This document shows, piece by piece, positions 1 through 58,433 of a DNA stretch of 58,433 bases (position 1 is its first letter; every line of letters starts with the position of its first letter). A model generated the notes under the pieces. The model made no database searches and was not told the DNA's origin. It was given only the letters and a program-made list of their open reading frames with translations. The position numbers and the translations under genes are program-made. Location of the stretch: the NCBI RefSeq assembly GCF_002198735.1, contig NZ_MWLO01000112.1:14611-73043 (forward strand). Reading direction: 5' to 3'. Origin of the DNA: Ideonella sp. A 288 (GTDB lineage Bacteria > Pseudomonadota > Gammaproteobacteria > Burkholderiales > Burkholderiaceae_C).

Positions 1-138
1 ACCGACTGGCTCGACGGCGGAGATGGCAGCGACACCTACGCCTTCGGCCTGGGTGTCGTTCTGCTCGATCAGGTCCAGCCCGCCGCCCAGGCCGAAGGCG
101 TAGGTGTCGCTGCCATCTCCGCCGTCGAGCCAGTCGGT
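1..138. repeat. Perfect 53-bp inverted repeat at the window edge
   Basis: Bases 1-53 are the exact reverse complement of bases 86-138, separated by a 32-base loop. Read from the minus strand, the 86-138 arm encodes normal RTX sequence (TDWLDGGDGSDTYAFGLG). The 1-53 arm read in the same frame gives QAEGVGVAAISAVEPVG, which does not look like RTX. The most likely explanation is a fold-back at a contig end; a genuine palindrome is possible. Confidence 0.9.
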
Positions 139-3100
139 GCCGGGGCCGCCCAGCAGCGTGTCGTTGCCCGCGCCGCCGAGCAGGCTGTCGGCGCCGCCGG
201 CGCCGTCCAGGCTGTCGTTGCCGGCACCACCGTCCAGCGTGTCGCCATCGGCACCGCCGACCAGCGTGTCCGCGCCGGTGGAGCCGATGCTGGCGATCAG
301 GCTGGCCAGCGTGACGACGGGCGCCGCGCCGAACTGAACGCGTTCGACGGTGGACACCAGCACGCTGCCGTCGTTGCCGGCGAAGCGCGCCTGCGTGGCG
401 CTGGGGCGGGTGATGGTGTAGTCCGCCGCGTTGCCGGGCAACTGCAACAGGTCGTCGCCCAGGCCGCCGTCGACCGTGTCGGCGCCGTCGCTGGCCACGA
501 TGGTGTCGTCGCCCGCTGCGCCGCCGATCGAGTTGTTGCCGGTGTGGCCGCGCAGTGTGTTCGGCAGCCCGTTGCCGGTGAGGTTGACGATCAGGGGGGT
601 GGCGGCGAACACCTGGGCGTTCTCGATGCCGGTCGGCAGCAGGTAGGTGCCGCCCGCTGTCGGCTCGAACCGGACCAGGTCCACGCCGTCGCTGCCCAGG
701 GCGGTCTCGTTCACCACCTCGGTGGGCAGGTTGATCACGTAGGTGTCGTCGCCCGCGCCGCCGGCCAGATTGTCGGCGCCCGGGCCACCGTCGAGCGTGT
801 CGTTGCCGGCGCCACCGGTCAGCGCGTTGGCGGCGGCGTTGCCGACCAGGTGGTTGGGCAGCGCATTGCCGTTGAGGCCCACGGCCAGGGCCGGTGCCGC
901 GGTGACGGTGCCGTCCTCGACGTTCGGCGGCAGGGTGTAGCTGCCAACGGCGGCAAAGCGCACGTCGACCCGGTCGGTGCCGTCGTCGAGGGCCTCGACC
1001 ACCACGTCGGCCGGCACGTCGACCTCGAACGCGTCATCGCCGGGGCCGCCGACGAGGCTGTCCACGCCGGCACCGCCGATCAGCGTGTCGTCACCAGCCA
1101 GGCCCAGCAGCGTGTCGTTGCCGGCCAGGCCGTCCAGCGCATCGGGGCCGGCCGTGCCGTTGATCAGATCGGCATTGGGGCTGGCGGTGTTGAGCCACAG
1201 CGCCGCGATGTCGCGCACGCCGTCGTCGAAGGCCACGCGCTCCACGTTGCGCAGCGTGAAGACCTGCGAGGCGCCGGTGAGCACGGTGTCGGTGGCCGTG
1301 GGGCGCGACACCGCGTAGGCTGCCAGGTTGCCAGGCATGACGGCGGTGTCGAGCGCGCCGGCGCCGCCATCGGCGGTGTCGTTGCCGTCGCCGCCGCGCA
1401 GGTCGAGCGTGTCGTCACCAGCGTCGCCCAGCAGGCTGTCGGTACCGCCTTCGCCGGCCAGGCTGTCGTTGCCGTCGCCGCCGGCCAGGGTGTCGTTGCC
1501 CGGGCCGCCGAGCAGGGTGTCGGCACCGAGCGCACCGCCCAAGCTGTTGGCGCCGGCGCCGCCTGTCAGGTGGTTGTCCAGCGCATTGCCGGTCTGGTTG
1601 ATGGCCAGGGCGGTCTGGTCGATTGCCCGTTCGAGATTCGGTGCCAGCACGTAGGTGCCGGCCGCGGTGAACTGGATCAGGGCGAGGTCTATGCCGCCGT
1701 CGACGGCCTCTGTGACCACGTCGGCGGGCACGCTGAGCTGGTACTGGTCGTTGCCCGCGCCGCCGACCATCGTGTCGATGCCGGCCCCGCCGTTGAGCGT
1801 GTCCAGGCCCTCGCCGCCGACGAGGCTGTTGTTGCCGGCGCTGCCTTGCAGCAGGTTGTTCCTCGCATTGCCCGTGACGTGCACGGCCAGGGCGGGGCCC
1901 GCGGTGATGACCGCGAATTCGACCTCGGCGGACAGCACGTAGGTGCCCGCCGCGGTGAAGGCCACCTGCACGAGATCGTCGCCGCCGCCCGCGGCCTCGA
2001 CGATCACGTCGCCGGGCACGTCGACGTTGTAGACGTCGGCGTCGGCGCCACCGACCAGGCTGTCCACGCCGAGGCCGCCGATCAGCAGGTCGGCCCCTTC
2101 GCCGCCGATCAGCGTGTCGTTGCCCGCGCTGCCCAGCAGGGTGTCGTTGCCGGCCAGGCCGTCGAGGCTGTCGTTGCCGGGCAGGCCGTCGATCGAGTCG
2201 GGGCCGGGGGTGCCGGTGAGGGTGTCGTCGAAGGCGCTGGCCAGGTTCACGACCAGCTCGGCGAAGGTCCGCGTGCCGTCGCTGAACTGCACCTGCTCGA
2301 CGCTGCGCAGCCACAGCTGCTCGCCGGTGGCGGCGCGGTTGAGGAACACCTCGTCGGCGGCCACGCCCCGGCTGCGGCTGTAGTCGGCCCGGGCCCCGGG
2401 CACGATGGCGGTGTCGATGTCTGCGCCACCGTCCAGGCTGTCCGTGGCGCCCGCGCTGCCGCCGCCGATCAGGGTGTCATTGCCCGCGCCGCCGGTCAGC
2501 GCGTTGGTCCCGGCGTTGCCCCACAGCACGTTGTCCAGCCCATTGCCGGTGAGGTGGCCGGCCACGCTGCCACTGGGACGCAGGTCGGCCTCGTCGACGC
2601 CCGCCGGCAGCACGTAGGTGCCGGCCGCGGCCAGGGTCAGTTCGACCCGGTCGTGGCCGTCGCTGCCAACGGCGGTTTCGTTCACCACGTCGGCCACCGT
2701 GTTCAGGCGATAGGTGTCGTCTCCGGCACCGCCGGCCAGGGTGTCGATGCCGGCACCGCCGTCGAGTGTGTCCCCGCCCGCGGCGCCCTGCAGGCTGTTG
2801 CCGAGCGCGTTGCCGATGAGCAGATTGTTCAGGCCGTTGCCAGTGAGGTTCACCGCCGCGGTGGACGTGACGGTCGCGCTTTCCACCTGGTCGGGCAGCG
2901 CATAGGTGCCGGCCAGTGCGAAGCCGACCTCTACCCGGTCGGCGCCGGTGCCGAGTCCGGCGTTCTCCACCACCTGATCGGCCAGCACGTCAATGCGGAA
3001 CACGTCGTCGCCTTTGCCGCCGACCAGCGTGTCGACGCCGGGGCCGCCGATCAGCGTGTCGTTGCCGCCCAGGCCGGTGATGCTGTCGTTGCCGGCCAGG

Positions 3101-6100
3101 CCGTCGAGCAGGTTGGCGTTGTCGTCGCCGATCAGTGCGTCGGGGCCGGTGGTGGCCGGCAGGCCGAGCAGGAAGGCGATGCTGCGCTGGCCGTCGGCAA
3201 AGCCCGCGATCTCGACGTTGCGCACGGTGAGGGTCTGGCCGCTGGCGGCGCGCGTGAGCAGCAGGTCGGTGCCGTTCAGCAGCGCCATGCCGTAGTCGGC
3301 CAGCGGAAAGGGCAGCACCAGCAGGTCGATGTCGGCGCCGCCATCGAGGGTGTCGTTGCCACTGTCGGCGCGGAAGGTGTCGTTGCCAGCGCCTCCAGCC
3401 AGGCTGTCGTCGCCCGAGCCGCCATCCAGGCCATTGGCCAAGCCGTCGCCGGTGAGCGTGTCGTTGCCCTTGCCGCCCCGCAGCGCCTCGATGCCGGACA
3501 ACGAGTCGGTGTCGCCGTCGCTGAGCGCCACGCCGGTGGCCAGGTTGGCATTGACGGCGTTGCCGTAGATGACCAGGTCGAAGCCGGTGCCACCGACCAG
3601 CGTGTCGTTGCCCGTGCTGCCATCGAGCGTGTCGTCGCTCGCGCCGCCATTGATCGAATCGGCGCCGCCACCACCCCAGAGGTAGTTGGCGACATCCGAG
3701 CCGGTGAGGGTGTCGTTGAAGTTCGAGCCGTGGGCGTACTCGATGCCAGCCAGCGTGTCGACGTCGGTGCCGCTGGTGGCAAGGCCGGTGGCCAGGTTGA
3801 GGGCCACCGCACTGGAGGCATCGTAGTAGAACGCCTGGTCGATGCCGCCCCCGCCGTCGAGCAGGTCGCTGCCCGGACCGCCGGTGAGGAACTCCGGGCC
3901 GTTGCCGCCGCGCACGGTGTCGTTGCCGGTGCCGCCGTCGAGGTTGGCGAAGCCGGCTCCGCCGCTGATCGAATCGTCGCCGCCGTTGCCGAACAGCGCC
4001 ACGCCGTCGGCGCTGCCCACCAGGGTGTCGCCGAAGCCCGAGCCCTGGACCGTCTCGATGCCCACCAGCGTGTCGGTGCCGGCCGCGCCGGCGACCACGC
4101 CAGCGCCGCCGTCGAAGGCCACCGGGCCGGGTGCCTCGCGATAGTCGGCCTGATCGGCATCGTCGCCACCGTCGAGCCTGTCGTTGCCTGGGCCGCCCAC
4201 GAGGGTGTCGTTGCCCGCGCCGCCGGCCAGGGTCTCGCCCGCAGCGCCGCCGGTGAGGCGGTTGTTCAGCGCGTTGCCGGTGAGGTTCACCGCCACGGCC
4301 GCGACCACGCTGGCGTCCTCCACGTGGGCCGGCAGGGCATAGGTGCCGGCCAGCACGAAGTCGACCTCGACACGGTCGACGCCTTCGTCGGGCGCCTCGA
4401 CCACCGCATCGGCCGGCACGTCGACGCGGAACACGTCGTTGCCGGGGCCGCCGACCAGCGAATCGATGCCGGGCCCGCCGATCAGCGTGTCGTCGCCGGC
4501 GAGCCCGGTGAGGGTGTCGTTGCCGGCCAGGCCGTCCAGGACGTTGGCGTTGTCGTCGCCCACCAGGTTGTCGGGGCCGCTGGTGGCCGTGGTGCCGAGC
4601 AGGAAGGCCATGCTGCGCAGGCCGTCGGAAAAGTTGACCTGCTCGACATTGCGCACGGTGACGGCCTGGCCGTTGGCCGTGCGCGTGAAGAGCACGTCGG
4701 TGGCGTTGGGCAGGCTGATGGCGTAGTCGGCCATTGCAGAGCCCAGCACCAGCACATCGGTGTCGGCACCGCCGTCGACGGTGTCGTTGTCGGCGTCGGC
4801 GTGCAGGGTGTCATTGCCCTTGCCGCCGACCAGACTGTCGTTGCCCTTGCCGCCGATCAGCCGGTTGTCGAGCCCGTCGCCGGTGAGGGTGTCGTTGCCC
4901 TTGCCTCCCTGCAGCGCCTCGATACCGCTCAACGAATCGGTCTCGGCGCCACTGGTGGCCAGGCCGCTGGCCAGGCTGGCGTTCACCGTGCCGCTGAAAT
5001 TGGCCATGTCGAAGCCATCGCCACCGATCAGCGTGTCGTTGCCGCTGCTGCCCTCGAGTGTGTCGTTGCCCGTGCCGCCGCTGATCGAGTCGGCACCGCT
5101 GGAGCCGTAGAGGTAGTTGGCGCCGTCGTTGCCGACGAGGGTGTCGTCCTGCACCGTGCCATGCAGGTTGTCGATGCCCACCAGTGTGTCGACATCGGCA
5201 CCTGCCGAGGCCAGGCCGGTGGCCAGGCTGGCGAAGACCGCCGCACCGGCGTCGAAGAAGTCGGCCGAGTCGATGCCGCCACCGGCGCCGCCGTCGAGCA
5301 GGTCGCTGCCCGGTCCGCCGGACATGAAGTCCGATCCGGTGCCGCCGCGCAGCGTATCGATGCCGTCGCCGCCCTTGAACTCGCTGGCCGTGTCGGCGCC
5401 GGTGATCGAATCGTTGCCGCCGCCACCGTACAGCGCGGTGATGGTGGCACTGCCGACCAGCACGTCGGCGAAGGCCGAGCCCTGGACGACTTCGATGCCC
5501 ACCAGCGTGTCGGTGCCGGCCGCGCCCGTGACCACGCCGGTGGCCCCGGCCAGGGTCACCGGGCCGGCCGCGTCGCCATAGTCGGCCAGGTCGTATTCGT
5601 TGCCGCCGTCGAGGCGGTCATTGCCTGTGCCGCCCGCCAGCGTGTCGTTGCCCGCGCCGCCAGACAATGTGTCGGCCGCGGGGCCGCCGGACATCTGGTT
5701 GCTCGACGCATTTCCGGTGAGGGTGACGGCCAGCAGGCCGGCATGGCTGACCCGCGCGTTCTCCACGCCCGTGGGCAGCGCGTAGCTGCCGGCCACCGCG
5801 AGATTGAGTTCCACGGTGTCGATGCCGTCGCTGCCGGCCGTGGTCTCGTCGACCACGTCGGCCACCACGTTCAGACGATAGGTGTCGTTGCCGGCACCGC
5901 CGGCCAGTGTGTCAGTGCCGGTGCCGCCGTCGAGCGTGTCGTTGCCCGCCGCGCCGACCAGGCTGTTGGCGGCGGCGTTGCCGACCAGCAGGTTGTTCAG
6001 GCCATTGCCGGTGAGGTTCACTGCCGCGGCGGAGGTGACGGTGGCGTTCTCCACCTGGTCCGGCAGCGGGTAGGTGCCGGCCAGCGCGAACCCCACTTCC

Positions 6101-9100
6101 ACCCGGTCGATGCCGCCGCTGGGTACGGCGGTCTCGTCGACCACGTCGGTCGGCACGTCGATGCGGAACACGTCGTCGCCCAAGCCCCCGATCAGTGTGT
6201 CGATGCCGGCGCCGCCGATGAGGGTGTCGTTGCCGCCCAGGCCGCCGATGCTGTCGTTGCCGGCCAGGCCGTCGATCGAGTTGGGGTTGTCATCGCCGAT
6301 CAGGGTGTCGGCGCCTGTGGTGGCAATCGTCGACAGGATCGACGCTGCCGTGCGGGTGCCGTCGACGAAGGCGATCGACTCGACCTCTCGGAGCGTCACA
6401 TTCTGCGATGCGGCCGCGTTGACCAGCAGCAGGTCGGTCGCATTCGGGCGGGTGATCGTGTATGTGGCGAAGTTGGCTGACAGCACCACGGTGTCGATGC
6501 CGGGGCCTCCGATGGCCAGGTCGATGCCGGTGCCGGGGATCAGCTGGTCGTCGCCGTCGCCGCCGCTCAAGGTGTCGTTGCCCGCATCGCCGCTCAGGTT
6601 GTTGGCGGCCGCGTTGCCGGTGAGTGCGTTGTTGAGTGTGTTGCCCGTCAGGTTCACGGCCACGGTGCCGTCGGCCGTCACCGTGGCGTTCTCGACGTTC
6701 AGCGGCAATGTGTAGCTGCCCGCCGAGGACAGGCCGACGTTGGCGAGGTCAGTGCCTTCGCCGATGGCCTCGACCACCGAGTCGGTCGTCAGGTCTATGT
6801 TGAACTGGTCGTTGCCTGGGCCACCCACCAGCGTGTCGGTGCCGCTGCCGCCGATCAGCGTGTCGTTGCCGCCCAGGCCGCTGATGCTGTCGTTGCCGCC
6901 AAGGCCATCGATGAGGTTGGCAGTGGCGTCGCCCACCAGGGTGTCGGGGCCGGCCGTGGGGCCACCAGGCGTCGGTTCCAGTGAGGCGGCCAAACGCGCG
7001 CCGTCGGAGAAAACGATGTTCTCGGCATCGCGGATCGTGACGCTCTGCGATGCCGCGGCACTGACCAGCACCAGGTCGCTTGCATTGGGACGGCTGATGA
7101 CGTAACTGGCGAACGTGGAGCCGAGCACGACGGTGTCGAACCCTGCGCCTCCGATGACCAGGTCGATGCCGGTGCCAGGGGTCAACTGGTCATCACCGTC
7201 CCCGCCATCGAGCGTGTCGTTGCCGGCACCTGCGTCGATGAGGTCGTCGCCGCTGCCGCCGTCGACGGTGTCGTTGCCCAGGCCGGTGTGGATGTCGTCG
7301 TTGCCGTTGCCTGTGGCCAGCAGGTTGCTGATGCTGTCGTTGCCGCTGCCGGTGCTGATGAGCAGCCGCTCCAGGCCCTGGACCGAGACGCCGTTGACGA
7401 CCTGAGGCAATGCGGGATCGTTGGCCCAGACGATGGGCGCGGTGGCGGCCGACCAGTTGGCGTAGAAGGTGTCGTTGCTGCCAGCGCCGCCGTTGTAGCG
7501 GGTGCCGTTCTGGAAGATCAGCAGGTCGTCGTAGATGGTGCCGGTGAGGTTGATCTGGAACTGCTCGATGCCGGTGGCGGTGGTGTCGCCCAGCGAGCCC
7601 AGCACGATGCGGTAACTGGCGTTCGCACCAGCCAGATCCGCGGTGAGCGAGGCATAGGTTGTGCCGAAGCTGCTGCGGAAGCCGCCACCGGCGAAGGCGT
7701 AAGACACGCTGGTGAAGCTGGACGTGGTGAGGTCCATGTCGCCGACCAGCTTGTCGGTGCCCGCTCCACCTTGCACCACGTCGGCACCCTCGGACAGCAC
7801 GATCTGGTCGTCGCCATCACCGGTGTCGATGAGGTCGCCACCACGGCCGCCGTCGACGGTGTCGTTGCCCAGTCCGGTGCGGATGTCGTCGTTGCCGTTG
7901 CCGCCGGCCAGCACGTTGCTGATGTTGTCGTTGCCGCTGCCGGTGCTGATGAGCAGCCGCTCCAGGCCCTGGACCGAGACGCCGTTGACGACCTGAGGCA
8001 ATGCGGGATCGTTGGCCCAGACGATGGGCGTGGGCACGGCTGACCAGTTGGCGTAGAAGGTGTCGTTGGTGCCTGCGCCACCGTTGTAGTGCGTGCCGTT
8101 CTGGAAGATCAGCAGGTCGTCGTAGTTGGTGCCGGTGAGGCTGATCTGGAACTGCTCGATGCCGGTGGCGGTGGTGTCGCCCAGCGAGCCCAGCACGATG
8201 CGGTAGCTGGTGGCTGCACTGGCCAGATCCGTGGTGAGCGAGGCGTAGGTGGTGCCGAAGCTGCTGCGGAAACCGCCTGTGGCGAAGGCGTAGGACACGC
8301 TGGTGAAGCTGGAACTGCTGAGGTCCATGTCGCCGACCAGCTTGTCGGTGCCGGAACCCCCATCGATCAGGTCGCGACCGGTGCTCAACAGGAAACTGTC
8401 ATTGCCTGCCGTGCCGGTCAGCGTGTCGTTGCCGAAGGGCGCCGTGTTCGAGGTCGGTGTCCCGAAGATCCAGTTGCCGCCGAGAGCTCCGGCGTCGCTC
8501 ATGGCGGCGCCGCCGGCTCCATTGACCAACATGCCGTACAGGCCCACGCTCTTCGACAGCGTGAGCCGCTGATCGGTCCCGGCGGGCAGGCTGGCCAGGG
8601 CTGCCTGCAACGAGATCAATGAGATGGGATGGGTGGGATCGCCGATGGGCGCTCCGTTGCGGTCGCGCAGCACGAGCGACTCGACGGCGTTGCCGCTGAG
8701 CGCCTGGCTGGCGATGATGATGCGACCCTCGTCATCGTCCACGAACACCGCGCCCGGGATGTCGAGGTCGATCCAGAGGTCATTGCCCTTCAGCTGGAAC
8801 ACCAGGTCGGACAGGTCGTCCAGCAAGGGGCCGGAGTTCGTGTCGGTGATCTGCAGCACGTCGCTGGCACCACCGAAGTCGAAGACGTAGTAGGTGGGCG
8901 TGTTGGCCGTCGTGCCGAAGTCGTAGTCAACCCGCGACACGGCGTATCGGTCGTTGCCATCGCCGCCGGACAACTGGTCGTTGCCGTCCACCGCGCTGAG
9001 CGTGTCGTCTCCAGTACCGCCGACCAGCGTGTCGGCGCCGGTGCCGCCGTCCAGCGTGTCGGCGCCACCCATGCCGAAAAGGGTGTCGTTGCCGGCGAAG

Positions 9101-11433
9101 CCGGTCAGCGAATTGGCGCCATCGCCTCCCGTGAGTTCATTGTCCAGGCCATTGCCGACCAGGTGCACCGGCAATGCGCCGCTGAAGATGGCCTTCTCGA
9201 CGTTCACCGGCAGGGTGTAGGTGGTGGCCGAAGTGAAGGTCAGTTCGAGGAGGTCGATGCCTTCGTCGATGGCCTCCTGCACCGCATCGTTCGGCACATC
9301 GAGCACATAGTGGTCGTCACCGGGGCCACCCGCCACCGTGTCGATTCCAGTTCCGCCGTCCAGCAGGTTGTCCGCCGCGTTGCCGGTGAGCCGATTGGCC
9401 TGGGTGTTGCCTACGATGCCGACGGTTGCAGTGCCGAGGGCCGATCCATCTTCGATGGCCAAGGGGAGCGTGTAGCTGGCCGTCGCGGTGAAGTTCAGTT
9501 CGACCCGGTCGACGCCGCTGCTGCCCGTGGCGGTCTCGTTCACCACGTCTGCGGGTACGCTCAGCACATAGACATCGTTGCCTGGGCCGCCGGCCAGCGA
9601 GTCGACGCCTTGGCCGCCGTCGAGGGTGTCGTTGCCTGCGCCGCCGACCAGGGTGTTGGCGGCCGCGTTGCCGGTCAAGGCGTTGTCGAGGGCATTGCCC
9701 AGCAGGATCACGGCCACTGCGCCATCGGACGTGACTGTGGCGTTTTCGACATTGGCCGGTACGCTGTAGGTGATCGCGGCCGACAGCCCGACATTGACCA
9801 GGTCCGTGCCGGCACCGAACTCTTCGGTCACCACATCGGTGGGCACGTCGATGTCATAGGTGTCGTTGCCGGCGCCGCCGACGAGGGTGTCGGTGCCGGC
9901 CAGTCCGGAAAGCCAGTCGTTGCCGTTGCCTCCTACCAGTGAGTTGGCGAACTCGTTGCCTTCCAGCGTGTCGTCGAATGCCGAGCCTGTTGCATTTTCA
10001 ATCTGGACGCCATAGGCAATGGTGAGGTTGTCTCGCACCATGGCCTGACCATTGCTGAATGCTTTTCCGATCTCCGACCACTTGCCGGGCGTGAGGAAGA
10101 TCTTGGCGCCCTCGGCTTGATTGGCTGCGCTGATGACGTCAGTGCCACCCGTGTCCCAGATGGTCTGGAAGACGGGTGTGTCGGTGGGCCAAGAGTAGAG
10201 GGGGGAAAGGCCGCCTTCGGTGTCATTGTTCTCGCTGTTAAAGGTGGTGTTCTTCCCGTAGAGGAACTGCAGCGCCAGCACGTCGTTGATCATCGGCGTG
10301 GTGGGAAAGTAATCGCCCTTGTATCCACCACCAAACAGTCCATCCAGAGGCTGCCCGTCGTAGGACCGATAACTCATGATCGAGAACTTGAGTTGGTCCT
10401 GGCCCGCCGGGGGCGCCAGCGTGACCGGCATCCCTGCGGTGTCGAACTGGTGCGGATGCCGCAGTCCAAGTGCGTGACCCAGCTCGTGCATGAAGGTGAC
10501 GTATCCCAGGTCACCGGCCACCGGGTTCTTGTACCTGTCACTCACGGTCCCGAACCAGATATCGCCCCCACTGCCCAGATTGCTCGGGAACAATCCGATC
10601 GCGGTCTTGAAGTTGTTGTCTGTGTGGCTGGTGTTGCCGAAGCGGATATCCCCCGCTTGCGATGCGTCGTCAACGATGGGTAAGAACGTCAAGCCCGAGA
10701 TCGCGGCCATGGCGTCAACCGCAATCTTGGCGACCGCTCGCTGAGCATTCTCCAACGGCTCCTTTCCGGTAGCGAAGTCACTCACGTCACCGTATACCGA
10801 TGCGTCAGTTGCCAGGCTGTAGGTCAGCGGTACAACCGACCCCAGAGACCCACCCCACTTGTATCCTGTCAGCAAGTACTGAAACTGGGGCGCCTGCGGG
10901 TCAGCCACCTCGGTCAACGGGTTGAATGCCGACGCCGCTTGGCGGGCGCCTGTGATGCCATTGCCTCCGCCCTCTACGGTGACCAGGTCGGGTGACAGCG
11001 GAGCATCCTCGGGCTCGAGTCCCGCGCTTTCAGCAGAGGCCAGCGGTGACGGACCGGCATCGATGCTTTGCCCAGCCGCAAGACCAGCGCCGCCCGCACG
11101 CATCCCGAACGACGGCGAGATGCAGCCCGCGCAGCAGCAGCGCAGGCCGGCGTAGGCGCCGACGATTGGATTGGCATCGACCGCCACGAGACGAACAGGA
11201 ACCGATTCGACGGCGGAACCGCGGTCCGCTGTCATTGATCCAAGGGTGACGGACGCAATCTCGGCCGGTTCACCCAATTGCATGGCCTGTATCGCCCCGA
11301 AGTCGAGGCTGTAGCGCGAGCCACCGTCGATGGTCCCGCCGATTTCCCCACCCGTGCCCTGCATCCAGTCCCACGACTCGAGCGACAGTCGGTCCTTGTC
11401 GAGGTAGCGGGCAGGCGTGTTGAGTCTGTTCAT
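1..11433 (-). CDS. Giant RTX protein with N-terminal serralysin-like (M10) zinc metallopeptidase domain, 3' end outside window
   Basis: A probable secreted, calcium-dependent protease or adhesin. The frame starts at an ATG at 11433 and stays open for 3,811 codons to base 1, so the C-terminus lies outside the window. The zinc site is HELGHALGLRH at residues 316-326 (H316, E317, H320, H326), followed by the Met-turn IMSYRSYD (M353, Y355), as in metzincins of the serralysin type. From about residue 500 on, the protein is almost entirely RTX nonapeptides of the GGxGxDxLx type, interrupted by beta-rich spacers with a recurrent VxVPxDVVxE pattern. There is no N-terminal signal peptide, which fits type I secretion through a C-terminal signal, but that signal and any transporter genes are not visible. 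Residues 99-104 hold an unusual CCCAGC cluster. The ribosome binding site at this ATG is weak, so the start is less sure than the frame. Codon phase is constant throughout, with no frameshift. Confidence 0.93.
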   Translation of the reverse strand, partial: MNRLNTPARYLDKDRLSLESWDWMQGTGGEIGGTIDGGSRYSLDFGAIQAMQLGEPAEIASVTLGSMTADRGSAVESVPVRLVAVDANPIVGAYAGLRCCCAGCISPSFGMRAGGAGLAAGQSIDAGPSPLASAESAGLEPEDAPLSPDLVTVEGGGNGITGARQAASAFNPLTEVADPQAPQFQYLLTGYKWGGSLGSVVPLTYSLATDASVYGDVSDFATGKEPLENAQRAVAKIAVDAMAAISGLTFLPIVDDASQAGDIRFGNTSHTDNNFKTAIGLFPSNLGSGGDIWFGTVSDRYKNPVAGDLGYVTFMHELGHALGLRHPHQFDTAGMPVTLAPPAGQDQLKFSIMSYRSYDGQPLDGLFGGGYKGDYFPTTPMINDVLALQFLYGKNTTFNSENNDTEGGLSPLYSWPTDTPVFQTIWDTGGTDVISAANQAEGAKIFLTPGKWSEIGKAFSNGQAMVRDNLTIAYGVQIENATGSAFDDTLEGNEFANSLVGGNGNDWLSGLAGTDTLVGGAGNDTYDIDVPTDVVTEEFGAGTDLVNVGLSAAITYSVPANVENATVTSDGAVAVILLGNALDNALTGNAAANTLVGGAGNDTLDGGQGVDSLAGGPGNDVYVLSVPADVVNETATGSSGVDRVELNFTATASYTLPLAIEDGSALGTATVGIVGNTQANRLTGNAADNLLDGGTGIDTVAGGPGDDHYVLDVPNDAVQEAIDEGIDLLELTFTSATTYTLPVNVEKAIFSGALPVHLVGNGLDNELTGGDGANSLTGFAGNDTLFGMGGADTLDGGTGADTLVGGTGDDTLSAVDGNDQLSGGDGNDRYAVSRVDYDFGTTANTPTYYVFDFGGASDVLQITDTNSGPLLDDLSDLVFQLKGNDLWIDLDIPGAVFVDDDEGRIIIASQALSGNAVESLVLRDRNGAPIGDPTHPISLISLQAALASLPAGTDQRLTLSKSVGLYGMLVNGAGGAAMSDAGALGGNWIFGTPTSNTAPFGNDTLTGTAGNDSFLLSTGRDLIDGGSGTDKLVGDMDLSSSSFTSVSYAFATGGFRSSFGTTYASLTTDLASAATSYRIVLGSLGDTTATGIEQFQISLTGTNYDDLLIFQNGTHYNGGAGTNDTFYANWSAVPTPIVWANDPALPQVVNGVSVQGLERLLISTGSGNDNISNVLAGGNGNDDIRTGLGNDTVDGGRGGDLIDTGDGDDQIVLSEGADVVQGGAGTDKLVGDMDLTTSSFTSVSYAFAGGGFRSSFGTTYASLTADLAGANASYRIVLGSLGDTTATGIEQFQINLTGTIYDDLLIFQNGTRYNGGAGSNDTFYANWSAATAPIVWANDPALPQVVNGVSVQGLERLLISTGSGNDSISNLLATGNGNDDIHTGLGNDTVDGGSGDDLIDAGAGNDTLDGGDGDDQLTPGTGIDLVIGGAGFDTVVLGSTFASYVISRPNASDLVLVSAAASQSVTIRDAENIVFSDGARLAASLEPTPGGPTAGPDTLVGDATANLIDGLGGNDSISGLGGNDTLIGGSGTDTLVGGPGNDQFNIDLTTDSVVEAIGEGTDLANVGLSSAGSYTLPLNVENATVTADGTVAVNLTGNTLNNALTGNAAANNLSGDAGNDTLSGGDGDDQLIPGTGIDLAIGGPGIDTVVLSANFATYTITRPNATDLLLVNAAASQNVTLREVESIAFVDGTRTAASILSTIATTGADTLIGDDNPNSIDGLAGNDSIGGLGGNDTLIGGAGIDTLIGGLGDDVFRIDVPTDVVDETAVPSGGIDRVEVGFALAGTYPLPDQVENATVTSAAAVNLTGNGLNNLLVGNAAANSLVGAAGNDTLDGGTGTDTLAGGAGNDTYRLNVVADVVDETTAGSDGIDTVELNLAVAGSYALPTGVENARVSHAGLLAVTLTGNASSNQMSGGPAADTLSGGAGNDTLAGGTGNDRLDGGNEYDLADYGDAAGPVTLAGATGVVTGAAGTDTLVGIEVVQGSAFADVLVGSATITALYGGGGNDSITGADTASEFKGGDGIDTLRGGTGSDFMSGGPGSDLLDGGAGGGIDSADFFDAGAAVFASLATGLASAGADVDTLVGIDNLHGTVQDDTLVGNDGANYLYGSSGADSISGGTGNDTLEGSSGNDTLIGGDGFDMANFSGTVNASLASGLATSGAETDSLSGIEALQGGKGNDTLTGDGLDNRLIGGKGNDSLVGGKGNDTLHADADNDTVDGGADTDVLVLGSAMADYAISLPNATDVLFTRTANGQAVTVRNVEQVNFSDGLRSMAFLLGTTATSGPDNLVGDDNANVLDGLAGNDTLTGLAGDDTLIGGPGIDSLVGGPGNDVFRVDVPADAVVEAPDEGVDRVEVDFVLAGTYALPAHVEDASVVAAVAVNLTGNALNNRLTGGAAGETLAGGAGNDTLVGGPGNDRLDGGDDADQADYREAPGPVAFDGGAGVVAGAAGTDTLVGIETVQGSGFGDTLVGSADGVALFGNGGDDSISGGAGFANLDGGTGNDTVRGGNGPEFLTGGPGSDLLDGGGGIDQAFYYDASSAVALNLATGLATSGTDVDTLAGIEYAHGSNFNDTLTGSDVANYLWGGGGADSINGGASDDTLDGSTGNDTLVGGTGFDLVIYGNAVNANLATGVALSDGDTDSLSGIEALRGGKGNDTLTGDGLANGLDGGSGDDSLAGGAGNDTFRADSGNDTLDGGADIDLLVLPFPLADYGMALLNGTDLLLTRAASGQTLTVRNVEIAGFADGQRSIAFLLGLPATTGPDALIGDDNANLLDGLAGNDSITGLGGNDTLIGGPGVDTLVGGKGDDVFRIDVLADQVVENAGLGTGADRVEVGFALAGTYALPDQVESATVTSTAAVNLTGNGLNNLLIGNALGNSLQGAAGGDTLDGGAGIDTLAGGAGDDTYRLNTVADVVNETAVGSDGHDRVELTLAAAGTYVLPAGVDEADLRPSGSVAGHLTGNGLDNVLWGNAGTNALTGGAGNDTLIGGGSAGATDSLDGGADIDTAIVPGARADYSRSRGVAADEVFLNRAATGEQLWLRSVEQVQFSDGTRTFAELVVNLASAFDDTLTGTPGPDSIDGLPGNDSLDGLAGNDTLLGSAGNDTLIGGEGADLLIGGLGVDSLVGGADADVYNVDVPGDVIVEAAGGGDDLVQVAFTAAGTYVLSAEVEFAVITAGPALAVHVTGNARNNLLQGSAGNNSLVGGEGLDTLNGGAGIDTMVGGAGNDQYQLSVPADVVTEAVDGGIDLALIQFTAAGTYVLAPNLERAIDQTALAINQTGNALDNHLTGGAGANSLGGALGADTLLGGPGNDTLAGGDGNDSLAGEGGTDSLLGDAGDDTLDLRGGDGNDTADGGAGALDTAVMPGNLAAYAVSRPTATDTVLTGASQVFTLRNVERVAFDDGVRDIAALWLNTASPNADLINGTAGPDALDGLAGNDTLLGLAGDDTLIGGAGVDSLVGGPGDDAFEVDVPADVVVEALDDGTDRVDVRFAAVGSYTLPPNVEDGTVTAAPALAVGLNGNALPNHLVGNAAANALTGGAGNDTLDGGPGADNLAGGAGDDTYVINLPTEVVNETALGSDGVDLVRFEPTAGGTYLLPTGIENAQVFAATPLIVNLTGNGLPNTLRGHTGNNSIGGAAGDDTIVASDGADTVDGGLGDDLLQLPGNAADYTITRPSATQARFAGNDGSVLVSTVERVQFGAAPVVTLASLIASIGSTGADTLVGGADGDTLDGGAGNDSLDGAGGADSLLGGAGNDTLLGGPGTDWLDGGDGSDTYAFGLGGGLDLIEQNDTQAEGVGVAAISAVEPVG
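3001..5870. repeat. Diverged super-repeat of about 1.43 kb in the RTX gene
   Basis: Blocks beginning near 3001 and 4432 run parallel for about 1.43 kb each. The offset is 1,431 bases (477 codons) at two checked points and grows to 1,437 near 4141/5578, so small in-frame indels separate them. Each unit contains the same order of elements: a FRIDV spacer, RTX runs, a DGxR(S/T)xAFLLG segment, and a D(A/T)LxGIE segment. The copies are clearly diverged, unlike the 591-bp pair. Confidence 0.7.
7261..8352. repeat. 591-bp-period tandem duplication inside the RTX gene
   Basis: The segment 7261-7761 recurs at 7852-8352 with few differences. A stretch of more than 80 bases around 7351-7440 is identical to that around 7942-8031. 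The offset of 591 bases is 197 codons, so the frame is kept. The duplicated protein block is not pure RTX: it holds a spacer domain with the motifs VSYAFA, GIEQFQI, YDDLLIFQNGT and VVNGVSVQGLERLLIS. The near identity at DNA level points to a recent duplication or gene conversion. Confidence 0.88.
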
Positions 11434-11831
11434 GTCGGTCTGTCGAATGGTGGGTTCGACGGGCGTTGGGTGGCGTGGGGCGCGGTCATCGGCTGCAGGC
11501 GGCCCGGTCGCCTGCGCCGCCCAGGATGGCCATGGCAAGCGCGACATTCGCGGCGTCTTGCGATGGGTCAAGTGGATGGCTCATGCGCGATCGGGGCCCT
11601 GTCGACGGGATGAGGGCGTCCCGGCAGGCCAGGGTGACGCGCGAGGCGCAGCCCCCGGTCTAACTCGCTTGCGTGGTGAACTCCCCGGCCGAGTATCGGG
11701 GGCGCGCGCTCTTCAAGCCGAGGATGCTTCCCCCGCACTCGGGGGGTATCCGTGGTCAGCTTGAACCTGTCGTTCAGGTCAACGGCGGATTGCCGTCACG
11801 GTTGCGGCGGCGCATCCCGCGCCACCGCCCC
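11434..11831. other. 398-bp intergenic region upstream of the RTX gene
   Basis: This gap lies between the RTX start and the stop of the TetR gene; both genes are on the minus strand. A 6-bp-stem hairpin, CCCCCG-CACT-CGGGGG, lies at 11730-11745, about 300 bases upstream of the RTX start, and could be an operator or the end of the upstream transcription unit. A 32-codon minus-strand frame at 11486-11584 exists but has no ribosome binding site and resembles nothing I know. I see no convincing sigma-70 promoter. Confidence 0.5.
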
Positions 11832-12686
11832 TCACCCCTTCGCCACCGTCCTGCGCACCGCGTCGATGACGAACGCCTCCCAGTGCGCCATCGCCTCGGG
11901 CGAATCGAGGTTCTCGCCCAGGAAGGCCGACAGGGTGTGGCGGTTGGAGAGGTAGAAGTAGCCCATCGCGGCGATCATCAGGTACAGGTCGCGGGCCGAC
12001 ACGTCGGTGCGGAACAGGCCTTGCGCGGCGCCGCTTTCCAGCACGCGGCCGGTGATGCCGAGCGCTGGCGACGAGTACTCGCGCGCCCGCAGGCTCTTGC
12101 CGATGTGCTTGCCGCGGTGCAGGTTCTCGGTGTTCAGCAGCGTGATGAATTCGGGGTTCTTCTGGTAGTAGGTCCAGATGAAGCGGATCACGGTGTCCAG
12201 CGCGTCGAGCGGGCGCGTGGTGTCCAGCGCCAGCGCCGATTCGGCGTCGTTGAAGCGGCGGTAGGTGTCCTCCAGCACGGCAATAAAGAGGCCTTCCTTG
12301 CTGCCGAAGTAGTAGTAGATCATCCGGTCGTAGGACTTGGCCGCCTTCGAGATCTGCTCGATGCGGCCGCCGGCGAAGCCCTGCTTGGCGAAGACCTTGG
12401 TGGCGGCGCGCAGGATGGCGTCGCGGGTGGCGTGGGCCGCCAGTTCACGCACGCCGGGCGGGCGCCCGGCGGCGGTGGCCACGGGCATGCGGCCACCGGT
12501 GGTTGAGGCCGTCTTGCGTCCATTGGCGCCCGAGGCCGCCTTGCGTTCAGTGGCGGCCGGAGGCACCTTGCGGCTGTCAGCGCCCGAGTCCGCCTTCCGC
12601 CCGCCGGGCGCCGCCGCGGCCTTGCGCACGGCGGGCCTGGCCGCAGCCTTGGCCGCGGTCTTGGGGCCGGCGGCAGGCTTGGCCAT
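11832..12686 (-). CDS. TetR/AcrR family transcriptional regulator with long Ala/Lys-rich N-terminal tail
   Basis: A DNA-binding regulator of 284 residues. The TetR helix-turn-helix spans roughly residues 86-135, with the typical recognition-helix region ending in IYYYFGSKEGLF. The remainder is an all-helical ligand-binding and dimerisation domain. The first 66 residues are rich in Ala, Lys, Arg and Ser, with several RK pairs spaced about ten residues apart, resembling histone-H1-like bacterial tails. An internal ATG at 12488 (M67) would give a normal-sized TetR. I keep the first ATG because it lies only 4 bases after the fpr stop, as expected for a translationally linked pair. It probably represses its own fpr-tetR unit through the GCTACA half-sites between fpr and the divergent operon, and may control that operon as well. 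The ligand is unknown. Confidence 0.88.
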   Translation of the reverse strand: MAKPAAGPKTAAKAAARPAVRKAAAAPGGRKADSGADSRKVPPAATERKAASGANGRKTASTTGGRMPVATAAGRPPGVRELAAHATRDAILRAATKVFAKQGFAGGRIEQISKAAKSYDRMIYYYFGSKEGLFIAVLEDTYRRFNDAESALALDTTRPLDALDTVIRFIWTYYQKNPEFITLLNTENLHRGKHIGKSLRAREYSSPALGITGRVLESGAAQGLFRTDVSARDLYLMIAAMGYFYLSNRHTLSAFLGENLDSPEAMAHWEAFVIDAVRRTVAKG

Positions 12687-12690
12687 CGGC

Positions 12691-13464
12691 CTACTGTTCG
12701 ACGAAGGCGCGCTCGATGACGTAGTCGCCCTGCGTCGAGGTGTTGCCTTCCTTGAAGCCGCGGGCGTCGAGCATGCCTTTCAGGTCCTTCAGGAGGCCGG
12801 GGCTGCCGCAGATCATCACGCGGTCTTCGGCCGGGTTGATGGGCGGCACGCCCAGGTCGGTGAAGAGCTTGCCGTTCTCGATCAGCGTGGTGATGCGGCC
12901 GGTGTACTTGAAGGGCTCGCGGGTGACCGTGGGGTAGTACTTGAGCTGATTGCTGACCATCTCGCCCAGGAACTCGTGCTTGGGCAGCTCGGTCTCGAGG
13001 TAGTCGTGGTAGGCCAGCTCGGCCACTTCGCGCACGCCGTGCACTAGGATCACCTGCTCGAACTTCTCGTAGGTGGCCGGGTCGCGGCAGATGCTCATGA
13101 AGGGCGCCAGGCCGGTGCCGCTGGACATCATGTACAGGCGCTTGCCGGGCAGCAGGTAGTCGATGACCAGCGTGCCGGTGGGCTTCTTGCCGACGATGAT
13201 GGTGTCGCCCACCTGGATGTGCTGCAGCCGCGACGTGAGCGGGCCGTCGGGCACCTTGATGCTGAGGAACTCGAGGTGCTCTTCGTAATTGGCGCTGACC
13301 ACGCTGTAGGCGCGCAGCAGCGGCTTGCCGTTGACGCGCAGCCCGATCATCGTGAAGTGCCCGTTGAGGAAGCGCAGCGCCGGGTCTCGCGTGGTGGTGA
13401 ACGAGAACTGGCGGTCGGTCCAGTGGTGCACGGTGAGGACGCGCTCTTCGAGGAATGCACTCAT
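12691..13464 (-). CDS. fpr: Ferredoxin-NADP reductase
   Basis: An FAD enzyme of 257 residues that moves electrons between NADPH and ferredoxin or flavodoxin in the cytoplasm. The FAD-binding motif RAYSV, the nucleotide-binding GTGLAPFMS and the C-terminal VIERAFVEQ are all typical of the bacterial Fpr subclass. A longer frame extends to 13560, but the ATG at 13464 fits the family start (MSAFLEERV) and length. It is co-transcribed with the TetR gene (4-base gap) and divergent from the 6-hydroxynicotinate reductase operon. Known 6-hydroxynicotinate reductase is ferredoxin-dependent, so this placement suggests Fpr regenerates reduced ferredoxin for it; that link is inference. A possible sigma-70 promoter on the minus strand (TTAACG, 16 bases, TACATT) overlaps the half-site cluster. 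Confidence 0.95.
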   Translation of the reverse strand: MSAFLEERVLTVHHWTDRQFSFTTTRDPALRFLNGHFTMIGLRVNGKPLLRAYSVVSANYEEHLEFLSIKVPDGPLTSRLQHIQVGDTIIVGKKPTGTLVIDYLLPGKRLYMMSSGTGLAPFMSICRDPATYEKFEQVILVHGVREVAELAYHDYLETELPKHEFLGEMVSNQLKYYPTVTREPFKYTGRITTLIENGKLFTDLGVPPINPAEDRVMICGSPGLLKDLKGMLDARGFKEGNTSTQGDYVIERAFVEQ

Positions 13465-13540
13465 GGCGGTAGGGCTCTGAGGTTGGGACGGTCGGAGGGT
13501 CGGAAAGCAGTGGCGGCGCGCGTTGCGCCGTCCCGGACTA

Positions 13541-13600
13541 TGCGCTACATTCGGCGCCAATGTAGCAGAGGCTACATCAACGTTAAGTGCACGCTACATG
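13541..13600. promoter_or_regulatory. Cluster of four GCTACA/TGTAGC half-sites, probable TetR operator
   Basis: GCTACA occurs at 13543-13548, 13571-13576 and 13593-13598, and its complement TGTAGC at 13561-13566. They form the inverted repeats GCTACAT-N10-ATGTAGC (13543-13566) and TGTAGC-N4-GCTACA (13561-13576). The cluster lies in the fpr/hnr divergent intergenic region beside a TetR gene, the usual place for such an operator. That this TetR binds here is inference. Confidence 0.7.
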
Positions 13601-13618
13601 AAAAACAGCATTCCGCGG

Positions 13619-13634
13619 TGGCACGTATTGTGCC
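13619..13634 (+). promoter_or_regulatory. Candidate sigma-54 (-24/-12) promoter of the niacin operon
   Basis: TGGCACG-TATT-GTGC at 13619-13633 has the invariant GG and GC separated by exactly 10 bases. It matches the TGGCACG-N4-TTGC consensus at all but one position. It points toward the operon, with its -12 element about 56 bases before the ATG at 13690 and the GCTACA half-sites just upstream. No sigma-54 activator gene is in the window. Confidence 0.5.
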
Positions 13635-13689
13635 TCGAACTCCGGGTTCACCCAGGGGTGCGGATTGACGTCGATCATGGGCCTCGGGC

Positions 13690-15315
13690 ATGACCGAGCA
13701 CGAGCACACCAAGACCGACGGCCTGGGCGATTCGCCCGCGCTGCCCGCCGCGGCGGCGCTGGGCGAAGCCTGGCGGGTGGCGCCGCGCAACGAGCGCATG
13801 GCCGCGCACAAGATCGAGTGCAACGCCTGCCCGGTGCTGTGCCAGATCTCCGAGGGCAAGGCGGGTGCCTGCGACCGCTACGCCAACCAGGCCGGCGTGC
13901 TGGTGCGGCTGGATCCGGTGCTGCTGGTGCAGCGAACGGTGGCGGCGGGGCAGGGCGAGCTGGTACCCTTCGTGGCCGCGGCAGACCACGCCGACGCGCC
14001 GGGCGCCGAACCCGCCAGCGTGCCGGTGCCGGCCGGCGGCCTCTTTGTCACCGCGGTGGGGGCGTCCACCACCTACCCCGACTACAAGCCCGCGCCCTTC
14101 ATTGTCTCGACCGAGGTCGACGGCGTCGACATGGTCACCGTGGTCACCGAGGGCATCTTCAGCTACTGCAGCATGAAGGTGAAGATCGACACCGACCGCT
14201 GGCTGGGCCCCGAGCAGGCCAACGTGCGCTGCAAGGGCGAGGTGGTGGGCCATGTCACCACGGCCGAGTACGGCTCGCAGATGCTGTCTCTGGGCGGCGT
14301 GCACCACATCACCGGCGGCAGCAAGAAGGAAGGCCGCGTCACGGTGGACATGATGCAGGCGCTGGGCAACAAGCAGGCGGTGGAGTTCACCATCGACGGC
14401 GGTGCCCGGTTGCTGGTGCAGGCCGGCCACGCGCCGGTGGTCGACGGCGTGCCCGAATCGCGCATGCGTGTGGGCTGCGGCTCGGCCACGGTGGGCATCT
14501 TTGCCGAGCAGTTCCAGGGCCTGGTCGACGAGGTGGTGGTGGTGGACGACCACATCACCGGCGTGCTCACCGAGCACCAGGCCGGGCGCTGCCTGCGCAT
14601 GCGGCCGGCGGGGCTGCAGGTGCGCGGGCGCAAGTCCACGCCGGGCCGCTACTTCCAGGTGGCCAACCCGGGCACCGGCTGGGGCGGCACCGACATCTCC
14701 GATCCGCTGTCCATCGTCGAAAGCTGGGACCCCGCGCTGGCCTGGCCCGGCCTGCGGCTGCTGATGGTGTCCACCACCGGCGAGCATGCGGCCTGGTACA
14801 TCCTCGACGACGCCCTCGTGCCGCAGCCGTCGGCCATGCCCGCGGCGGTGCAGGCCATCGTCGACCGCATCGGCGAGAACTGCGAGCCCTCGCTGGCCAG
14901 CGTGCTGTTCCTGGGCGGCGCCGGCGGCAGCCTGCGCGCCGGCGTCACCGACAACCCGATCCGGCTGACGCAGTCGATCAAGCGTGCGCTGGTCAACGTC
15001 ACCTGCGGCGGCGCGCCCACCTACGTGTGGCCGGGCGGCGGCATCACGGTGATGGCCGACGTGACGCGCATGCCCGACGGCAGCTTCGGCACGGTGCCCA
15101 CGCCGGCCATCGTGGCGCCCATCGAGTTCACGATGCGGCTGGACGACTACCGGGCGCTGGGCGGCCACATGGCCTATGTGCGGCCGCTGGCCCAGGTGCT
15201 GGCCACCGGTGCCTGGCACCGCGACGGCGCGCCCACCGCGCGCCGCACCATCGCCGCGGTGGCCGACAACCCCTGGCCGCTGGCCTGGCCGGGCCCGGGG
15301 CGCACCGTTGGCTGA
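13690..15315 (+). CDS. hnr: 6-hydroxynicotinate reductase
   Basis: Predicted iron-sulfur enzyme of 541 residues that reduces 6-hydroxynicotinate to 1,4,5,6-tetrahydro-6-oxonicotinate using reduced ferredoxin. The N-terminus has a four-cysteine cluster motif, C44-x2-C47-x3-C51-x9-C61, suitable for a 4Fe-4S cluster. The rest is a family-specific domain with segments such as TEGIFSYCSMKVKIDTDRW and RVGCGSATVGIF. The segment VGAST at residues 123-127 loosely resembles the acceptor motif of covalently flavinylated proteins. It is the first gene of a long plus-strand operon and overlaps or abuts the UPF0280 gene. The assignment rests on overall sequence recognition and on nicA/nicB downstream. Related proteins could act on another hydroxylated N-heterocycle. 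Confidence 0.82.
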   Translation: MTEHEHTKTDGLGDSPALPAAAALGEAWRVAPRNERMAAHKIECNACPVLCQISEGKAGACDRYANQAGVLVRLDPVLLVQRTVAAGQGELVPFVAAADHADAPGAEPASVPVPAGGLFVTAVGASTTYPDYKPAPFIVSTEVDGVDMVTVVTEGIFSYCSMKVKIDTDRWLGPEQANVRCKGEVVGHVTTAEYGSQMLSLGGVHHITGGSKKEGRVTVDMMQALGNKQAVEFTIDGGARLLVQAGHAPVVDGVPESRMRVGCGSATVGIFAEQFQGLVDEVVVVDDHITGVLTEHQAGRCLRMRPAGLQVRGRKSTPGRYFQVANPGTGWGGTDISDPLSIVESWDPALAWPGLRLLMVSTTGEHAAWYILDDALVPQPSAMPAAVQAIVDRIGENCEPSLASVLFLGGAGGSLRAGVTDNPIRLTQSIKRALVNVTCGGAPTYVWPGGGITVMADVTRMPDGSFGTVPTPAIVAPIEFTMRLDDYRALGGHMAYVRPLAQVLATGAWHRDGAPTARRTIAAVADNPWPLAWPGPGRTVG

Positions 15316-15322
15316 CGGCCCC

Positions 15323-16327
15323 ATGGGTGGCGCCCAGCGGCAGCCCCTGCCCGGCAGGCGCTGGCACCTGCAGCACGGGCCGATCGACCTGGTGATCGTC
15401 GCCGACGGCGATCCGGCTGCGGTGGCCGCGGCGCACGAGGCGGCGTGGCAGCGGTTTCAGGGCGTGCTCGCCGAACTGGTGGCCGAGTTGCCGCTGCTGC
15501 GGCAGTCGGTGGCGGTGGCGTCGGCCTGCCCACTGCGCGGCCCGGTGGCCCGGCGCATGTGGGCGGCCTGCGCGCCCTACGCGACGCACTTCATCACGCC
15601 GATGGCGGCGGTGGCGGGCTCCGTGGCCCAGGAACTGATCGCCTGCTACCACCGCGACGGCATCCAGCGGGCGGCGGTCAACAACGGCGGCGACATCGCG
15701 CTGCACCTGGCGCCCGGCGCGTCGTTCCGCATCGGCATGGTGGCCGATATCGCCTCTGGCATTGGCGCACGCACCACGCCGGGGCCGATGCCGCTGGATG
15801 GCCACCTGACGGTGCAGGCCGGCGACCCGGTGCGAGGCGTGGCCACCAGTGGCTGGCGCGGCCGCAGCCTGTCGCGCGGCATCGCCGACAGCGTCACCGT
15901 GCTGGCCGCCACCGCGGCCATGGCCGATGCCGCGGCCACGATGATCGCCAACGCGGTGGATGTGGACGACCCGCGCATCGTGCGCCGTCCGGCGGGCGAG
16001 GTGCGCGACGACAGCGACCTGGGCGAGCGGCTGGTGACGGTGGACGTGCCGACCCTGTCGTCCGACGCGGTGCGCCGCGCGTTGCAGGCCGGTGCCGATG
16101 TCGCACGGCAGTTCCAGGCGCGCGGCTGGATCGTCGCCGCGGCCTTGCACTGCCAGGGGCAGCACCGGCGCGTGGGCGACGCGGCGTCAGGCGTCCTGGC
16201 CCCATCATTGCTACCGTCGGTCGATGGGCTTCCTCGCGGCCCGGGCCCGATCGGCAGAACCACCCGACCCAGCATGACGACACTCGCCCGACGACCCGGC
16301 ACCTCCCACGAGAGCACCACGACATGA
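15323..16327 (+). CDS. UPF0280 family protein (ApbE-like fold), unknown function
   Basis: A protein of 334 residues in the UPF0280 family, which is related in fold to ApbE-type flavin transferases. The segment NNGGDIALHL resembles the conserved GGDI region of ApbE, and IASGIGARTTPG is also family-typical. I chose the ATG at 15323 because the family usually starts just before RRWHLQHGPIDL; a TTG at 15308 would overlap the hnr stop. The last 45 or so residues, after GQHRRVGDA, are low-complexity and look like translation through what would otherwise be a spacer. The stop overlaps the next ATG (ATGA). Its neighbour Hnr is a predicted flavoprotein, so a role in flavin attachment or cofactor handling is a reasonable hypothesis, not a demonstrated function. 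Confidence 0.8.
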   Translation: MGGAQRQPLPGRRWHLQHGPIDLVIVADGDPAAVAAAHEAAWQRFQGVLAELVAELPLLRQSVAVASACPLRGPVARRMWAACAPYATHFITPMAAVAGSVAQELIACYHRDGIQRAAVNNGGDIALHLAPGASFRIGMVADIASGIGARTTPGPMPLDGHLTVQAGDPVRGVATSGWRGRSLSRGIADSVTVLAATAAMADAAATMIANAVDVDDPRIVRRPAGEVRDDSDLGERLVTVDVPTLSSDAVRRALQAGADVARQFQARGWIVAAALHCQGQHRRVGDAASGVLAPSLLPSVDGLPRGPGPIGRTTRPSMTTLARRPGTSHESTTT

Positions 16328-16974
16328 GCGACCCTGGCCTGATCGACATCCGCCGCATCGTCACCTGCGTGGAAGACATCGTCCACGAGGGCGGCCCGCG
16401 CGCGGCCGTGCCGTTGCGGCGCGGCGCCATCGCGGTGGTGCTGACCAACCCCTACGCCGGCCGCTACGAGCCCGACATCCTGCCGATGATGGACGCGCTG
16501 CAGCCGGTGGGCATCGACATGGCGCACCGCCTGCGCGCCGCGATGGACGTGCCGGTGGAGCGCATCCAGGGCTACGGCAAGGGCGCCATCATCGGCTCGG
16601 CCGGCGAACTGGAGCACGGCGCCCTGTGGCACGTGCCCGGCGGCTATGCGATGCGCGAACTGCTGGGCTGGAAGGGCGATGCCGCCGCCTACAAGCGTGG
16701 CGATGCGTCCAGTGGCCAGGCCGGCAACGCGCTGGCCATCGTGCCCAGCACCAAGAAGGTCGGCCCGCCGGGCGCCACGCTCGACGTGCCGCTCACCCAC
16801 ATCAACGCCAGCTACGTGCGCAGCCATTTCGACGCGATGGAAGTGCGCGTGGCGGGCTCGCCGCGGCCCGACGAGATCGTCTACATCCTGGCGATGAGCA
16901 CCGGCCCGCGGGTGCACGCCCGCGTGGGCGGACTGGCCGCCGAGGCCATCGCCAAGTGGGACGGCCAGCGCTGA
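16324..16974 (+). CDS. DUF1185 ('amino acid synthesis') family protein, first paralogue
   Basis: A protein of 216 residues from the family labelled 'amino acid synthesis' (DUF1185), for which I know no proven reaction. Conserved segments are NPYAGRYEPDI, GYGKGAIIG, GELEHG, VPSTKK and VRSHFDAMEVRV. The charged residues in them (Arg, Lys, Glu, His, Asp) could form an active site. The start ATG overlaps the stop of the UPF0280 gene, indicating coupled translation. A second, clearly homologous copy follows after 21 bases. Lying between hnr and a transporter, the pair is a candidate for the ring-opening or deamination steps that must follow Hnr, but nothing in the sequence proves this. Confidence 0.87.
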   Translation: MSDPGLIDIRRIVTCVEDIVHEGGPRAAVPLRRGAIAVVLTNPYAGRYEPDILPMMDALQPVGIDMAHRLRAAMDVPVERIQGYGKGAIIGSAGELEHGALWHVPGGYAMRELLGWKGDAAAYKRGDASSGQAGNALAIVPSTKKVGPPGATLDVPLTHINASYVRSHFDAMEVRVAGSPRPDEIVYILAMSTGPRVHARVGGLAAEAIAKWDGQR

Positions 16975-16995
16975 TCCCCTCCGGAGAACCATCCC

Positions 16996-17580
16996 ATGCC
17001 CGCACAGATCCGCAAGCTCATCGTCCAGGTGGACGAGACCCACCGCGAGATGGGCCGCCCCGTGCAGCCGCCCACGCGCCGGGCTCTGGCCATGGCGGTC
17101 ATCCGCAACCCCTTTGCCGGCCGCTACGTCGAGGACCTGGGCGAACTCATCGCCATCGGCGAAGAGCTGGGCGCGCTGCTCGGCGCGAAGTGCGTGCAGG
17201 CGCTGGGCATCGAGCCCGCGCAGGCGCAGAGCTACGGCAAGGCCGCCATCGTTGGCGAGGCGGGCGAGATCGAACACGCCGCCGCGTTGCTGCACCCCAA
17301 GCTCGGCGCGCCACTGCGCAAGGCGGTCGAGAAGGGTGCGGCGCTGGTGCCGTCGGCCAAGAAGCAGGGCGGTGTCGGCACCGCCGTCGACGTGCCGCTG
17401 GGCCACAAGGACGCCGCCTTCGTGCGCAGCCACTTCGACGCGATGGAGGCGCGCGTGTCGGATGCGCCGCGCGCCGACGAGATCGTCGTCGCCGTGGTCG
17501 TCACCGACAGCGGCCGGCCGCTGGCCCGCATCGGCGGCCTGCAGGCGCATGAGGTCGTCGGCCAGGACGGCCTGCGCTGA
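16996..17580 (+). CDS. DUF1185 ('amino acid synthesis') family protein, second paralogue
   Basis: A protein of 194 residues homologous to the preceding gene. It shares NPFAGRYVEDL, SYGKAAIVG, GEIEHA, VPSAKK and VRSHFDAMEARV. It lacks the 20 or so residues that the first copy carries after the GELEH segment (around GYAMRELLGW). A ribosome binding site (CCGGAG) precedes the ATG. Tandem paralogues that keep the same polar residues may form a hetero-oligomer or catalyse successive steps. The function is unknown, and the spacer to the next gene is 80 bases. Confidence 0.87.
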   Translation: MPAQIRKLIVQVDETHREMGRPVQPPTRRALAMAVIRNPFAGRYVEDLGELIAIGEELGALLGAKCVQALGIEPAQAQSYGKAAIVGEAGEIEHAAALLHPKLGAPLRKAVEKGAALVPSAKKQGGVGTAVDVPLGHKDAAFVRSHFDAMEARVSDAPRADEIVVAVVVTDSGRPLARIGGLQAHEVVGQDGLR

Positions 17581-17660
17581 TGGCCTGCGTTCGGCGCCTC
17601 CACACCGGTTATCGTTTCCCCTTCGGCTCTTTCACCATCCCCCACGAGGACACCCCCACC

Positions 17661-18863
17661 ATGTTCCGTCGCACCCTGATTTCGGCCGCCGCGATGTCCG
17701 CGGCCCTGCTGTCGATCGCTCCGGCCCAGGCCCAGGACGTGATCAAGATCGGCGAGGTCAACAGCTACAAGGTGCAGCCGGCCTTCCTCGAGCCCTACAA
17801 GAAGGGCATGGAACTGGCCGTCGAGGAGATCAACGCCGCCGGCGGCGTCAACGGCAAGAAGCTGCAGCTGATCACCCGCGACGACAATGGCAACCCGGGC
17901 GACGCGGTGCGCGCCGCCGAAGAGCTGGTGTCGCGCGAGCGGGTCGATGTGCTCACCGGCGCCTTCCTGTCGAACATCGGCCTGGCGCTCACCGACTTCG
18001 CCAAGCAGAAGAAGTTCTTCTACCTGGCCTCCGAGCCGCTCACCGACAAGATCGTCTGGGGCAGCGGCAACCGCTACACCTTCCGCCTGCGGCCGTCCAC
18101 CTACATGCAGTCGGCGATGCTGGTGCCCGAGGCCGTCAAGCTCAAGAAGAAGCGCTGGGCCGTCATCTACCCCAACTACGAGTACGGCCAGTCGGCCGTG
18201 GCCACCTTCAAGCAGTTGCTGAAGGCCGCGCAGCCGGATGTCGAGTTCGTCGGCGAGCAGGCGCCGCCGCTGGGCAAGCTGGATGCCGGCAGCGCGGTGC
18301 AGGCGCTGGCCGACGCCAAGCCCGACGCAATCTTCAACGTGCTGTTCGGTGCCGACCTGGCCAAGTTCGTGCGCGAGGGCAACACCCGCGGCCTGTTCCA
18401 GGGCCGCGAGGTGGTGAGCATGCTCACCGGCGAGCCCGAGTACCTCGATCCGCTGAAGGACGAAACCCCCAACGGCTGGATCGTCACCGGCTACCCCTGG
18501 TACGGCATCCAGACGCCCGAGCACAAGGCCTTCTTCCTGGCCTACCACCGCAAGTACAACGACTACCCGCGCCTGGGCTCGGTGGTGGGCTACAGCGCCA
18601 TCCATTCGCTGGCCGCGGGCATCAAGAAGGCCAAGAGCACCGACACCGAGAAGCTCATCACCGCCTTCCGCGGGCTGGAACTGATGACGCCCTTCGGCAA
18701 GGCCGTCTATCGCGCGCAGGACCACCAGTCGACCATGGGCGCCTACGTCGGCAAGACGCTCAACGACAAGGGCAAGGGCACGATGGTCGACTACCGCTAT
18801 CTCGACGGCGCCAAGTTCCAGCCCACGGACGAGGAAGTGAAGAAGCTGCGCCCCGCGCAATGA
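17661..18863 (+). CDS. Periplasmic substrate-binding protein of a branched-chain-amino-acid-type ABC transporter
   Basis: A protein of 400 residues in the LivK-like (Peripla_BP_6) family. It starts with a cleavable signal peptide ending near APAQAQ-D, followed by the typical IKIGEVNSYKVQPAFLEPY opening and GGVNGKKLQLI. It captures a substrate in the periplasm for the permease and ATPases encoded directly downstream. Members of this family carry amino acids, amides, aromatic acids and other small carboxylates. In this operon the substrate may be nicotinate, 6-hydroxynicotinate or a related acid (inference). An 80-base spacer upstream and a 98-base spacer with hairpins downstream could set its expression level apart from its neighbours. 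Confidence 0.93.
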   Translation: MFRRTLISAAAMSAALLSIAPAQAQDVIKIGEVNSYKVQPAFLEPYKKGMELAVEEINAAGGVNGKKLQLITRDDNGNPGDAVRAAEELVSRERVDVLTGAFLSNIGLALTDFAKQKKFFYLASEPLTDKIVWGSGNRYTFRLRPSTYMQSAMLVPEAVKLKKKRWAVIYPNYEYGQSAVATFKQLLKAAQPDVEFVGEQAPPLGKLDAGSAVQALADAKPDAIFNVLFGADLAKFVREGNTRGLFQGREVVSMLTGEPEYLDPLKDETPNGWIVTGYPWYGIQTPEHKAFFLAYHRKYNDYPRLGSVVGYSAIHSLAAGIKKAKSTDTEKLITAFRGLELMTPFGKAVYRAQDHQSTMGAYVGKTLNDKGKGTMVDYRYLDGAKFQPTDEEVKKLRPAQ

Positions 18864-18873
18864 CGACCCCCAA

Positions 18874-18926
18874 GACGCCTTCGGCGTCGCCCCCCCGAGG
18901 GGGAGCCCGGCCGCCTTGGGGCGGCC
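18874..18926. repeat. GC-rich intergenic palindromic element, copy 1
   Basis: Three stem-loops follow one another: GACGCC-TTC-GGCGTC (18874-18888), a C-run/G-run hairpin around CGA (18891-18903) and GGCCGCC-TTGG-GGCGGCC (18909-18926). The same arrangement recurs near 38724 and 45662. Its position between the binding-protein gene and the permease gene may dampen downstream expression or stabilise the upstream message. Confidence 0.7.
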
Positions 18927-18961
18927 CGGCGCCGGCCGGTATCTCCTTCGACTGACGCTCG

Positions 18962-20854
18962 ATGACGCTTTCCGCCTTCGCCGTGCAACTGCTCAACGGG
19001 CTGGCCGGGGCGTCGTCGCTGTTCCTGGTGGCGGCGGGGCTGTCGCTCATCTTCGGCGTCACGCGCATCGTCAACTTCGCGCACGGCTCGTTCTTCATGC
19101 TGGGCGTGTACATCGCCTATGCGCTGGTCGAACGCTTCGGCGCCGGGCTGGGCTTCTGGCCGGCACTGCTGCTGGCGGCGGTGGCGGTGGGCGCCATCGC
19201 GGCGGTGGTGGAGGTGGTGCTGCTGCGCCGCATCTACCGCGCGCCCGAGCTGTTCCAGCTGCTGGCCACCTTTGCGCTGGTGCTGGTGATCAAGGACGCG
19301 GCGCTGTGGCTGTGGGGTGCCGAAGACCTGCTGGGGCCGCGGGCCCCGGGCCTGTCGGGCTCCATCGACATACTGGGCCGCCGCTTCCCCACCTACGACC
19401 TGCTGCTGATCGTCGTCGGCCCGGTGGTGCTGGGCGCGCTGTGGCTGCTGCTCACCCGCACCCGCTGGGGCACGCTGGTGCGCGCCGCCACGCAAGACCG
19501 CGAGATGGTCGGTGCGCTCGGCGTCAACCAGGCCTGGCTCTTCACCAGCGTGTTCGCGCTGGGCGGCGCGCTGGCCGGTCTGGGCGGCGCGCTGCAACTG
19601 CCGCGCGAGCCGGCCTCGCTGGCGCTCGACTTGCTCACCATCGGCGACGCCTTCGTCGTGGTGGTGGTCGGTGGCATGGGCTCGATCCCCGGCGCCTTCG
19701 TCGCCGCGCTGCTGATCGCCGAGATCAAGGCGATCTGCGTGGGCATCGGCACGGTGAACTGGTTCGGCGTCGACTTCGCGTTCTCCAAGCTCACGCTGGT
19801 GGTCGAGTTTTTGGTGATGGCCGTGGTGCTGATCGTGCGGCCCTGGGGCCTGATGGGCAAGCCGCAGGCGGCCAGCCGCAATGCCGCGGCCACCGAGCCG
19901 CCGCTGCGCTCGGCCAGTCGGCCGCTGCTGATGGTGGCGGGGGTGTTCGGCGTGGCGCTGCTGGCGTTGCCCTTTGCCACGGCCAACAGCCCCTATGTCA
20001 CGGTGCTGGCGATCGACCTGCTCACCGCCGCGTTGTTCGCGACCAGCCTGCACTTCATCATGGGGCCGGCGGGCATGCACTCGTTCGGCCATGCGGCCTA
20101 CTTCGGCCTGGGCGCGTATGCCGCGGCGCTGCTGATGCTGAAGGGCGGCTGGCCGATGGAGGCCGCGCTGGTGGCCGCGCCGCTGATCGCCGGGCTGGGC
20201 GCGCTGGTGTTCGGCTGGTTCAGCGTGCGGCTGTCGGGCGTGTACCTGGCAATGCTCACGCTGGCCTTCGCGCAGATCGTCTGGTCGGTGGCCTTCCAGT
20301 GGGACGATTTCACCGGCGGCAGCAACGGCCTCACCGGCGTCTGGCCGGCCGAGTGGCTGAGCGACAAGCGCGCCTACTACTTCGCCACGCTGCTGCTGGT
20401 GGTGGGCGGCGTGCTGGCGCTGCGGCGCATCCTGTTCTCGCCCTTCGGCTTCGCGATGCGTGCCGGGCGCGATTCGCCGCTGCGCGCCGACGCCATCGGC
20501 ATCGACGTGCCGCGCATCCAGTGGGCGGCCTTCGTCATCGCGGCGGTGTTCGCCGGCCTGGCCGGCGCGCTGTACGCCTTCAGCAAGGGCAGCATCTCGC
20601 CCGACAGCATGGCGGTGGGCAAGTCGGTGGACGGCCTGGTGATGGTGCTGCTGGGCGGGCTGCAGACGCTCAGCGGCCCGGTGGCCGGCGCCGTCACGTT
20701 CACCTGGCTGCAGGACAGCGTGGCCCGCTCCACCGACTACTGGCGCGCCATGCTCGGCGGCATCATCCTGCTGCTGGTGCTGGCCTTCCCGATGGGCATC
20801 GCCGGCTTCGTCGGCCAGTGGTTCGAGCGGCGCACGCGGGGGCTGCCGTCATGA
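18962..20854 (+). CDS. Fused LivH-LivM ABC transporter permease
   Basis: A 630-residue membrane protein made of two permeases in one chain. Residues 1-290 resemble LivH (opening with LLNGLAGASSLFLVAAGLSL and containing IVNFAHGSFFMLG). Residues 320-630 resemble LivM (LHFIMGPAGMHSFGHAAYFG, GRDSPLRADAIGID). Each half has multiple hydrophobic segments. In the classical system these are two genes; the fusion fixes a 1:1 ratio and is found in several proteobacterial paralogues. The stop overlaps the ATG of the first ATPase gene. It forms the membrane channel for the substrate delivered by the upstream binding protein. Confidence 0.93.
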   Translation: MTLSAFAVQLLNGLAGASSLFLVAAGLSLIFGVTRIVNFAHGSFFMLGVYIAYALVERFGAGLGFWPALLLAAVAVGAIAAVVEVVLLRRIYRAPELFQLLATFALVLVIKDAALWLWGAEDLLGPRAPGLSGSIDILGRRFPTYDLLLIVVGPVVLGALWLLLTRTRWGTLVRAATQDREMVGALGVNQAWLFTSVFALGGALAGLGGALQLPREPASLALDLLTIGDAFVVVVVGGMGSIPGAFVAALLIAEIKAICVGIGTVNWFGVDFAFSKLTLVVEFLVMAVVLIVRPWGLMGKPQAASRNAAATEPPLRSASRPLLMVAGVFGVALLALPFATANSPYVTVLAIDLLTAALFATSLHFIMGPAGMHSFGHAAYFGLGAYAAALLMLKGGWPMEAALVAAPLIAGLGALVFGWFSVRLSGVYLAMLTLAFAQIVWSVAFQWDDFTGGSNGLTGVWPAEWLSDKRAYYFATLLLVVGGVLALRRILFSPFGFAMRAGRDSPLRADAIGIDVPRIQWAAFVIAAVFAGLAGALYAFSKGSISPDSMAVGKSVDGLVMVLLGGLQTLSGPVAGAVTFTWLQDSVARSTDYWRAMLGGIILLLVLAFPMGIAGFVGQWFERRTRGLPS

Positions 20855-21618
20855 GCTTGTTGACTGTGCAGGGCCTGGGCAAGTCCTTCGGCGGCAACCG
20901 CGCCGTCGACGGCATCGGCTTCTCGGTGGCCAAGGGCGAGCTGCTGGCGCTGATCGGCCCCAACGGCGCCGGCAAGTCCACCACCTTCAACATGGTCAAC
21001 GGCCAGTTGCGGCCCGATGCCGGCTCGATCCTGCTCGAAGGCCAGGAACTCATCGGCCTGAAGCCGCGCGAGATCTGGAAGCGCGGCGTGGGCCGCACCT
21101 TCCAGATCGCAGAGACCTTCTCGTCGCTCACCGTGGTCGAGAACGTGCAGATGGCGCTGCTGTCGGCCGACGCGAAGCTGTTCTCGCTGTGGCGCCGCGC
21201 CGCCGACCACCGCCGCGACGAGGCCATGGCGCTGCTGTCGCAGGTGGGCATGGCCGCGCAGGCCGAGCGGCCCTGCAGCGTGCTGGCCTATGGCGACGTC
21301 AAGCGGGTGGAGCTGGCCATCGCGATGGCCAACGGCCCGAAGCTGCTGCTGATGGACGAGCCCACCGCCGGCATGGCCCCGAAGGAGCGCAACGAGCTGA
21401 TGTCGCTGACCAAGCGCCTGGTCGTCGACCGCGGCCTGGCGGTGCTGTTCACCGAGCACAGCATGGACGTGGTCTTCGCCCACGCCGACCGCCTGATCGT
21501 GCTGGCCCGCGGCCGCCTGATCGCCGAGGGCACGGCGTCTGAAATACGCGACCACCCCAAGGTGCAGGAGGTCTACTTCGGCAGCGGCAAGACCTTCGAG
21601 AAGAAGGTGCCTGCGTGA
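20851..21618 (+). CDS. ABC transporter ATP-binding protein, LivG type
   Basis: A 255-residue ATPase with Walker A GPNGAGKST and Walker B LLLMDEPTAGMAP, where the AGM(A/S)P extension is typical of LivG. The switch histidine lies in LFTEHSMDVV. The usual LSGGQ signature is replaced by VLAYGDVKR, a common variant in LivG-type proteins (LSYGEQR). The ATG overlaps the permease stop, and its own stop overlaps the GTG of the next gene, so translation is coupled. It powers import together with the LivF-type partner. Confidence 0.93.
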   Translation: MSLLTVQGLGKSFGGNRAVDGIGFSVAKGELLALIGPNGAGKSTTFNMVNGQLRPDAGSILLEGQELIGLKPREIWKRGVGRTFQIAETFSSLTVVENVQMALLSADAKLFSLWRRAADHRRDEAMALLSQVGMAAQAERPCSVLAYGDVKRVELAIAMANGPKLLLMDEPTAGMAPKERNELMSLTKRLVVDRGLAVLFTEHSMDVVFAHADRLIVLARGRLIAEGTASEIRDHPKVQEVYFGSGKTFEKKVPA

Positions 21619-22346
21619 CCGGCAGTCTATTGCTCGAAGTGGACGGCCTGTGCGCCTGGTACGGCGCCGCGCAGATCCTGTTCGACGTGGGCCTGCAGGT
21701 GAAGCGCGGCGAGGTGGTGGCGCTGATGGGCCGCAACGGCGCCGGCAAGAGCACCACGCTGAAGGCGCTGATGGGTCTGATCGACCGCCGCCGCGGCGGC
21801 GTGCGCTTCATGGGGCAGGACATCGCGCGCCGCGCGCCCTACGAGATCGCGCGGCTGGGTCTGGGCTTCGTGCCGGAAGACCGGCGCATCTTCAGCGACC
21901 TCACGGTCACCGAGAACCTCGACGTCGGCCGCCAGCCGCCGCGCCGCTGGCCCGACGGCAGCGCCGCGCCGGTGTGGACGCCCGAGGCCTTGTTCAAGCT
22001 CTTCCCCAACCTGGGCGAGATGCCCGACCGGCCCGGTGGCCGCACCAGCGGCGGCGAGCAGCAGATGCTCACCGTGGCGCGCACGCTGATGGGCAACCCC
22101 TTCCTGGTGCTGCTGGACGAGCCCAGCGAGGGCGTGGCCCCGGTCATCGTCGAGCAGATGGCGCAGATGATCCTGGCGCTGAAAAGCCAGGGCGTGAGCA
22201 TCCTGCTGTCCGAGCAGAACATGCATTTCGCCGAACTGGTGTCCGACCGGGCCTACGTGCTCGAGAAGGGCCAGATCCGATACGAGGCCACCATGGCCGA
22301 GCTTGCCGCCAACGACGAGGTGCGGCGGGCGTATCTTTCCATGTGA
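21615..22346 (+). CDS. ABC transporter ATP-binding protein, LivF type
   Basis: A 243-residue ATPase starting at GTG 21615, inside the stop of the LivG-type gene. It has Walker A GRNGAGKST, signature TSGGEQQML (Thr in place of the usual Leu), Walker B FLVLLDEPSEGVAP and switch histidine region SEQNMHFAELV, in which the usual His appears to be Asn. The chain opens with LCAWYGAAQILFDV, as in LivF. It completes the transporter with the upstream binding protein, fused permease and LivG-type ATPase. The changes in signature and switch regions occur in other LivF proteins and do not by themselves imply inactivity. Confidence 0.93.
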   Translation: MTGSLLLEVDGLCAWYGAAQILFDVGLQVKRGEVVALMGRNGAGKSTTLKALMGLIDRRRGGVRFMGQDIARRAPYEIARLGLGFVPEDRRIFSDLTVTENLDVGRQPPRRWPDGSAAPVWTPEALFKLFPNLGEMPDRPGGRTSGGEQQMLTVARTLMGNPFLVLLDEPSEGVAPVIVEQMAQMILALKSQGVSILLSEQNMHFAELVSDRAYVLEKGQIRYEATMAELAANDEVRRAYLSM

Positions 22347-22387
22347 CCTCGTCGACCCTGCCCGTCAACCCCGCTGGAGTGAACACC

Positions 22388-23113
22388 ATGAACCCGACCC
22401 ACCGCCGTGCCTTCCTCCACACCCTGTCGCTGGCCGGACTGGCCGCGTCCGCGCCGCTGGCGGCCTTGGCCGCCGGCAAGGTCAAGCCCGGCGCCAACAG
22501 TGCGCTGATCGTCGTCGACGTGCAGAACTGCTTCGTCACCGGCGGCACGCTGCCGGTGAAGAACGGCGAAGAGGTGGTGCCGGTGATCAACAAGATCGCG
22601 GGGGCGTTCCAGAACATCGTGGTCACGCAAGATTGGCACACCGCCGGCCACGCCTCGTTCGCCAGCAGCTATGGCGGCAAGAAGCCCTTCGAGACCACCA
22701 CGCTGAAGTACGGCCAGCAGGTGCTGTGGCCCGACCACTGCGTGCAGGGCACCGACGACGCGGCGCTGCACAAGGATTTGAAGCTGCCCACCGCGCAGTT
22801 GATCATCCGCAAGGGCTACAACAAGGGCGTCGACAGCTACTCGGCCTTCCAGGAGGCCGACCGCAAGACGGTCACCGGCCTGGCCGGCTACCTGAAGGCG
22901 CGGGGCATCAAGACGCTCTACGTCACCGGCCTGGCCACCGACTTCTGCGTCGCCTGGACGGCGATGGACGCGCGTGCCGCCGGCTTCGAGGTCAGCGTGA
23001 TCGAGGACGCCTGCCGCGGCATCGACTTGAACGGCTCGCTCGCCGCCGCCTGGAAGCAGATGACGGCCAAGGGCGTCAAGCGCCTGCAGTCGGCCGACCT
23101 CGACCTCGCCTGA
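22388..23113 (+). CDS. Isochorismatase-like cysteine hydrolase, probable exported nicotinamidase
   Basis: A 241-residue hydrolase of the nicotinamidase type, which converts nicotinamide to nicotinate and ammonia. The catalytic triad is visible as Asp in IVVDVQNCF, Lys in IIRKGYNKG and Cys in TGLATDFCVAW. The metal-site region DWHTAGHASF has the Asp and two His of nicotinamidases. The N-terminus THRRAFLHTLSLAGLAA, ending ALAA, looks like a twin-arginine signal, so the enzyme should fold in the cytoplasm and act in the periplasm. That is unusual, since most nicotinamidases are cytoplasmic. In this operon it would supply nicotinate from external nicotinamide upstream of NicAB. A related amidase substrate cannot be excluded. 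Confidence 0.87.
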   Translation: MNPTHRRAFLHTLSLAGLAASAPLAALAAGKVKPGANSALIVVDVQNCFVTGGTLPVKNGEEVVPVINKIAGAFQNIVVTQDWHTAGHASFASSYGGKKPFETTTLKYGQQVLWPDHCVQGTDDAALHKDLKLPTAQLIIRKGYNKGVDSYSAFQEADRKTVTGLAGYLKARGIKTLYVTGLATDFCVAWTAMDARAAGFEVSVIEDACRGIDLNGSLAAAWKQMTAKGVKRLQSADLDLA

Positions 23114-23116
23114 CGC

Positions 23117-23611
23117 TTGGGCCGCACCGTGCGCCTGCACGTCAACGGCCAGGTTCACGACCTTGACGTGCCGGGCAGCGCACCGCTGCTGCAGGTGCTG
23201 CGCAACGACCTCGGCCTGAACGGGCCGAAGTACGGCTGCGGCCTGGGCGAGTGCGGCGCCTGCCTGGTGCTGCTGGACGGCGTGCCCGCACGGGCCTGCT
23301 GCATTCCGGTGGCGGGTGTGGACGGGCGCAAGGTGACCACGCTCGACGGCCTGGGCAGGCCCGGGCAGCCGCATCCGGTGCAGCAGGCCTTCATCGACTG
23401 CCAGGCGGCGCAGTGCGGTTACTGCCTGAACGGCATGGTGATGACCACTGTGGCACTGCTGCGCCGGCACCCCCAACCCACCGAGGCGCAGGCGCGCGCG
23501 GCGCTGTCGCACAACCTGTGCCGCTGCGGCACGCACCTCGAGATCCTGGCGGCGGTGCAGCGGGCGGCGCAGCTGTCGGCTGCGGTCCCCGCCAGCCCCG
23601 GCGTCCCATGA
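23117..23611 (+). CDS. nicA: Nicotinate dehydrogenase small subunit, 2Fe-2S protein
   Basis: A 164-residue two-cluster iron-sulfur subunit of the xanthine dehydrogenase family. The plant-ferredoxin-type cluster uses C41, C46, C49 and C61 (CGLGECGAC motif). The second cluster uses C100, C103, C135 and C137 (CGYC and CRC). It passes electrons from the molybdenum subunit to the cytochrome part of NicB during hydroxylation of nicotinate to 6-hydroxynicotinate. The start is uncertain: TTG at 23117, or GTG at 23129 (160 residues); neither has a good ribosome binding site. The stop overlaps the nicB ATG, indicating coupled translation. Confidence 0.9.
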   Translation: MGRTVRLHVNGQVHDLDVPGSAPLLQVLRNDLGLNGPKYGCGLGECGACLVLLDGVPARACCIPVAGVDGRKVTTLDGLGRPGQPHPVQQAFIDCQAAQCGYCLNGMVMTTVALLRRHPQPTEAQARAALSHNLCRCGTHLEILAAVQRAAQLSAAVPASPGVP

Positions 23612-26600
23612 CCGGGCGGCACCGCGCCTGGCGCACACGGCAGGACATCCGCGCCGCCGAGGGCGTGCTGCTGGTGCTGCGCGACGCGCCCGCGCCGCCG
23701 CCCCCGGCGCGCGGCCAGCCGCCCATCGTGCCGGGCAACCCGGCCGAAGGCCCGGAGATCCTGCTGGTCGTCGGCGACGACGGCCAGGCCACCGTGCTGG
23801 CCGGCCATGTCGACCTGGGCACGGGCATCCGCACCGCCTACGCCCAGCTGGTGGCGGAGGAACTGGACCTGCCGCTGGCCCAGGTGCAGGTGGTGCTGGG
23901 CGACACCGCCCGCGCGCCGAACCAGGGCCCGACGATCGCCAGCACCTCGATCCAGATCCACGCCCAGCCGCTGCGGCTGGCCGCGGCGCAGGCGCGGGCC
24001 TGGCTGCGGGCCGAGGCGGCGCAGCGCTGGGGCGTGCCGCCCGAGTCGCTCACATCGCGCGATGGCCTGCTGTCGCTGCCCGACGGCCGCCAGGTGGGCT
24101 ACGGCGCGCTGCTGCGCGGCCGCCATGTCGAGCTGATGCTCGACGCCAGCACGCCGCTGAAGCCCGTCGCCGAGCACCGCGTGGTCGGCACCTCGGCGCC
24201 GCGGGTGGACATCCCGGCCAAGGCCACGGGCCAGGCCGTCTTCGTGCACGACATGCGCGTGCCCGGCATGCTGCACGGCCGCGTCGTGCGGCCGCCCTAT
24301 GCCGGCGTCGATGCCGGCGACTTCGTCGGCCGCACGCTGAAGTCGGTGGACGAGTCGTCGATCGCGCACCTGCCGGGCATCGTCGGCCTGGTGGTGCAGG
24401 GCGACTTCATCGGCGTGGTCGCCGAGCGCGAAGACCAGGCCGAGGCCGCGATGCACGCGCTGCGCGTCGATTGGCACCCCTGGCCGGCGCTGCCCCCGCT
24501 GGACGACCTGGCGCAGGCCCTCAGCGCCCACCCATCGACGCCGCGCGTGGTGGCCGAGCAGGGCGATGTCGACGCGGCGCGCGCCGCCGCCGCGCAGCCG
24601 ATGGATCGGCGCTACGTTTGGCCTTACCAGATGCACGCGTCCATCGGCCCCTCGTGCGCGCTGGCCGACTGGCGCGGCGATGCGCTCACCGTGTGGGCCG
24701 GCACGCAGAACCCGCACGTGCTGCGCGCCGACCTGGCCCGGCTCACCGGCCTGGCCGACACCGCCATCGAGGTGGTGCGCCTGGAGGCCGCCGGCTGCTA
24801 CGGCCGCAACGGCGCCGACGACGTGGCGGCAGATGCGGCGCTGATGTCGCGCGCCGTGGGCCGGCCGGTGCGCGTGCAGCTCACGCGCGAGCAGGAGCAC
24901 GCCTGGGAGCCCAAGGGCGCCGCGCAGCTGATGGACGTGCGCGGCGGGCTCGACGCGCAGGGCGCGCCAGTGGGCTACGACTTCGCCACCAGCTACCCCA
25001 GCAACGGCGCGCCCACGCTGGCGCTGCTGCTCACCCGCACCATCGAGCCGGTGGCGCAGGCCTTCGAGATGGGCGACCGCACCGCGGTGCCGCCCTACGG
25101 CTACCCGCACCAGCGCATCACCGTCAACGACATGGCGCCGATTCTGCGCGCGTCGTGGCTGCGCGGCGTGTCGGCGCTGCCCAACTCGTTCGCGCACGAG
25201 AGCTACATCGACGAGCTGGCCACGGCGGCCGGTGTCGACCCGGTCGCGTACCGATTGCGATATCTGAAGGACGAGCGCGCCGCCGAGCTGGTGCGCGCCA
25301 CCGCCGACAAGGCCGGCTGGAAGCCGCACACCGTGCCGCAGCAGCAGGGCGCCCGCGGCGACTGGCTGCAGGGCCAGGGCTTCGCCTACGCGCGCTACGT
25401 GCACAGCCGCTTCCCCGGCTTCGGCGCCGCCTGGGCGGCGTGGGTGGCCGACGTGGAGGTGCACCGCGAGACCGGCGAGGTGCATGTGTCGCGCGTGGTC
25501 GTCGGCCACGACGCCGGCCTGATGGTCAACCCGGCCGGCGTGCAGCAGCAGGTGCACGGCAACGTGCTGCAGACCACCAGCCGCGCGCTGAAGGAGCGGG
25601 TGCAGGTGGACCCCGACACCCGCGCGGTGGCCAGCCGCGACTGGGGCGCCTACCCGATCCTCAGCTTCCGCGAGGTGCCGGTGGTCGAGGTGCTGCTGAT
25701 GCCGCGGCCCGGCGAGGCGCCGCTGGGCGTCGGTGAATCGGCCTCGGTGCCCGGCACCGCGGCCATTGCCAACGCCATCTTCGACGCCACCGGCGTGCGC
25801 TTCCGCGATCCGCCGTTCACGCCCGAGGTGGTGCGCGCGGCGCTGCACCCGCTGCCCGCACCCTCGGCGGTCGCCGAGCCCGCACCGGCCAGGGCGCCGG
25901 TGGTGCCCGTGGCACCTGCCGCCGACCCGCAGCGCGGCCGCAAGCGGCCCTGGGCGGTGGCGCTGGCGCTCGTGGGCGGCGCGCTGGGCCTGGGCGCCGC
26001 CGCGCTGGGCTGGCGTCCGGCCATCGCGCCGGTGCAGGGCTCGGCCAGCGGCGTGTACGGCGCGGCCATCGTCGAGCGCGGCCGGCAGCTCGCCGCGCTG
26101 GGCAACTGCGCCGTGTGCCACACCGCACCGGGCGGTGTCGTCAACGCCGGCGGCCGCGCGATGGTCACGCCTTTCGGCACGCTGTACTCCACCAACCTCA
26201 CCCCCGATGCCGACACCGGCCTGGGGCGCTGGTCGTTCTCGGCATTCCAGCGAGCCATGCGCGAAGGCGTCTCGCGCGATGGCCACCACCTCTACCCGGC
26301 CTTCCCGTTCACCTCGTTCACCCAGGCCAGCGACGACGACCTGATGGCGCTGTACGCCCACCTGATGTCGCAGCCGCCGGTGCGGGCCGAGACGCCGGCC
26401 AGCACGATGCGCTTCCCGTTCAACCTGCGCCCGCTGATGGGCCTGTGGAACGCGCTGCACCTGCAGCCCGGCCCGGCACCGGCGGTGGCTGGGCATAACG
26501 CACAATGGCAGCGTGGCGCCAGCCTGGTCAACGGCCTGGGCCACTGTGGCGCCTGCCACACCCCGCGCGACGCCACCGGTGCCGAGCGCACGCAGTCGGC

Positions 26601-27231
26601 TTACCTGGGCGGCGCGCTGGTGCAGGGCTGGGACGCGCCGGCGCTGGGCGCGCTGAGCCGGTCGCCGGTGCCCTGGACCGAAGACACCCTGGTGCAGTAC
26701 CTGCGCCAGGGCCACAGCCCGCAGCACGGCGTGGCCGGCGGGCCGATGGCCCCGGTGGTGCGCGGCCTGGCCACGCTGCCCGAAGACGACGTGCGCGCGA
26801 TGGCCCATTACCTGATGTCGCTGCAGGCCACGCCGCGCGAGGCCAGTCCCACCGCATCGGCCGAGGCACTGATCGCCCGCAGCCAGGCCCAGGCCGCCGT
26901 GCTGCGCGGCCCGGCGCAGCGCATGTTCGACAGCGCCTGCGGGGCCTGCCACCACGACGGCGACGGCCCCGAGGTGGCGGGCCTGAACCTGCCGCTGGCC
27001 CTCAACGGCAAGCTGCATGCCGAGCGGCCCGACAACCTGCTGCGCACGGTGATCGACGGCATCCAGGACCCGGCCTTCCCACGGCTGGGCCACATGCCGG
27101 CCTTCGGCCGCGCCATCGACGACCGGCAACTGGCCGAACTGGCCGCCTACCTGCGCCAGCGCTTCGCCCCCGGGCAGCCGGCCTGGGACGACCTGCCCGC
27201 GGCGGTGGCGCGCGCGCGGGCGGCGCAGTGA
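23608..27231 (+). CDS. nicB: Nicotinate dehydrogenase large subunit, molybdopterin plus three cytochrome c domains
   Basis: A 1,207-residue fusion matching the architecture of NicB of the aerobic nicotinate pathway. Residues 20-760 are the molybdenum-cofactor hydroxylase, with the catalytic glutamate in GVGESASVPG (E710). A single hydrophobic segment at about 782-802 follows. Then come three c-type haem sites: C834AVCH, C980GACH and C1111GACH. The membrane segment suggests that the hydroxylase part stays in the cytoplasm while the cytochromes face the periplasm and pass electrons to the respiratory chain. With NicA it adds water-derived oxygen to carbon 6 of nicotinate. No FAD domain is present, as expected for this type. 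It is the last clear member of the operon. Confidence 0.93.
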   Translation: MTGRHRAWRTRQDIRAAEGVLLVLRDAPAPPPPARGQPPIVPGNPAEGPEILLVVGDDGQATVLAGHVDLGTGIRTAYAQLVAEELDLPLAQVQVVLGDTARAPNQGPTIASTSIQIHAQPLRLAAAQARAWLRAEAAQRWGVPPESLTSRDGLLSLPDGRQVGYGALLRGRHVELMLDASTPLKPVAEHRVVGTSAPRVDIPAKATGQAVFVHDMRVPGMLHGRVVRPPYAGVDAGDFVGRTLKSVDESSIAHLPGIVGLVVQGDFIGVVAEREDQAEAAMHALRVDWHPWPALPPLDDLAQALSAHPSTPRVVAEQGDVDAARAAAAQPMDRRYVWPYQMHASIGPSCALADWRGDALTVWAGTQNPHVLRADLARLTGLADTAIEVVRLEAAGCYGRNGADDVAADAALMSRAVGRPVRVQLTREQEHAWEPKGAAQLMDVRGGLDAQGAPVGYDFATSYPSNGAPTLALLLTRTIEPVAQAFEMGDRTAVPPYGYPHQRITVNDMAPILRASWLRGVSALPNSFAHESYIDELATAAGVDPVAYRLRYLKDERAAELVRATADKAGWKPHTVPQQQGARGDWLQGQGFAYARYVHSRFPGFGAAWAAWVADVEVHRETGEVHVSRVVVGHDAGLMVNPAGVQQQVHGNVLQTTSRALKERVQVDPDTRAVASRDWGAYPILSFREVPVVEVLLMPRPGEAPLGVGESASVPGTAAIANAIFDATGVRFRDPPFTPEVVRAALHPLPAPSAVAEPAPARAPVVPVAPAADPQRGRKRPWAVALALVGGALGLGAAALGWRPAIAPVQGSASGVYGAAIVERGRQLAALGNCAVCHTAPGGVVNAGGRAMVTPFGTLYSTNLTPDADTGLGRWSFSAFQRAMREGVSRDGHHLYPAFPFTSFTQASDDDLMALYAHLMSQPPVRAETPASTMRFPFNLRPLMGLWNALHLQPGPAPAVAGHNAQWQRGASLVNGLGHCGACHTPRDATGAERTQSAYLGGALVQGWDAPALGALSRSPVPWTEDTLVQYLRQGHSPQHGVAGGPMAPVVRGLATLPEDDVRAMAHYLMSLQATPREASPTASAEALIARSQAQAAVLRGPAQRMFDSACGACHHDGDGPEVAGLNLPLALNGKLHAERPDNLLRTVIDGIQDPAFPRLGHMPAFGRAIDDRQLAELAAYLRQRFAPGQPAWDDLPAAVARARAAQ

Positions 27232-27346
27232 GCCGCCGCGCCGGGCCGGCGATCGGCCACGGCGCGGGCACCGGCGCTGGCCGACGGTCCGCGTGCGACG
27301 CCGCCGACAGGCCGGCTGCCCGCGACGCCTCGATCCGCGCACCACG

Positions 27347-28261
27347 ATGACGGCCGCCCCGCGCAGGATGTCCCGCGAGGCGCTCGGCCTGTGGCTGGGC
27401 GCGGCCGCGATGGCGATGTTCGGCCTGACGCTGCCGATGACGCAGATCGCCATCGGCGACGCGGTCTCGCCGCGGCTGTCGCCGGCCTTCGTCACCTTCG
27501 CCCGCGCCGTGGTGGCCGCGGGCCTGTCGGCGGCGCTGCTGCTGGCCCTGCGTTCGCCCTGGCCGCCGCGCGCGCTGTGGGGTGCCCTGGCGGTGGCCGC
27601 GCTGGGCAATGCCATCGCCTACCCGCTGGGCCTGGCCTGGGCGCTGCGCAGCGTGCCCACGGCGCATGCGGCGGTGGTCACCGCGCTGGCCCCGCTGCTC
27701 ACCGCCGTGGTGGCCGCGTGGGTGCTGCGCCAGCGCTGCAGCCGCGGCTTCTGGGCCTGCGCCGTGGCCGGTTGCGCGCTGGTGCTGATGTACTCGCTGT
27801 GGCGCGCGCACGCGGCCGGCCACGGCTGGGCGCTGCGGGCCGAGGACGGCGTGCTGGCCCTCGCGGTGCTGGCGGCCTCGGTGGGCTACGTGCAGGGCGC
27901 GCGCGCCACGCCGGTGCTGGGCGCCGAGCGGGTGATCTGCTGGGTCAACCTGGCGGCGCTGCCGGTGACGCTGCCCGGCGCGCTGCTGAACTGGCCGGCG
28001 CAGGCGCCCGAGCCGGTGGCCTGGGTGGGCTTCGCCTACGTCAGCGTGTTCTCGATGTGGGTCGCGTTCTTCGCGTGGTATCGCGCGCTGGCGCTGGGCG
28101 ATGCGGTGCGCGTGAGCCAGGTGCAGCTGCTGCAGCCCTTCTTCGCGATGGCCTTTGCGTGGCCGCTGCGCGGCGAGCGCATCGAATGGCTGAGCGTGGC
28201 CTTCGCCGCCGCGGTGATGGCCACGGTGTGGCTGGGGCGGAGGCTGTCGGCGCCGCGGTGA
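27347..28261 (+). CDS. EamA/DMT family transporter
   Basis: A 304-residue inner-membrane protein with about ten hydrophobic segments in two EamA-like halves. The first half includes LGLAWALRSVPTAHAAVV and the second VFSMWVAFFAWYRALALGD, both typical of drug/metabolite exporters. The ATG at 27347 is preferred over an upstream one at 27293, which adds an Arg-rich stretch unlike the family; a further ATG at 27368 is possible. It lies 115 bases after nicB on the same strand and may be transcribed with it. Its substrate is unknown; export of a pathway intermediate is one possibility. Confidence 0.87.
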   Translation: MTAAPRRMSREALGLWLGAAAMAMFGLTLPMTQIAIGDAVSPRLSPAFVTFARAVVAAGLSAALLLALRSPWPPRALWGALAVAALGNAIAYPLGLAWALRSVPTAHAAVVTALAPLLTAVVAAWVLRQRCSRGFWACAVAGCALVLMYSLWRAHAAGHGWALRAEDGVLALAVLAASVGYVQGARATPVLGAERVICWVNLAALPVTLPGALLNWPAQAPEPVAWVGFAYVSVFSMWVAFFAWYRALALGDAVRVSQVQLLQPFFAMAFAWPLRGERIEWLSVAFAAAVMATVWLGRRLSAPR

Positions 28262-28296
28262 CCCGCGCCGTGCGGCGCGCGAATCGGGGCCCGAAG

Positions 28297-28310
28297 GTGA
28301 CCGGTGTCAC
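28297..28310. promoter_or_regulatory. Inverted repeat GTGAC-N4-GTCAC upstream of the lipoprotein gene
   Basis: A perfect 5-bp inverted repeat with a 4-base spacer, 55 bases before the ATG at 28366. The geometry would suit a dimeric regulator. A weak TTGGAT/TAGGCT pair (15-base spacer) follows it. The binding protein is unknown. Confidence 0.35.
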
Positions 28311-28365
28311 ATTGGATCATCATTTCGCCCATTAGGCTTGCCGTCCGAACCGACCGAGAGCGACG

Positions 28366-30750
28366 ATGGCTGCGATGAGACAGAGCATGATGATGCCGGT
28401 GCTGGCCGCCTTGGCCCTGGCCGGCTGCGGGGGCGGCTCGGGCACCGCACCCGCCGATCCCGCGCCTGCCACCGTGCAGGTCACCGGCCTGGTGGCGGAC
28501 CGCAGCGCGTGGGCGGGCGCCGATCTCGAGTTCGTGTGCACCGACGGCCAGGCCAGGCGCACACAGGCTGCGTCGGATGGGCGATATGCCATCGGCCTGC
28601 CCGCCGCCGCACTGCCTTGCCTGGTCCAGGCGACTGCGTCCCCTGGAGACCGCCTGTGGTCCGTCGCCGTGGCGGCGGGCACGGTGCACGTCACGCCCGG
28701 CAGCGACTGGACCGTGTCGCGCCTGCTGCGCACCACCACGGCCGGGCTGCGGGCCGACCGGTCGATGCTGGCCGCGTTGTCTGTGGCGAGCGTGGCGCAG
28801 GCACAGGCCGACGTGCGGCTTGCCTTGGCCGCCAGCGGCCTGGCCACCGACGGCGACCTGGTGTCCACACCGGCCGTCGGCGCTGCCGATGCCCTGCTGG
28901 TATCCCAGCAGCAGGTGCTGTCGGCCCTGTCGGCGCGTGACATCGGGCCGCTGGCGCTGCGCCAGGTGCTCGCGCTGCAGCCCGACATGGGGGCGGCCCG
29001 TGATGCGTTGGCGGCGGGGCAGCTCTCCGCCGCGTTGGCGCTGCCTGCGCTTGTGTCCGACGACGCGTCTGCGCCGCATCTCGTCAGCGGCCTGGTCCAG
29101 CGGCTCACCGGCCCGGCCGACCTGATCTTCGGTGTCAATGCAGAAGGCAGCTGGCGCAGCACCGATGGCGGCCGCCAATGGACCCACGTCAACCACGTGC
29201 TGGCCCAGGTGGTGCCCTACAAGGGCAGGCTGTGGGCCCGTGACCTGGACGGCCTGGTCGTCAGCGACGACGGCGGCCTGCATTGGACGGCCCCGGCGGG
29301 CATGCCTTCGACCTGCCTGCAGCGAGCGGACGTGATGTCGATCTCGGCACAGGGCCGGTTGTGGTTCTTTCCTGACACGATGTGCGCCGGCACGGCCAAC
29401 CACTTCACCGACGATGGGGTGGTCTGGAAGAGCGAGCCGTACGACGAGGCCGTTCGAATCGCCTCACGCGACGGCCTGGCCGATCGCTCGTCGCCGCTGC
29501 GCAGGGTGTTTTTCCGCGACAACAACCATGCGCGCGTCACGTCCTGCCTGTCGGGCAGTTGCGTCGACAGGACGGTGCTCGACTGGCCCGAGGTGCAGAC
29601 GCTGCGCCCTGTGGTCGGCAGTGGCGAGGTGGTGGCCGGCCTCAGCGACCGCAGCACGGGTCGGCCGCCGTCGATGGCGCTCAGCAGCGACGGCATCACC
29701 TGGCAGGCGATGGGCTTCATGCCGTCCAACGACTTCGTGCGTGTGCCGCAAGGGGGGCTGTTGGCCAGCCCCGGGGGCGATCCGAATGCGGTGCCCAACC
29801 TCAACACCCGGGTGCAGCGGTCCGACGACAACGGCATCACCTGGCGGCCCAGCGATCCGGCGCTGAACGCCGTCGACGGCTGGCTCACGCTCGGCGCCGA
29901 CACGCGGCTGCGCAAGGCGGGCGCACAGGCCGATCTCAGTGTCGACGCCGGACGCACCTGGCGCGCCGTTCCCGAGGCCCAGGTGCAGCGCGACCGGCAG
30001 GCCTGGCAGCGCGCGCCCGACGGCACGCTGCTGCGGGCCGGGGTGACGGTGACGGTGCAGGCCAGCACCGATGGCGGGACGACCTGGCGCGATGTGCTGA
30101 CCGTGGTCGATGCGCTCGGCAACGCGTTTCCCACCACCGGGCCGGTGTGGATGGGTGACCGCTGGGCCGTCATGGCCGCGGGCGGCCTGCACACCAGCCT
30201 CACGGGGCTGGCGTGGACGAAGGTCGAGACCTCGGTCGACGGCGTGGCCGGCCCGCTGCCGGCAGGTGCATTGGGCCTGGACGGTGGCCTCTGGGTGCTG
30301 GTGACGGCGACGGGGCCCCAGCCGACCACCACGGACGTGCGCGAGAGCCGCGACCAGGGCCGAACCTGGACCGCCAGCACGCGCGGCGATGCAGTGGCCA
30401 CGGCCTGTGGCGGCCTGCGCGTCCTGTGGCGGCCGCGCGCGTCGGACGGCGTGCCCGACTGGCAGGTGCGCAACGAGGCCGATGCGGCGTGGCGCGCGCT
30501 GTCCCTGCCCGCGGGGGTGGTGCGAGACCGCGGGCTCGAACTGTCGTGTCAGCAGGGTCTGCTGATGCTGCGGGTCGCGGGGCGGCAAAGCTCGGCCGGG
30601 CCCGCGCTCGGCGCCCGCGGCCTCAGCCACTGGCTCACGCCCGACCACGGTGCGCACTGGTTTGCCGTGGGTCGGCCGGGCACCGACCTGTTCCGTGTCG
30701 AGGGCCACTGGTGGTCACTCGGGACGGACAGCGTGATGCTGTGGCCTTGA
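28366..30750 (+). CDS. Lipoprotein with Asp-box (BNR) repeats, sialidase/WD-like beta-propeller
   Basis: A 794-residue predicted lipoprotein with lipobox LALAGC near residue 20, so it should be anchored to a membrane facing the periplasm or outside. From about residue 255 on it carries a series of Asp-box motifs of the SxDxGxxW type: STDGGRQW, SDDGGLHW, SSDGITW, SDDNGITW, SVDAGRTW, STDGGTTW, SRDQGRTW and TPDHGAHW. Such motifs cap blades of beta-propellers in sialidases and many unrelated proteins. I see no sialidase catalytic set, so the function is open. Residues 40-230 form a separate helical region without recognisable motifs. Start could be any of three nearby ATGs; the first is used. Confidence 0.85.
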   Translation: MAAMRQSMMMPVLAALALAGCGGGSGTAPADPAPATVQVTGLVADRSAWAGADLEFVCTDGQARRTQAASDGRYAIGLPAAALPCLVQATASPGDRLWSVAVAAGTVHVTPGSDWTVSRLLRTTTAGLRADRSMLAALSVASVAQAQADVRLALAASGLATDGDLVSTPAVGAADALLVSQQQVLSALSARDIGPLALRQVLALQPDMGAARDALAAGQLSAALALPALVSDDASAPHLVSGLVQRLTGPADLIFGVNAEGSWRSTDGGRQWTHVNHVLAQVVPYKGRLWARDLDGLVVSDDGGLHWTAPAGMPSTCLQRADVMSISAQGRLWFFPDTMCAGTANHFTDDGVVWKSEPYDEAVRIASRDGLADRSSPLRRVFFRDNNHARVTSCLSGSCVDRTVLDWPEVQTLRPVVGSGEVVAGLSDRSTGRPPSMALSSDGITWQAMGFMPSNDFVRVPQGGLLASPGGDPNAVPNLNTRVQRSDDNGITWRPSDPALNAVDGWLTLGADTRLRKAGAQADLSVDAGRTWRAVPEAQVQRDRQAWQRAPDGTLLRAGVTVTVQASTDGGTTWRDVLTVVDALGNAFPTTGPVWMGDRWAVMAAGGLHTSLTGLAWTKVETSVDGVAGPLPAGALGLDGGLWVLVTATGPQPTTTDVRESRDQGRTWTASTRGDAVATACGGLRVLWRPRASDGVPDWQVRNEADAAWRALSLPAGVVRDRGLELSCQQGLLMLRVAGRQSSAGPALGARGLSHWLTPDHGAHWFAVGRPGTDLFRVEGHWWSLGTDSVMLWP

Positions 30751-30763
30751 TCCGCCCGCGGCC

Positions 30764-31666
30764 TCAGCGCATCCAGGCCAGCAGCCCCAGCGCCGCCGGC
30801 AGCCCGGCCATCGCCAGCAGGGTCGACACCGTTACCAGCCCCGACACGTAGCCGCCGTGCCCACCCATGCGAGTGGCCAGCACGTAGGCGCTGCTTGCGG
30901 TGGGCATGGCGCAGAAGGCCACGATCACTGCCTGCTGGGCCGCGGGCAGGCCGGCGCGTACGACCAGCGCGATGGCCAGCAGCGGCAGCACCGCGTGGCG
31001 GATGGCCATGAAGCCGGCGGCCAGCCACGGTGCCTCGCGCAGCGCGCCGAAGCGCAGGCCGGCGCCCACCGCCATCAGTCCCAGGGGCAGGGCGGCGGCG
31101 CCGATGCGGGTGAGTGTGACCGTGGCCAGTTCGGGCAGCCGCAGCCCCAGCAGGTTGGCCACCAGCCCGGCCACGGTGGACACGATCAACGGGTTGCGCG
31201 CCAGTTCGCCCAGGAAGCCCTGGCCGCCGTGCCGCGCCAGAGGCCACACCGCGGCCACGTTGCACACCGGCACGCACAGCGACACCAGCAGCGCCACCCA
31301 GGCCAGGCCGGGCGCGCCGGCCAGGCGCTCGGCCATGGCCAGCGCCACGTAGGAGTTGAAGCGGAAGGCCGTTTGCGCGCCCGAGGCGTGCAGCAGCGGA
31401 TCGACCCCCGGCGCCCGGCGCAGCGCGTAGGCCAGCGCGATGCCCACCGCCGACACGGCCAGGCCGATGCCGCCGATCTGCGCGAAGTGGCTGGCCTGGA
31501 TGGGCTGCTGCACGATGGCGTTGAACAGCAGCACCGGGAACAGCAGGTAGTACACCAGCCGCTCGACGCTGTCCCACACCGGGCGTCCCAGGGCGGTGTG
31601 CCGGCAGATCAGGTGCCCGATCAGGATCAGGGCGAAGTCGGGCAGCAGCAGCAACGGGGACGGCAT
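30764..31666 (-). CDS. AEC (auxin efflux carrier) family transporter
   Basis: A 300-residue membrane protein with about ten hydrophobic segments, including LICRHTALGRPVWDSVERLV near the start and the conserved AFCAMPTASSAYVLATRMGG near the C-terminus. Bacterial members move malate, malonate or other small metabolites. The ATG at 31666 is preferred over 31699, which adds a non-family stretch. The gene converges on the Asp-box lipoprotein gene with a 13-base gap and is divergent from the chalcone-isomerase-like gene, so it is probably a single transcription unit. The substrate cannot be told from sequence. Confidence 0.9.
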   Translation of the reverse strand: MPSPLLLLPDFALILIGHLICRHTALGRPVWDSVERLVYYLLFPVLLFNAIVQQPIQASHFAQIGGIGLAVSAVGIALAYALRRAPGVDPLLHASGAQTAFRFNSYVALAMAERLAGAPGLAWVALLVSLCVPVCNVAAVWPLARHGGQGFLGELARNPLIVSTVAGLVANLLGLRLPELATVTLTRIGAAALPLGLMAVGAGLRFGALREAPWLAAGFMAIRHAVLPLLAIALVVRAGLPAAQQAVIVAFCAMPTASSAYVLATRMGGHGGYVSGLVTVSTLLAMAGLPAALGLLAWMR

Positions 31667-31825
31667 GTCGCCGAGTGTGCCAGTGCCCCTGGCGGCCAAG
31701 GGCGGCCTGCACCTGACGCAGCCGATGCCGCCATGGACCTGTCACTGTTCGCACGCCGCCGTGTCGGCGCGCAGGGCCCCTGGCGCGTTGAGCCGTTCGT
31801 TGTCCATCTCCGGGATCCCCAATCC

Positions 31826-32434
31826 ATGTCGCTTCGTCGTCGCACCCTGTTCCTGGCGGGGGCCCTGGCCCTGTCGGTCCTTGCCGGCCCGGTCGCCCAC
31901 GCCGCCGACAAGGGCACCCGCATCGAGGGCGTGAGCTTCGAGCCCCGCGCCCAGCTGGCCGGCAGCAGCTTGCAGCTCAATGGCGTCGGCGTTCGCGCCG
32001 TGGCCTGGTTCAAGGGCTACGCCGCCGGCCTGTACCTGGGCCAGCGCGCGCAGACGCCCGAGCAGGTGCAGGCCATGGCCGGCCCCAAGCGACTGCAGAT
32101 GCGCATGCTGGTGGACGTGCCGGTGGGCGAGTTCGTCAAGGCCTTCCACAAGGGCATCGAGCGCAACACGCCCGAGTCCGGGCATGCCGCCCTGGCCGAG
32201 CGCATGGCCGATTTCGATCGCCTGCTGCAGCCGCTGGGCAAGGTGCGCAAGGGCGATTCGGTGAACCTCGACTTCGTGCCCGGCACCGGCATGGTGTTCA
32301 CGCTGAATGGCCGCCGCGTCGGCGCGCCGATCGCCGGCGACGACTTCTACGACGCGCTGCTGGGCATCTTCCTCGGCCCCAAGCCGGTGGACGACAAGCT
32401 CAAGGCCGGGCTGCTGGGCGCCGCGGCCACCTGA
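31826..32434 (+). CDS. Chalcone isomerase-like family protein, exported
   Basis: A 202-residue protein with a Sec signal peptide ([20 protein letters not shown], cleavage after AHAA). The mature part contains [21 protein letters not shown] and a C-terminal [19 protein letters not shown] segment typical of the bacterial chalcone-isomerase-like family. Bacterial members lack the plant enzyme's catalytic context and their role is not established; they are probably periplasmic ligand-binding or scaffold proteins. It is followed after 79 bases by a Bug binding protein on the same strand. Confidence 0.88.
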
Positions 32435-32513
32435 CACCCGAGGCCTCGGTGGGGTGTGGCGCCGCTGGCGCACAATCGCCGCCACCCTCTACCTTCGACG
32501 GAGCATCCCAGGC

Positions 32514-33482
32514 ATGAAGACCGGCATCGTGAAACACCTCGTCGTGGCCCTGGCCGCTTGGCCGCTGCTGGCGTTGGCCCAGTCGTACCCGACCAAGCCG
32601 GTGCGGCTGGTCGTGCCCTTTGCCCCTGGCGGCACCACCGACATCGTGGCCCGGGTGCTGTCCGAGAAGATCTCGTCCGCGCTGGGCCAGACGATGATCG
32701 TCGAGAACAAGGCCGGTGGCGGCGGCTCCGTCGGCGCCAACGAGACGGCCAAGGCCGCGCCCGATGGCTACTCGCTGGGCATGGCCACCGTGTCCACCAC
32801 GGCCGCCAACCCGGCCATCAACACGAAGATCCCGTACAACCCGCTCACCGACTTCACGCCGATCATCAACGTGGCCGCCACGCCCAACGTGATCGCGGTG
32901 CACCCGTCGTTTCCGGCGCGGGACTACAAGACCTTCGTCGCCGAACTCAAGAAGAACCCGGGCAAGTACAGCTTCGCCAGTTCGGGCACCGGTGGCATCG
33001 GCCACCTGCAGATGGAGCTGTACAAGAACCTGTCGGGCACCTTCATCACGCACATCCCCTACCGGGGCGCCGGGCCCGCACTCAACGACACCGTGGCCGG
33101 CCAGGTGACGATCATCTTCGACAACATGCCCTCGGCGCTGCCCTTCATCAAGGACGGCCGGCTGATCCCGATCGTCGTGGCCGCGCCGCAGCGCCTGGCG
33201 CAGTTGCCCAACGTGCCCACCTTCAAGGAAGTGGGCCTGGAGCCGGTGAACCGCATGGCCTATTACGGCATCTATGGCCCCAAGGGCCTGAGCAAGGAAG
33301 TGGTCGACAAGGTCAACGCCGCGGTGCGCAAGACGGTCGAACTGCCCGACGTGAAGAAGCGCATCGAGGACACCGGCTCGCTGATCGTGGCCAACGCGCC
33401 GGCCGAGTTCGGCGCGCAGATCAAGGCCGAGTTCGAGGTCTACAAGAAGGTCGTCGAAGCGCAGAAGCTCAAGCTCGATTGA
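32514..33482 (+). CDS. Bug/TctC family periplasmic substrate-binding protein
   Basis: A 322-residue binding protein with signal peptide ending at ALAQS. The conserved opening [16 protein letters not shown] and [11 protein letters not shown], plus the ligand-loop region [16 protein letters not shown], mark the Bug family. These proteins bind small carboxylates or their amides and are greatly expanded in Burkholderiales, often without a cognate transporter. No TctA/TctB permease genes lie nearby, so it may act as an orphan receptor or use a distant permease. The ligand is unknown. Confidence 0.92.
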
Positions 33483-33502
33483 CGACCCCCGGGGCCCGAT
33501 CG

Positions 33503-34480
33503 ATGCCGGGGACGCTGCCCTCGCGCGCAGCCTCGGGTGCGGTGGCCGACACGCCCGACGTGCCGCTGCCGATGGCCAGCCTCGACGCGATCGAGCGCTT
33601 CGTCGACGCGCTGTGGATCGAGGACGGGCTGGCCCGGCTCACCCTCGAGGCCTACCGGCGCGACCTGCGGCTGTACGCGCAGTGGCTGGCCAATCGCGGC
33701 GCCGTCGGCGGCAAGGCCGCCCGGGCGCTCGACAGCAGCACCGAATCCGACCTGCTGGGCTACATCGCCGAACGCCATTCGGCCACCCGCGCCACCACCG
33801 CCAACCGGCGGCTCACGGTGTTCAAGCGCTACTTCCGCTGGGCCCTGCGCGAGCACCTGGTGTCGGCCGACCCCACGCTGCGGCTGGGCAGCGCGCGCCA
33901 GCCGATGCGCGTGCCCAAGACGCTGTCCGAGGCGCAGGTGGAAGCGCTGCTGGCCGCCCCCGACGTGGCCGAGCCGCTGGGCCTGCGCGACCGCGCCATG
34001 CTCGAGCTGATGTACGCCAGCGGCCTGCGGGTGAGCGAGCTGGTCGAGATCAAGACCGTGCGCGTGGGCCTGACCGAAGGCGTGCTGCGCGTCGTCGGCA
34101 AGGGCGCCAAGGAGCGGCTGGTGCCCTTCGGTGGAGAGGCACAGGCCTGGATCGAGCGCTACCTGGCCGAGGCGCGCACGGCCATCCTCAAGGGCCAGCA
34201 CAGCGATGCCCTGTTCGTCACCGGTCGCGGCGGGCCGATGACGCGGCAGATGTTCTGGATCCTCGTGAAGCGCCATGCGCTGCACGCCGGCATCACCGCA
34301 CCGCTGTCGCCGCACACGCTGCGCCACGCCTTCGCCACCCACCTGCTGAACCACGGCGCCGACCTGCGCGCGGTGCAGATGCTGCTGGGCCATGCCGACA
34401 TCTCCACCACCACCATCTACACCCACGTCGCGCGCGAACGTTTGCGCCTGTTGCACGCCGCTCACCATCCGCGCGGCTGA
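33503..34480 (+). CDS. xerD: Site-specific tyrosine recombinase XerD
   Basis: A 325-residue recombinase that, with XerC, resolves chromosome dimers at dif during division. The catalytic residues are all visible: R176 (SGLRVSEL), K200 (VGKGAKERLVPF), H271 and R274 (SPHTLRHAFATHLL), H297 (LGHADISTTTIYTH) and Y306. The N-terminal SAM-like DNA-binding domain spans about residues 25-120. The sequence is that of the housekeeping XerD, not a phage or island integrase, and no attachment site or cargo is seen. It sits 20 bases after a Bug gene on the same strand. The first 20 or so residues are poorly conserved, so an internal ATG (M24) is possible. Confidence 0.95.
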   Translation: MPGTLPSRAASGAVADTPDVPLPMASLDAIERFVDALWIEDGLARLTLEAYRRDLRLYAQWLANRGAVGGKAARALDSSTESDLLGYIAERHSATRATTANRRLTVFKRYFRWALREHLVSADPTLRLGSARQPMRVPKTLSEAQVEALLAAPDVAEPLGLRDRAMLELMYASGLRVSELVEIKTVRVGLTEGVLRVVGKGAKERLVPFGGEAQAWIERYLAEARTAILKGQHSDALFVTGRGGPMTRQMFWILVKRHALHAGITAPLSPHTLRHAFATHLLNHGADLRAVQMLLGHADISTTTIYTHVARERLRLLHAAHHPRG

Positions 34481-34593
34481 CTGTGGCGCGGCCCCGGCAG
34501 GCGGTGCCGCCGGTGTCGACCCTGACAACGCATCGGTGAGGCTTGGGGTATCGTCTGACCAGTGCCCTGGGGCGCGCCGAAGGAGACTCACGC

Positions 34594-35583
34594 ATGATGC
34601 TGGACTGCACCCGACGCCTGCGTGCCACCGTGGCAGGGTGCCTCATGGCCAGTCTGGCCGGCCTGGCAAGCGCACAGGCGTGGCCTGCGCGCGCGGTGAC
34701 GCTGGTGGTGCCTTTCGCTGCCGGCGGCCCCACCGACGTGGTGGCGCGCACGCTGGCTGGGCCGATCGGCAAGGCGCTGGGCCAGCCGGTCGCCGTGGAG
34801 AACAAGGTGGGCCTGGGCGGCACGCTGGGCGCCGGCCACGTGATGCGGGCGGTGCCCGACGGCTACACCTTCCTGCTGCACCACAGCGGCATGGCCACCG
34901 CGCCGGCGCTGTACCGCCGCCTGCCCTACAACCCGCTCACCGATTTCGAGCCCGTCAGCCAGGTGGTCGACGTGCCGATGACGCTGATCGCCCGAAAGGA
35001 CGTGCCGGCCGGCAGCATGGCCGAACTGCAGGCCCACATGAAGGCCAAGGGCGACAAGGTGTTCATCGCCCACGCCGGGGTGGGCGCGGCATCGCACCTG
35101 TGCAGCATGGTCTTCCAGCAGGCCGTGGGCATGGACCTGACCACCATGCCCTACCAGGGCACCGCCCCGGCGATGTCGGCCCTGCTCACCGGGCAGGTCG
35201 ACCTGCTCTGCGACCAGACCACCAACACCACGCCGCACCTGCGGACGGGCCTGGTGCGCATGATCGGCGTGACCACCGCACAGCGCGTGAAGACGCTGCC
35301 CGATTCGCCCACGCTGGCCGAGCAGGGCTTGGCCGGGATCGACCTGGTGGTGTGGCACGGTGTGTATGCGCCCAAGGGCACGCCGCGCGAGGCCATCGAC
35401 AAGTTCGGTGCGGCCTTGCGCACGGCGCTGAAGGACCCCGCCGTGCTGCAGCGCCTGGCCGAACTCGGCGCCACGCCCGCGGCCGACGCCAAGCTCAGCC
35501 CCGAAGGCCTGCGCAGCTGGCTGAAGCAGGAGACCGATCGCTGGGCCCCGGTGATCAAGGCGGCGGGCGCCTACGCCGATTGA
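34594..35583 (+). CDS. Bug/TctC family periplasmic substrate-binding protein, second copy
   Basis: A 329-residue paralogue of the Bug protein at 32514. It has a signal peptide ending GLASAQA and the family motifs WPARAVTLVVPFAAGGPTD and YNPLTDFEPVSQVVD. The ATG at 34594 is preferred to one at 34543 because AGGAG lies about 9 bases upstream. Two adjacent ATGs (34594, 34597) are both possible. It is an orphan like the first copy. The pair flanks xerD, and the sequences are diverged enough to suggest different ligands. Confidence 0.92.
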   Translation: MMLDCTRRLRATVAGCLMASLAGLASAQAWPARAVTLVVPFAAGGPTDVVARTLAGPIGKALGQPVAVENKVGLGGTLGAGHVMRAVPDGYTFLLHHSGMATAPALYRRLPYNPLTDFEPVSQVVDVPMTLIARKDVPAGSMAELQAHMKAKGDKVFIAHAGVGAASHLCSMVFQQAVGMDLTTMPYQGTAPAMSALLTGQVDLLCDQTTNTTPHLRTGLVRMIGVTTAQRVKTLPDSPTLAEQGLAGIDLVVWHGVYAPKGTPREAIDKFGAALRTALKDPAVLQRLAELGATPAADAKLSPEGLRSWLKQETDRWAPVIKAAGAYAD

Positions 35584-35613
35584 GCCGGCGCCACCCGCCT
35601 GGCGGGGCTGCGC

Positions 35614-36420
35614 TCAGCCGCCGGTCGACAGCCAGGCCAGTTCGGCCTCCGAGAAGCCGGCGGCGCGGCGGGCCTCCAGGTTGAAGGGTGGCCGCAGCCG
35701 CGGCGCGGCGTAGCGGGCCACCAGCGTGGGGTACAGCGCCTCGGCGTCGAGCCCGTCGCGCGCGCACAGCCAGTGGTACCAGCGGTTGCCGATGGCCACG
35801 TGGCCCACCTCCTCGCGCAGGATCACGTCGAGGATCTCCACGGCGCGCAGATCACCGGCCTTGCGCAGCTTGGCCTGGATGGGCGGCGTGGCGTCCAGGC
35901 CGCGCGCCTCCAGCGTGCGCGGCACCAGCGCCATGCGCGCCACCGGGTCGGCCTTGGTGGCCTCGGTCATGCGCCACAGGCCGTCGTGGGCATCGAAATC
36001 GCCATAGGCCTGGCCCAGCGTGGCCAGGTGGTCGCGCAGCAGGCAGAAGTGCTGGGCCTCCTCGCCGGCCACCTGCAGCCAGTCGAGGTAGTAGCGCTCG
36101 GGCATGCCGTCGAAGCGCCACACCGCGTCCAGCGCCAGGTTGATGGCGTTGAACTCGATGTGGGCGATGGCGTGCAGCAGCGCCGCCCGGCCCGCCAGCG
36201 TGAAGGGCGAGCGCTGCGGCACCTGGTCGGCGGGCACCAGGCGCGGCAGCGCCGGGCGGCCGGGCAGGCCCGGTGGCTCGGCCATGGCCCGCAGGGGGTC
36301 GAGCGGCAGCGACCCGGCCCGGGCAGCCGCCAGCAGCGCCTCGGCCGCAGGGGCCTTGACGTCGGGGTCGGGGATCTGGAGCACCTCGAGGGCGCGCTGG
36401 CGCAGCATCCGTAAAATCAT
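35614..36420 (-). CDS. DUF455 family ferritin-like protein
   Basis: A 268-residue protein of the DUF455 family, which has a ferritin-like four-helix fold. Likely metal ligands are in AHIEFNAINLALDAV, QVAGEEAQHFCLL and LREEVGHVAIG, giving the paired E-x2-H pattern of di-iron proteins. Its reaction is not known. The frame extends to 36450, but that start would overlap the divergent carbonic-anhydrase-like gene, so ATG 36420 (or 36408) is more likely. It shares a very short divergent promoter region with that gene. Confidence 0.87.
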   Translation of the reverse strand: MILRMLRQRALEVLQIPDPDVKAPAAEALLAAARAGSLPLDPLRAMAEPPGLPGRPALPRLVPADQVPQRSPFTLAGRAALLHAIAHIEFNAINLALDAVWRFDGMPERYYLDWLQVAGEEAQHFCLLRDHLATLGQAYGDFDAHDGLWRMTEATKADPVARMALVPRTLEARGLDATPPIQAKLRKAGDLRAVEILDVILREEVGHVAIGNRWYHWLCARDGLDAEALYPTLVARYAAPRLRPPFNLEARRAAGFSEAELAWLSTGG

Positions 36421-36442
36421 ACGTTTGATCCAGGAGCGGGCC

Positions 36443-36967
36443 GTGGCCATCTATCAGTTCGGGGACGACCGTCCCCAGGTTGCGGCCACCGCCTGGGTGG
36501 CCGACAGCGCCCAGGTGATCGGCCGGGTGACGCTGCACGAGGGCGCCAGCGTCTGGTACGGCGCCGTGCTGCGCGGCGACAACGACCGCATCACCATCGG
36601 CCGCGACAGCAACGTGCAGGACGGCAGCGTGCTGCACACCGACACCGGCATCGCGCTGACGGTGGGCGAGGGCGTGACCATCGGCCACCAGGTCATGCTG
36701 CACGGCTGCACCATCGGCGACCATTCGCTCATCGGCATCCAGTCCGTCATCCTCAACCGCGCACGCATCGGCCGCCACAGCATCGTCGGTGCCGGCGCGG
36801 TGGTCACCGAGGGCAAGGAGTTCCCCGACGGCGTGCTCATCGTCGGCGCGCCGGCCAAGGTGGTGCGCGAGCTCACGCCCGAGCAGATCGAGCGGGTGAA
36901 GCAGTCGGCCGTTCACTATGCCGAGCAGACGGCGCGGCATCGGTCGTTGGTGAAGCGCGTCGACTGA
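36443..36967 (+). CDS. Gamma carbonic anhydrase family protein (left-handed beta-helix hexapeptide protein)
   Basis: A 174-residue hexapeptide-repeat protein of the gamma carbonic anhydrase type (YrdA/PaaY-like). The repeats build a left-handed beta-helix between residues 20 and 140. Zinc ligands are expected at His in GSVLHTD, GVTIGHQVMLHGC, as in the family. It starts at GTG 36443 with AGGAG about 7 bases upstream. The TGA overlaps the hslO ATG by one base, so translation is coupled. The physiological substrate of this subfamily is uncertain; catalytic CO2 hydration is not assured. Confidence 0.92.
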   Translation: MAIYQFGDDRPQVAATAWVADSAQVIGRVTLHEGASVWYGAVLRGDNDRITIGRDSNVQDGSVLHTDTGIALTVGEGVTIGHQVMLHGCTIGDHSLIGIQSVILNRARIGRHSIVGAGAVVTEGKEFPDGVLIVGAPAKVVRELTPEQIERVKQSAVHYAEQTARHRSLVKRVD

Positions 36968-37944
36968 TGGACGAGCTGCACAAGTTCATCTTCGAGGGCC
37001 TGGCCGTGCGCGGCATGCTGGTGCGCCTGGGGCCCAGCTGGCGCGAGCTGCTGTCGCGCCGCACCAGCCGCGACGACGGCGGCCATGCCTTCCCGGCGCC
37101 GGTGCGCGCGCTGCTGGGCGAGATGGCCGCCGCCGCCTGCCTGATGCAGGGCACGCTGAAGTTCAACGGCGCGCTGGTGCTGCAGGTCTTCGGCGACGGG
37201 CCGGTGAAGCTGGCCGTGGCCGAGGCGCAGGCCGACCTGGGCTTTCGTGCCACCGCCAAGGTGGTGGGCCCGGTGGCCGCCGACGCGCAGTTGGAGGCCA
37301 TGCTCAACCTGCATGGCAAGGGCCGCTGCGCGATCACGCTCGACCCACGCAACCGCCAGCCCGGGCAGCAGCCCTACCAGGGCGTGGTGCCCCTGCACGG
37401 CGACCGCCGCGAGCCGCTGCAGCAGCTGTCCGAGGTGCTGGAGCACTACATGCTGCAGTCCGAGCAGCTGGACACGCGGCTGGTGCTGGCCGCCGACGAC
37501 GAGCGCGCCTGCGGCCTGCTGGTGCAGCGCCTGCCGCTGGCCGGCGGCGCCAACCTGGGCGGCGGCACCGCGCCGCGCGACGAAGACCAGATCGGCCGCA
37601 ACGAAGACTACAACCGCATCGCGCTGCTGGCCGGCACGCTCAAGCGCGACGAGCTGCTGACGCTCGATTCGATGGTGCTGCTGCGCCGCCTGTTCTGGCA
37701 GGAAACCCTGCGCCTGTTCGAGCCGCAGGTGCCGCATTTCGCGTGCTCCTGCTCGCGCGAGCGCGTGGCCGGCATGCTGCGCGGGCTGGGCCGCGAAGAG
37801 ATCGAATCGCTGATCGCCGAGCGTGGCGAGGCCGAGGTGGGCTGCGACTTCTGCGGCGCGATGTACCACTTCGATCCGGTGGATGCGGCCGGGCTGTTCA
37901 CCCTCGGTCGCGACACACCGCCGGCCAGTTCGGGCGTGCAGTAG
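36967..37944 (+). CDS. hslO: Redox-regulated chaperone Hsp33
   Basis: A 325-residue cytoplasmic holdase activated by oxidation. The C-terminal zinc-binding redox switch is C260-x-C262 and C293-x2-C296 (FACSCSRER and GCDFCG). The N-terminal substrate-binding domain includes AAAACLMQGTLKFNGALVLQ. Under oxidative stress the four cysteines form disulfides, zinc leaves and client binding begins. It is coupled to the carbonic-anhydrase-like gene upstream. Two hairpins follow its stop codon. Confidence 0.96.
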   Translation: MDELHKFIFEGLAVRGMLVRLGPSWRELLSRRTSRDDGGHAFPAPVRALLGEMAAAACLMQGTLKFNGALVLQVFGDGPVKLAVAEAQADLGFRATAKVVGPVAADAQLEAMLNLHGKGRCAITLDPRNRQPGQQPYQGVVPLHGDRREPLQQLSEVLEHYMLQSEQLDTRLVLAADDERACGLLVQRLPLAGGANLGGGTAPRDEDQIGRNEDYNRIALLAGTLKRDELLTLDSMVLLRRLFWQETLRLFEPQVPHFACSCSRERVAGMLRGLGREEIESLIAERGEAEVGCDFCGAMYHFDPVDAAGLFTLGRDTPPASSGVQ

Positions 37945-37980
37945 GGCCTGCGGGCAGGCCTTCCCATCCTCCGGGATGGG
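37945..37980 (+). terminator. Two adjacent hairpins after hslO
   Basis: GGCCTG-CGGG-CAGGCC (37945-37960) and CCCATCC-TCCG-GGATGGG (37963-37980) begin right after the hslO stop. No T-run follows, so this would be a terminator or message-stabilising structure of the GC-rich kind. Confidence 0.5.
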
Positions 37981-38077
37981 GCGTCCTGCCGTGCGGTGCG
38001 CCTACGATGCGGGCTGTCATGCCGAGCCAGGGTCCACCCGGCCGGCAGTCGCTCATTTCGCGAGGAAGCACCCACCC

Positions 38078-38689
38078 ATGTTCGCCTTCTCCACCCTGCG
38101 CGTCGCCGTGGCCACCGTGGCCGTCGTGCTCGCCGGTTGTGCCGCCAAGCCGGTGCCGCCGCCCCCTCCGCCGGCCCCCGCGCCCTACACCGGGCCGGTG
38201 CTGCAGATCGAGCAGATCGACCGCGGCGTGCAGATCGTGCTGCCCAGCGTGGTGCTGTTCGACGTCAACAAGTCCACCTTCGATGCGGCGCAGGCCGGCC
38301 CCTTCCTCGAGCGGCTGGCCGGGCTGTTGACGCGCAAGACCGACAAGCGGGTGTCGGTCGAGGGTCACACCGATTCTGACGGCTCGGCCGCGCTGAACGA
38401 CACCTTGTCCAAGGCGCGCGCCGCCGCGGTGGCCGAGGCCATGGCGGCGCGCGGCGTGCAGGCCAGCCGCATGGTCACCGCCGGCTATTCGTTCAACCGG
38501 CCGGTGGCGTCCAACAGCACCGAGGACGGCAAGCGCCTGAACCGCCGCGTCGAGCTGATCGTGCTCGACGAGAAGGTCGAGAACCTCACCGCGGGCGAGC
38601 CGGCCGGCTCGTTCGAATCGGCCTTCGCCAAGCTCAAGAGCCTGGTCGACCGGGGGCTGGTCAAGCCGGTGGAGCAGGGCAAGCCATGA
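38078..38689 (+). CDS. OmpA-like peptidoglycan-binding lipoprotein
   Basis: A 203-residue lipoprotein with lipobox VVLAGCAAK, followed by a Pro-rich linker (residues 23-40). The OmpA C-terminal domain covers about 60-170 and includes VLFDVNKSTFDA, VEGHTDSDG and LNRRVELIV, with the Asp and Arg that bind diaminopimelate. It links a membrane to the cell wall, probably from the outer membrane. It appears to have its own promoter region after the hslO hairpins. A palindromic element and a patatin gene follow. Confidence 0.92.
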   Translation: MFAFSTLRVAVATVAVVLAGCAAKPVPPPPPPAPAPYTGPVLQIEQIDRGVQIVLPSVVLFDVNKSTFDAAQAGPFLERLAGLLTRKTDKRVSVEGHTDSDGSAALNDTLSKARAAAVAEAMAARGVQASRMVTAGYSFNRPVASNSTEDGKRLNRRVELIVLDEKVENLTAGEPAGSFESAFAKLKSLVDRGLVKPVEQGKP

Positions 38690-38723
38690 GACACCCTGTG
38701 TCAACCCTTGCGAGCGGGCCGAG

Positions 38724-38795
38724 CGCCGGGCCGCTCCCAAGCCGGCCCGCCATCCCCTCGGGGGATCGGCCGACGTACACGTCGGTCGAGGGGCT
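38724..38795. repeat. GC-rich intergenic palindromic element, copy 2
   Basis: The core GCCGGGCCGCTCCCAAG followed by CCCCTCGGGGGA matches the other two copies. An extra perfect hairpin, CCGACGT-AC-ACGTCGG, lies at 38770-38785. The element ends right at the patatin start codon, so it may also affect translation of that gene. Confidence 0.6.
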
Positions 38796-38798
38796 GTC

Positions 38799-39752
38799 AT
38801 GAGCGATACCCGCCGTCGCGACCTGGCCCGCCTGTTCGTTGGCGGCAGCCTGGCCTCGTCCTCGTGGCTGCAGGCACAGGCCGCGGGATCGTCCGGTGCC
38901 GCGTCGCCCGACCTCCGGCTGGCGCAGGGCACCGGTCCGCGCGGCGACGCTGCGGCATCGAAGGCACCGCGCATCGGCCTGGCCCTGGGCAGCGGCTCGG
39001 CGCGCGGCTTCGCGCACATCGGCGTGCTCAAGGCGCTGGACCAGGGCGGCATCCGCCCCGAGGTGATCGTCGGCAGCAGTGCCGGGGCGCTGGTGGGTGC
39101 CTTCTATGCCGCCGGCTTCACGCCCTGGCAGATCGAGGAGGTGGCGCTGCGCGTGCGCGACGCCGAGGTGGCCGACTTTGCCTCGGCCAGCAAGCGCGGC
39201 ATGCTGGTGGGCGATACGCTGGGGCGCTTCGTCAACGACATCCTCAAGGGCGCGCGCATCGAGAACTTGCGCACCAAGTACGCGGCCGTGACCACCGACC
39301 TGCGCACCGGCGAACTGGCCGTGCTGCGCAGCGGCCCGGTGGCCGATGCGGTGCGGGCCTCGTGCAGCATCCCCGGCGTGTTCATCCCGCGCGAACTGGG
39401 CGGGCGCGAACTGGTCGACGGCGGCCTGGTCTCACCGCTGCCGGTGAAGACGGCGCGCAACCTGGGCTGCGACTTCGTCGTCGCGGTCGATGTCGGCACG
39501 CGGCCGCACCGGCAATCGCTGCCGGGCATGTACGAGGTGATCCTGCAGTCCTTCGAGATCATGGGCCGCGCCCTGTCGGAGCAGGAATCGCTGACCGCCG
39601 ACCTGCTGGTGCGCCCCGACACCTCGCAATACGCCAGCAGCGACTTCAACGTGCGCCGCGAGATGATCCAGGCCGGCTACGAGGCCGGGCAGCGGGCGCT
39701 GCCCGAGCTGAAGCGACGCCTCGACGCGCCAGTGCGAACCCGCCGCGGCTGA
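38799..39752 (+). CDS. Patatin-like phospholipase family protein, RssA type
   Basis: A 317-residue serine acyl hydrolase. The oxyanion loop is LGSGSARGFAHIGVLK (residues 63-78), the nucleophile is S94 in GSSAG, and the dyad aspartate is D207 in VDGGL. The N-terminus has TRRRDLARLFVGG, followed by a hydrophobic stretch and an Ala-rich region, which could be a twin-arginine signal; export is therefore possible but not certain. It would cleave acyl esters of phospholipids. A palindromic element immediately precedes it. Confidence 0.92.
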   Translation: MSDTRRRDLARLFVGGSLASSSWLQAQAAGSSGAASPDLRLAQGTGPRGDAAASKAPRIGLALGSGSARGFAHIGVLKALDQGGIRPEVIVGSSAGALVGAFYAAGFTPWQIEEVALRVRDAEVADFASASKRGMLVGDTLGRFVNDILKGARIENLRTKYAAVTTDLRTGELAVLRSGPVADAVRASCSIPGVFIPRELGGRELVDGGLVSPLPVKTARNLGCDFVVAVDVGTRPHRQSLPGMYEVILQSFEIMGRALSEQESLTADLLVRPDTSQYASSDFNVRREMIQAGYEAGQRALPELKRRLDAPVRTRRG

Positions 39753-39756
39753 CGGG

Positions 39757-39777
39757 CTGCCGCGGCCCGGCCGGCAG
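39757..39777. terminator. Bidirectional hairpin between convergent genes
   Basis: CTGCCG-N9-CGGCAG lies in the 27-base gap between the patatin stop and the stop of the minus-strand NadR-like gene. Its position fits a shared terminator. No T-run is present on either side. Confidence 0.45.
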
Positions 39778-39779
39778 GC

Positions 39780-40454
39780 TCAGGCCCGGCTGCGCTGCCA
39801 GGCCAGGTGCTCGCAATCGGGTTCGTCGCAGTCGGCGCACACGCCGCGCCAAGGCTGCTGCGCCGCGTCGCGCTCGGCCAGCCGGGTGAAGAGCCCGGCG
39901 CCCGGCCGCGCGCGCGGGCGCAGCAGCGGCGTCACGGCGTCGAGCGCGGCCTCCAGCCGCGCCGCGCCCTGGCCGCCGACCAGGGCCCAGGGCAGGGCGT
40001 GGGCGCTGAGCAGGTCGCGCACCGCATCGTCCACCGGCAGGCGCACGTGCGGGCCGTCGCGCTGCAGGCCGTCGGCCACCCAGGGCAGGTCGAGTGCGGT
40101 GAGCAGTGTGAGCCCGTGGTGCCGCTGCACCTCGACCGCATAGGCGTCGAGCGAGCGGTCGCCGAAGACGATGCGGCTGTACACGGCGGTCATCAGCGGC
40201 GTGGTGTCGCAGACCACCACCTCGTGACGCTGTGCCGCCTCGTCGATGCGCGCCTGCTGGGTGCGGGCGATGGCGGCCTGCTCGTCGGCGCGCGGCGTGC
40301 GCCCGGTGCGGTCGCACCACTCGCGCAGGTGCTCGCCGACCCAGGCGCTGCGCAGGCCGGTGTCGGCGCCGATGCGCTCGGCCAGGGCCTTCGCCAGCAC
40401 GGTCTTGCCGGTGCTCTCGGCCCCGACGATGGCGATGCGCAAGGCCTCAGCCAT
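39780..40454 (-). CDS. NadR-like P-loop kinase/ATPase with Cys-rich C-terminus
   Basis: A 224-residue P-loop protein resembling the ribosylnicotinamide kinase domain of NadR. The Walker A motif GAESTGKT (residues 11-18) is the NadR form, and VVCDTTPLMTAVYSR is also typical. It has no NMN adenylyltransferase domain. It overlaps pnuC by 8 bases. PnuC imports nicotinamide riboside and a kinase traps it as nicotinamide mononucleotide, so this pair makes sense as a salvage route. The C-terminus, VCADCDEPDCEH (C206, C209, C214, H216), looks like a small metal site not present in classical NadR. Confidence 0.88.
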   Translation of the reverse strand: MAEALRIAIVGAESTGKTVLAKALAERIGADTGLRSAWVGEHLREWCDRTGRTPRADEQAAIARTQQARIDEAAQRHEVVVCDTTPLMTAVYSRIVFGDRSLDAYAVEVQRHHGLTLLTALDLPWVADGLQRDGPHVRLPVDDAVRDLLSAHALPWALVGGQGAARLEAALDAVTPLLRPRARPGAGLFTRLAERDAAQQPWRGVCADCDEPDCEHLAWQRSRA

Positions 40455-41082
40455 GGGCCGGGCCCAGTTGCGCGCGCCAGGCGCGCCAGCCGGCCACCGA
40501 CAGCACGGCGAACAGGGCGTACAGCAGCGTCGTCAGCCACAGGCCCTTGACGGCGAACAGCGCGACGCTGAAGACGTTGACGGCCAGCCACACCGCCCAG
40601 TTCTCGATCCACTTGCGGCCCAGCATGAACTGGCCGGTGATGCTGCCCGCGGTGGCCAGCGCGTCCAGCCAGGGCACGTCGCTGTCGGTCCAGCGGGCCA
40701 GCGCGGTGGCCAGCAGCGGCCAGGCAGCCAGGGTGAGCCCCAGCGCCATCCAGCGCTCGCGCGGCGACATGCGGCCCACGGCGACGGCCTGGCCACGGCC
40801 GTGGCGGCCTTCGAGCCACTGCCGCCAGCCCCACACCGCCACCCCGATGAAAACCCACTGCAGCGCCGCCTCGCCGTACAGCCGGCTGGCGGCAAAGAGC
40901 AGCGAATAGAGCAGCGACGACACCATGGCCAACGGCCACCCAAGCGGGTCGACGCGCATGTTGCAGACCACCATCCACAGCGACAGCCCGAAGGCCACCA
41001 GCTCGAGCCAGGTGACCGGGCTGCCCCAGGCCGTGAAGGCCACGGCCAGCAGCGGTCGCGCCGCGCCGATCAGGTCGCCCAC
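40447..41082 (-). CDS. pnuC: PnuC-type nicotinamide riboside transporter
   Basis: A 211-residue membrane protein of the PnuC family, with about seven hydrophobic segments. Family-typical stretches are DPLGWPLAMVSSLLYSLLF, LQWVFIGVAVWGWRQW and GQFMLGRKWIENWAVWLAVN. The GTG at 41082 is the start that fits the family; the open frame upstream is a shadow of ftsB and eno. It lies 16 bases after ftsB and overlaps the NadR-like gene. The thiamine-specific relative PnuT is an alternative, but the NadR-like partner favours nicotinamide riboside. No riboswitch is apparent. Confidence 0.88.
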   Translation of the reverse strand: MGDLIGAARPLLAVAFTAWGSPVTWLELVAFGLSLWMVVCNMRVDPLGWPLAMVSSLLYSLLFAASRLYGEAALQWVFIGVAVWGWRQWLEGRHGRGQAVAVGRMSPRERWMALGLTLAAWPLLATALARWTDSDVPWLDALATAGSITGQFMLGRKWIENWAVWLAVNVFSVALFAVKGLWLTTLLYALFAVLSVAGWRAWRAQLGPAHG

Positions 41083-41098
41083 GGTGTCCGGGCGCGGG

Positions 41099-41374
41099 TC
41101 AGCGGCGGGCGGTGAGCTGGACGAAGATCTCGTCCGGCTTGACCATGCCCAGCTCGCCGCGGGCGCGGTCCTCGACCATCTCGAGACCCTGTCGCAGGTC
41201 CTCGACCTCGGCCTGCAGGTGGTCGTTGCGCTGCTTCTGCTCGGCGTTGCGCTGCAGGTTGGCATCGAGCTGCGCCTGCAGGCGCATCACCTGCGGCAGG
41301 CCGCCGGCGCCGGCCCACAGGCCCACCTGCACCAGCCCCAGCAAGGCGAGCAGCGCGAAGGTCAGGTAACGCAC
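41099..41374 (-). CDS. ftsB: Cell division protein FtsB
   Basis: A 91-residue bitopic division protein with one membrane segment (about residues 4-20) and a periplasmic coiled coil (about 30-70), ending in the conserved ARGELGMVKPDEIFVQL. It bridges FtsL and FtsQ in the divisome. It lies 21 bases after eno, the common order in proteobacteria. Confidence 0.93.
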   Translation of the reverse strand: MRYLTFALLALLGLVQVGLWAGAGGLPQVMRLQAQLDANLQRNAEQKQRNDHLQAEVEDLRQGLEMVEDRARGELGMVKPDEIFVQLTARR

Positions 41375-41395
41375 GGTGAGTCGACCTCCGGCGCG

Positions 41396-42709
<1,314 letters not shown>

Positions 42710-43015
42710 TCAGACCGGTCCGGGCACGCCCTCGACCACGATCATGTTGAAGAATTCGGTGGCGCCGGCGCGCTTGGCGCGCGCGGCCCGGTATTGCTCG
42801 GCGTCGTAGAAGGCCTTGGCCTGCTCGAGGCTGGGGAAGCGCAGCATGGCCACGCGGGCCGGCTGCCACTGGCCTTCGAGCACCTCGTGGCGGCCGCCGC
42901 GCACCAGGTACTCGCCGCCGAAGGCCGCCACGGCGGCCGGTGCCGCGGCCATGTACTGCTTGTATTGCTCCATGTCGGTGATCTGCATGTCGACGATGAC
43001 GTAAGCGCAGGGCAT
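42710..43015 (-). CDS. DUF1330 domain protein
   Basis: A 101-residue small protein of the DUF1330 family (dimeric alpha-beta barrel fold). Typical segments are YVIVDMQITDMEQYKQYM, FGGEYLVRGG and LEGQWQPARVAMLRFPSLEQA. Its biochemical role is unknown. It lies between kdsA and eno, 14 bases after kdsA and 27 bases before eno, and is thus co-transcribed with housekeeping genes. Confidence 0.92.
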   Translation of the reverse strand: MPCAYVIVDMQITDMEQYKQYMAAAPAAVAAFGGEYLVRGGRHEVLEGQWQPARVAMLRFPSLEQAKAFYDAEQYRAARAKRAGATEFFNMIVVEGVPGPV

Positions 43016-43029
43016 GGCGGGCTCCGATT

Positions 43030-43887
43030 TCAGCAGGAAAAGTCGTTCTCGAGCAGTGGCTGGGCCTTGACCACGCGGTCGAGGGCCAGCAATTGTTCGA
43101 GCAGCGCGCGCATGTGCTTCAGCGGCACGGCGTTGGGGCCGTCGCACAGGGCCTTGGCCGGGTCGGGGTGCGTCTCCATGAACAGGCCCGAGATGCCCAC
43201 GGCCACGGCCGCTCGGGCCAGCACCGGCACGAACTGGCGCTCGCCGCCGCTGGAGCTTCCCATGCCACCGGGCAACTGCACGCTGTGCGTGGCGTCGAAC
43301 ACCACCGGCGCCCCGGTCTCGCGCATGATCGCCAGGCTGCGCATGTCCGAGACCAGGTTGTTGTAGCCGAAGCTCACGCCGCGTTCGCAGGCCATGAAGC
43401 GGTCTTCGCTCAGCCCCGCGGCGCGGGCGGCCGCCCGGGCCTTGTCGAGCACATTCTTCATGTCGTGCGGGGCGGTGAACTGGCCCTTCTTGATGTTCAC
43501 CGGCAGCCCGCTCTGCGCCACGGCGTGGATGAAGTCGGTCTGGCGGCACAGCAGCGCCGGCGTCTGCAGCACATCCACCACCGCAGACACCTCGGCGATG
43601 TGGCCGACATCGTGCACGTCGGTGAGCACCGGCACCTTCAACTCGCGCTTGATCTTGGCCAGGATCTCCAGGCCCTTGGCCATGCCCAGGCCCCGGAAGG
43701 CCGTTTCGCTGGAGCGGTTGGCCTTGTCGAAGCTGCTCTTGAAGATGAAGGGGATGCCCAGCGCGGCGGTCATTTCCTTCAACTGGCCGGCAGCGTCCAT
43801 CTGAAGTTGCTCGCCTTCGACCACGCAGGGGCCGGCGATCAGGAAGAAGGGTCGGTCGAGGCCGACGTCGAAGCCGCAGAGCTGCAT
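43030..43887 (-). CDS. kdsA: 3-deoxy-D-manno-octulosonate 8-phosphate synthase
   Basis: A 285-residue enzyme that joins phosphoenolpyruvate and arabinose 5-phosphate in Kdo synthesis for lipopolysaccharide. Motifs [21 protein letters not shown] and [12 protein letters not shown] are intact. C21 in IAGPCVVEG occupies the position of the metal-ligand cysteine in Aquifex KdsA, where the E. coli enzyme has asparagine. This enzyme is therefore probably of the metal-dependent type. It lies 13 bases after pyrG. Confidence 0.97.
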
Positions 43888-43900
43888 GGGTGCTTGGTCC

Positions 43901-45598
<1,698 letters not shown>

Positions 45599-45661
45599 TT
45601 ATAGGGGTGGGGTCGTCGGCCCTGCCCCTCGCGCCGTGCCGATCGCGTGGCTCGGTCCGCC

Positions 45662-45734
45662 GCCGGGCCGCCCCAAGGCGAACGGCGCCCCCTCGCGGGG
45701 GCGCCGTGGCGCCGCGACCGGCCTTGGGGGCGGC
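45662..45734. repeat. GC-rich intergenic palindromic element, copy 3
   Basis: The sequence GCCGGGCCGCCCCAAGGCG, followed by a C-run/CG/G-run hairpin and TTGGGGG, is the same element as at 18874, in the opposite orientation. It abuts the dctA stop codon and could act as its 3' structure. It separates dctA from pyrG on the minus strand. Confidence 0.65.
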
Positions 45735-47069
45735 TCAGGCCGCCAGGCGCGTCACCTTCTCGTCCAGCACGAGTTCGGGCTCCTCGGCCTCGACTTCGGT
45801 CTCGCCGTCCAGGTGCGCCTGCATGCGCGGCACGTCCAGTTCGCCGCACCACTTGGCCACCACCAGCGTGGCGACGCCGTTGCCCACCAGGTTGGTCAGC
45901 GCGCGGGCCTCGCTCATGAAGCGGTCGATGCCCAGGATCAGCGCCAGGCCGGCAACCGGCACGCCACCCACCGCCGACAGCGTGGCGGCCAGCACGATGA
46001 AGCCCGAGCCGGTGACGCCCGCGGCGCCCTTGCTGGTCAGCAGCAGCACGGCCAGCAGCGTGAGCTGCTGCGTCAGCGTCATCGGGGTGTCGGTGGCCTG
46101 GGCGATGAACACGGCCGCCATGGTCAGGTAGATCGACGTGCCGTCCAGGTTGAACGAGTAGCCGGTGGGCACCACCAGGCCGACCACCGACTTGCGCGCG
46201 CCCAGGTTCTCGAGCTTGGCCATCATGCGCGGCAGCACCGATTCGCTGGACGAGGTGCCCAGCACGATCAGCAGTTCTTCCTTGATGTACTTGATGAACT
46301 TCCAGATCGAGAAGCCGTGGATCCTGGCGATGGTGCCCAGCACCGCGAAGACGAAGACCAGGCAGGTCAGGTAGAAGGTGGCCATCAGCTGGCCCAGCGA
46401 GACCAGCGAGCCCACGCCGTACTTGCCAATGGTGAAGGCCATCGCGCCGAACGCGCCGATCGGGGCCACCTTCATGATGAAGCCGACGATGGCGAACAGC
46501 ACATGCGAGGTCTTCTCGATCACGTCGAAGACCATCGTGCCGCGGCCACCGAAGCGGTGCAGCGCGAAGCCGAACATCACCGAGAACAGCAGCACCTGCA
46601 GGATGTCGCCCTTGGCGAAGGCATCGACCACGCTGCTCGGGATGACGTTGAGCAGGAAGTCCGTCGTGCTCTGCATCTTGCCCGGCGCGGTGTAGGCCGC
46701 GATGGCCTTGGTGTCGAGCGCCTTGGCGTCGACGTGCATGCCCACGCCCGGCTGCACCACATTGACGATGATCAGGCCGATCACCAGCGCCAGCGAGCTG
46801 ACGACCTCGAAGTACAGCAGCGCCAGGCCACCGGTCTTGCCGACCTTCTTCATGTCCTCCATGCCGGCGATGCCGACGACGACGGTGCAGAAGATGATCG
46901 GCGCGATGATCATCTTGATCAGCTTGATGAAGCCGTCGCCCAGCGGCTTCATCGCCTCGCCGGTGGCGGGGGCGAAGTAGCCGAGCGCCACGCCGATGAC
47001 GATGGCGGTGATGACCTGGAAGTACAGCGACCGGTAGAACGGCCTGTGTTCGGTGGCGTCGGTGTGCAT
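45735..47069 (-). CDS. dctA: C4-dicarboxylate:cation symporter DctA
   Basis: A 444-residue inner-membrane symporter for succinate, fumarate and malate. Typical segments are [56 protein letters not shown] and [26 protein letters not shown] lies close before the ATG. The C-terminus is acidic. It is probably transcribed alone; the gene upstream on the same strand is an alpha/beta hydrolase 69 bases away. No DctB/DctD genes are in the window. Confidence 0.96.
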
Positions 47070-47138
47070 GGCGGTCTCCTTGTGAATCGGGACGCCATGA
47101 TCATGGGGAAAACCCTCGAAATCTGTACGTGGACACCG

Positions 47139-47954
47139 CTACGCGTTTTCCACAGCCGCAGCCCCCATGTCTTGCAGCAGGGCCATCACCCGCGCGGCCG
47201 TCTCGGCCGGCTTTTCCATCGGATAGAGGTGCGTGCCCTCGATCCACTGCAGCCGCGCGCCTGCCAGCGCACGCACCATGCCCAGCCCGCCTTGTCGCAC
47301 CTCCACCGAGCGCGTGCCGGCCAGGAAACCCACCGGGCACTTCAGCGGGTGGCGCCGCAGCACGGTGCCCAGGTGGTGCGGCAGGGTGTTGTAGATGCGG
47401 GTCTCGATGGCGCGGTCGAAGGCCAGCACCGTCTTGCCGCCGCGGCGCTCGGTGCCGACGGCCAGGTAGTCGTCCAGCACATGGGGGGCCCAGCGCGCGA
47501 AGACCGACTTGCTGCCGTAGTGCTCGGCCACGGCCTGCCGCGACGGCCATTCGTGGCGGCGCGTCTGCGAGACGCGGCCGGGCGAAAAGCGCTTCATCAG
47601 CCCGCTGGCCTTGAACACCTGCACGCTGTGCGCCCGCCAGCCGGTGATGACCGGCGAATCGAGCATCACCAGGCCGCGCGCCAGGTCGGGCCGCCTGCTG
47701 GCCGCCAGCAGGCTGAGCAGGCCGCCGAGCGAGTGGCCGACCAGCCAGGCCGGGCCGCCGACGCGCGCATCGATGAAGTCGATCAGCTGGTCGCGCAGTC
47801 GCGGCCAGTTGCTGGTCACGGGGTACTTGGGGTCGTGCCCGAACTTGTCGAGCGCCTCGACGCGGAACCCGGCGTCTTTCCAGACCTTGAAGAGCTGCTT
47901 GTAGGTGCCCGCGGGAAACCCGTTGGCATGGGAGAAGACGATGGTGGCGGGCAT
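47139..47954 (-). CDS. Alpha/beta hydrolase
   Basis: A 271-residue hydrolase of the alpha/beta fold. The oxyanion region is FSHANGFPAGTYK near the N-terminus, and the nucleophile elbow is GHSLGG (Ser near residue 96). The catalytic His is likely in IEGTHLYPMEKP. The frame continues to 48008, but ATG 47954 (MPATIVFSHANG) matches the family start. The substrate is unknown; the family includes esterases and lipases. It is divergent from the chemoreceptor gene. Confidence 0.9.
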   Translation of the reverse strand: MPATIVFSHANGFPAGTYKQLFKVWKDAGFRVEALDKFGHDPKYPVTSNWPRLRDQLIDFIDARVGGPAWLVGHSLGGLLSLLAASRRPDLARGLVMLDSPVITGWRAHSVQVFKASGLMKRFSPGRVSQTRRHEWPSRQAVAEHYGSKSVFARWAPHVLDDYLAVGTERRGGKTVLAFDRAIETRIYNTLPHHLGTVLRRHPLKCPVGFLAGTRSVEVRQGGLGMVRALAGARLQWIEGTHLYPMEKPAETAARVMALLQDMGAAAVENA

Positions 47955-48170
47955 TCGGCAGGGATCGTGGGAGCGGGCGGCCGCCCTTCTGCGGGCCGGC
48001 ATGGCCACAGTGTGCCTGCATTGCGCCCGCGACTGGTGCGCTCGGCCCGCCTATACCAAAGGTGGGGGTGAATTCCCGCCCAGCTCTGTCGACTGGCGTG
48101 GCAAGCCGCCGGACATCATCGACCCGGAGTGGCCTTCGCGGCCACGAGACCCATGGCCCAGGAGTTCCCA

Positions 48171-49724
48171 TTGCAACACATGAAGGTGTCGAGTCGCTTG
48201 TATCTGCTGGTGGCCGTGTCGCTGGTCACCATGGTCGCCCTGGCCGTCTTGAACTGGGTCGAGATCGTCCATCTCGGCCACCTGCAGGTCGAATCGCGCA
48301 GCCGCAGCCTGGGTGCCGGCGAAGTGAAGAAGATCGCCGGCCTCGGTGCCCAGCAGTACCGCATCGTGGCCGACACCTTCATCAACCGCGACTTCGACGG
48401 GTCGCAGGCCAAGTGGATGGCGATGGCCGCCGAGGTCGACCGTGGCATGGCCGCGCTGGTTGCCCTGGCGGACACCGATCAGGAGCGCAATGCAGCGCAG
48501 TCGGCTGCCAAGACGATGGCCGAGATCCGCGCGCTCTACGTCGAGCAGTTCCAGCCTCTGGCACGGCGCGACGGACCGGTGGCCGAGATCCGCGCGCTGG
48601 ACGACCGCATCGACCGGCTGATCGACCGCTACGATGAGCAACTCGCGGTGCTGGCAAGCAGCCTGGCGCAGGAGGCCGTGGAGGCCGGCGAGATCTTCGA
48701 TGCGACCAGCCTGCGCGTGCGCCTGATCAACCTGGCCTCGATCGCCGCGGCGGCACTGCTGCTGTCCGTCTTGGCCATCCTGGTCTCGCGCAGCATCACC
48801 CGGCAACTGGGCATGGAGCCGGCCGAAGCCATGGCGCTGGCCCGCCGCATCGCCGAGGGCGACCTGTCGCAGCCGGCCGGACGACACAACGCCACCGACG
48901 ACGACCTGGCCGGCGCACTGGCCGCGATGCTGGCCACGCTGCAGTCGGTGGTCACGCGGGTGCGGGCCGGCGCCGAGGGCGTGGCCACGGCCAGCGCCGA
49001 GATCGCGCAGGGCAATCAGGACCTGTCGGTGCGCACCGAGCAGCAGGCCAGCTCGCTGCAGCAGACCGCCACCACGATGGAGTCGCTCGGCCAGGCCGTG
49101 CGCCACAACGCCGAGAGTGCAACGAATGCCAACCAGCTGGCGCAACGCGCGTCGGGCGAGGCGGCCAACGGTGGCGAGGTGGTGAACCAGGTGGTGACCA
49201 CCATGGCTGGCATCGCCGAGAGCTCGCGCCGCATCGCCGACATCATCACCGTCATCGACGGCATCGCCTTCCAGACCAACATCCTGGCGCTGAACGCCGC
49301 GGTCGAGGCAGCGCGCGCCGGCGAGCAGGGGCGCGGCTTCGCCGTCGTCGCCAGCGAGGTGCGCAGCCTGGCCCAGCGCAGCGCCGAGGCCGCGCGCGAG
49401 ATCAAGGCCCTGATCACCGCCAGCGTCGAACGGGTGGAGTCCGGCAGCACGCTGGTGAACGACGCAGGGGCCACGATGCAGGCCCTGGTGCAGTCGATCC
49501 GGCGGGTGAGCGACATCGTCGGAGAGATCTCCAGTGCCACGGTCGAGCAAAGTGCGGGGGTGCAGCAGGTGGGACAGGCGGTGCACGCGCTCGACAACGG
49601 CGTTCAGCAGAACGCGGCACTGGTGGAGCAGAGCGCCGCCGCCGCCGACAGCCTGAGCCAGCAGGCGCGCGAGCTGGTGCGCACCGTGGCGATGTTCAGG
49701 GTGGGTGAGCCGGCGCGTGCGTGA
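48171..49724 (+). CDS. Methyl-accepting chemotaxis protein
   Basis: A 517-residue transmembrane chemoreceptor. The first membrane segment (about residues 11-32) and the second (about 185-205) flank a four-helix-bundle periplasmic sensor domain. A HAMP linker follows, then the cytoplasmic signalling domain with the conserved tip [21 protein letters not shown] chose TTG 48171 because AGGAG lies 6 bases upstream; ATG 48180 and ATG 48129 are alternatives in the same frame. The ligand is unknown, and no che genes are nearby. No CheR-binding pentapeptide is seen at the C-terminus. Confidence 0.93.
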
Positions 49725-49820
49725 GACACCGCACATCTGGCGCCGCGGCGCCGCTGGCGCCCGTGGTGCGGCCGTAAACTGACCCGATGTAACCGGCGGT
49801 CACGAGGCGCAACGGACACC

Positions 49821-51254
49821 ATGGCGTGCAGGCAAAAGCAGCGGCAGGACCCCCCTTGCGGTGCCATGGCCGCTCGCGCCCGTCGGGCCGGCGCCCTGCT
49901 GCTGGTCGTGGCAGCGGCTCTGCTGGCGGGGTGCGCCGGCGCGCCCAAGTTCACCACCGACGACGGCCGGCGCGTCAACGAGCAGTTGCTCGAGCAGGTC
50001 CGGCGCTATGGCCGGGGCGAGCGGGCGCTGCGTCCGGCGATCGCCCGCACCGCCGCGCTCGCCGACCCCGACTGCGACAAGCAATGGGAGCTGCCGTTCT
50101 CGGTGGCCACCGCCGAATCCTGGGACGAGGACGACCGCGTCGCCTGGGTGCGCGCACTTGGCGTCGACGAGCGCCTGACCGTGGTGGCGTCCGCGCCGGG
50201 GTCGCCGCTCGACGTGGGTGAGCGCATCGTGGCCATCGAAGGCGACCGCGGCCAGGGCTCGGCCGAGCAGATGTCGCTGCGGCTGGTCGACCTGCGAGAC
50301 CAGGGCCGGCCGTTCGAGCTCACCGCGCTGTCCGGCCGCAAGGCGCGGGTGCAGCCCTTCGAGGTCTGTCGCGGCTACACCCGGCTGGCCCCGCCCAGCA
50401 CGCCGCAGATGCAGGATTACCACTGGCTGCTCACCATGCACCCGTTGGCGCTGGTGCAGGCCGACCTGAGCGAGGACGAGGCGCTGTGGATGGTGCTGTG
50501 GACGCAAGGCCTGTCCGAAGAGGGCGGCGCCCGCATGAAGACCTACCACTACACGACCAAGATCGTCGGCACGCTGTACAGCCTGGCCACGCTGGCCTCG
50601 GGCTTCAAGGGCGCCGCCATGGCCGCCGATGCGGCGATCAAGGCTGCGCAGACCACCGCCACCCGCGTGGCCACCGATTTTCTCAAGCAGCAGCTGGTCG
50701 ATCGGGCGCGCGACCTGGCCCGACAGACGCTGGCCACGCAGCTGGTCGGCCAGGTCAAGGCCTTCGCCGTGCGCCAGCTGGGCGATGACCCGTCCGGCGG
50801 TGTGCAGGTGCTCGAGTTCATGCAGACCGCGGCGGACTTCCGGCGCTCGTTCAGCGGCCTGTCGCGGGTGGCCGCCACGGTGTTCGACCGGGCCGATGCC
50901 TGGGCCTTCGAGCGCGCCGCGAAGCTGCACGCCAATCCCCTGGCAGGCTTCTCGCTGCACCAGAAGCTGCTCGAGCAGGGCGTCGGCGGCAACGCCTTCG
51001 CCTTCGACGTCGAGCGACTGGGGGCGCTGAGCAAGGTCGCCGAGGCCCGCGGCATGGGCGACGACGTGGTGGCCATCCTCAAGGGCGTCAAGCCGTCTGC
51101 GGTCGAGTTCGCGCTGACCGGCATGCCCCTGGCCACGGCGACGCGGCCGTTCCGCTACGAAGACGCGCTGGAGTCGACCGCAGGCAACCCCTTCGCCTTC
51201 GGGCTGGTCGACGCGATGATGTCCATGCCGGTCGAATCGCAGAGGCGGCCATGA
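49821..51254 (+). CDS. Lipoprotein of unknown function with PDZ-like segment
   Basis: A 477-residue predicted lipoprotein with lipobox LLAGCAG near residue 38. Residues 115-180 contain SPLDVGERIVAIEGDRG and resemble a PDZ domain. The central part (HPLALVQADLSEDEALWMVL) and the helical C-terminal half have no motif I recognise. There is no intact HExxH, so it is not an obvious protease. The start may be ATG 49821 or ATG 49866. Its stop overlaps the ATG of the MORN-repeat gene, so the two are translationally coupled and probably work together at the cell envelope. Confidence 0.8.
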   Translation: MACRQKQRQDPPCGAMAARARRAGALLLVVAAALLAGCAGAPKFTTDDGRRVNEQLLEQVRRYGRGERALRPAIARTAALADPDCDKQWELPFSVATAESWDEDDRVAWVRALGVDERLTVVASAPGSPLDVGERIVAIEGDRGQGSAEQMSLRLVDLRDQGRPFELTALSGRKARVQPFEVCRGYTRLAPPSTPQMQDYHWLLTMHPLALVQADLSEDEALWMVLWTQGLSEEGGARMKTYHYTTKIVGTLYSLATLASGFKGAAMAADAAIKAAQTTATRVATDFLKQQLVDRARDLARQTLATQLVGQVKAFAVRQLGDDPSGGVQVLEFMQTAADFRRSFSGLSRVAATVFDRADAWAFERAAKLHANPLAGFSLHQKLLEQGVGGNAFAFDVERLGALSKVAEARGMGDDVVAILKGVKPSAVEFALTGMPLATATRPFRYEDALESTAGNPFAFGLVDAMMSMPVESQRRP

Positions 51255-53167
51255 GCAGCCCGTGGTGGTGGCCCTGCATCGGGCGATGGGGTGTCGCCGC
51301 AGCGGTGGCGCTGGGTGCGCTCGTCGCGCCGGAGCACCCATGGGCACAGCCGGTCATGGGGGTGGGCGTGCCGGCATCGGCGCCGAATGCCACGTCGATG
51401 ACGCCGGCGACTGCCGCGCCGGTGGCCGCGCCTGTCGCGGTCGACATCGCGTCGCCGGGGCCGGCGCTGGCCGCGTCGTCGCCGGGCACGACGGGCTCGG
51501 TGCTTCCGGTGTCGGCGGTGGCCGTGCCCGCTGCGGCCTCCGCCGCCGCGGCCGCGGCCTCGGCGTCGTTGTCGACACCGCCGCCGCCGCCCTCCTGCGC
51601 CGGTGTCACCGATCGCGCCATGGCCGTCGACCTGCAGGCCGCCAACGCGCAGGCGCAGCGTGCCGAGATGGCCGACCAGGCGCGGTTGCTGGACGAGTCC
51701 AGCAGGCTGTGGTCGCAGGCGGTGGACCTGTGCACCGGCCGCGCCCGCGACCGCGCCCAGCGCAACCTCGGCGACAGCCGCAAGGCACGCACTGCCATCG
51801 GCGAGTTGCAGGGCGCCGGCGTGGGCTGTCTCGTCAGCCAGAAGGACGCCGCCACGCTGGAAGAACTGGCCCGCCGAGTGCTGGGCGAGCGACGCTGGGC
51901 CGACGCCGCGGGGCTGTTTCGCCGCGCCGAGACGCAGTGGGAACTGGCCGGCGAGCGCTGCAGCGGCCCGCAGCAGCAGGTGGCCCAGCAGCGCCGCGAA
52001 CTGGCCGAGATGGACGCACACAACGCCGAGCACTGTGCGCCGCGCTTTCAGGTCGCGATGGAGCACACCCAGCGCCTGCGCAGCAGTGGCGCGGCCTGGC
52101 CTCCGGCAGAGCGACAGACCCAGTCGCTGATCGCCGAGACGCTGTGGCGCCAGGCCATCGACTCCTGCCGGGGGGCGGCGCTCGACCTGGCGCGCAGCCA
52201 GGCCCAGACGCTGTCGCGCGAACGCGGCACGCCGTGGGTGGCCACCCTGCCGCCCGAGCCAGTGGCGCGCGTGGCCAGGCCGGCGGCGATGGCGTCGTCC
52301 GCGCCGACCTCGGCCCCGACGCCCGCCTCCGTGTCGTCCGTGCCAGGCGTTGCACGGTCCGCCGCCGTGGCGTCATCGGCGCCGCCGCCGTCGACGCCCG
52401 CAGCGGTGCCGGTCGTGCCGGCCACGCCACAGAAGATCGATGCGGTGCTCGGGGCCGACACGCGCCTCAGCGGCCTGTTCACGCTCGATCCGGGCGGCCA
52501 GACCTACTCCGGCCAGGGGAAGATCAACTGGGCCAACGGCGAGGCCTACGATGGCATGGTGGTGCGCGGCAAGCGCCACGGCAGCGGCGAGTTCACCTGG
52601 ACCACCGGCCAGCGCTACCGCGGCGATTGGGTGGACGACCGGCCACGGGGACAGGGCCGGATGCAGTTCGCCAACGGCAACCTCTACGAGGGCGCGGTGG
52701 TCGATGGCCAGCCACAGGGCCAGGGCCACATGGTCTACGCGTCGGGCGATGTCTACACCGGCGACTTTGCCGCTGGCGAGCCCCATGGCAACGGCAAGTA
52801 CCGCTGGGTCAGCGGCCAGCGCTACGAAGGCCCCTGGGCCATGGGCAAGGCGCGTGGCCGCGGCAACCTGGTGTTCGCCAACGGCAACCAGTACGACGGC
52901 GAGGTCGAGGGCGGGCTGCCCCACGGACAGGGCCGGCTGCGCTTTGCCAGCGGCGACACTTACGAAGGCCGCCTGGTGCACGGCCTACCCGACGGCGAGG
53001 GCCGCTACCAGTGGAAGAACGGCGACAACTACGCCGGCGGTTGGAAGGCCGGCCAGCGCGATGGTCCGGGCACCATGACCTGGGCCAATGGTGACCGCTG
53101 GGACGGCACCTTCCGCGCCGACGCGCAGACCGAGCAGGGCCAGCTGACCCGGGCGACCAAGCCCTGA
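51251..53167 (+). CDS. Exported MORN-repeat protein
   Basis: A 638-residue protein with a likely N-terminal signal or anchor (hydrophobic residues 12-30), an Ala/Pro-rich stretch (40-112), a helical Cys-containing region (115-325) and a second Ala/Pro-rich linker (335-415). The C-terminal part carries eight complete MORN repeats of 23 residues starting at Y433, such as YEGAVVDGQPQGQGHMVY, with partial ones at both ends. MORN repeats form an extended beta-sheet that often binds lipids or proteins. It is coupled to the PDZ-like lipoprotein upstream. Bacterial roles are mostly unknown. Confidence 0.88.
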   Translation: MSSPWWWPCIGRWGVAAAVALGALVAPEHPWAQPVMGVGVPASAPNATSMTPATAAPVAAPVAVDIASPGPALAASSPGTTGSVLPVSAVAVPAAASAAAAAASASLSTPPPPPSCAGVTDRAMAVDLQAANAQAQRAEMADQARLLDESSRLWSQAVDLCTGRARDRAQRNLGDSRKARTAIGELQGAGVGCLVSQKDAATLEELARRVLGERRWADAAGLFRRAETQWELAGERCSGPQQQVAQQRRELAEMDAHNAEHCAPRFQVAMEHTQRLRSSGAAWPPAERQTQSLIAETLWRQAIDSCRGAALDLARSQAQTLSRERGTPWVATLPPEPVARVARPAAMASSAPTSAPTPASVSSVPGVARSAAVASSAPPPSTPAAVPVVPATPQKIDAVLGADTRLSGLFTLDPGGQTYSGQGKINWANGEAYDGMVVRGKRHGSGEFTWTTGQRYRGDWVDDRPRGQGRMQFANGNLYEGAVVDGQPQGQGHMVYASGDVYTGDFAAGEPHGNGKYRWVSGQRYEGPWAMGKARGRGNLVFANGNQYDGEVEGGLPHGQGRLRFASGDTYEGRLVHGLPDGEGRYQWKNGDNYAGGWKAGQRDGPGTMTWANGDRWDGTFRADAQTEQGQLTRATKP

Positions 53168-53211
53168 CCCGGCCGCCGTTGCCAGGCAGGGCCATCTGCC
53201 CACGGACACCG

Positions 53212-53227
53212 GCCGCAGGCCTGCGGC
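53212..53227. terminator. Perfect 16-bp palindrome between convergent genes
   Basis: GCCGCAGGCCTGCGGC lies in the 85-base gap between the MORN gene (plus) and anbu (minus). Its place suggests a shared terminator, though no loop-plus-T-run is present. Confidence 0.4.
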
Positions 53228-53252
53228 AGGGCCGGGCAGGCCGTCCGACCCC

Positions 53253-54080
53253 TCAGACGATCCGCTCGCCCGGGTGCGTGATCTTGCGCATCGGCTCGTA
53301 GCGCGACACGCCGCCCAGCAGCGGGTGCTGGGTGTTGCCGCCATCCCAGCGCGGGTCGTCGATGCCCTCGAACACCTCGCGCAGGCGCTGGCCCCAGGTG
53401 TTGTGGATCATGCGGAAGTACGGGTTGGTGTCGTCGATGCAGACGATCTCGTTGCTGCTGAAGCTGCCCTCGCGGTACACCAGCAGGTCGAGCGGCAGGC
53501 CCACCGACAGGTTGGACTTCAGCGTCGAATCCATCGACACCAGCGCGCACTTGGCGGCCTCGTCCAGCGGCGTGGCGGGGGTGAGCACGCGGTCGAGGAT
53601 GGGCTTGCCGTACTTGCTCTCGCCCACCTGGAAGAAGCAGGTCTCGCGCGTGGCCTCGATGAAGTTGCCGGCCGAATAGACCAGGAACATGCGCATCGCC
53701 TCGCCCTTGATCTGGCCGCCGAGGATGAACGAGGCGTTGAAGTCGATGCCCGCGGCCTTCAGCGACGGGCCGTCCTGCTGGTAGACGCGGCGCACCGCGG
53801 CGCCGAGCACGCGCACGGCGTCGAACATGCTCTCGGCGTTCCAGATGGTCAGCGGCGGCAGCTCGGTGCCGCGGTCGAGCTTCTCGAGCTGCAGGATCTC
53901 GCGCACCGACTGGCTCACCGACAGGTTGCCGGCCGACAGCAGGCACATGAACCGGTCGCCCGCCTTCTCGTAGACCATCATCTTGCGGAAGGTGCTGATC
54001 TGGTCGATGCCGGCGTTGGTGCGCGAATCGGAGAGGAACACCATGCCGGCGTTGAGGCGGATGCCGATGCAGTAGGTCAT
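53253..54080 (-). CDS. Proteasome-type peptidase Anbu (beta-proteobacterial proteasome homologue)
   Basis: A 275-residue protein of the Anbu family, related to HslV and proteasome beta subunits. It opens MTYCIGIRLNAGMVFLSDSR, so removal of Met would expose Thr as the N-terminal nucleophile. Other family segments are SAGNLSVSQSVREIL, ASFILGGQIKGE and LDEAAKCALVSMDSTLKSNL. Anbu assembles into ring or spiral particles; its substrates are unknown. The usual partners (transglutaminase-like protease, alpha-E protein, ATP-grasp protein) are not in the window. It lies 8 bases after mutS. Confidence 0.92.
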   Translation of the reverse strand: MTYCIGIRLNAGMVFLSDSRTNAGIDQISTFRKMMVYEKAGDRFMCLLSAGNLSVSQSVREILQLEKLDRGTELPPLTIWNAESMFDAVRVLGAAVRRVYQQDGPSLKAAGIDFNASFILGGQIKGEAMRMFLVYSAGNFIEATRETCFFQVGESKYGKPILDRVLTPATPLDEAAKCALVSMDSTLKSNLSVGLPLDLLVYREGSFSSNEIVCIDDTNPYFRMIHNTWGQRLREVFEGIDDPRWDGGNTQHPLLGGVSRYEPMRKITHPGERIV

Positions 54081-54088
54081 GTCGTTTG

Positions 54089-56689
54089 TCAGGTAGGAAT
54101 GGATTTGAGCCGGTACAAGGCGTCGAGCGCCTCGCGGGGGGTGAGGGCGTCGGGGTCGATGGCGGCCAGGGCCCGCTCGACCGCCGAGGGTTCAGGGGCG
54201 CTGGCCGCGGCCGGCGGCGCGGCGAACAGGTCCACCTGCGCCTGGCCGGCCTGCTGCTGGGCTTCCAGCGCCTCGAGCGTGCTGCGGGCCTGGCGCACCA
54301 GGCCGGCGGGCATGCCGGCCAGTCGGGCCACCTGCACGCCGTAGCTGCGGCTGGCGGGGCCGGGCTCGATGGCATGCAGGAAGACGATGTCGTGCCCGCT
54401 TTCCACCGCCGACACGTGCACGTTGATCGCGCGCTCGTGCCGGGCCGGGAACTCGGTCAGCTCGAAGTAGTGGGTGGCGAACAGCGTGAAGGCCTTGTTG
54501 CGGTCGTGCAGGTGCGCAGCGATGGCACCGGCCAGCGCCAGGCCGTCGAAGGTGCTGGTGCCGCGGCCGATCTCGTCCATCAGCACCAGCGACTGCTCGG
54601 TGGCGCCGTGCACGATGGCCGCGGCCTCGGTCATCTCGAGCATGAAGGTCGATTGCGCGTTGGCCAGGTCGTCGGCGGCGCCGATGCGGGTGTGTATGGC
54701 GTCGATCGGCCCCAGCCGGCAGGCTGCGGCCGGCACGAACGAGCCCATCGAGCCGAGCAGCACGATCAGCGCCACCTGGCGCATGTAGGTGCTCTTGCCG
54801 CCCATGTTGGGGCCGGTGATCACCAGCATGCGGGTGCGCGCGTCGAGCCGGCAGTCGTTGGCGATGAAATCGGGCCCACCCGTCTCGGCCAGGCGCGCCT
54901 GCACCACCGGGTGCCGGCCCTGTTCGATCTCGATGCAGGGCTGCGGCACGAAGCGCGGTCGGCACCAGCCCAGCGTGGTGGCGCGTTCGGCCAGCGCGGC
55001 CAGCACGTCCAGCGCCGCCAGCGCGCGGGCCAGCCCCCCCAGCGCGCCCAGGTGCGGCAGCAACTGGTCGAGCACCTGCTCGTACAGCCATTTCTCGCGC
55101 GCCAAAGAGCGCTCTTGCGCGCTCAGCGCCTTGTCCTCGAAGGTCTTGAGCTCGGGCGTGATGAAGCGCTCGGCGTTCTTCAGCGTCTGGCGGCGCTGGT
55201 AGTCGGCCGGCACGCGGTCGAGGCCCGAGCTGGTGACCTCGATGTAGAAGCCGTGCACCCGGTTGTACTGCACCCGCAGGTTGCCGATGCCGGTGCGCGC
55301 CCGCTCGCGCGCCTCGAGGTCGAGCAGGAAGGCGTCGCAGTTCTGCGCGATGCCGCGCAGCTCGTCCAGGTCGGCGTCGAAGCCGGGGGCGATCACGCCG
55401 CCGTCGCGCAGCAGCACCGCGGGCTCGTCGGCGATGGCGCGCTGCAGCAGCCCGGCCACCTCGGGCGGCGGCTGCAGCGCCGCGTGCAGCCGGCCGAGCA
55501 GGGCACTGCCCTCGGGCGCGGCAGCGCGCAGCGCGGGCAGGGCCAGCAGCGTGGCGCGCAGGCCGGCCAGCTCGCGCGGGCGCACCTGGCGCAGCGCCAG
55601 CCGGGCGACGATGCGCTCGACGTCGCTCACCTGCCGCAACGCCTCGCGCAGCGGCTCGAAGCCCTGCGCCACCAGCGCGTCGATGGCGTCGTGGCGGTCG
55701 AGCGCGGCGGCCCGGTCGCGTGGCGGGTGCACCACCCAGTGCCGCAGCGTGCGGCTGCCCATGCCGGTGCGGCAGGTGTCCAGCAGCGACAGCAGCGTCG
55801 GGCTGTCCTCGCCGCGCAGCGTCTGGGTGAGTTCGAGGTTGCGGTGGGTGGCCGGCGGCAGCTCGATCAGCTCGTTGGCGCGGGCCACCGACAGCGTGGC
55901 CACGTGGGCCAGTGCCTGGCCCTGGGTGTGCTCGGCAAAGCTCAGCAGCGCGGCGGCGGCGGCCTGGGCCACCGCCAGCTCCTGCGCGTTGAAGCCCTGC
56001 AGCGACGCCACCTTCAGCAGCGCGCACAGCTTGCGCTGCCCCAGCGCGGTGTCGAACTGCCAGGTCGGCCGCTGCGTGCGTGCGGCGCGGTGCTGCAGCA
56101 CCGCGGGCGGCAGCTCGGCCTCGTGCACCAGCAGCTCGGCCGGGTCGAGCCGCGCCAGCCAGCCGGCCAGGTCGCGCTCGCCGCATTCGGTCAGGCCCAG
56201 CTGGCCGCTGGTCAGGCCCAGCCAGGCGATGCCCCAGGTGGCGCGCACCTTGGTCAGTGCGCACAGCAGGGTGTCGACGCGCTCGTCGAGCAGTTCGGTG
56301 TCGGTGACGGTGCCGGGCGTCACCACGCGCACCACCTTGCGCTCGACCGGGCCCTTGGCGGTGGCCACGTCGCCCACCTGCTCGGCGATGGCCACCGCCT
56401 CGCCCAGCTTGATCAGCCGCGCCAGGTAGCCCTCGACCGAGTGCACCGGCACGCCGGCCATCACCACCGGCGCGCCGGCGCTCTGGCCGCGGGTGGTGAG
56501 CGTGATGTCGAGCAGGCGGTTGGCCTTGCGGGCGTCGTCGAAGAACAGCTCGTAGAAATCGCCCATGCGATAGAACACGAGCGTGTCGGGGAACTCGGCC
56601 TTGATGCGCAGGTACTGCGCCATCATCGGCGTGTGGGCCGACAGGTCGGGCAGGACAGTCCCGGGCGGCACCGAAGGGGGCGAACTCAT
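54089..56689 (-). CDS. mutS: DNA mismatch repair protein MutS
   Basis: An 866-residue ATPase that recognises mismatches and small loops. The mismatch-stacking motif is F45-x-E47 in GDFYELF. The Walker A motif GPNMGGKST begins near residue 626, and the ABC-type signature and Walker B region ([17 protein letters not shown]) follow. The connector, lever and clamp domains fill 120-540. Length is close to the E. coli protein. It lies 31 bases after creA and 8 before anbu in a minus-strand unit. Confidence 0.98.
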
Positions 56690-56720
56690 GGCCAGTGTGC
56701 GGGCGCGCGTGCCGGGCGCG

Positions 56721-57188
56721 TCAGCGCAGCGGGATCGGCGTGGCGCGGTCGACCGCGACGGCGGTGACGCTGTTGTTCGGCGAGCCCTCGATCAGCCGAT
56801 CCGAGTAGGTGAGGTAGACCAGCGTGTTGCGCGCCACGTCGACCATGCGCACCACGCGCAGCTTCTTGAAGATCACCGAACTGCGCTCGCTGTAGACCTC
56901 TTCCTGCTTCGGCAACGGCTTGGCGAACGAGATCGGGCCCACCTGCCGGCAGGCGATGGAGGCATCGGACTTGTCCTCGGCCAGGCCGACCGCGCCCTTG
57001 ATGCCGCCGGTGCGCGCCCGCGACACATAACACGTGACACCGGCGACCTTGGGGTCGTCGTGGGCGTCTACGACGATCTTGTGGTCGGGACCGATGAACT
57101 TGAAGACGGTGTCGACCTCGCCGATACGCTGGGCCTGGGCCAGTCCGGCCCCGCACAGGCCCAGCCACAACAGCAGGTGCGCGCGCAT
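56721..57188 (-). CDS. creA: CreA family protein, exported
   Basis: A 155-residue protein of the CreA family with a short signal peptide ([15 protein letters not shown]). Conserved segments are [36 protein letters not shown] and [12 protein letters not shown]. Two cysteines may form a disulfide. The function of CreA is not established. It lies 8 bases after the inositol-phosphatase gene and before mutS. Confidence 0.93.
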
Positions 57189-57196
57189 GGCAGGCC

Positions 57197-58396
57197 TCAG
57201 AACGGTGCGTCGTCGCCGCGCGGGCGCGTGCGGGCCGGGCCCCGCGTGTCGGGCCGGGCCGGGCCGCGCGTGGCGGGGCGCACCGGCGGGCGGCTGTCCG
57301 GGCCGCGGGTGTCGGCCCGGTCGGGGCCGCGCGCATCGGTGCGGGCCGGGCGCTGGGCATCGGCGGGTGCCGAACTGTCGTCGCCCGCATGCGCCGAGGC
57401 ATCGGCCTTGCGGATGCGCACGGGCTTGCGCTCGCGCACCGGGGCGGCCGGTTCGGCACCGGGCTCGCCGTCGGTCACAGGGGCGGGCACGGCCTCGCCA
57501 TCGGGCAGGCCGGCCGCCAGCGCGGCCGCCACCACATCGGAATCGACACCGGACAGCGGGGACGCCGCGGCGCCCGCCTCGTCGGCCTTCATGGCCCGGC
57601 TGTGGGGGGCGAGCAGCGCGACCAGCTGGCCGTACACCTTGGGGTTGCCGGCGACGATCTCGCGCTGGTGCAGGAAGTCGGATTCGCCGGTGAAGTTGCC
57701 CACCAGGCCACCGGCCTCGGAAATGATCAGCGAGCCGGCGGCCACGTCCCAGGCGTTCAGGCCGGTCTCGAAGAAGCCGTCGTACCAGCCTGCGGCCACA
57801 TAGCACAGGTCGAGCGCGGCCGCGCCGGGGCGGCGCACGCCGGCGCAGGCCTGCATCACCGTCTCGAACATCTTGACGTAGCGCTGGAAGCTGTCGCCGC
57901 GGCGGAACGGGAAGCCGGTGCCGATCAGCGAATCGGACAGGCGCGTGCGCTTGGACACGCGCAGCCGCCGGTCGTTGAGGAAGGCGCCGCGCCCGCGCGA
58001 GGCGAAGAACAGGTCGTTGCGGGTGGGGTCGTAGACGACGGCCTGCTGCACCACGTTGCGGTGCGCCAGCGCGATGGACACGGCGTACACCGGGAAGCCG
58101 TGCAGGAAGTTGGTGGTGCCGTCCAGCGGATCGATGATCCAGGTGAACTCGCTGTTCTTCGCGCCATGCTCGCGGCCGGATTCCTCGGCCAGGATGCCGT
58201 GGCCCGGGTAGGCCCCGAGCAGGATCTCGATGATCGCGGCCTCGGCCGCCTGGTCGACCTCGCTGACGAAGTCGTTGGGCCCCTTGTGCGAGATCTTGAG
58301 CACGTCCAGATCGAGCGAGCCCCGGTTGATGATCGCCCCCGCGGCGCGCGCGGCCTTGATGGCGATGTTGAGCATGGGGTGGAGCGATTGCGACAT
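57197..58396 (-). CDS. suhB: Inositol monophosphatase family protein (SuhB-like) with long disordered C-terminal tail
   Basis: A 399-residue protein. Residues 1-265 are a complete inositol-monophosphatase domain, with metal ligands E71 (AEESG), D89 and D92 ([12 protein letters not shown]) and a second metal region [15 protein letters not shown]. SuhB hydrolyses inositol 1-phosphate and in E. coli also takes part in rRNA antitermination. Residues 266-399 are a low-complexity tail: first Ala-rich, then Arg/Pro/Asp/Gly-rich, with repeated RGP and TRGP units. Such a tail is not part of the usual 265-residue family. It could bind RNA or protein, or be a lineage-specific extension. It leads the unit suhB-creA-mutS-anbu. 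Confidence 0.92.
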
Positions 58397-58433
58397 GGGG
58401 CGTCCTGGGCGGAGCTTGGGGGCCGGATTGGGG

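What the first reader, a model, noticed from the sequence alone, without database searches (positions are those of the whole stretch)
13690..27231. A hybrid oxidative/reductive nicotinate operon with unassigned enzymes where ring opening should be
One tightly coupled operon combines NicAB, the molybdenum/cytochrome nicotinate hydroxylase of aerobic bacteria, with 6-hydroxynicotinate reductase, the ferredoxin-dependent enzyme of the reductive route known from anaerobes. It also holds an exported nicotinamidase and its own ABC importer. The enamidase, formylglutarate steps and NicC/NicX of known pathways are absent. Two DUF1185 proteins and a UPF0280 protein fill that gap and may represent a new ring-opening route. 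Seen: gene content, overlaps and motifs. Inferred: the pathway.
Basis: partly seen in the sequence, partly recalled or inferred. Interest (0 to 1): 0.85.

Follow-up and report, generated by a model that had tools for sequence, protein, structure and literature searches.

The report
Known nicotinate operon, enamidase located elsewhere
This bacterium carries a known kind of vitamin B3 (nicotinate) breakdown operon whose apparently missing ring-opening enzyme is encoded elsewhere in its genome, while the two unexplained gene families in the operon probably act just before and just after ring opening.

Summary
The gene content is real. In order: divergent TetR and ferredoxin reductase, then Hnr, UPF0280, two DUF1185 (AA_synth) proteins, a branched-chain-type ABC importer, a nicotinamidase with a Tat-like leader, NicA and NicB. 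The oxidative/reductive mix is not new: it is the aerobic THON pathway known from Azorhizobium, with a conserved cluster published for strain SG-6C.

The supposed ring-opening gap is an accident of position. The same genome has an enamidase (C63:105141-106328) that matches E. barkeri enamidase 2VUN at E=4e-111. In 73 of 100 related hnr loci enamidase sits in the locus together with UPF0280 and DUF1185, so those do not replace it. Three near relatives have lost it from the operon too, and carry it elsewhere.

UPF0280 co-occurs perfectly with hnr (the same 32 of 348 genomes, always close by) and its predicted fold is that of ApbE flavin transferases, though the ApbE catalytic-His segment is missing. 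I propose that it installs Hnr's flavin. DUF1185 recurs in trigonelline-type operons without hnr (17 of 30 places). I propose that it acts after ring opening, on 2-formyl-dicarboxylates. Both proposals are predictions.

The parts
11832..12686 (-). TetR-family regulator (TetR_N + TetR_C_29), likely repressor of the operon
   Evidence: a homologue is in 70 of 80 named hnr loci
12691..13464 (-). ferredoxin--NADP reductase (FNR) homologue; likely electron supply for Hnr. ORF is open to 13560 from a TTG; ATG start at 13464 preferred
   Evidence: FAD- and NAD-binding domains; named FNR in CP099606; homologue in 54 of 72 named loci with over 1.3 kb upstream
13544..13598 (.). predicted TetR operator: four TGTAGC/GCTACA half-sites forming two palindromes
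   Evidence: 64 of 79 relatives have a half-site in the 330 bp before hnr (15 of 79 a palindrome); 1.48 per 330 bp against 0.095 in the rest of the loci
13690..15315 (+). Hnr, 6-hydroxynicotinate reductase; C44-x2-C47-x3-C51-x9-C61 plus C160, C263, C398 invariant over 32 sequences
15323..16327 (+). UPF0280 protein, ApbE-like fold; proposed flavin transferase or flavin-insertion factor for Hnr
16324..16974 (+). AA_synth/DUF1185 copy 1 (AAS1); proposed post-ring-opening enzyme
16996..17580 (+). AA_synth/DUF1185 copy 2 (AAS2), 40% identical to copy 1; close to the solved structure 2QTP
17661..18863 (+). ABC substrate-binding protein (branched-chain amino acid/urea type); likely nicotinate importer part
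18962..20854 (+). fused LivH-LivM-type permease
20851..21618 (+). ABC ATPase (LivG type)
21615..22346 (+). ABC ATPase (LivF/UrtE type)
22388..23113 (+). nicotinamidase with Tat-like leader
23117..23611 (+). NicA, [2Fe-2S] subunit of nicotinate hydroxylase
23608..27231 (+). NicB, molybdopterin subunit with cytochrome c domains

Best explanation
This is a member of the aerobic THON (Azorhizobium-type) nicotinate pathway. Nicotinamide is deamidated by an exported nicotinamidase, nicotinate is imported by the ABC system and hydroxylated by NicAB, and 6-hydroxynicotinate is reduced by Hnr with electrons supplied through the divergent FNR. The product THON is opened by an ordinary enamidase encoded elsewhere in the genome (contig C63) to 2-formylglutarate. 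UPF0280 is an ApbE-fold protein dedicated to Hnr and most likely installs its flavin (inferred, about 0.55). The AA_synth pair acts after ring opening, most likely speeding hydrolysis or decarboxylation of the 2-formyl-dicarboxylate to glutarate semialdehyde (inferred, about 0.4), the role proposed here also for TgnF in trigonelline breakdown. Shown here: gene content, enamidase in the genome, co-occurrence, predicted fold, genomic contexts. Inferred: all reactions.
For: Own-genome enamidase is 87% identical to the cluster enamidase of CP099606 and matches 2VUN at E=4.3e-111. Enamidase is in the fetched locus in 68 of 80 named hnr loci, 66 of them with UPF0280 and AA_synth. UPF0280 is over cut-off in exactly the 32 of 348 genomes with Hnr, same strand, within 500 bp by the printed coordinates (Fisher p 5e-46, which treats related genomes as independent; Hnr is in 16 of 207 genera). 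It follows Hnr in 78 of 78, 8 of 8 and 12 of 12 loci with enough sequence. UPF0280 model pLDDT 87; Foldseek ranks 1-2 are 2O34, ranks 3-41 are all ApbE/Ftp/FmnB flavin transferases, 8 of these at E<=0.001. A cytosolic ApbE serving a soluble reductase is known in Klebsiella (PMC12052999, section read). AA_synth is in 31 of 32 hnr genomes and in 28 without hnr; in the latter 17 of 30 places lie in Tgn-like operons, 3 more beside TgnD+ALDH homologues, 2 beside an amidohydrolase of the L189 type, itself 43% identical to enamidase.
Against: The C63 enamidase lies behind an acetyltransferase-like ORF and lacks the half-sites seen before hnr, so co-regulation is unproven. UPF0280 lacks the ApbE segment H-x(1,2)-[DN]-P-x-x-G (0 of the 57 of 60 sequences that have both flanking motifs), does not hit PF02424, and sequence-profile comparison with an own-genome ApbE failed. 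Foldseek TM-scores to ApbEs are modest, 0.23-0.45. No ApbE-type target motif was identified in Hnr: GSAT is GSAA or GSAS in two relatives. Covalent flavin in E. barkeri Hnr is recalled (Alhapel 2006), not read. One hnr genome (G486) has no AA_synth. Attempts to see a TgnF-like stimulation by the DUF1185 protein HcdD failed (PMC7913881, passage). No homologue of the Tgn aldehyde dehydrogenase is in any of 100 hnr loci.
Confidence: 0.62

Rival explanations
1. One reading: DUF1185 and/or UPF0280 open the THON ring in place of enamidase. The DUF1185 fold (chorismate-mutase-like) would act as a cyclic-amide hydrolase.
For: Both families are unassigned and sit directly after hnr. No enamidase in the window (one search finds the only own-genome match on C63).
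Against: Enamidase orthologue in the same genome. Enamidase coexists with UPF0280 and DUF1185 in 73 of 100 loci, so they are not substitutes. Of the 20 plasmid and survey loci, the 13 without enamidase have HyuA hydantoinase in 10, never together with Ena at the identity cut-offs used; 3 have neither within the stretch fetched.
Confidence: 0.06
2. UPF0280 is not a flavin transferase but a non-catalytic flavin- or iron-sulfur-assembly factor, or a subunit of Hnr, using an ApbE-like fold without transferase chemistry.
For: The catalytic-His segment of ApbE is missing. Perfect co-occurrence with Hnr fits a subunit or chaperone equally well.
Against: VATSG- and ADAxAT-like motifs resembling those of ApbE are kept in 57 of 60 sequences, which suggests retained ligand binding (that these motifs bind ligand is recalled).
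Confidence: 0.3
3. AA_synth proteins are not enzymes of the carbon path but accessory proteins that stabilise or stimulate a semialdehyde dehydrogenase, as stated for TgnF.
For: PMC7913881 (passage) reports that TgnF stimulates TgnE-dependent succinate semialdehyde oxidation. An ALDH homologue lies near AA_synth in 23 of 30 hnr-less places.
Against: No homologue of that ALDH is in any of the 100 hnr loci examined (one ALDH used as query). Several invariant polar residues remain besides the published salt bridges.
Confidence: 0.3
4. The operon serves another pyridine carboxylate (for example 6-halonicotinate) and nicotinate only incidentally.
For: SG-6C feeds 6-chloronicotinate into the same cluster type (PMC3511419).
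Against: A nicotinamidase and NicAB are in the operon, which points to nicotinamide/nicotinate. Dehalogenases were not searched for.
Confidence: 0.06

Closest known systems
Azorhizobium caulinodans / Bradyrhizobiaceae SG-6C nicotinate cluster (THON pathway)
   Same: Reduction of 6-hydroxynicotinate by an Hnr homologue in an aerobe; [quoted passage not shown]
   Different: Here the enamidase is unlinked, an exported nicotinamidase is included and there are two AA_synth copies. The Azorhizobium genes themselves were not read here
Eubacterium barkeri nicotinate fermentation (Hnr, Ena)
   Same: Hnr and enamidase steps; enamidase 2VUN matches the own-genome protein
   Different: Anaerobe; per recall its nicotinate dehydrogenase is a different selenium enzyme and 2-formylglutarate is reduced, not decarboxylated. 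Its cluster could not be read here
ApbE / Ftp / FmnB flavin transferases
   Same: Predicted fold of UPF0280; VATSG- and ADAxAT-like motifs
   Different: No catalytic-His segment, no PF02424 match; constant partner of Hnr
PF06684 proteins: TgnF (trigonelline), HcdD (7-hydroxycoumarin), SPO0826/2QTP, BB2672/3BYQ
   Same: Same family; 2QTP is close to AAS2; TgnF and HcdD per PMC7913881
   Different: In this operon it occurs as an adjacent pair, without an aldehyde dehydrogenase

Membership tests
Aerobic THON (Azorhizobium-type) nicotinate pathway | NicAB-type molybdenum/cytochrome nicotinate hydroxylase | tested here: met
Aerobic THON (Azorhizobium-type) nicotinate pathway | 6-hydroxynicotinate reductase | tested here: met
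   60-72% identity to plasmid proteins, many annotated Hnr; no direct comparison with the E. barkeri sequence
Aerobic THON (Azorhizobium-type) nicotinate pathway | THON-opening enamidase in the genome | tested here: met
   C63:105141-106328; not in the operon
Aerobic THON (Azorhizobium-type) nicotinate pathway | Intermediates 6-hydroxynicotinate, THON, glutarate | not testable with these tools
   needs growth and LC-MS
ApbE flavin transferase (UPF0280 protein) | ApbE (tandem T-fold) architecture | tested here: met
   Foldseek ranks 3-41 all ApbE/Ftp/FmnB, modest TM-scores
ApbE flavin transferase (UPF0280 protein) | Match to PF02424 | tested here: not met
   0 Pfam families at E<=0.001
ApbE flavin transferase (UPF0280 protein) | catalytic-His segment (H-x(1,2)-[DN]-P-x-x-G) | tested here: not met
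   0 of 57 UPF0280 sequences; present in both own-genome ApbEs that I aligned (a third, split match was not used)
ApbE flavin transferase (UPF0280 protein) | FMN transfer from FAD to a Thr/Ser | not testable with these tools
   biochemistry needed
AA_synth PF06684 | Profile match over curated cut-off | tested here: met
   both copies; copy 2
Nicotinamidase | Isochorismatase-fold match with nicotinamidase as best solved relative | tested here: met

The most novel reading that the evidence does not exclude
UPF0280 (NF003322) is a new, cytoplasmic, His-less branch of the ApbE flavin transferases dedicated to one enzyme, Hnr. DUF1185 is a new enzyme class with a chorismate-mutase-like fold that hydrolyses or decarboxylates 2-formyl-dicarboxylates (or their enamines). 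It is shared by the reductive nicotinate, trigonelline and other heterocycle pathways and may work here as an AAS1/AAS2 heterohexamer.
Probability: 0.3. Interest if true: 0.65.

Novelty: new member of a known kind. Interest (0 to 1): 0.45.

Why it matters
The operon itself is a known kind, so the claimed new ring-opening route falls. The survey makes two old unknown families testable: UPF0280, a perfect genomic partner of Hnr with a flavin-transferase-like fold, and DUF1185, solved in 2010 without a function, which appears in two pyridine-carboxylate pathways whose ring-opened products are both 2-formyl-dicarboxylates (chemistry recalled for trigonelline). It also points to HyuA/HyuB as a likely alternative ring opener in other hnr clusters.

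Tried and rejected
A flavinylation motif GSAT in Hnr was considered and rejected as not conserved. Sequence-profile comparison UPF0280-ApbE gave only a spurious local match; structure was needed. An Hnr structure model was poor (pLDDT 65.5) and its fold search gave nothing at E<=0.001, so no flavin site can be named. I tested whether the unlinked enamidase shares the TetR half-sites: none was found upstream of it, nor upstream of six copies in other genomes. Own-genome HyuA (C151, 34% identical) was considered as ring opener and set aside as too distant. Remote kinship of DUF1185 with cyanuric-acid hydrolase was considered from memory and not tested. The E. barkeri cluster was not reached (the one genome-contig scan kept only near relatives), so whether it has UPF0280 is open. 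L103-L171 (apart from their printed coordinates) and L209-L211 were fetched but not analysed one by one.

Literature searches: (held open-licence library only). The term UPF0280 occurred in none of the papers listed; I make no wider claim of absence from print. Papers: PMC3511419 passages and two sections; PMC2954203 passages; PMC7913881 passages; PMC12052999 passages and one section; PMC9304392 passages; others as search listings only. Alhapel 2006, Kitts 1992 and Perchat 2018 are recalled or seen only as citations.
Full report
OBSERVATION. The operon is as described. On the + strand: Hnr 13690-15315, UPF0280 15323-16327, AA_synth copies 16324-16974 and 16996-17580, substrate-binding protein 17661-18863, fused permease 18962-20854, ATPases 20851-21618 and 21615-22346, nicotinamidase 22388-23113, NicA 23117-23611, NicB 23608-27231. 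Divergent: FNR and TetR. The nicotinamidase matches solved nicotinamidase 2wt9 at E=5.6e-88; a nicotinamidase homologue is in 30 of 61 named relatives with at least 9.5 kb downstream. The window lies in a 6.98 Mb, 164-contig genome at contig C16.

THE HYBRID IS KNOWN. Reduction of 6-hydroxynicotinate to THON in an aerobe was reported for Azorhizobium. A conserved cluster for the first three steps, with transporter and two proteins of unknown function, was published for SG-6C, Azorhizobium and other Bradyrhizobiaceae (PMC3511419, sections 7 and 13 read). A 2022 paper describes THON opening by a bifunctional enamidase to 2-formylglutarate in E. barkeri (PMC9304392, passages).

THE GAP IS FILLED ELSEWHERE. 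In the plasmid CP099606, with the same operon, an amidohydrolase gene sits next to TetR. It matches E. barkeri enamidase 2VUN at E=2.4e-111. The window's genome encodes an 87% identical protein at C63:105141-106328, itself matching 2VUN at E=4.3e-111. Among 80 named hnr loci (the best 80 of at least 592) enamidase at 60% identity or more is in the locus in 68, 66 of them with UPF0280 and at least one AA_synth; the other two show no AA_synth in the stretch held. Of the 12 without enamidase, nine have under 1.8 kb of upstream sequence. Three (L023, L024, L025, the first three of the list by match to the query) have TetR and room beyond it but no enamidase. So loss from the operon is shared with the window's near relatives. 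I searched the genomes of 8 of those 12: six have a full enamidase, among them all three of L023-L025; one has only a fragment and one no orthologue. Two of the six (for L027 and L030) have a TetR homologue beside it, so they may be the same cluster cut by a contig end. For L024 it seems to lie on the same contig (equal length, 56,018), some 20 kb from hnr. 3 of 3 controls with a local copy were found. Against tight integration: the C63 copy has no half-site like the operon's and follows an acetyltransferase-like ORF.

A SECOND RING OPENER IN RELATIVES. Of 8 plasmid and 12 survey loci, 7 have enamidase (60% or more), 10 have HyuA at 58% or more identity to that of L013, none has both, 3 have neither. 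Below those cut-offs L014 has enamidase and also a HyuA/HyuB pair at 41-42%. The plasmid loci are 8 of the 26 records found and the survey loci 12 of the 32 hnr genomes; I chose them for diversity. HyuA/HyuB (hydantoinase/oxoprolinase) is therefore the likely non-orthologous replacement (inference). The window's genome has only a 34% HyuA.

UPF0280. In a survey of 348 Pseudomonadota genomes (three searches, apparently the same draw), Hnr was found in 32 and NF003322 over cut-off in the same 32, on the same strand within 500 bp by the printed coordinates; two further genomes had sub-cut-off fragments without Hnr. A few of these genes carry a stop or are split (for example Hnr in G380, G486, G575; UPF0280 in G681). 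UPF0280 follows Hnr in 78 of 78, 8 of 8 and 12 of 12 loci with enough sequence. The AlphaFold model is good (pLDDT 87.1, pTM 0.84). Foldseek gives 2O34 at E=3e-12, then 39 chains that are all ApbE/Ftp/FmnB flavin transferases (E 3e-4 to 4e-2, 8 of them at or below 0.001; TM-scores 0.23-0.45) before unrelated folds. 57 of 60 sequences keep both VATSG- and ADAxAT-like motifs, but none of the 57 has the H-x(1,2)-[DN]-P-x-x-G segment that the two aligned own-genome ApbEs have. ApbE's general base is a histidine (PMC12052999, passage); that it lies in this segment is my reading. So it works plausibly like ApbE but fails two ApbE membership tests. E. barkeri Hnr is recalled to carry a covalent flavin (Alhapel 2006, not held), which is what makes flavinylation the leading guess.

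AA_SYNTH (DUF1185). It is in 31 of 32 hnr genomes and 28 of 316 others. I took all 30 places listed for the 28 hnr-less genomes: 17 lie in a trigonelline-type operon (at least 3 of: alpha/beta hydrolase, flavin reductase, LLM monooxygenase, ALDH), 3 more have hydrolase plus ALDH, 3 have ALDH only, 2 are beside an amidohydrolase of the L189 type (itself 43% identical to enamidase), 3 beside a fumarylacetoacetate-hydrolase homologue, 2 other. Of 10 annotated plasmid places that I picked from 388 records, 7 are trigonelline-type. TgnF is reported to stimulate succinate semialdehyde oxidation; the same paper failed to see such an effect for HcdD (PMC7913881, passage). The label Tgn for these operons rests on gene families and recall of Perchat 2018. 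Common denominator (inference): both routes give a 2-formyl-dicarboxylate that must lose nitrogen and CO2 to become a semialdehyde. The Azorhizobium route runs via glutarate (PMC3511419); that it goes by decarboxylation and oxidation is recalled. Over 21 AA_synth sequences R10, N42, K86, E97, H98, R111, E184, R196 and R200 are among the invariant residues. The crystal paper assigns R7-E19, E90-R176 and E92-R172 to oligomer salt bridges (passages), so N42, K86, H98 and R111 are the better candidates for catalysis (my mapping). SPO0826 (2QTP, nearest AAS2) was crystallised alone with 47 of 194 residues not seen and without the dimer interface; a missing AAS1 partner could explain that (speculation). 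Against this, the paper reports that SPO0826 alone is a hexamer in solution at pH 8 and low salt, and explains the crystal form by pH and salt.

REGULATION. Four TGTAGC/GCTACA half-sites lie at 13544-13598, the only cluster among the 20 in the window. Half-sites are enriched about 15-fold before hnr in relatives (64 of 79 have one; 15 of 79 a palindrome; L024 and L025 none). The TetR protein is the likely reader (inference).

VERDICT. An ordinary-to-good example of a known pathway. The proposed new ring-opening route is not supported. The lasting interest is in two testable functions for unknown families.

Noticed in passing
window 13544-13598: Cluster of four TGTAGC/GCTACA half-sites forming two palindromes in the divergent promoter; at least one half-site before hnr in 64 of 79 relatives.
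   Followed up: yes
L011, L012, L013, L015, L017, L172-L175, L182: Hydantoinase/oxoprolinase HyuA (mostly with HyuB) replaces enamidase in these hnr clusters; never both at the cut-offs used.
   Followed up: partly
L014:12437-16001, L015:11277-14829, L016, L017: In 4 of 8 plasmid hnr clusters a different molybdenum hydroxylase (FAD subunit plus large subunit, in three of them overlapping hnr) stands where no NicAB was found.
   Followed up: no
L172 (G486): One hnr+UPF0280+HyuA cluster in a genome without any AA_synth match; what replaces it is unknown.
   Followed up: no
L021:9985-10572 (G000 contig C49): Third AA_synth copy of the genome, near a class III aminotransferase and a LysE-type exporter, with no nicotinate or Tgn genes of the query set in 20 kb.
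   Followed up: partly
L189:6989-8799 (Mesorhizobium plasmid pWSM4875): AA_synth next to an amidohydrolase 43% identical to enamidase, with a succinate-semialdehyde dehydrogenase and a molybdenum hydroxylase nearby but no hnr in the stretch: possibly another heterocycle pathway.
   Followed up: partly
26 plasmid records, e.g. CP099606.1, NZ_CP081121.1: hnr is found on 26 of 72,556 plasmid records, 12 of them Sulfitobacter and 4 Rhizobium, so the pathway is plasmid-borne in some lineages.
   Followed up: no
window 32307-33482 and 34543-35583: Two TctC-type tripartite tricarboxylate transporter receptors downstream of the operon; permeases were not looked for.
   Followed up: no
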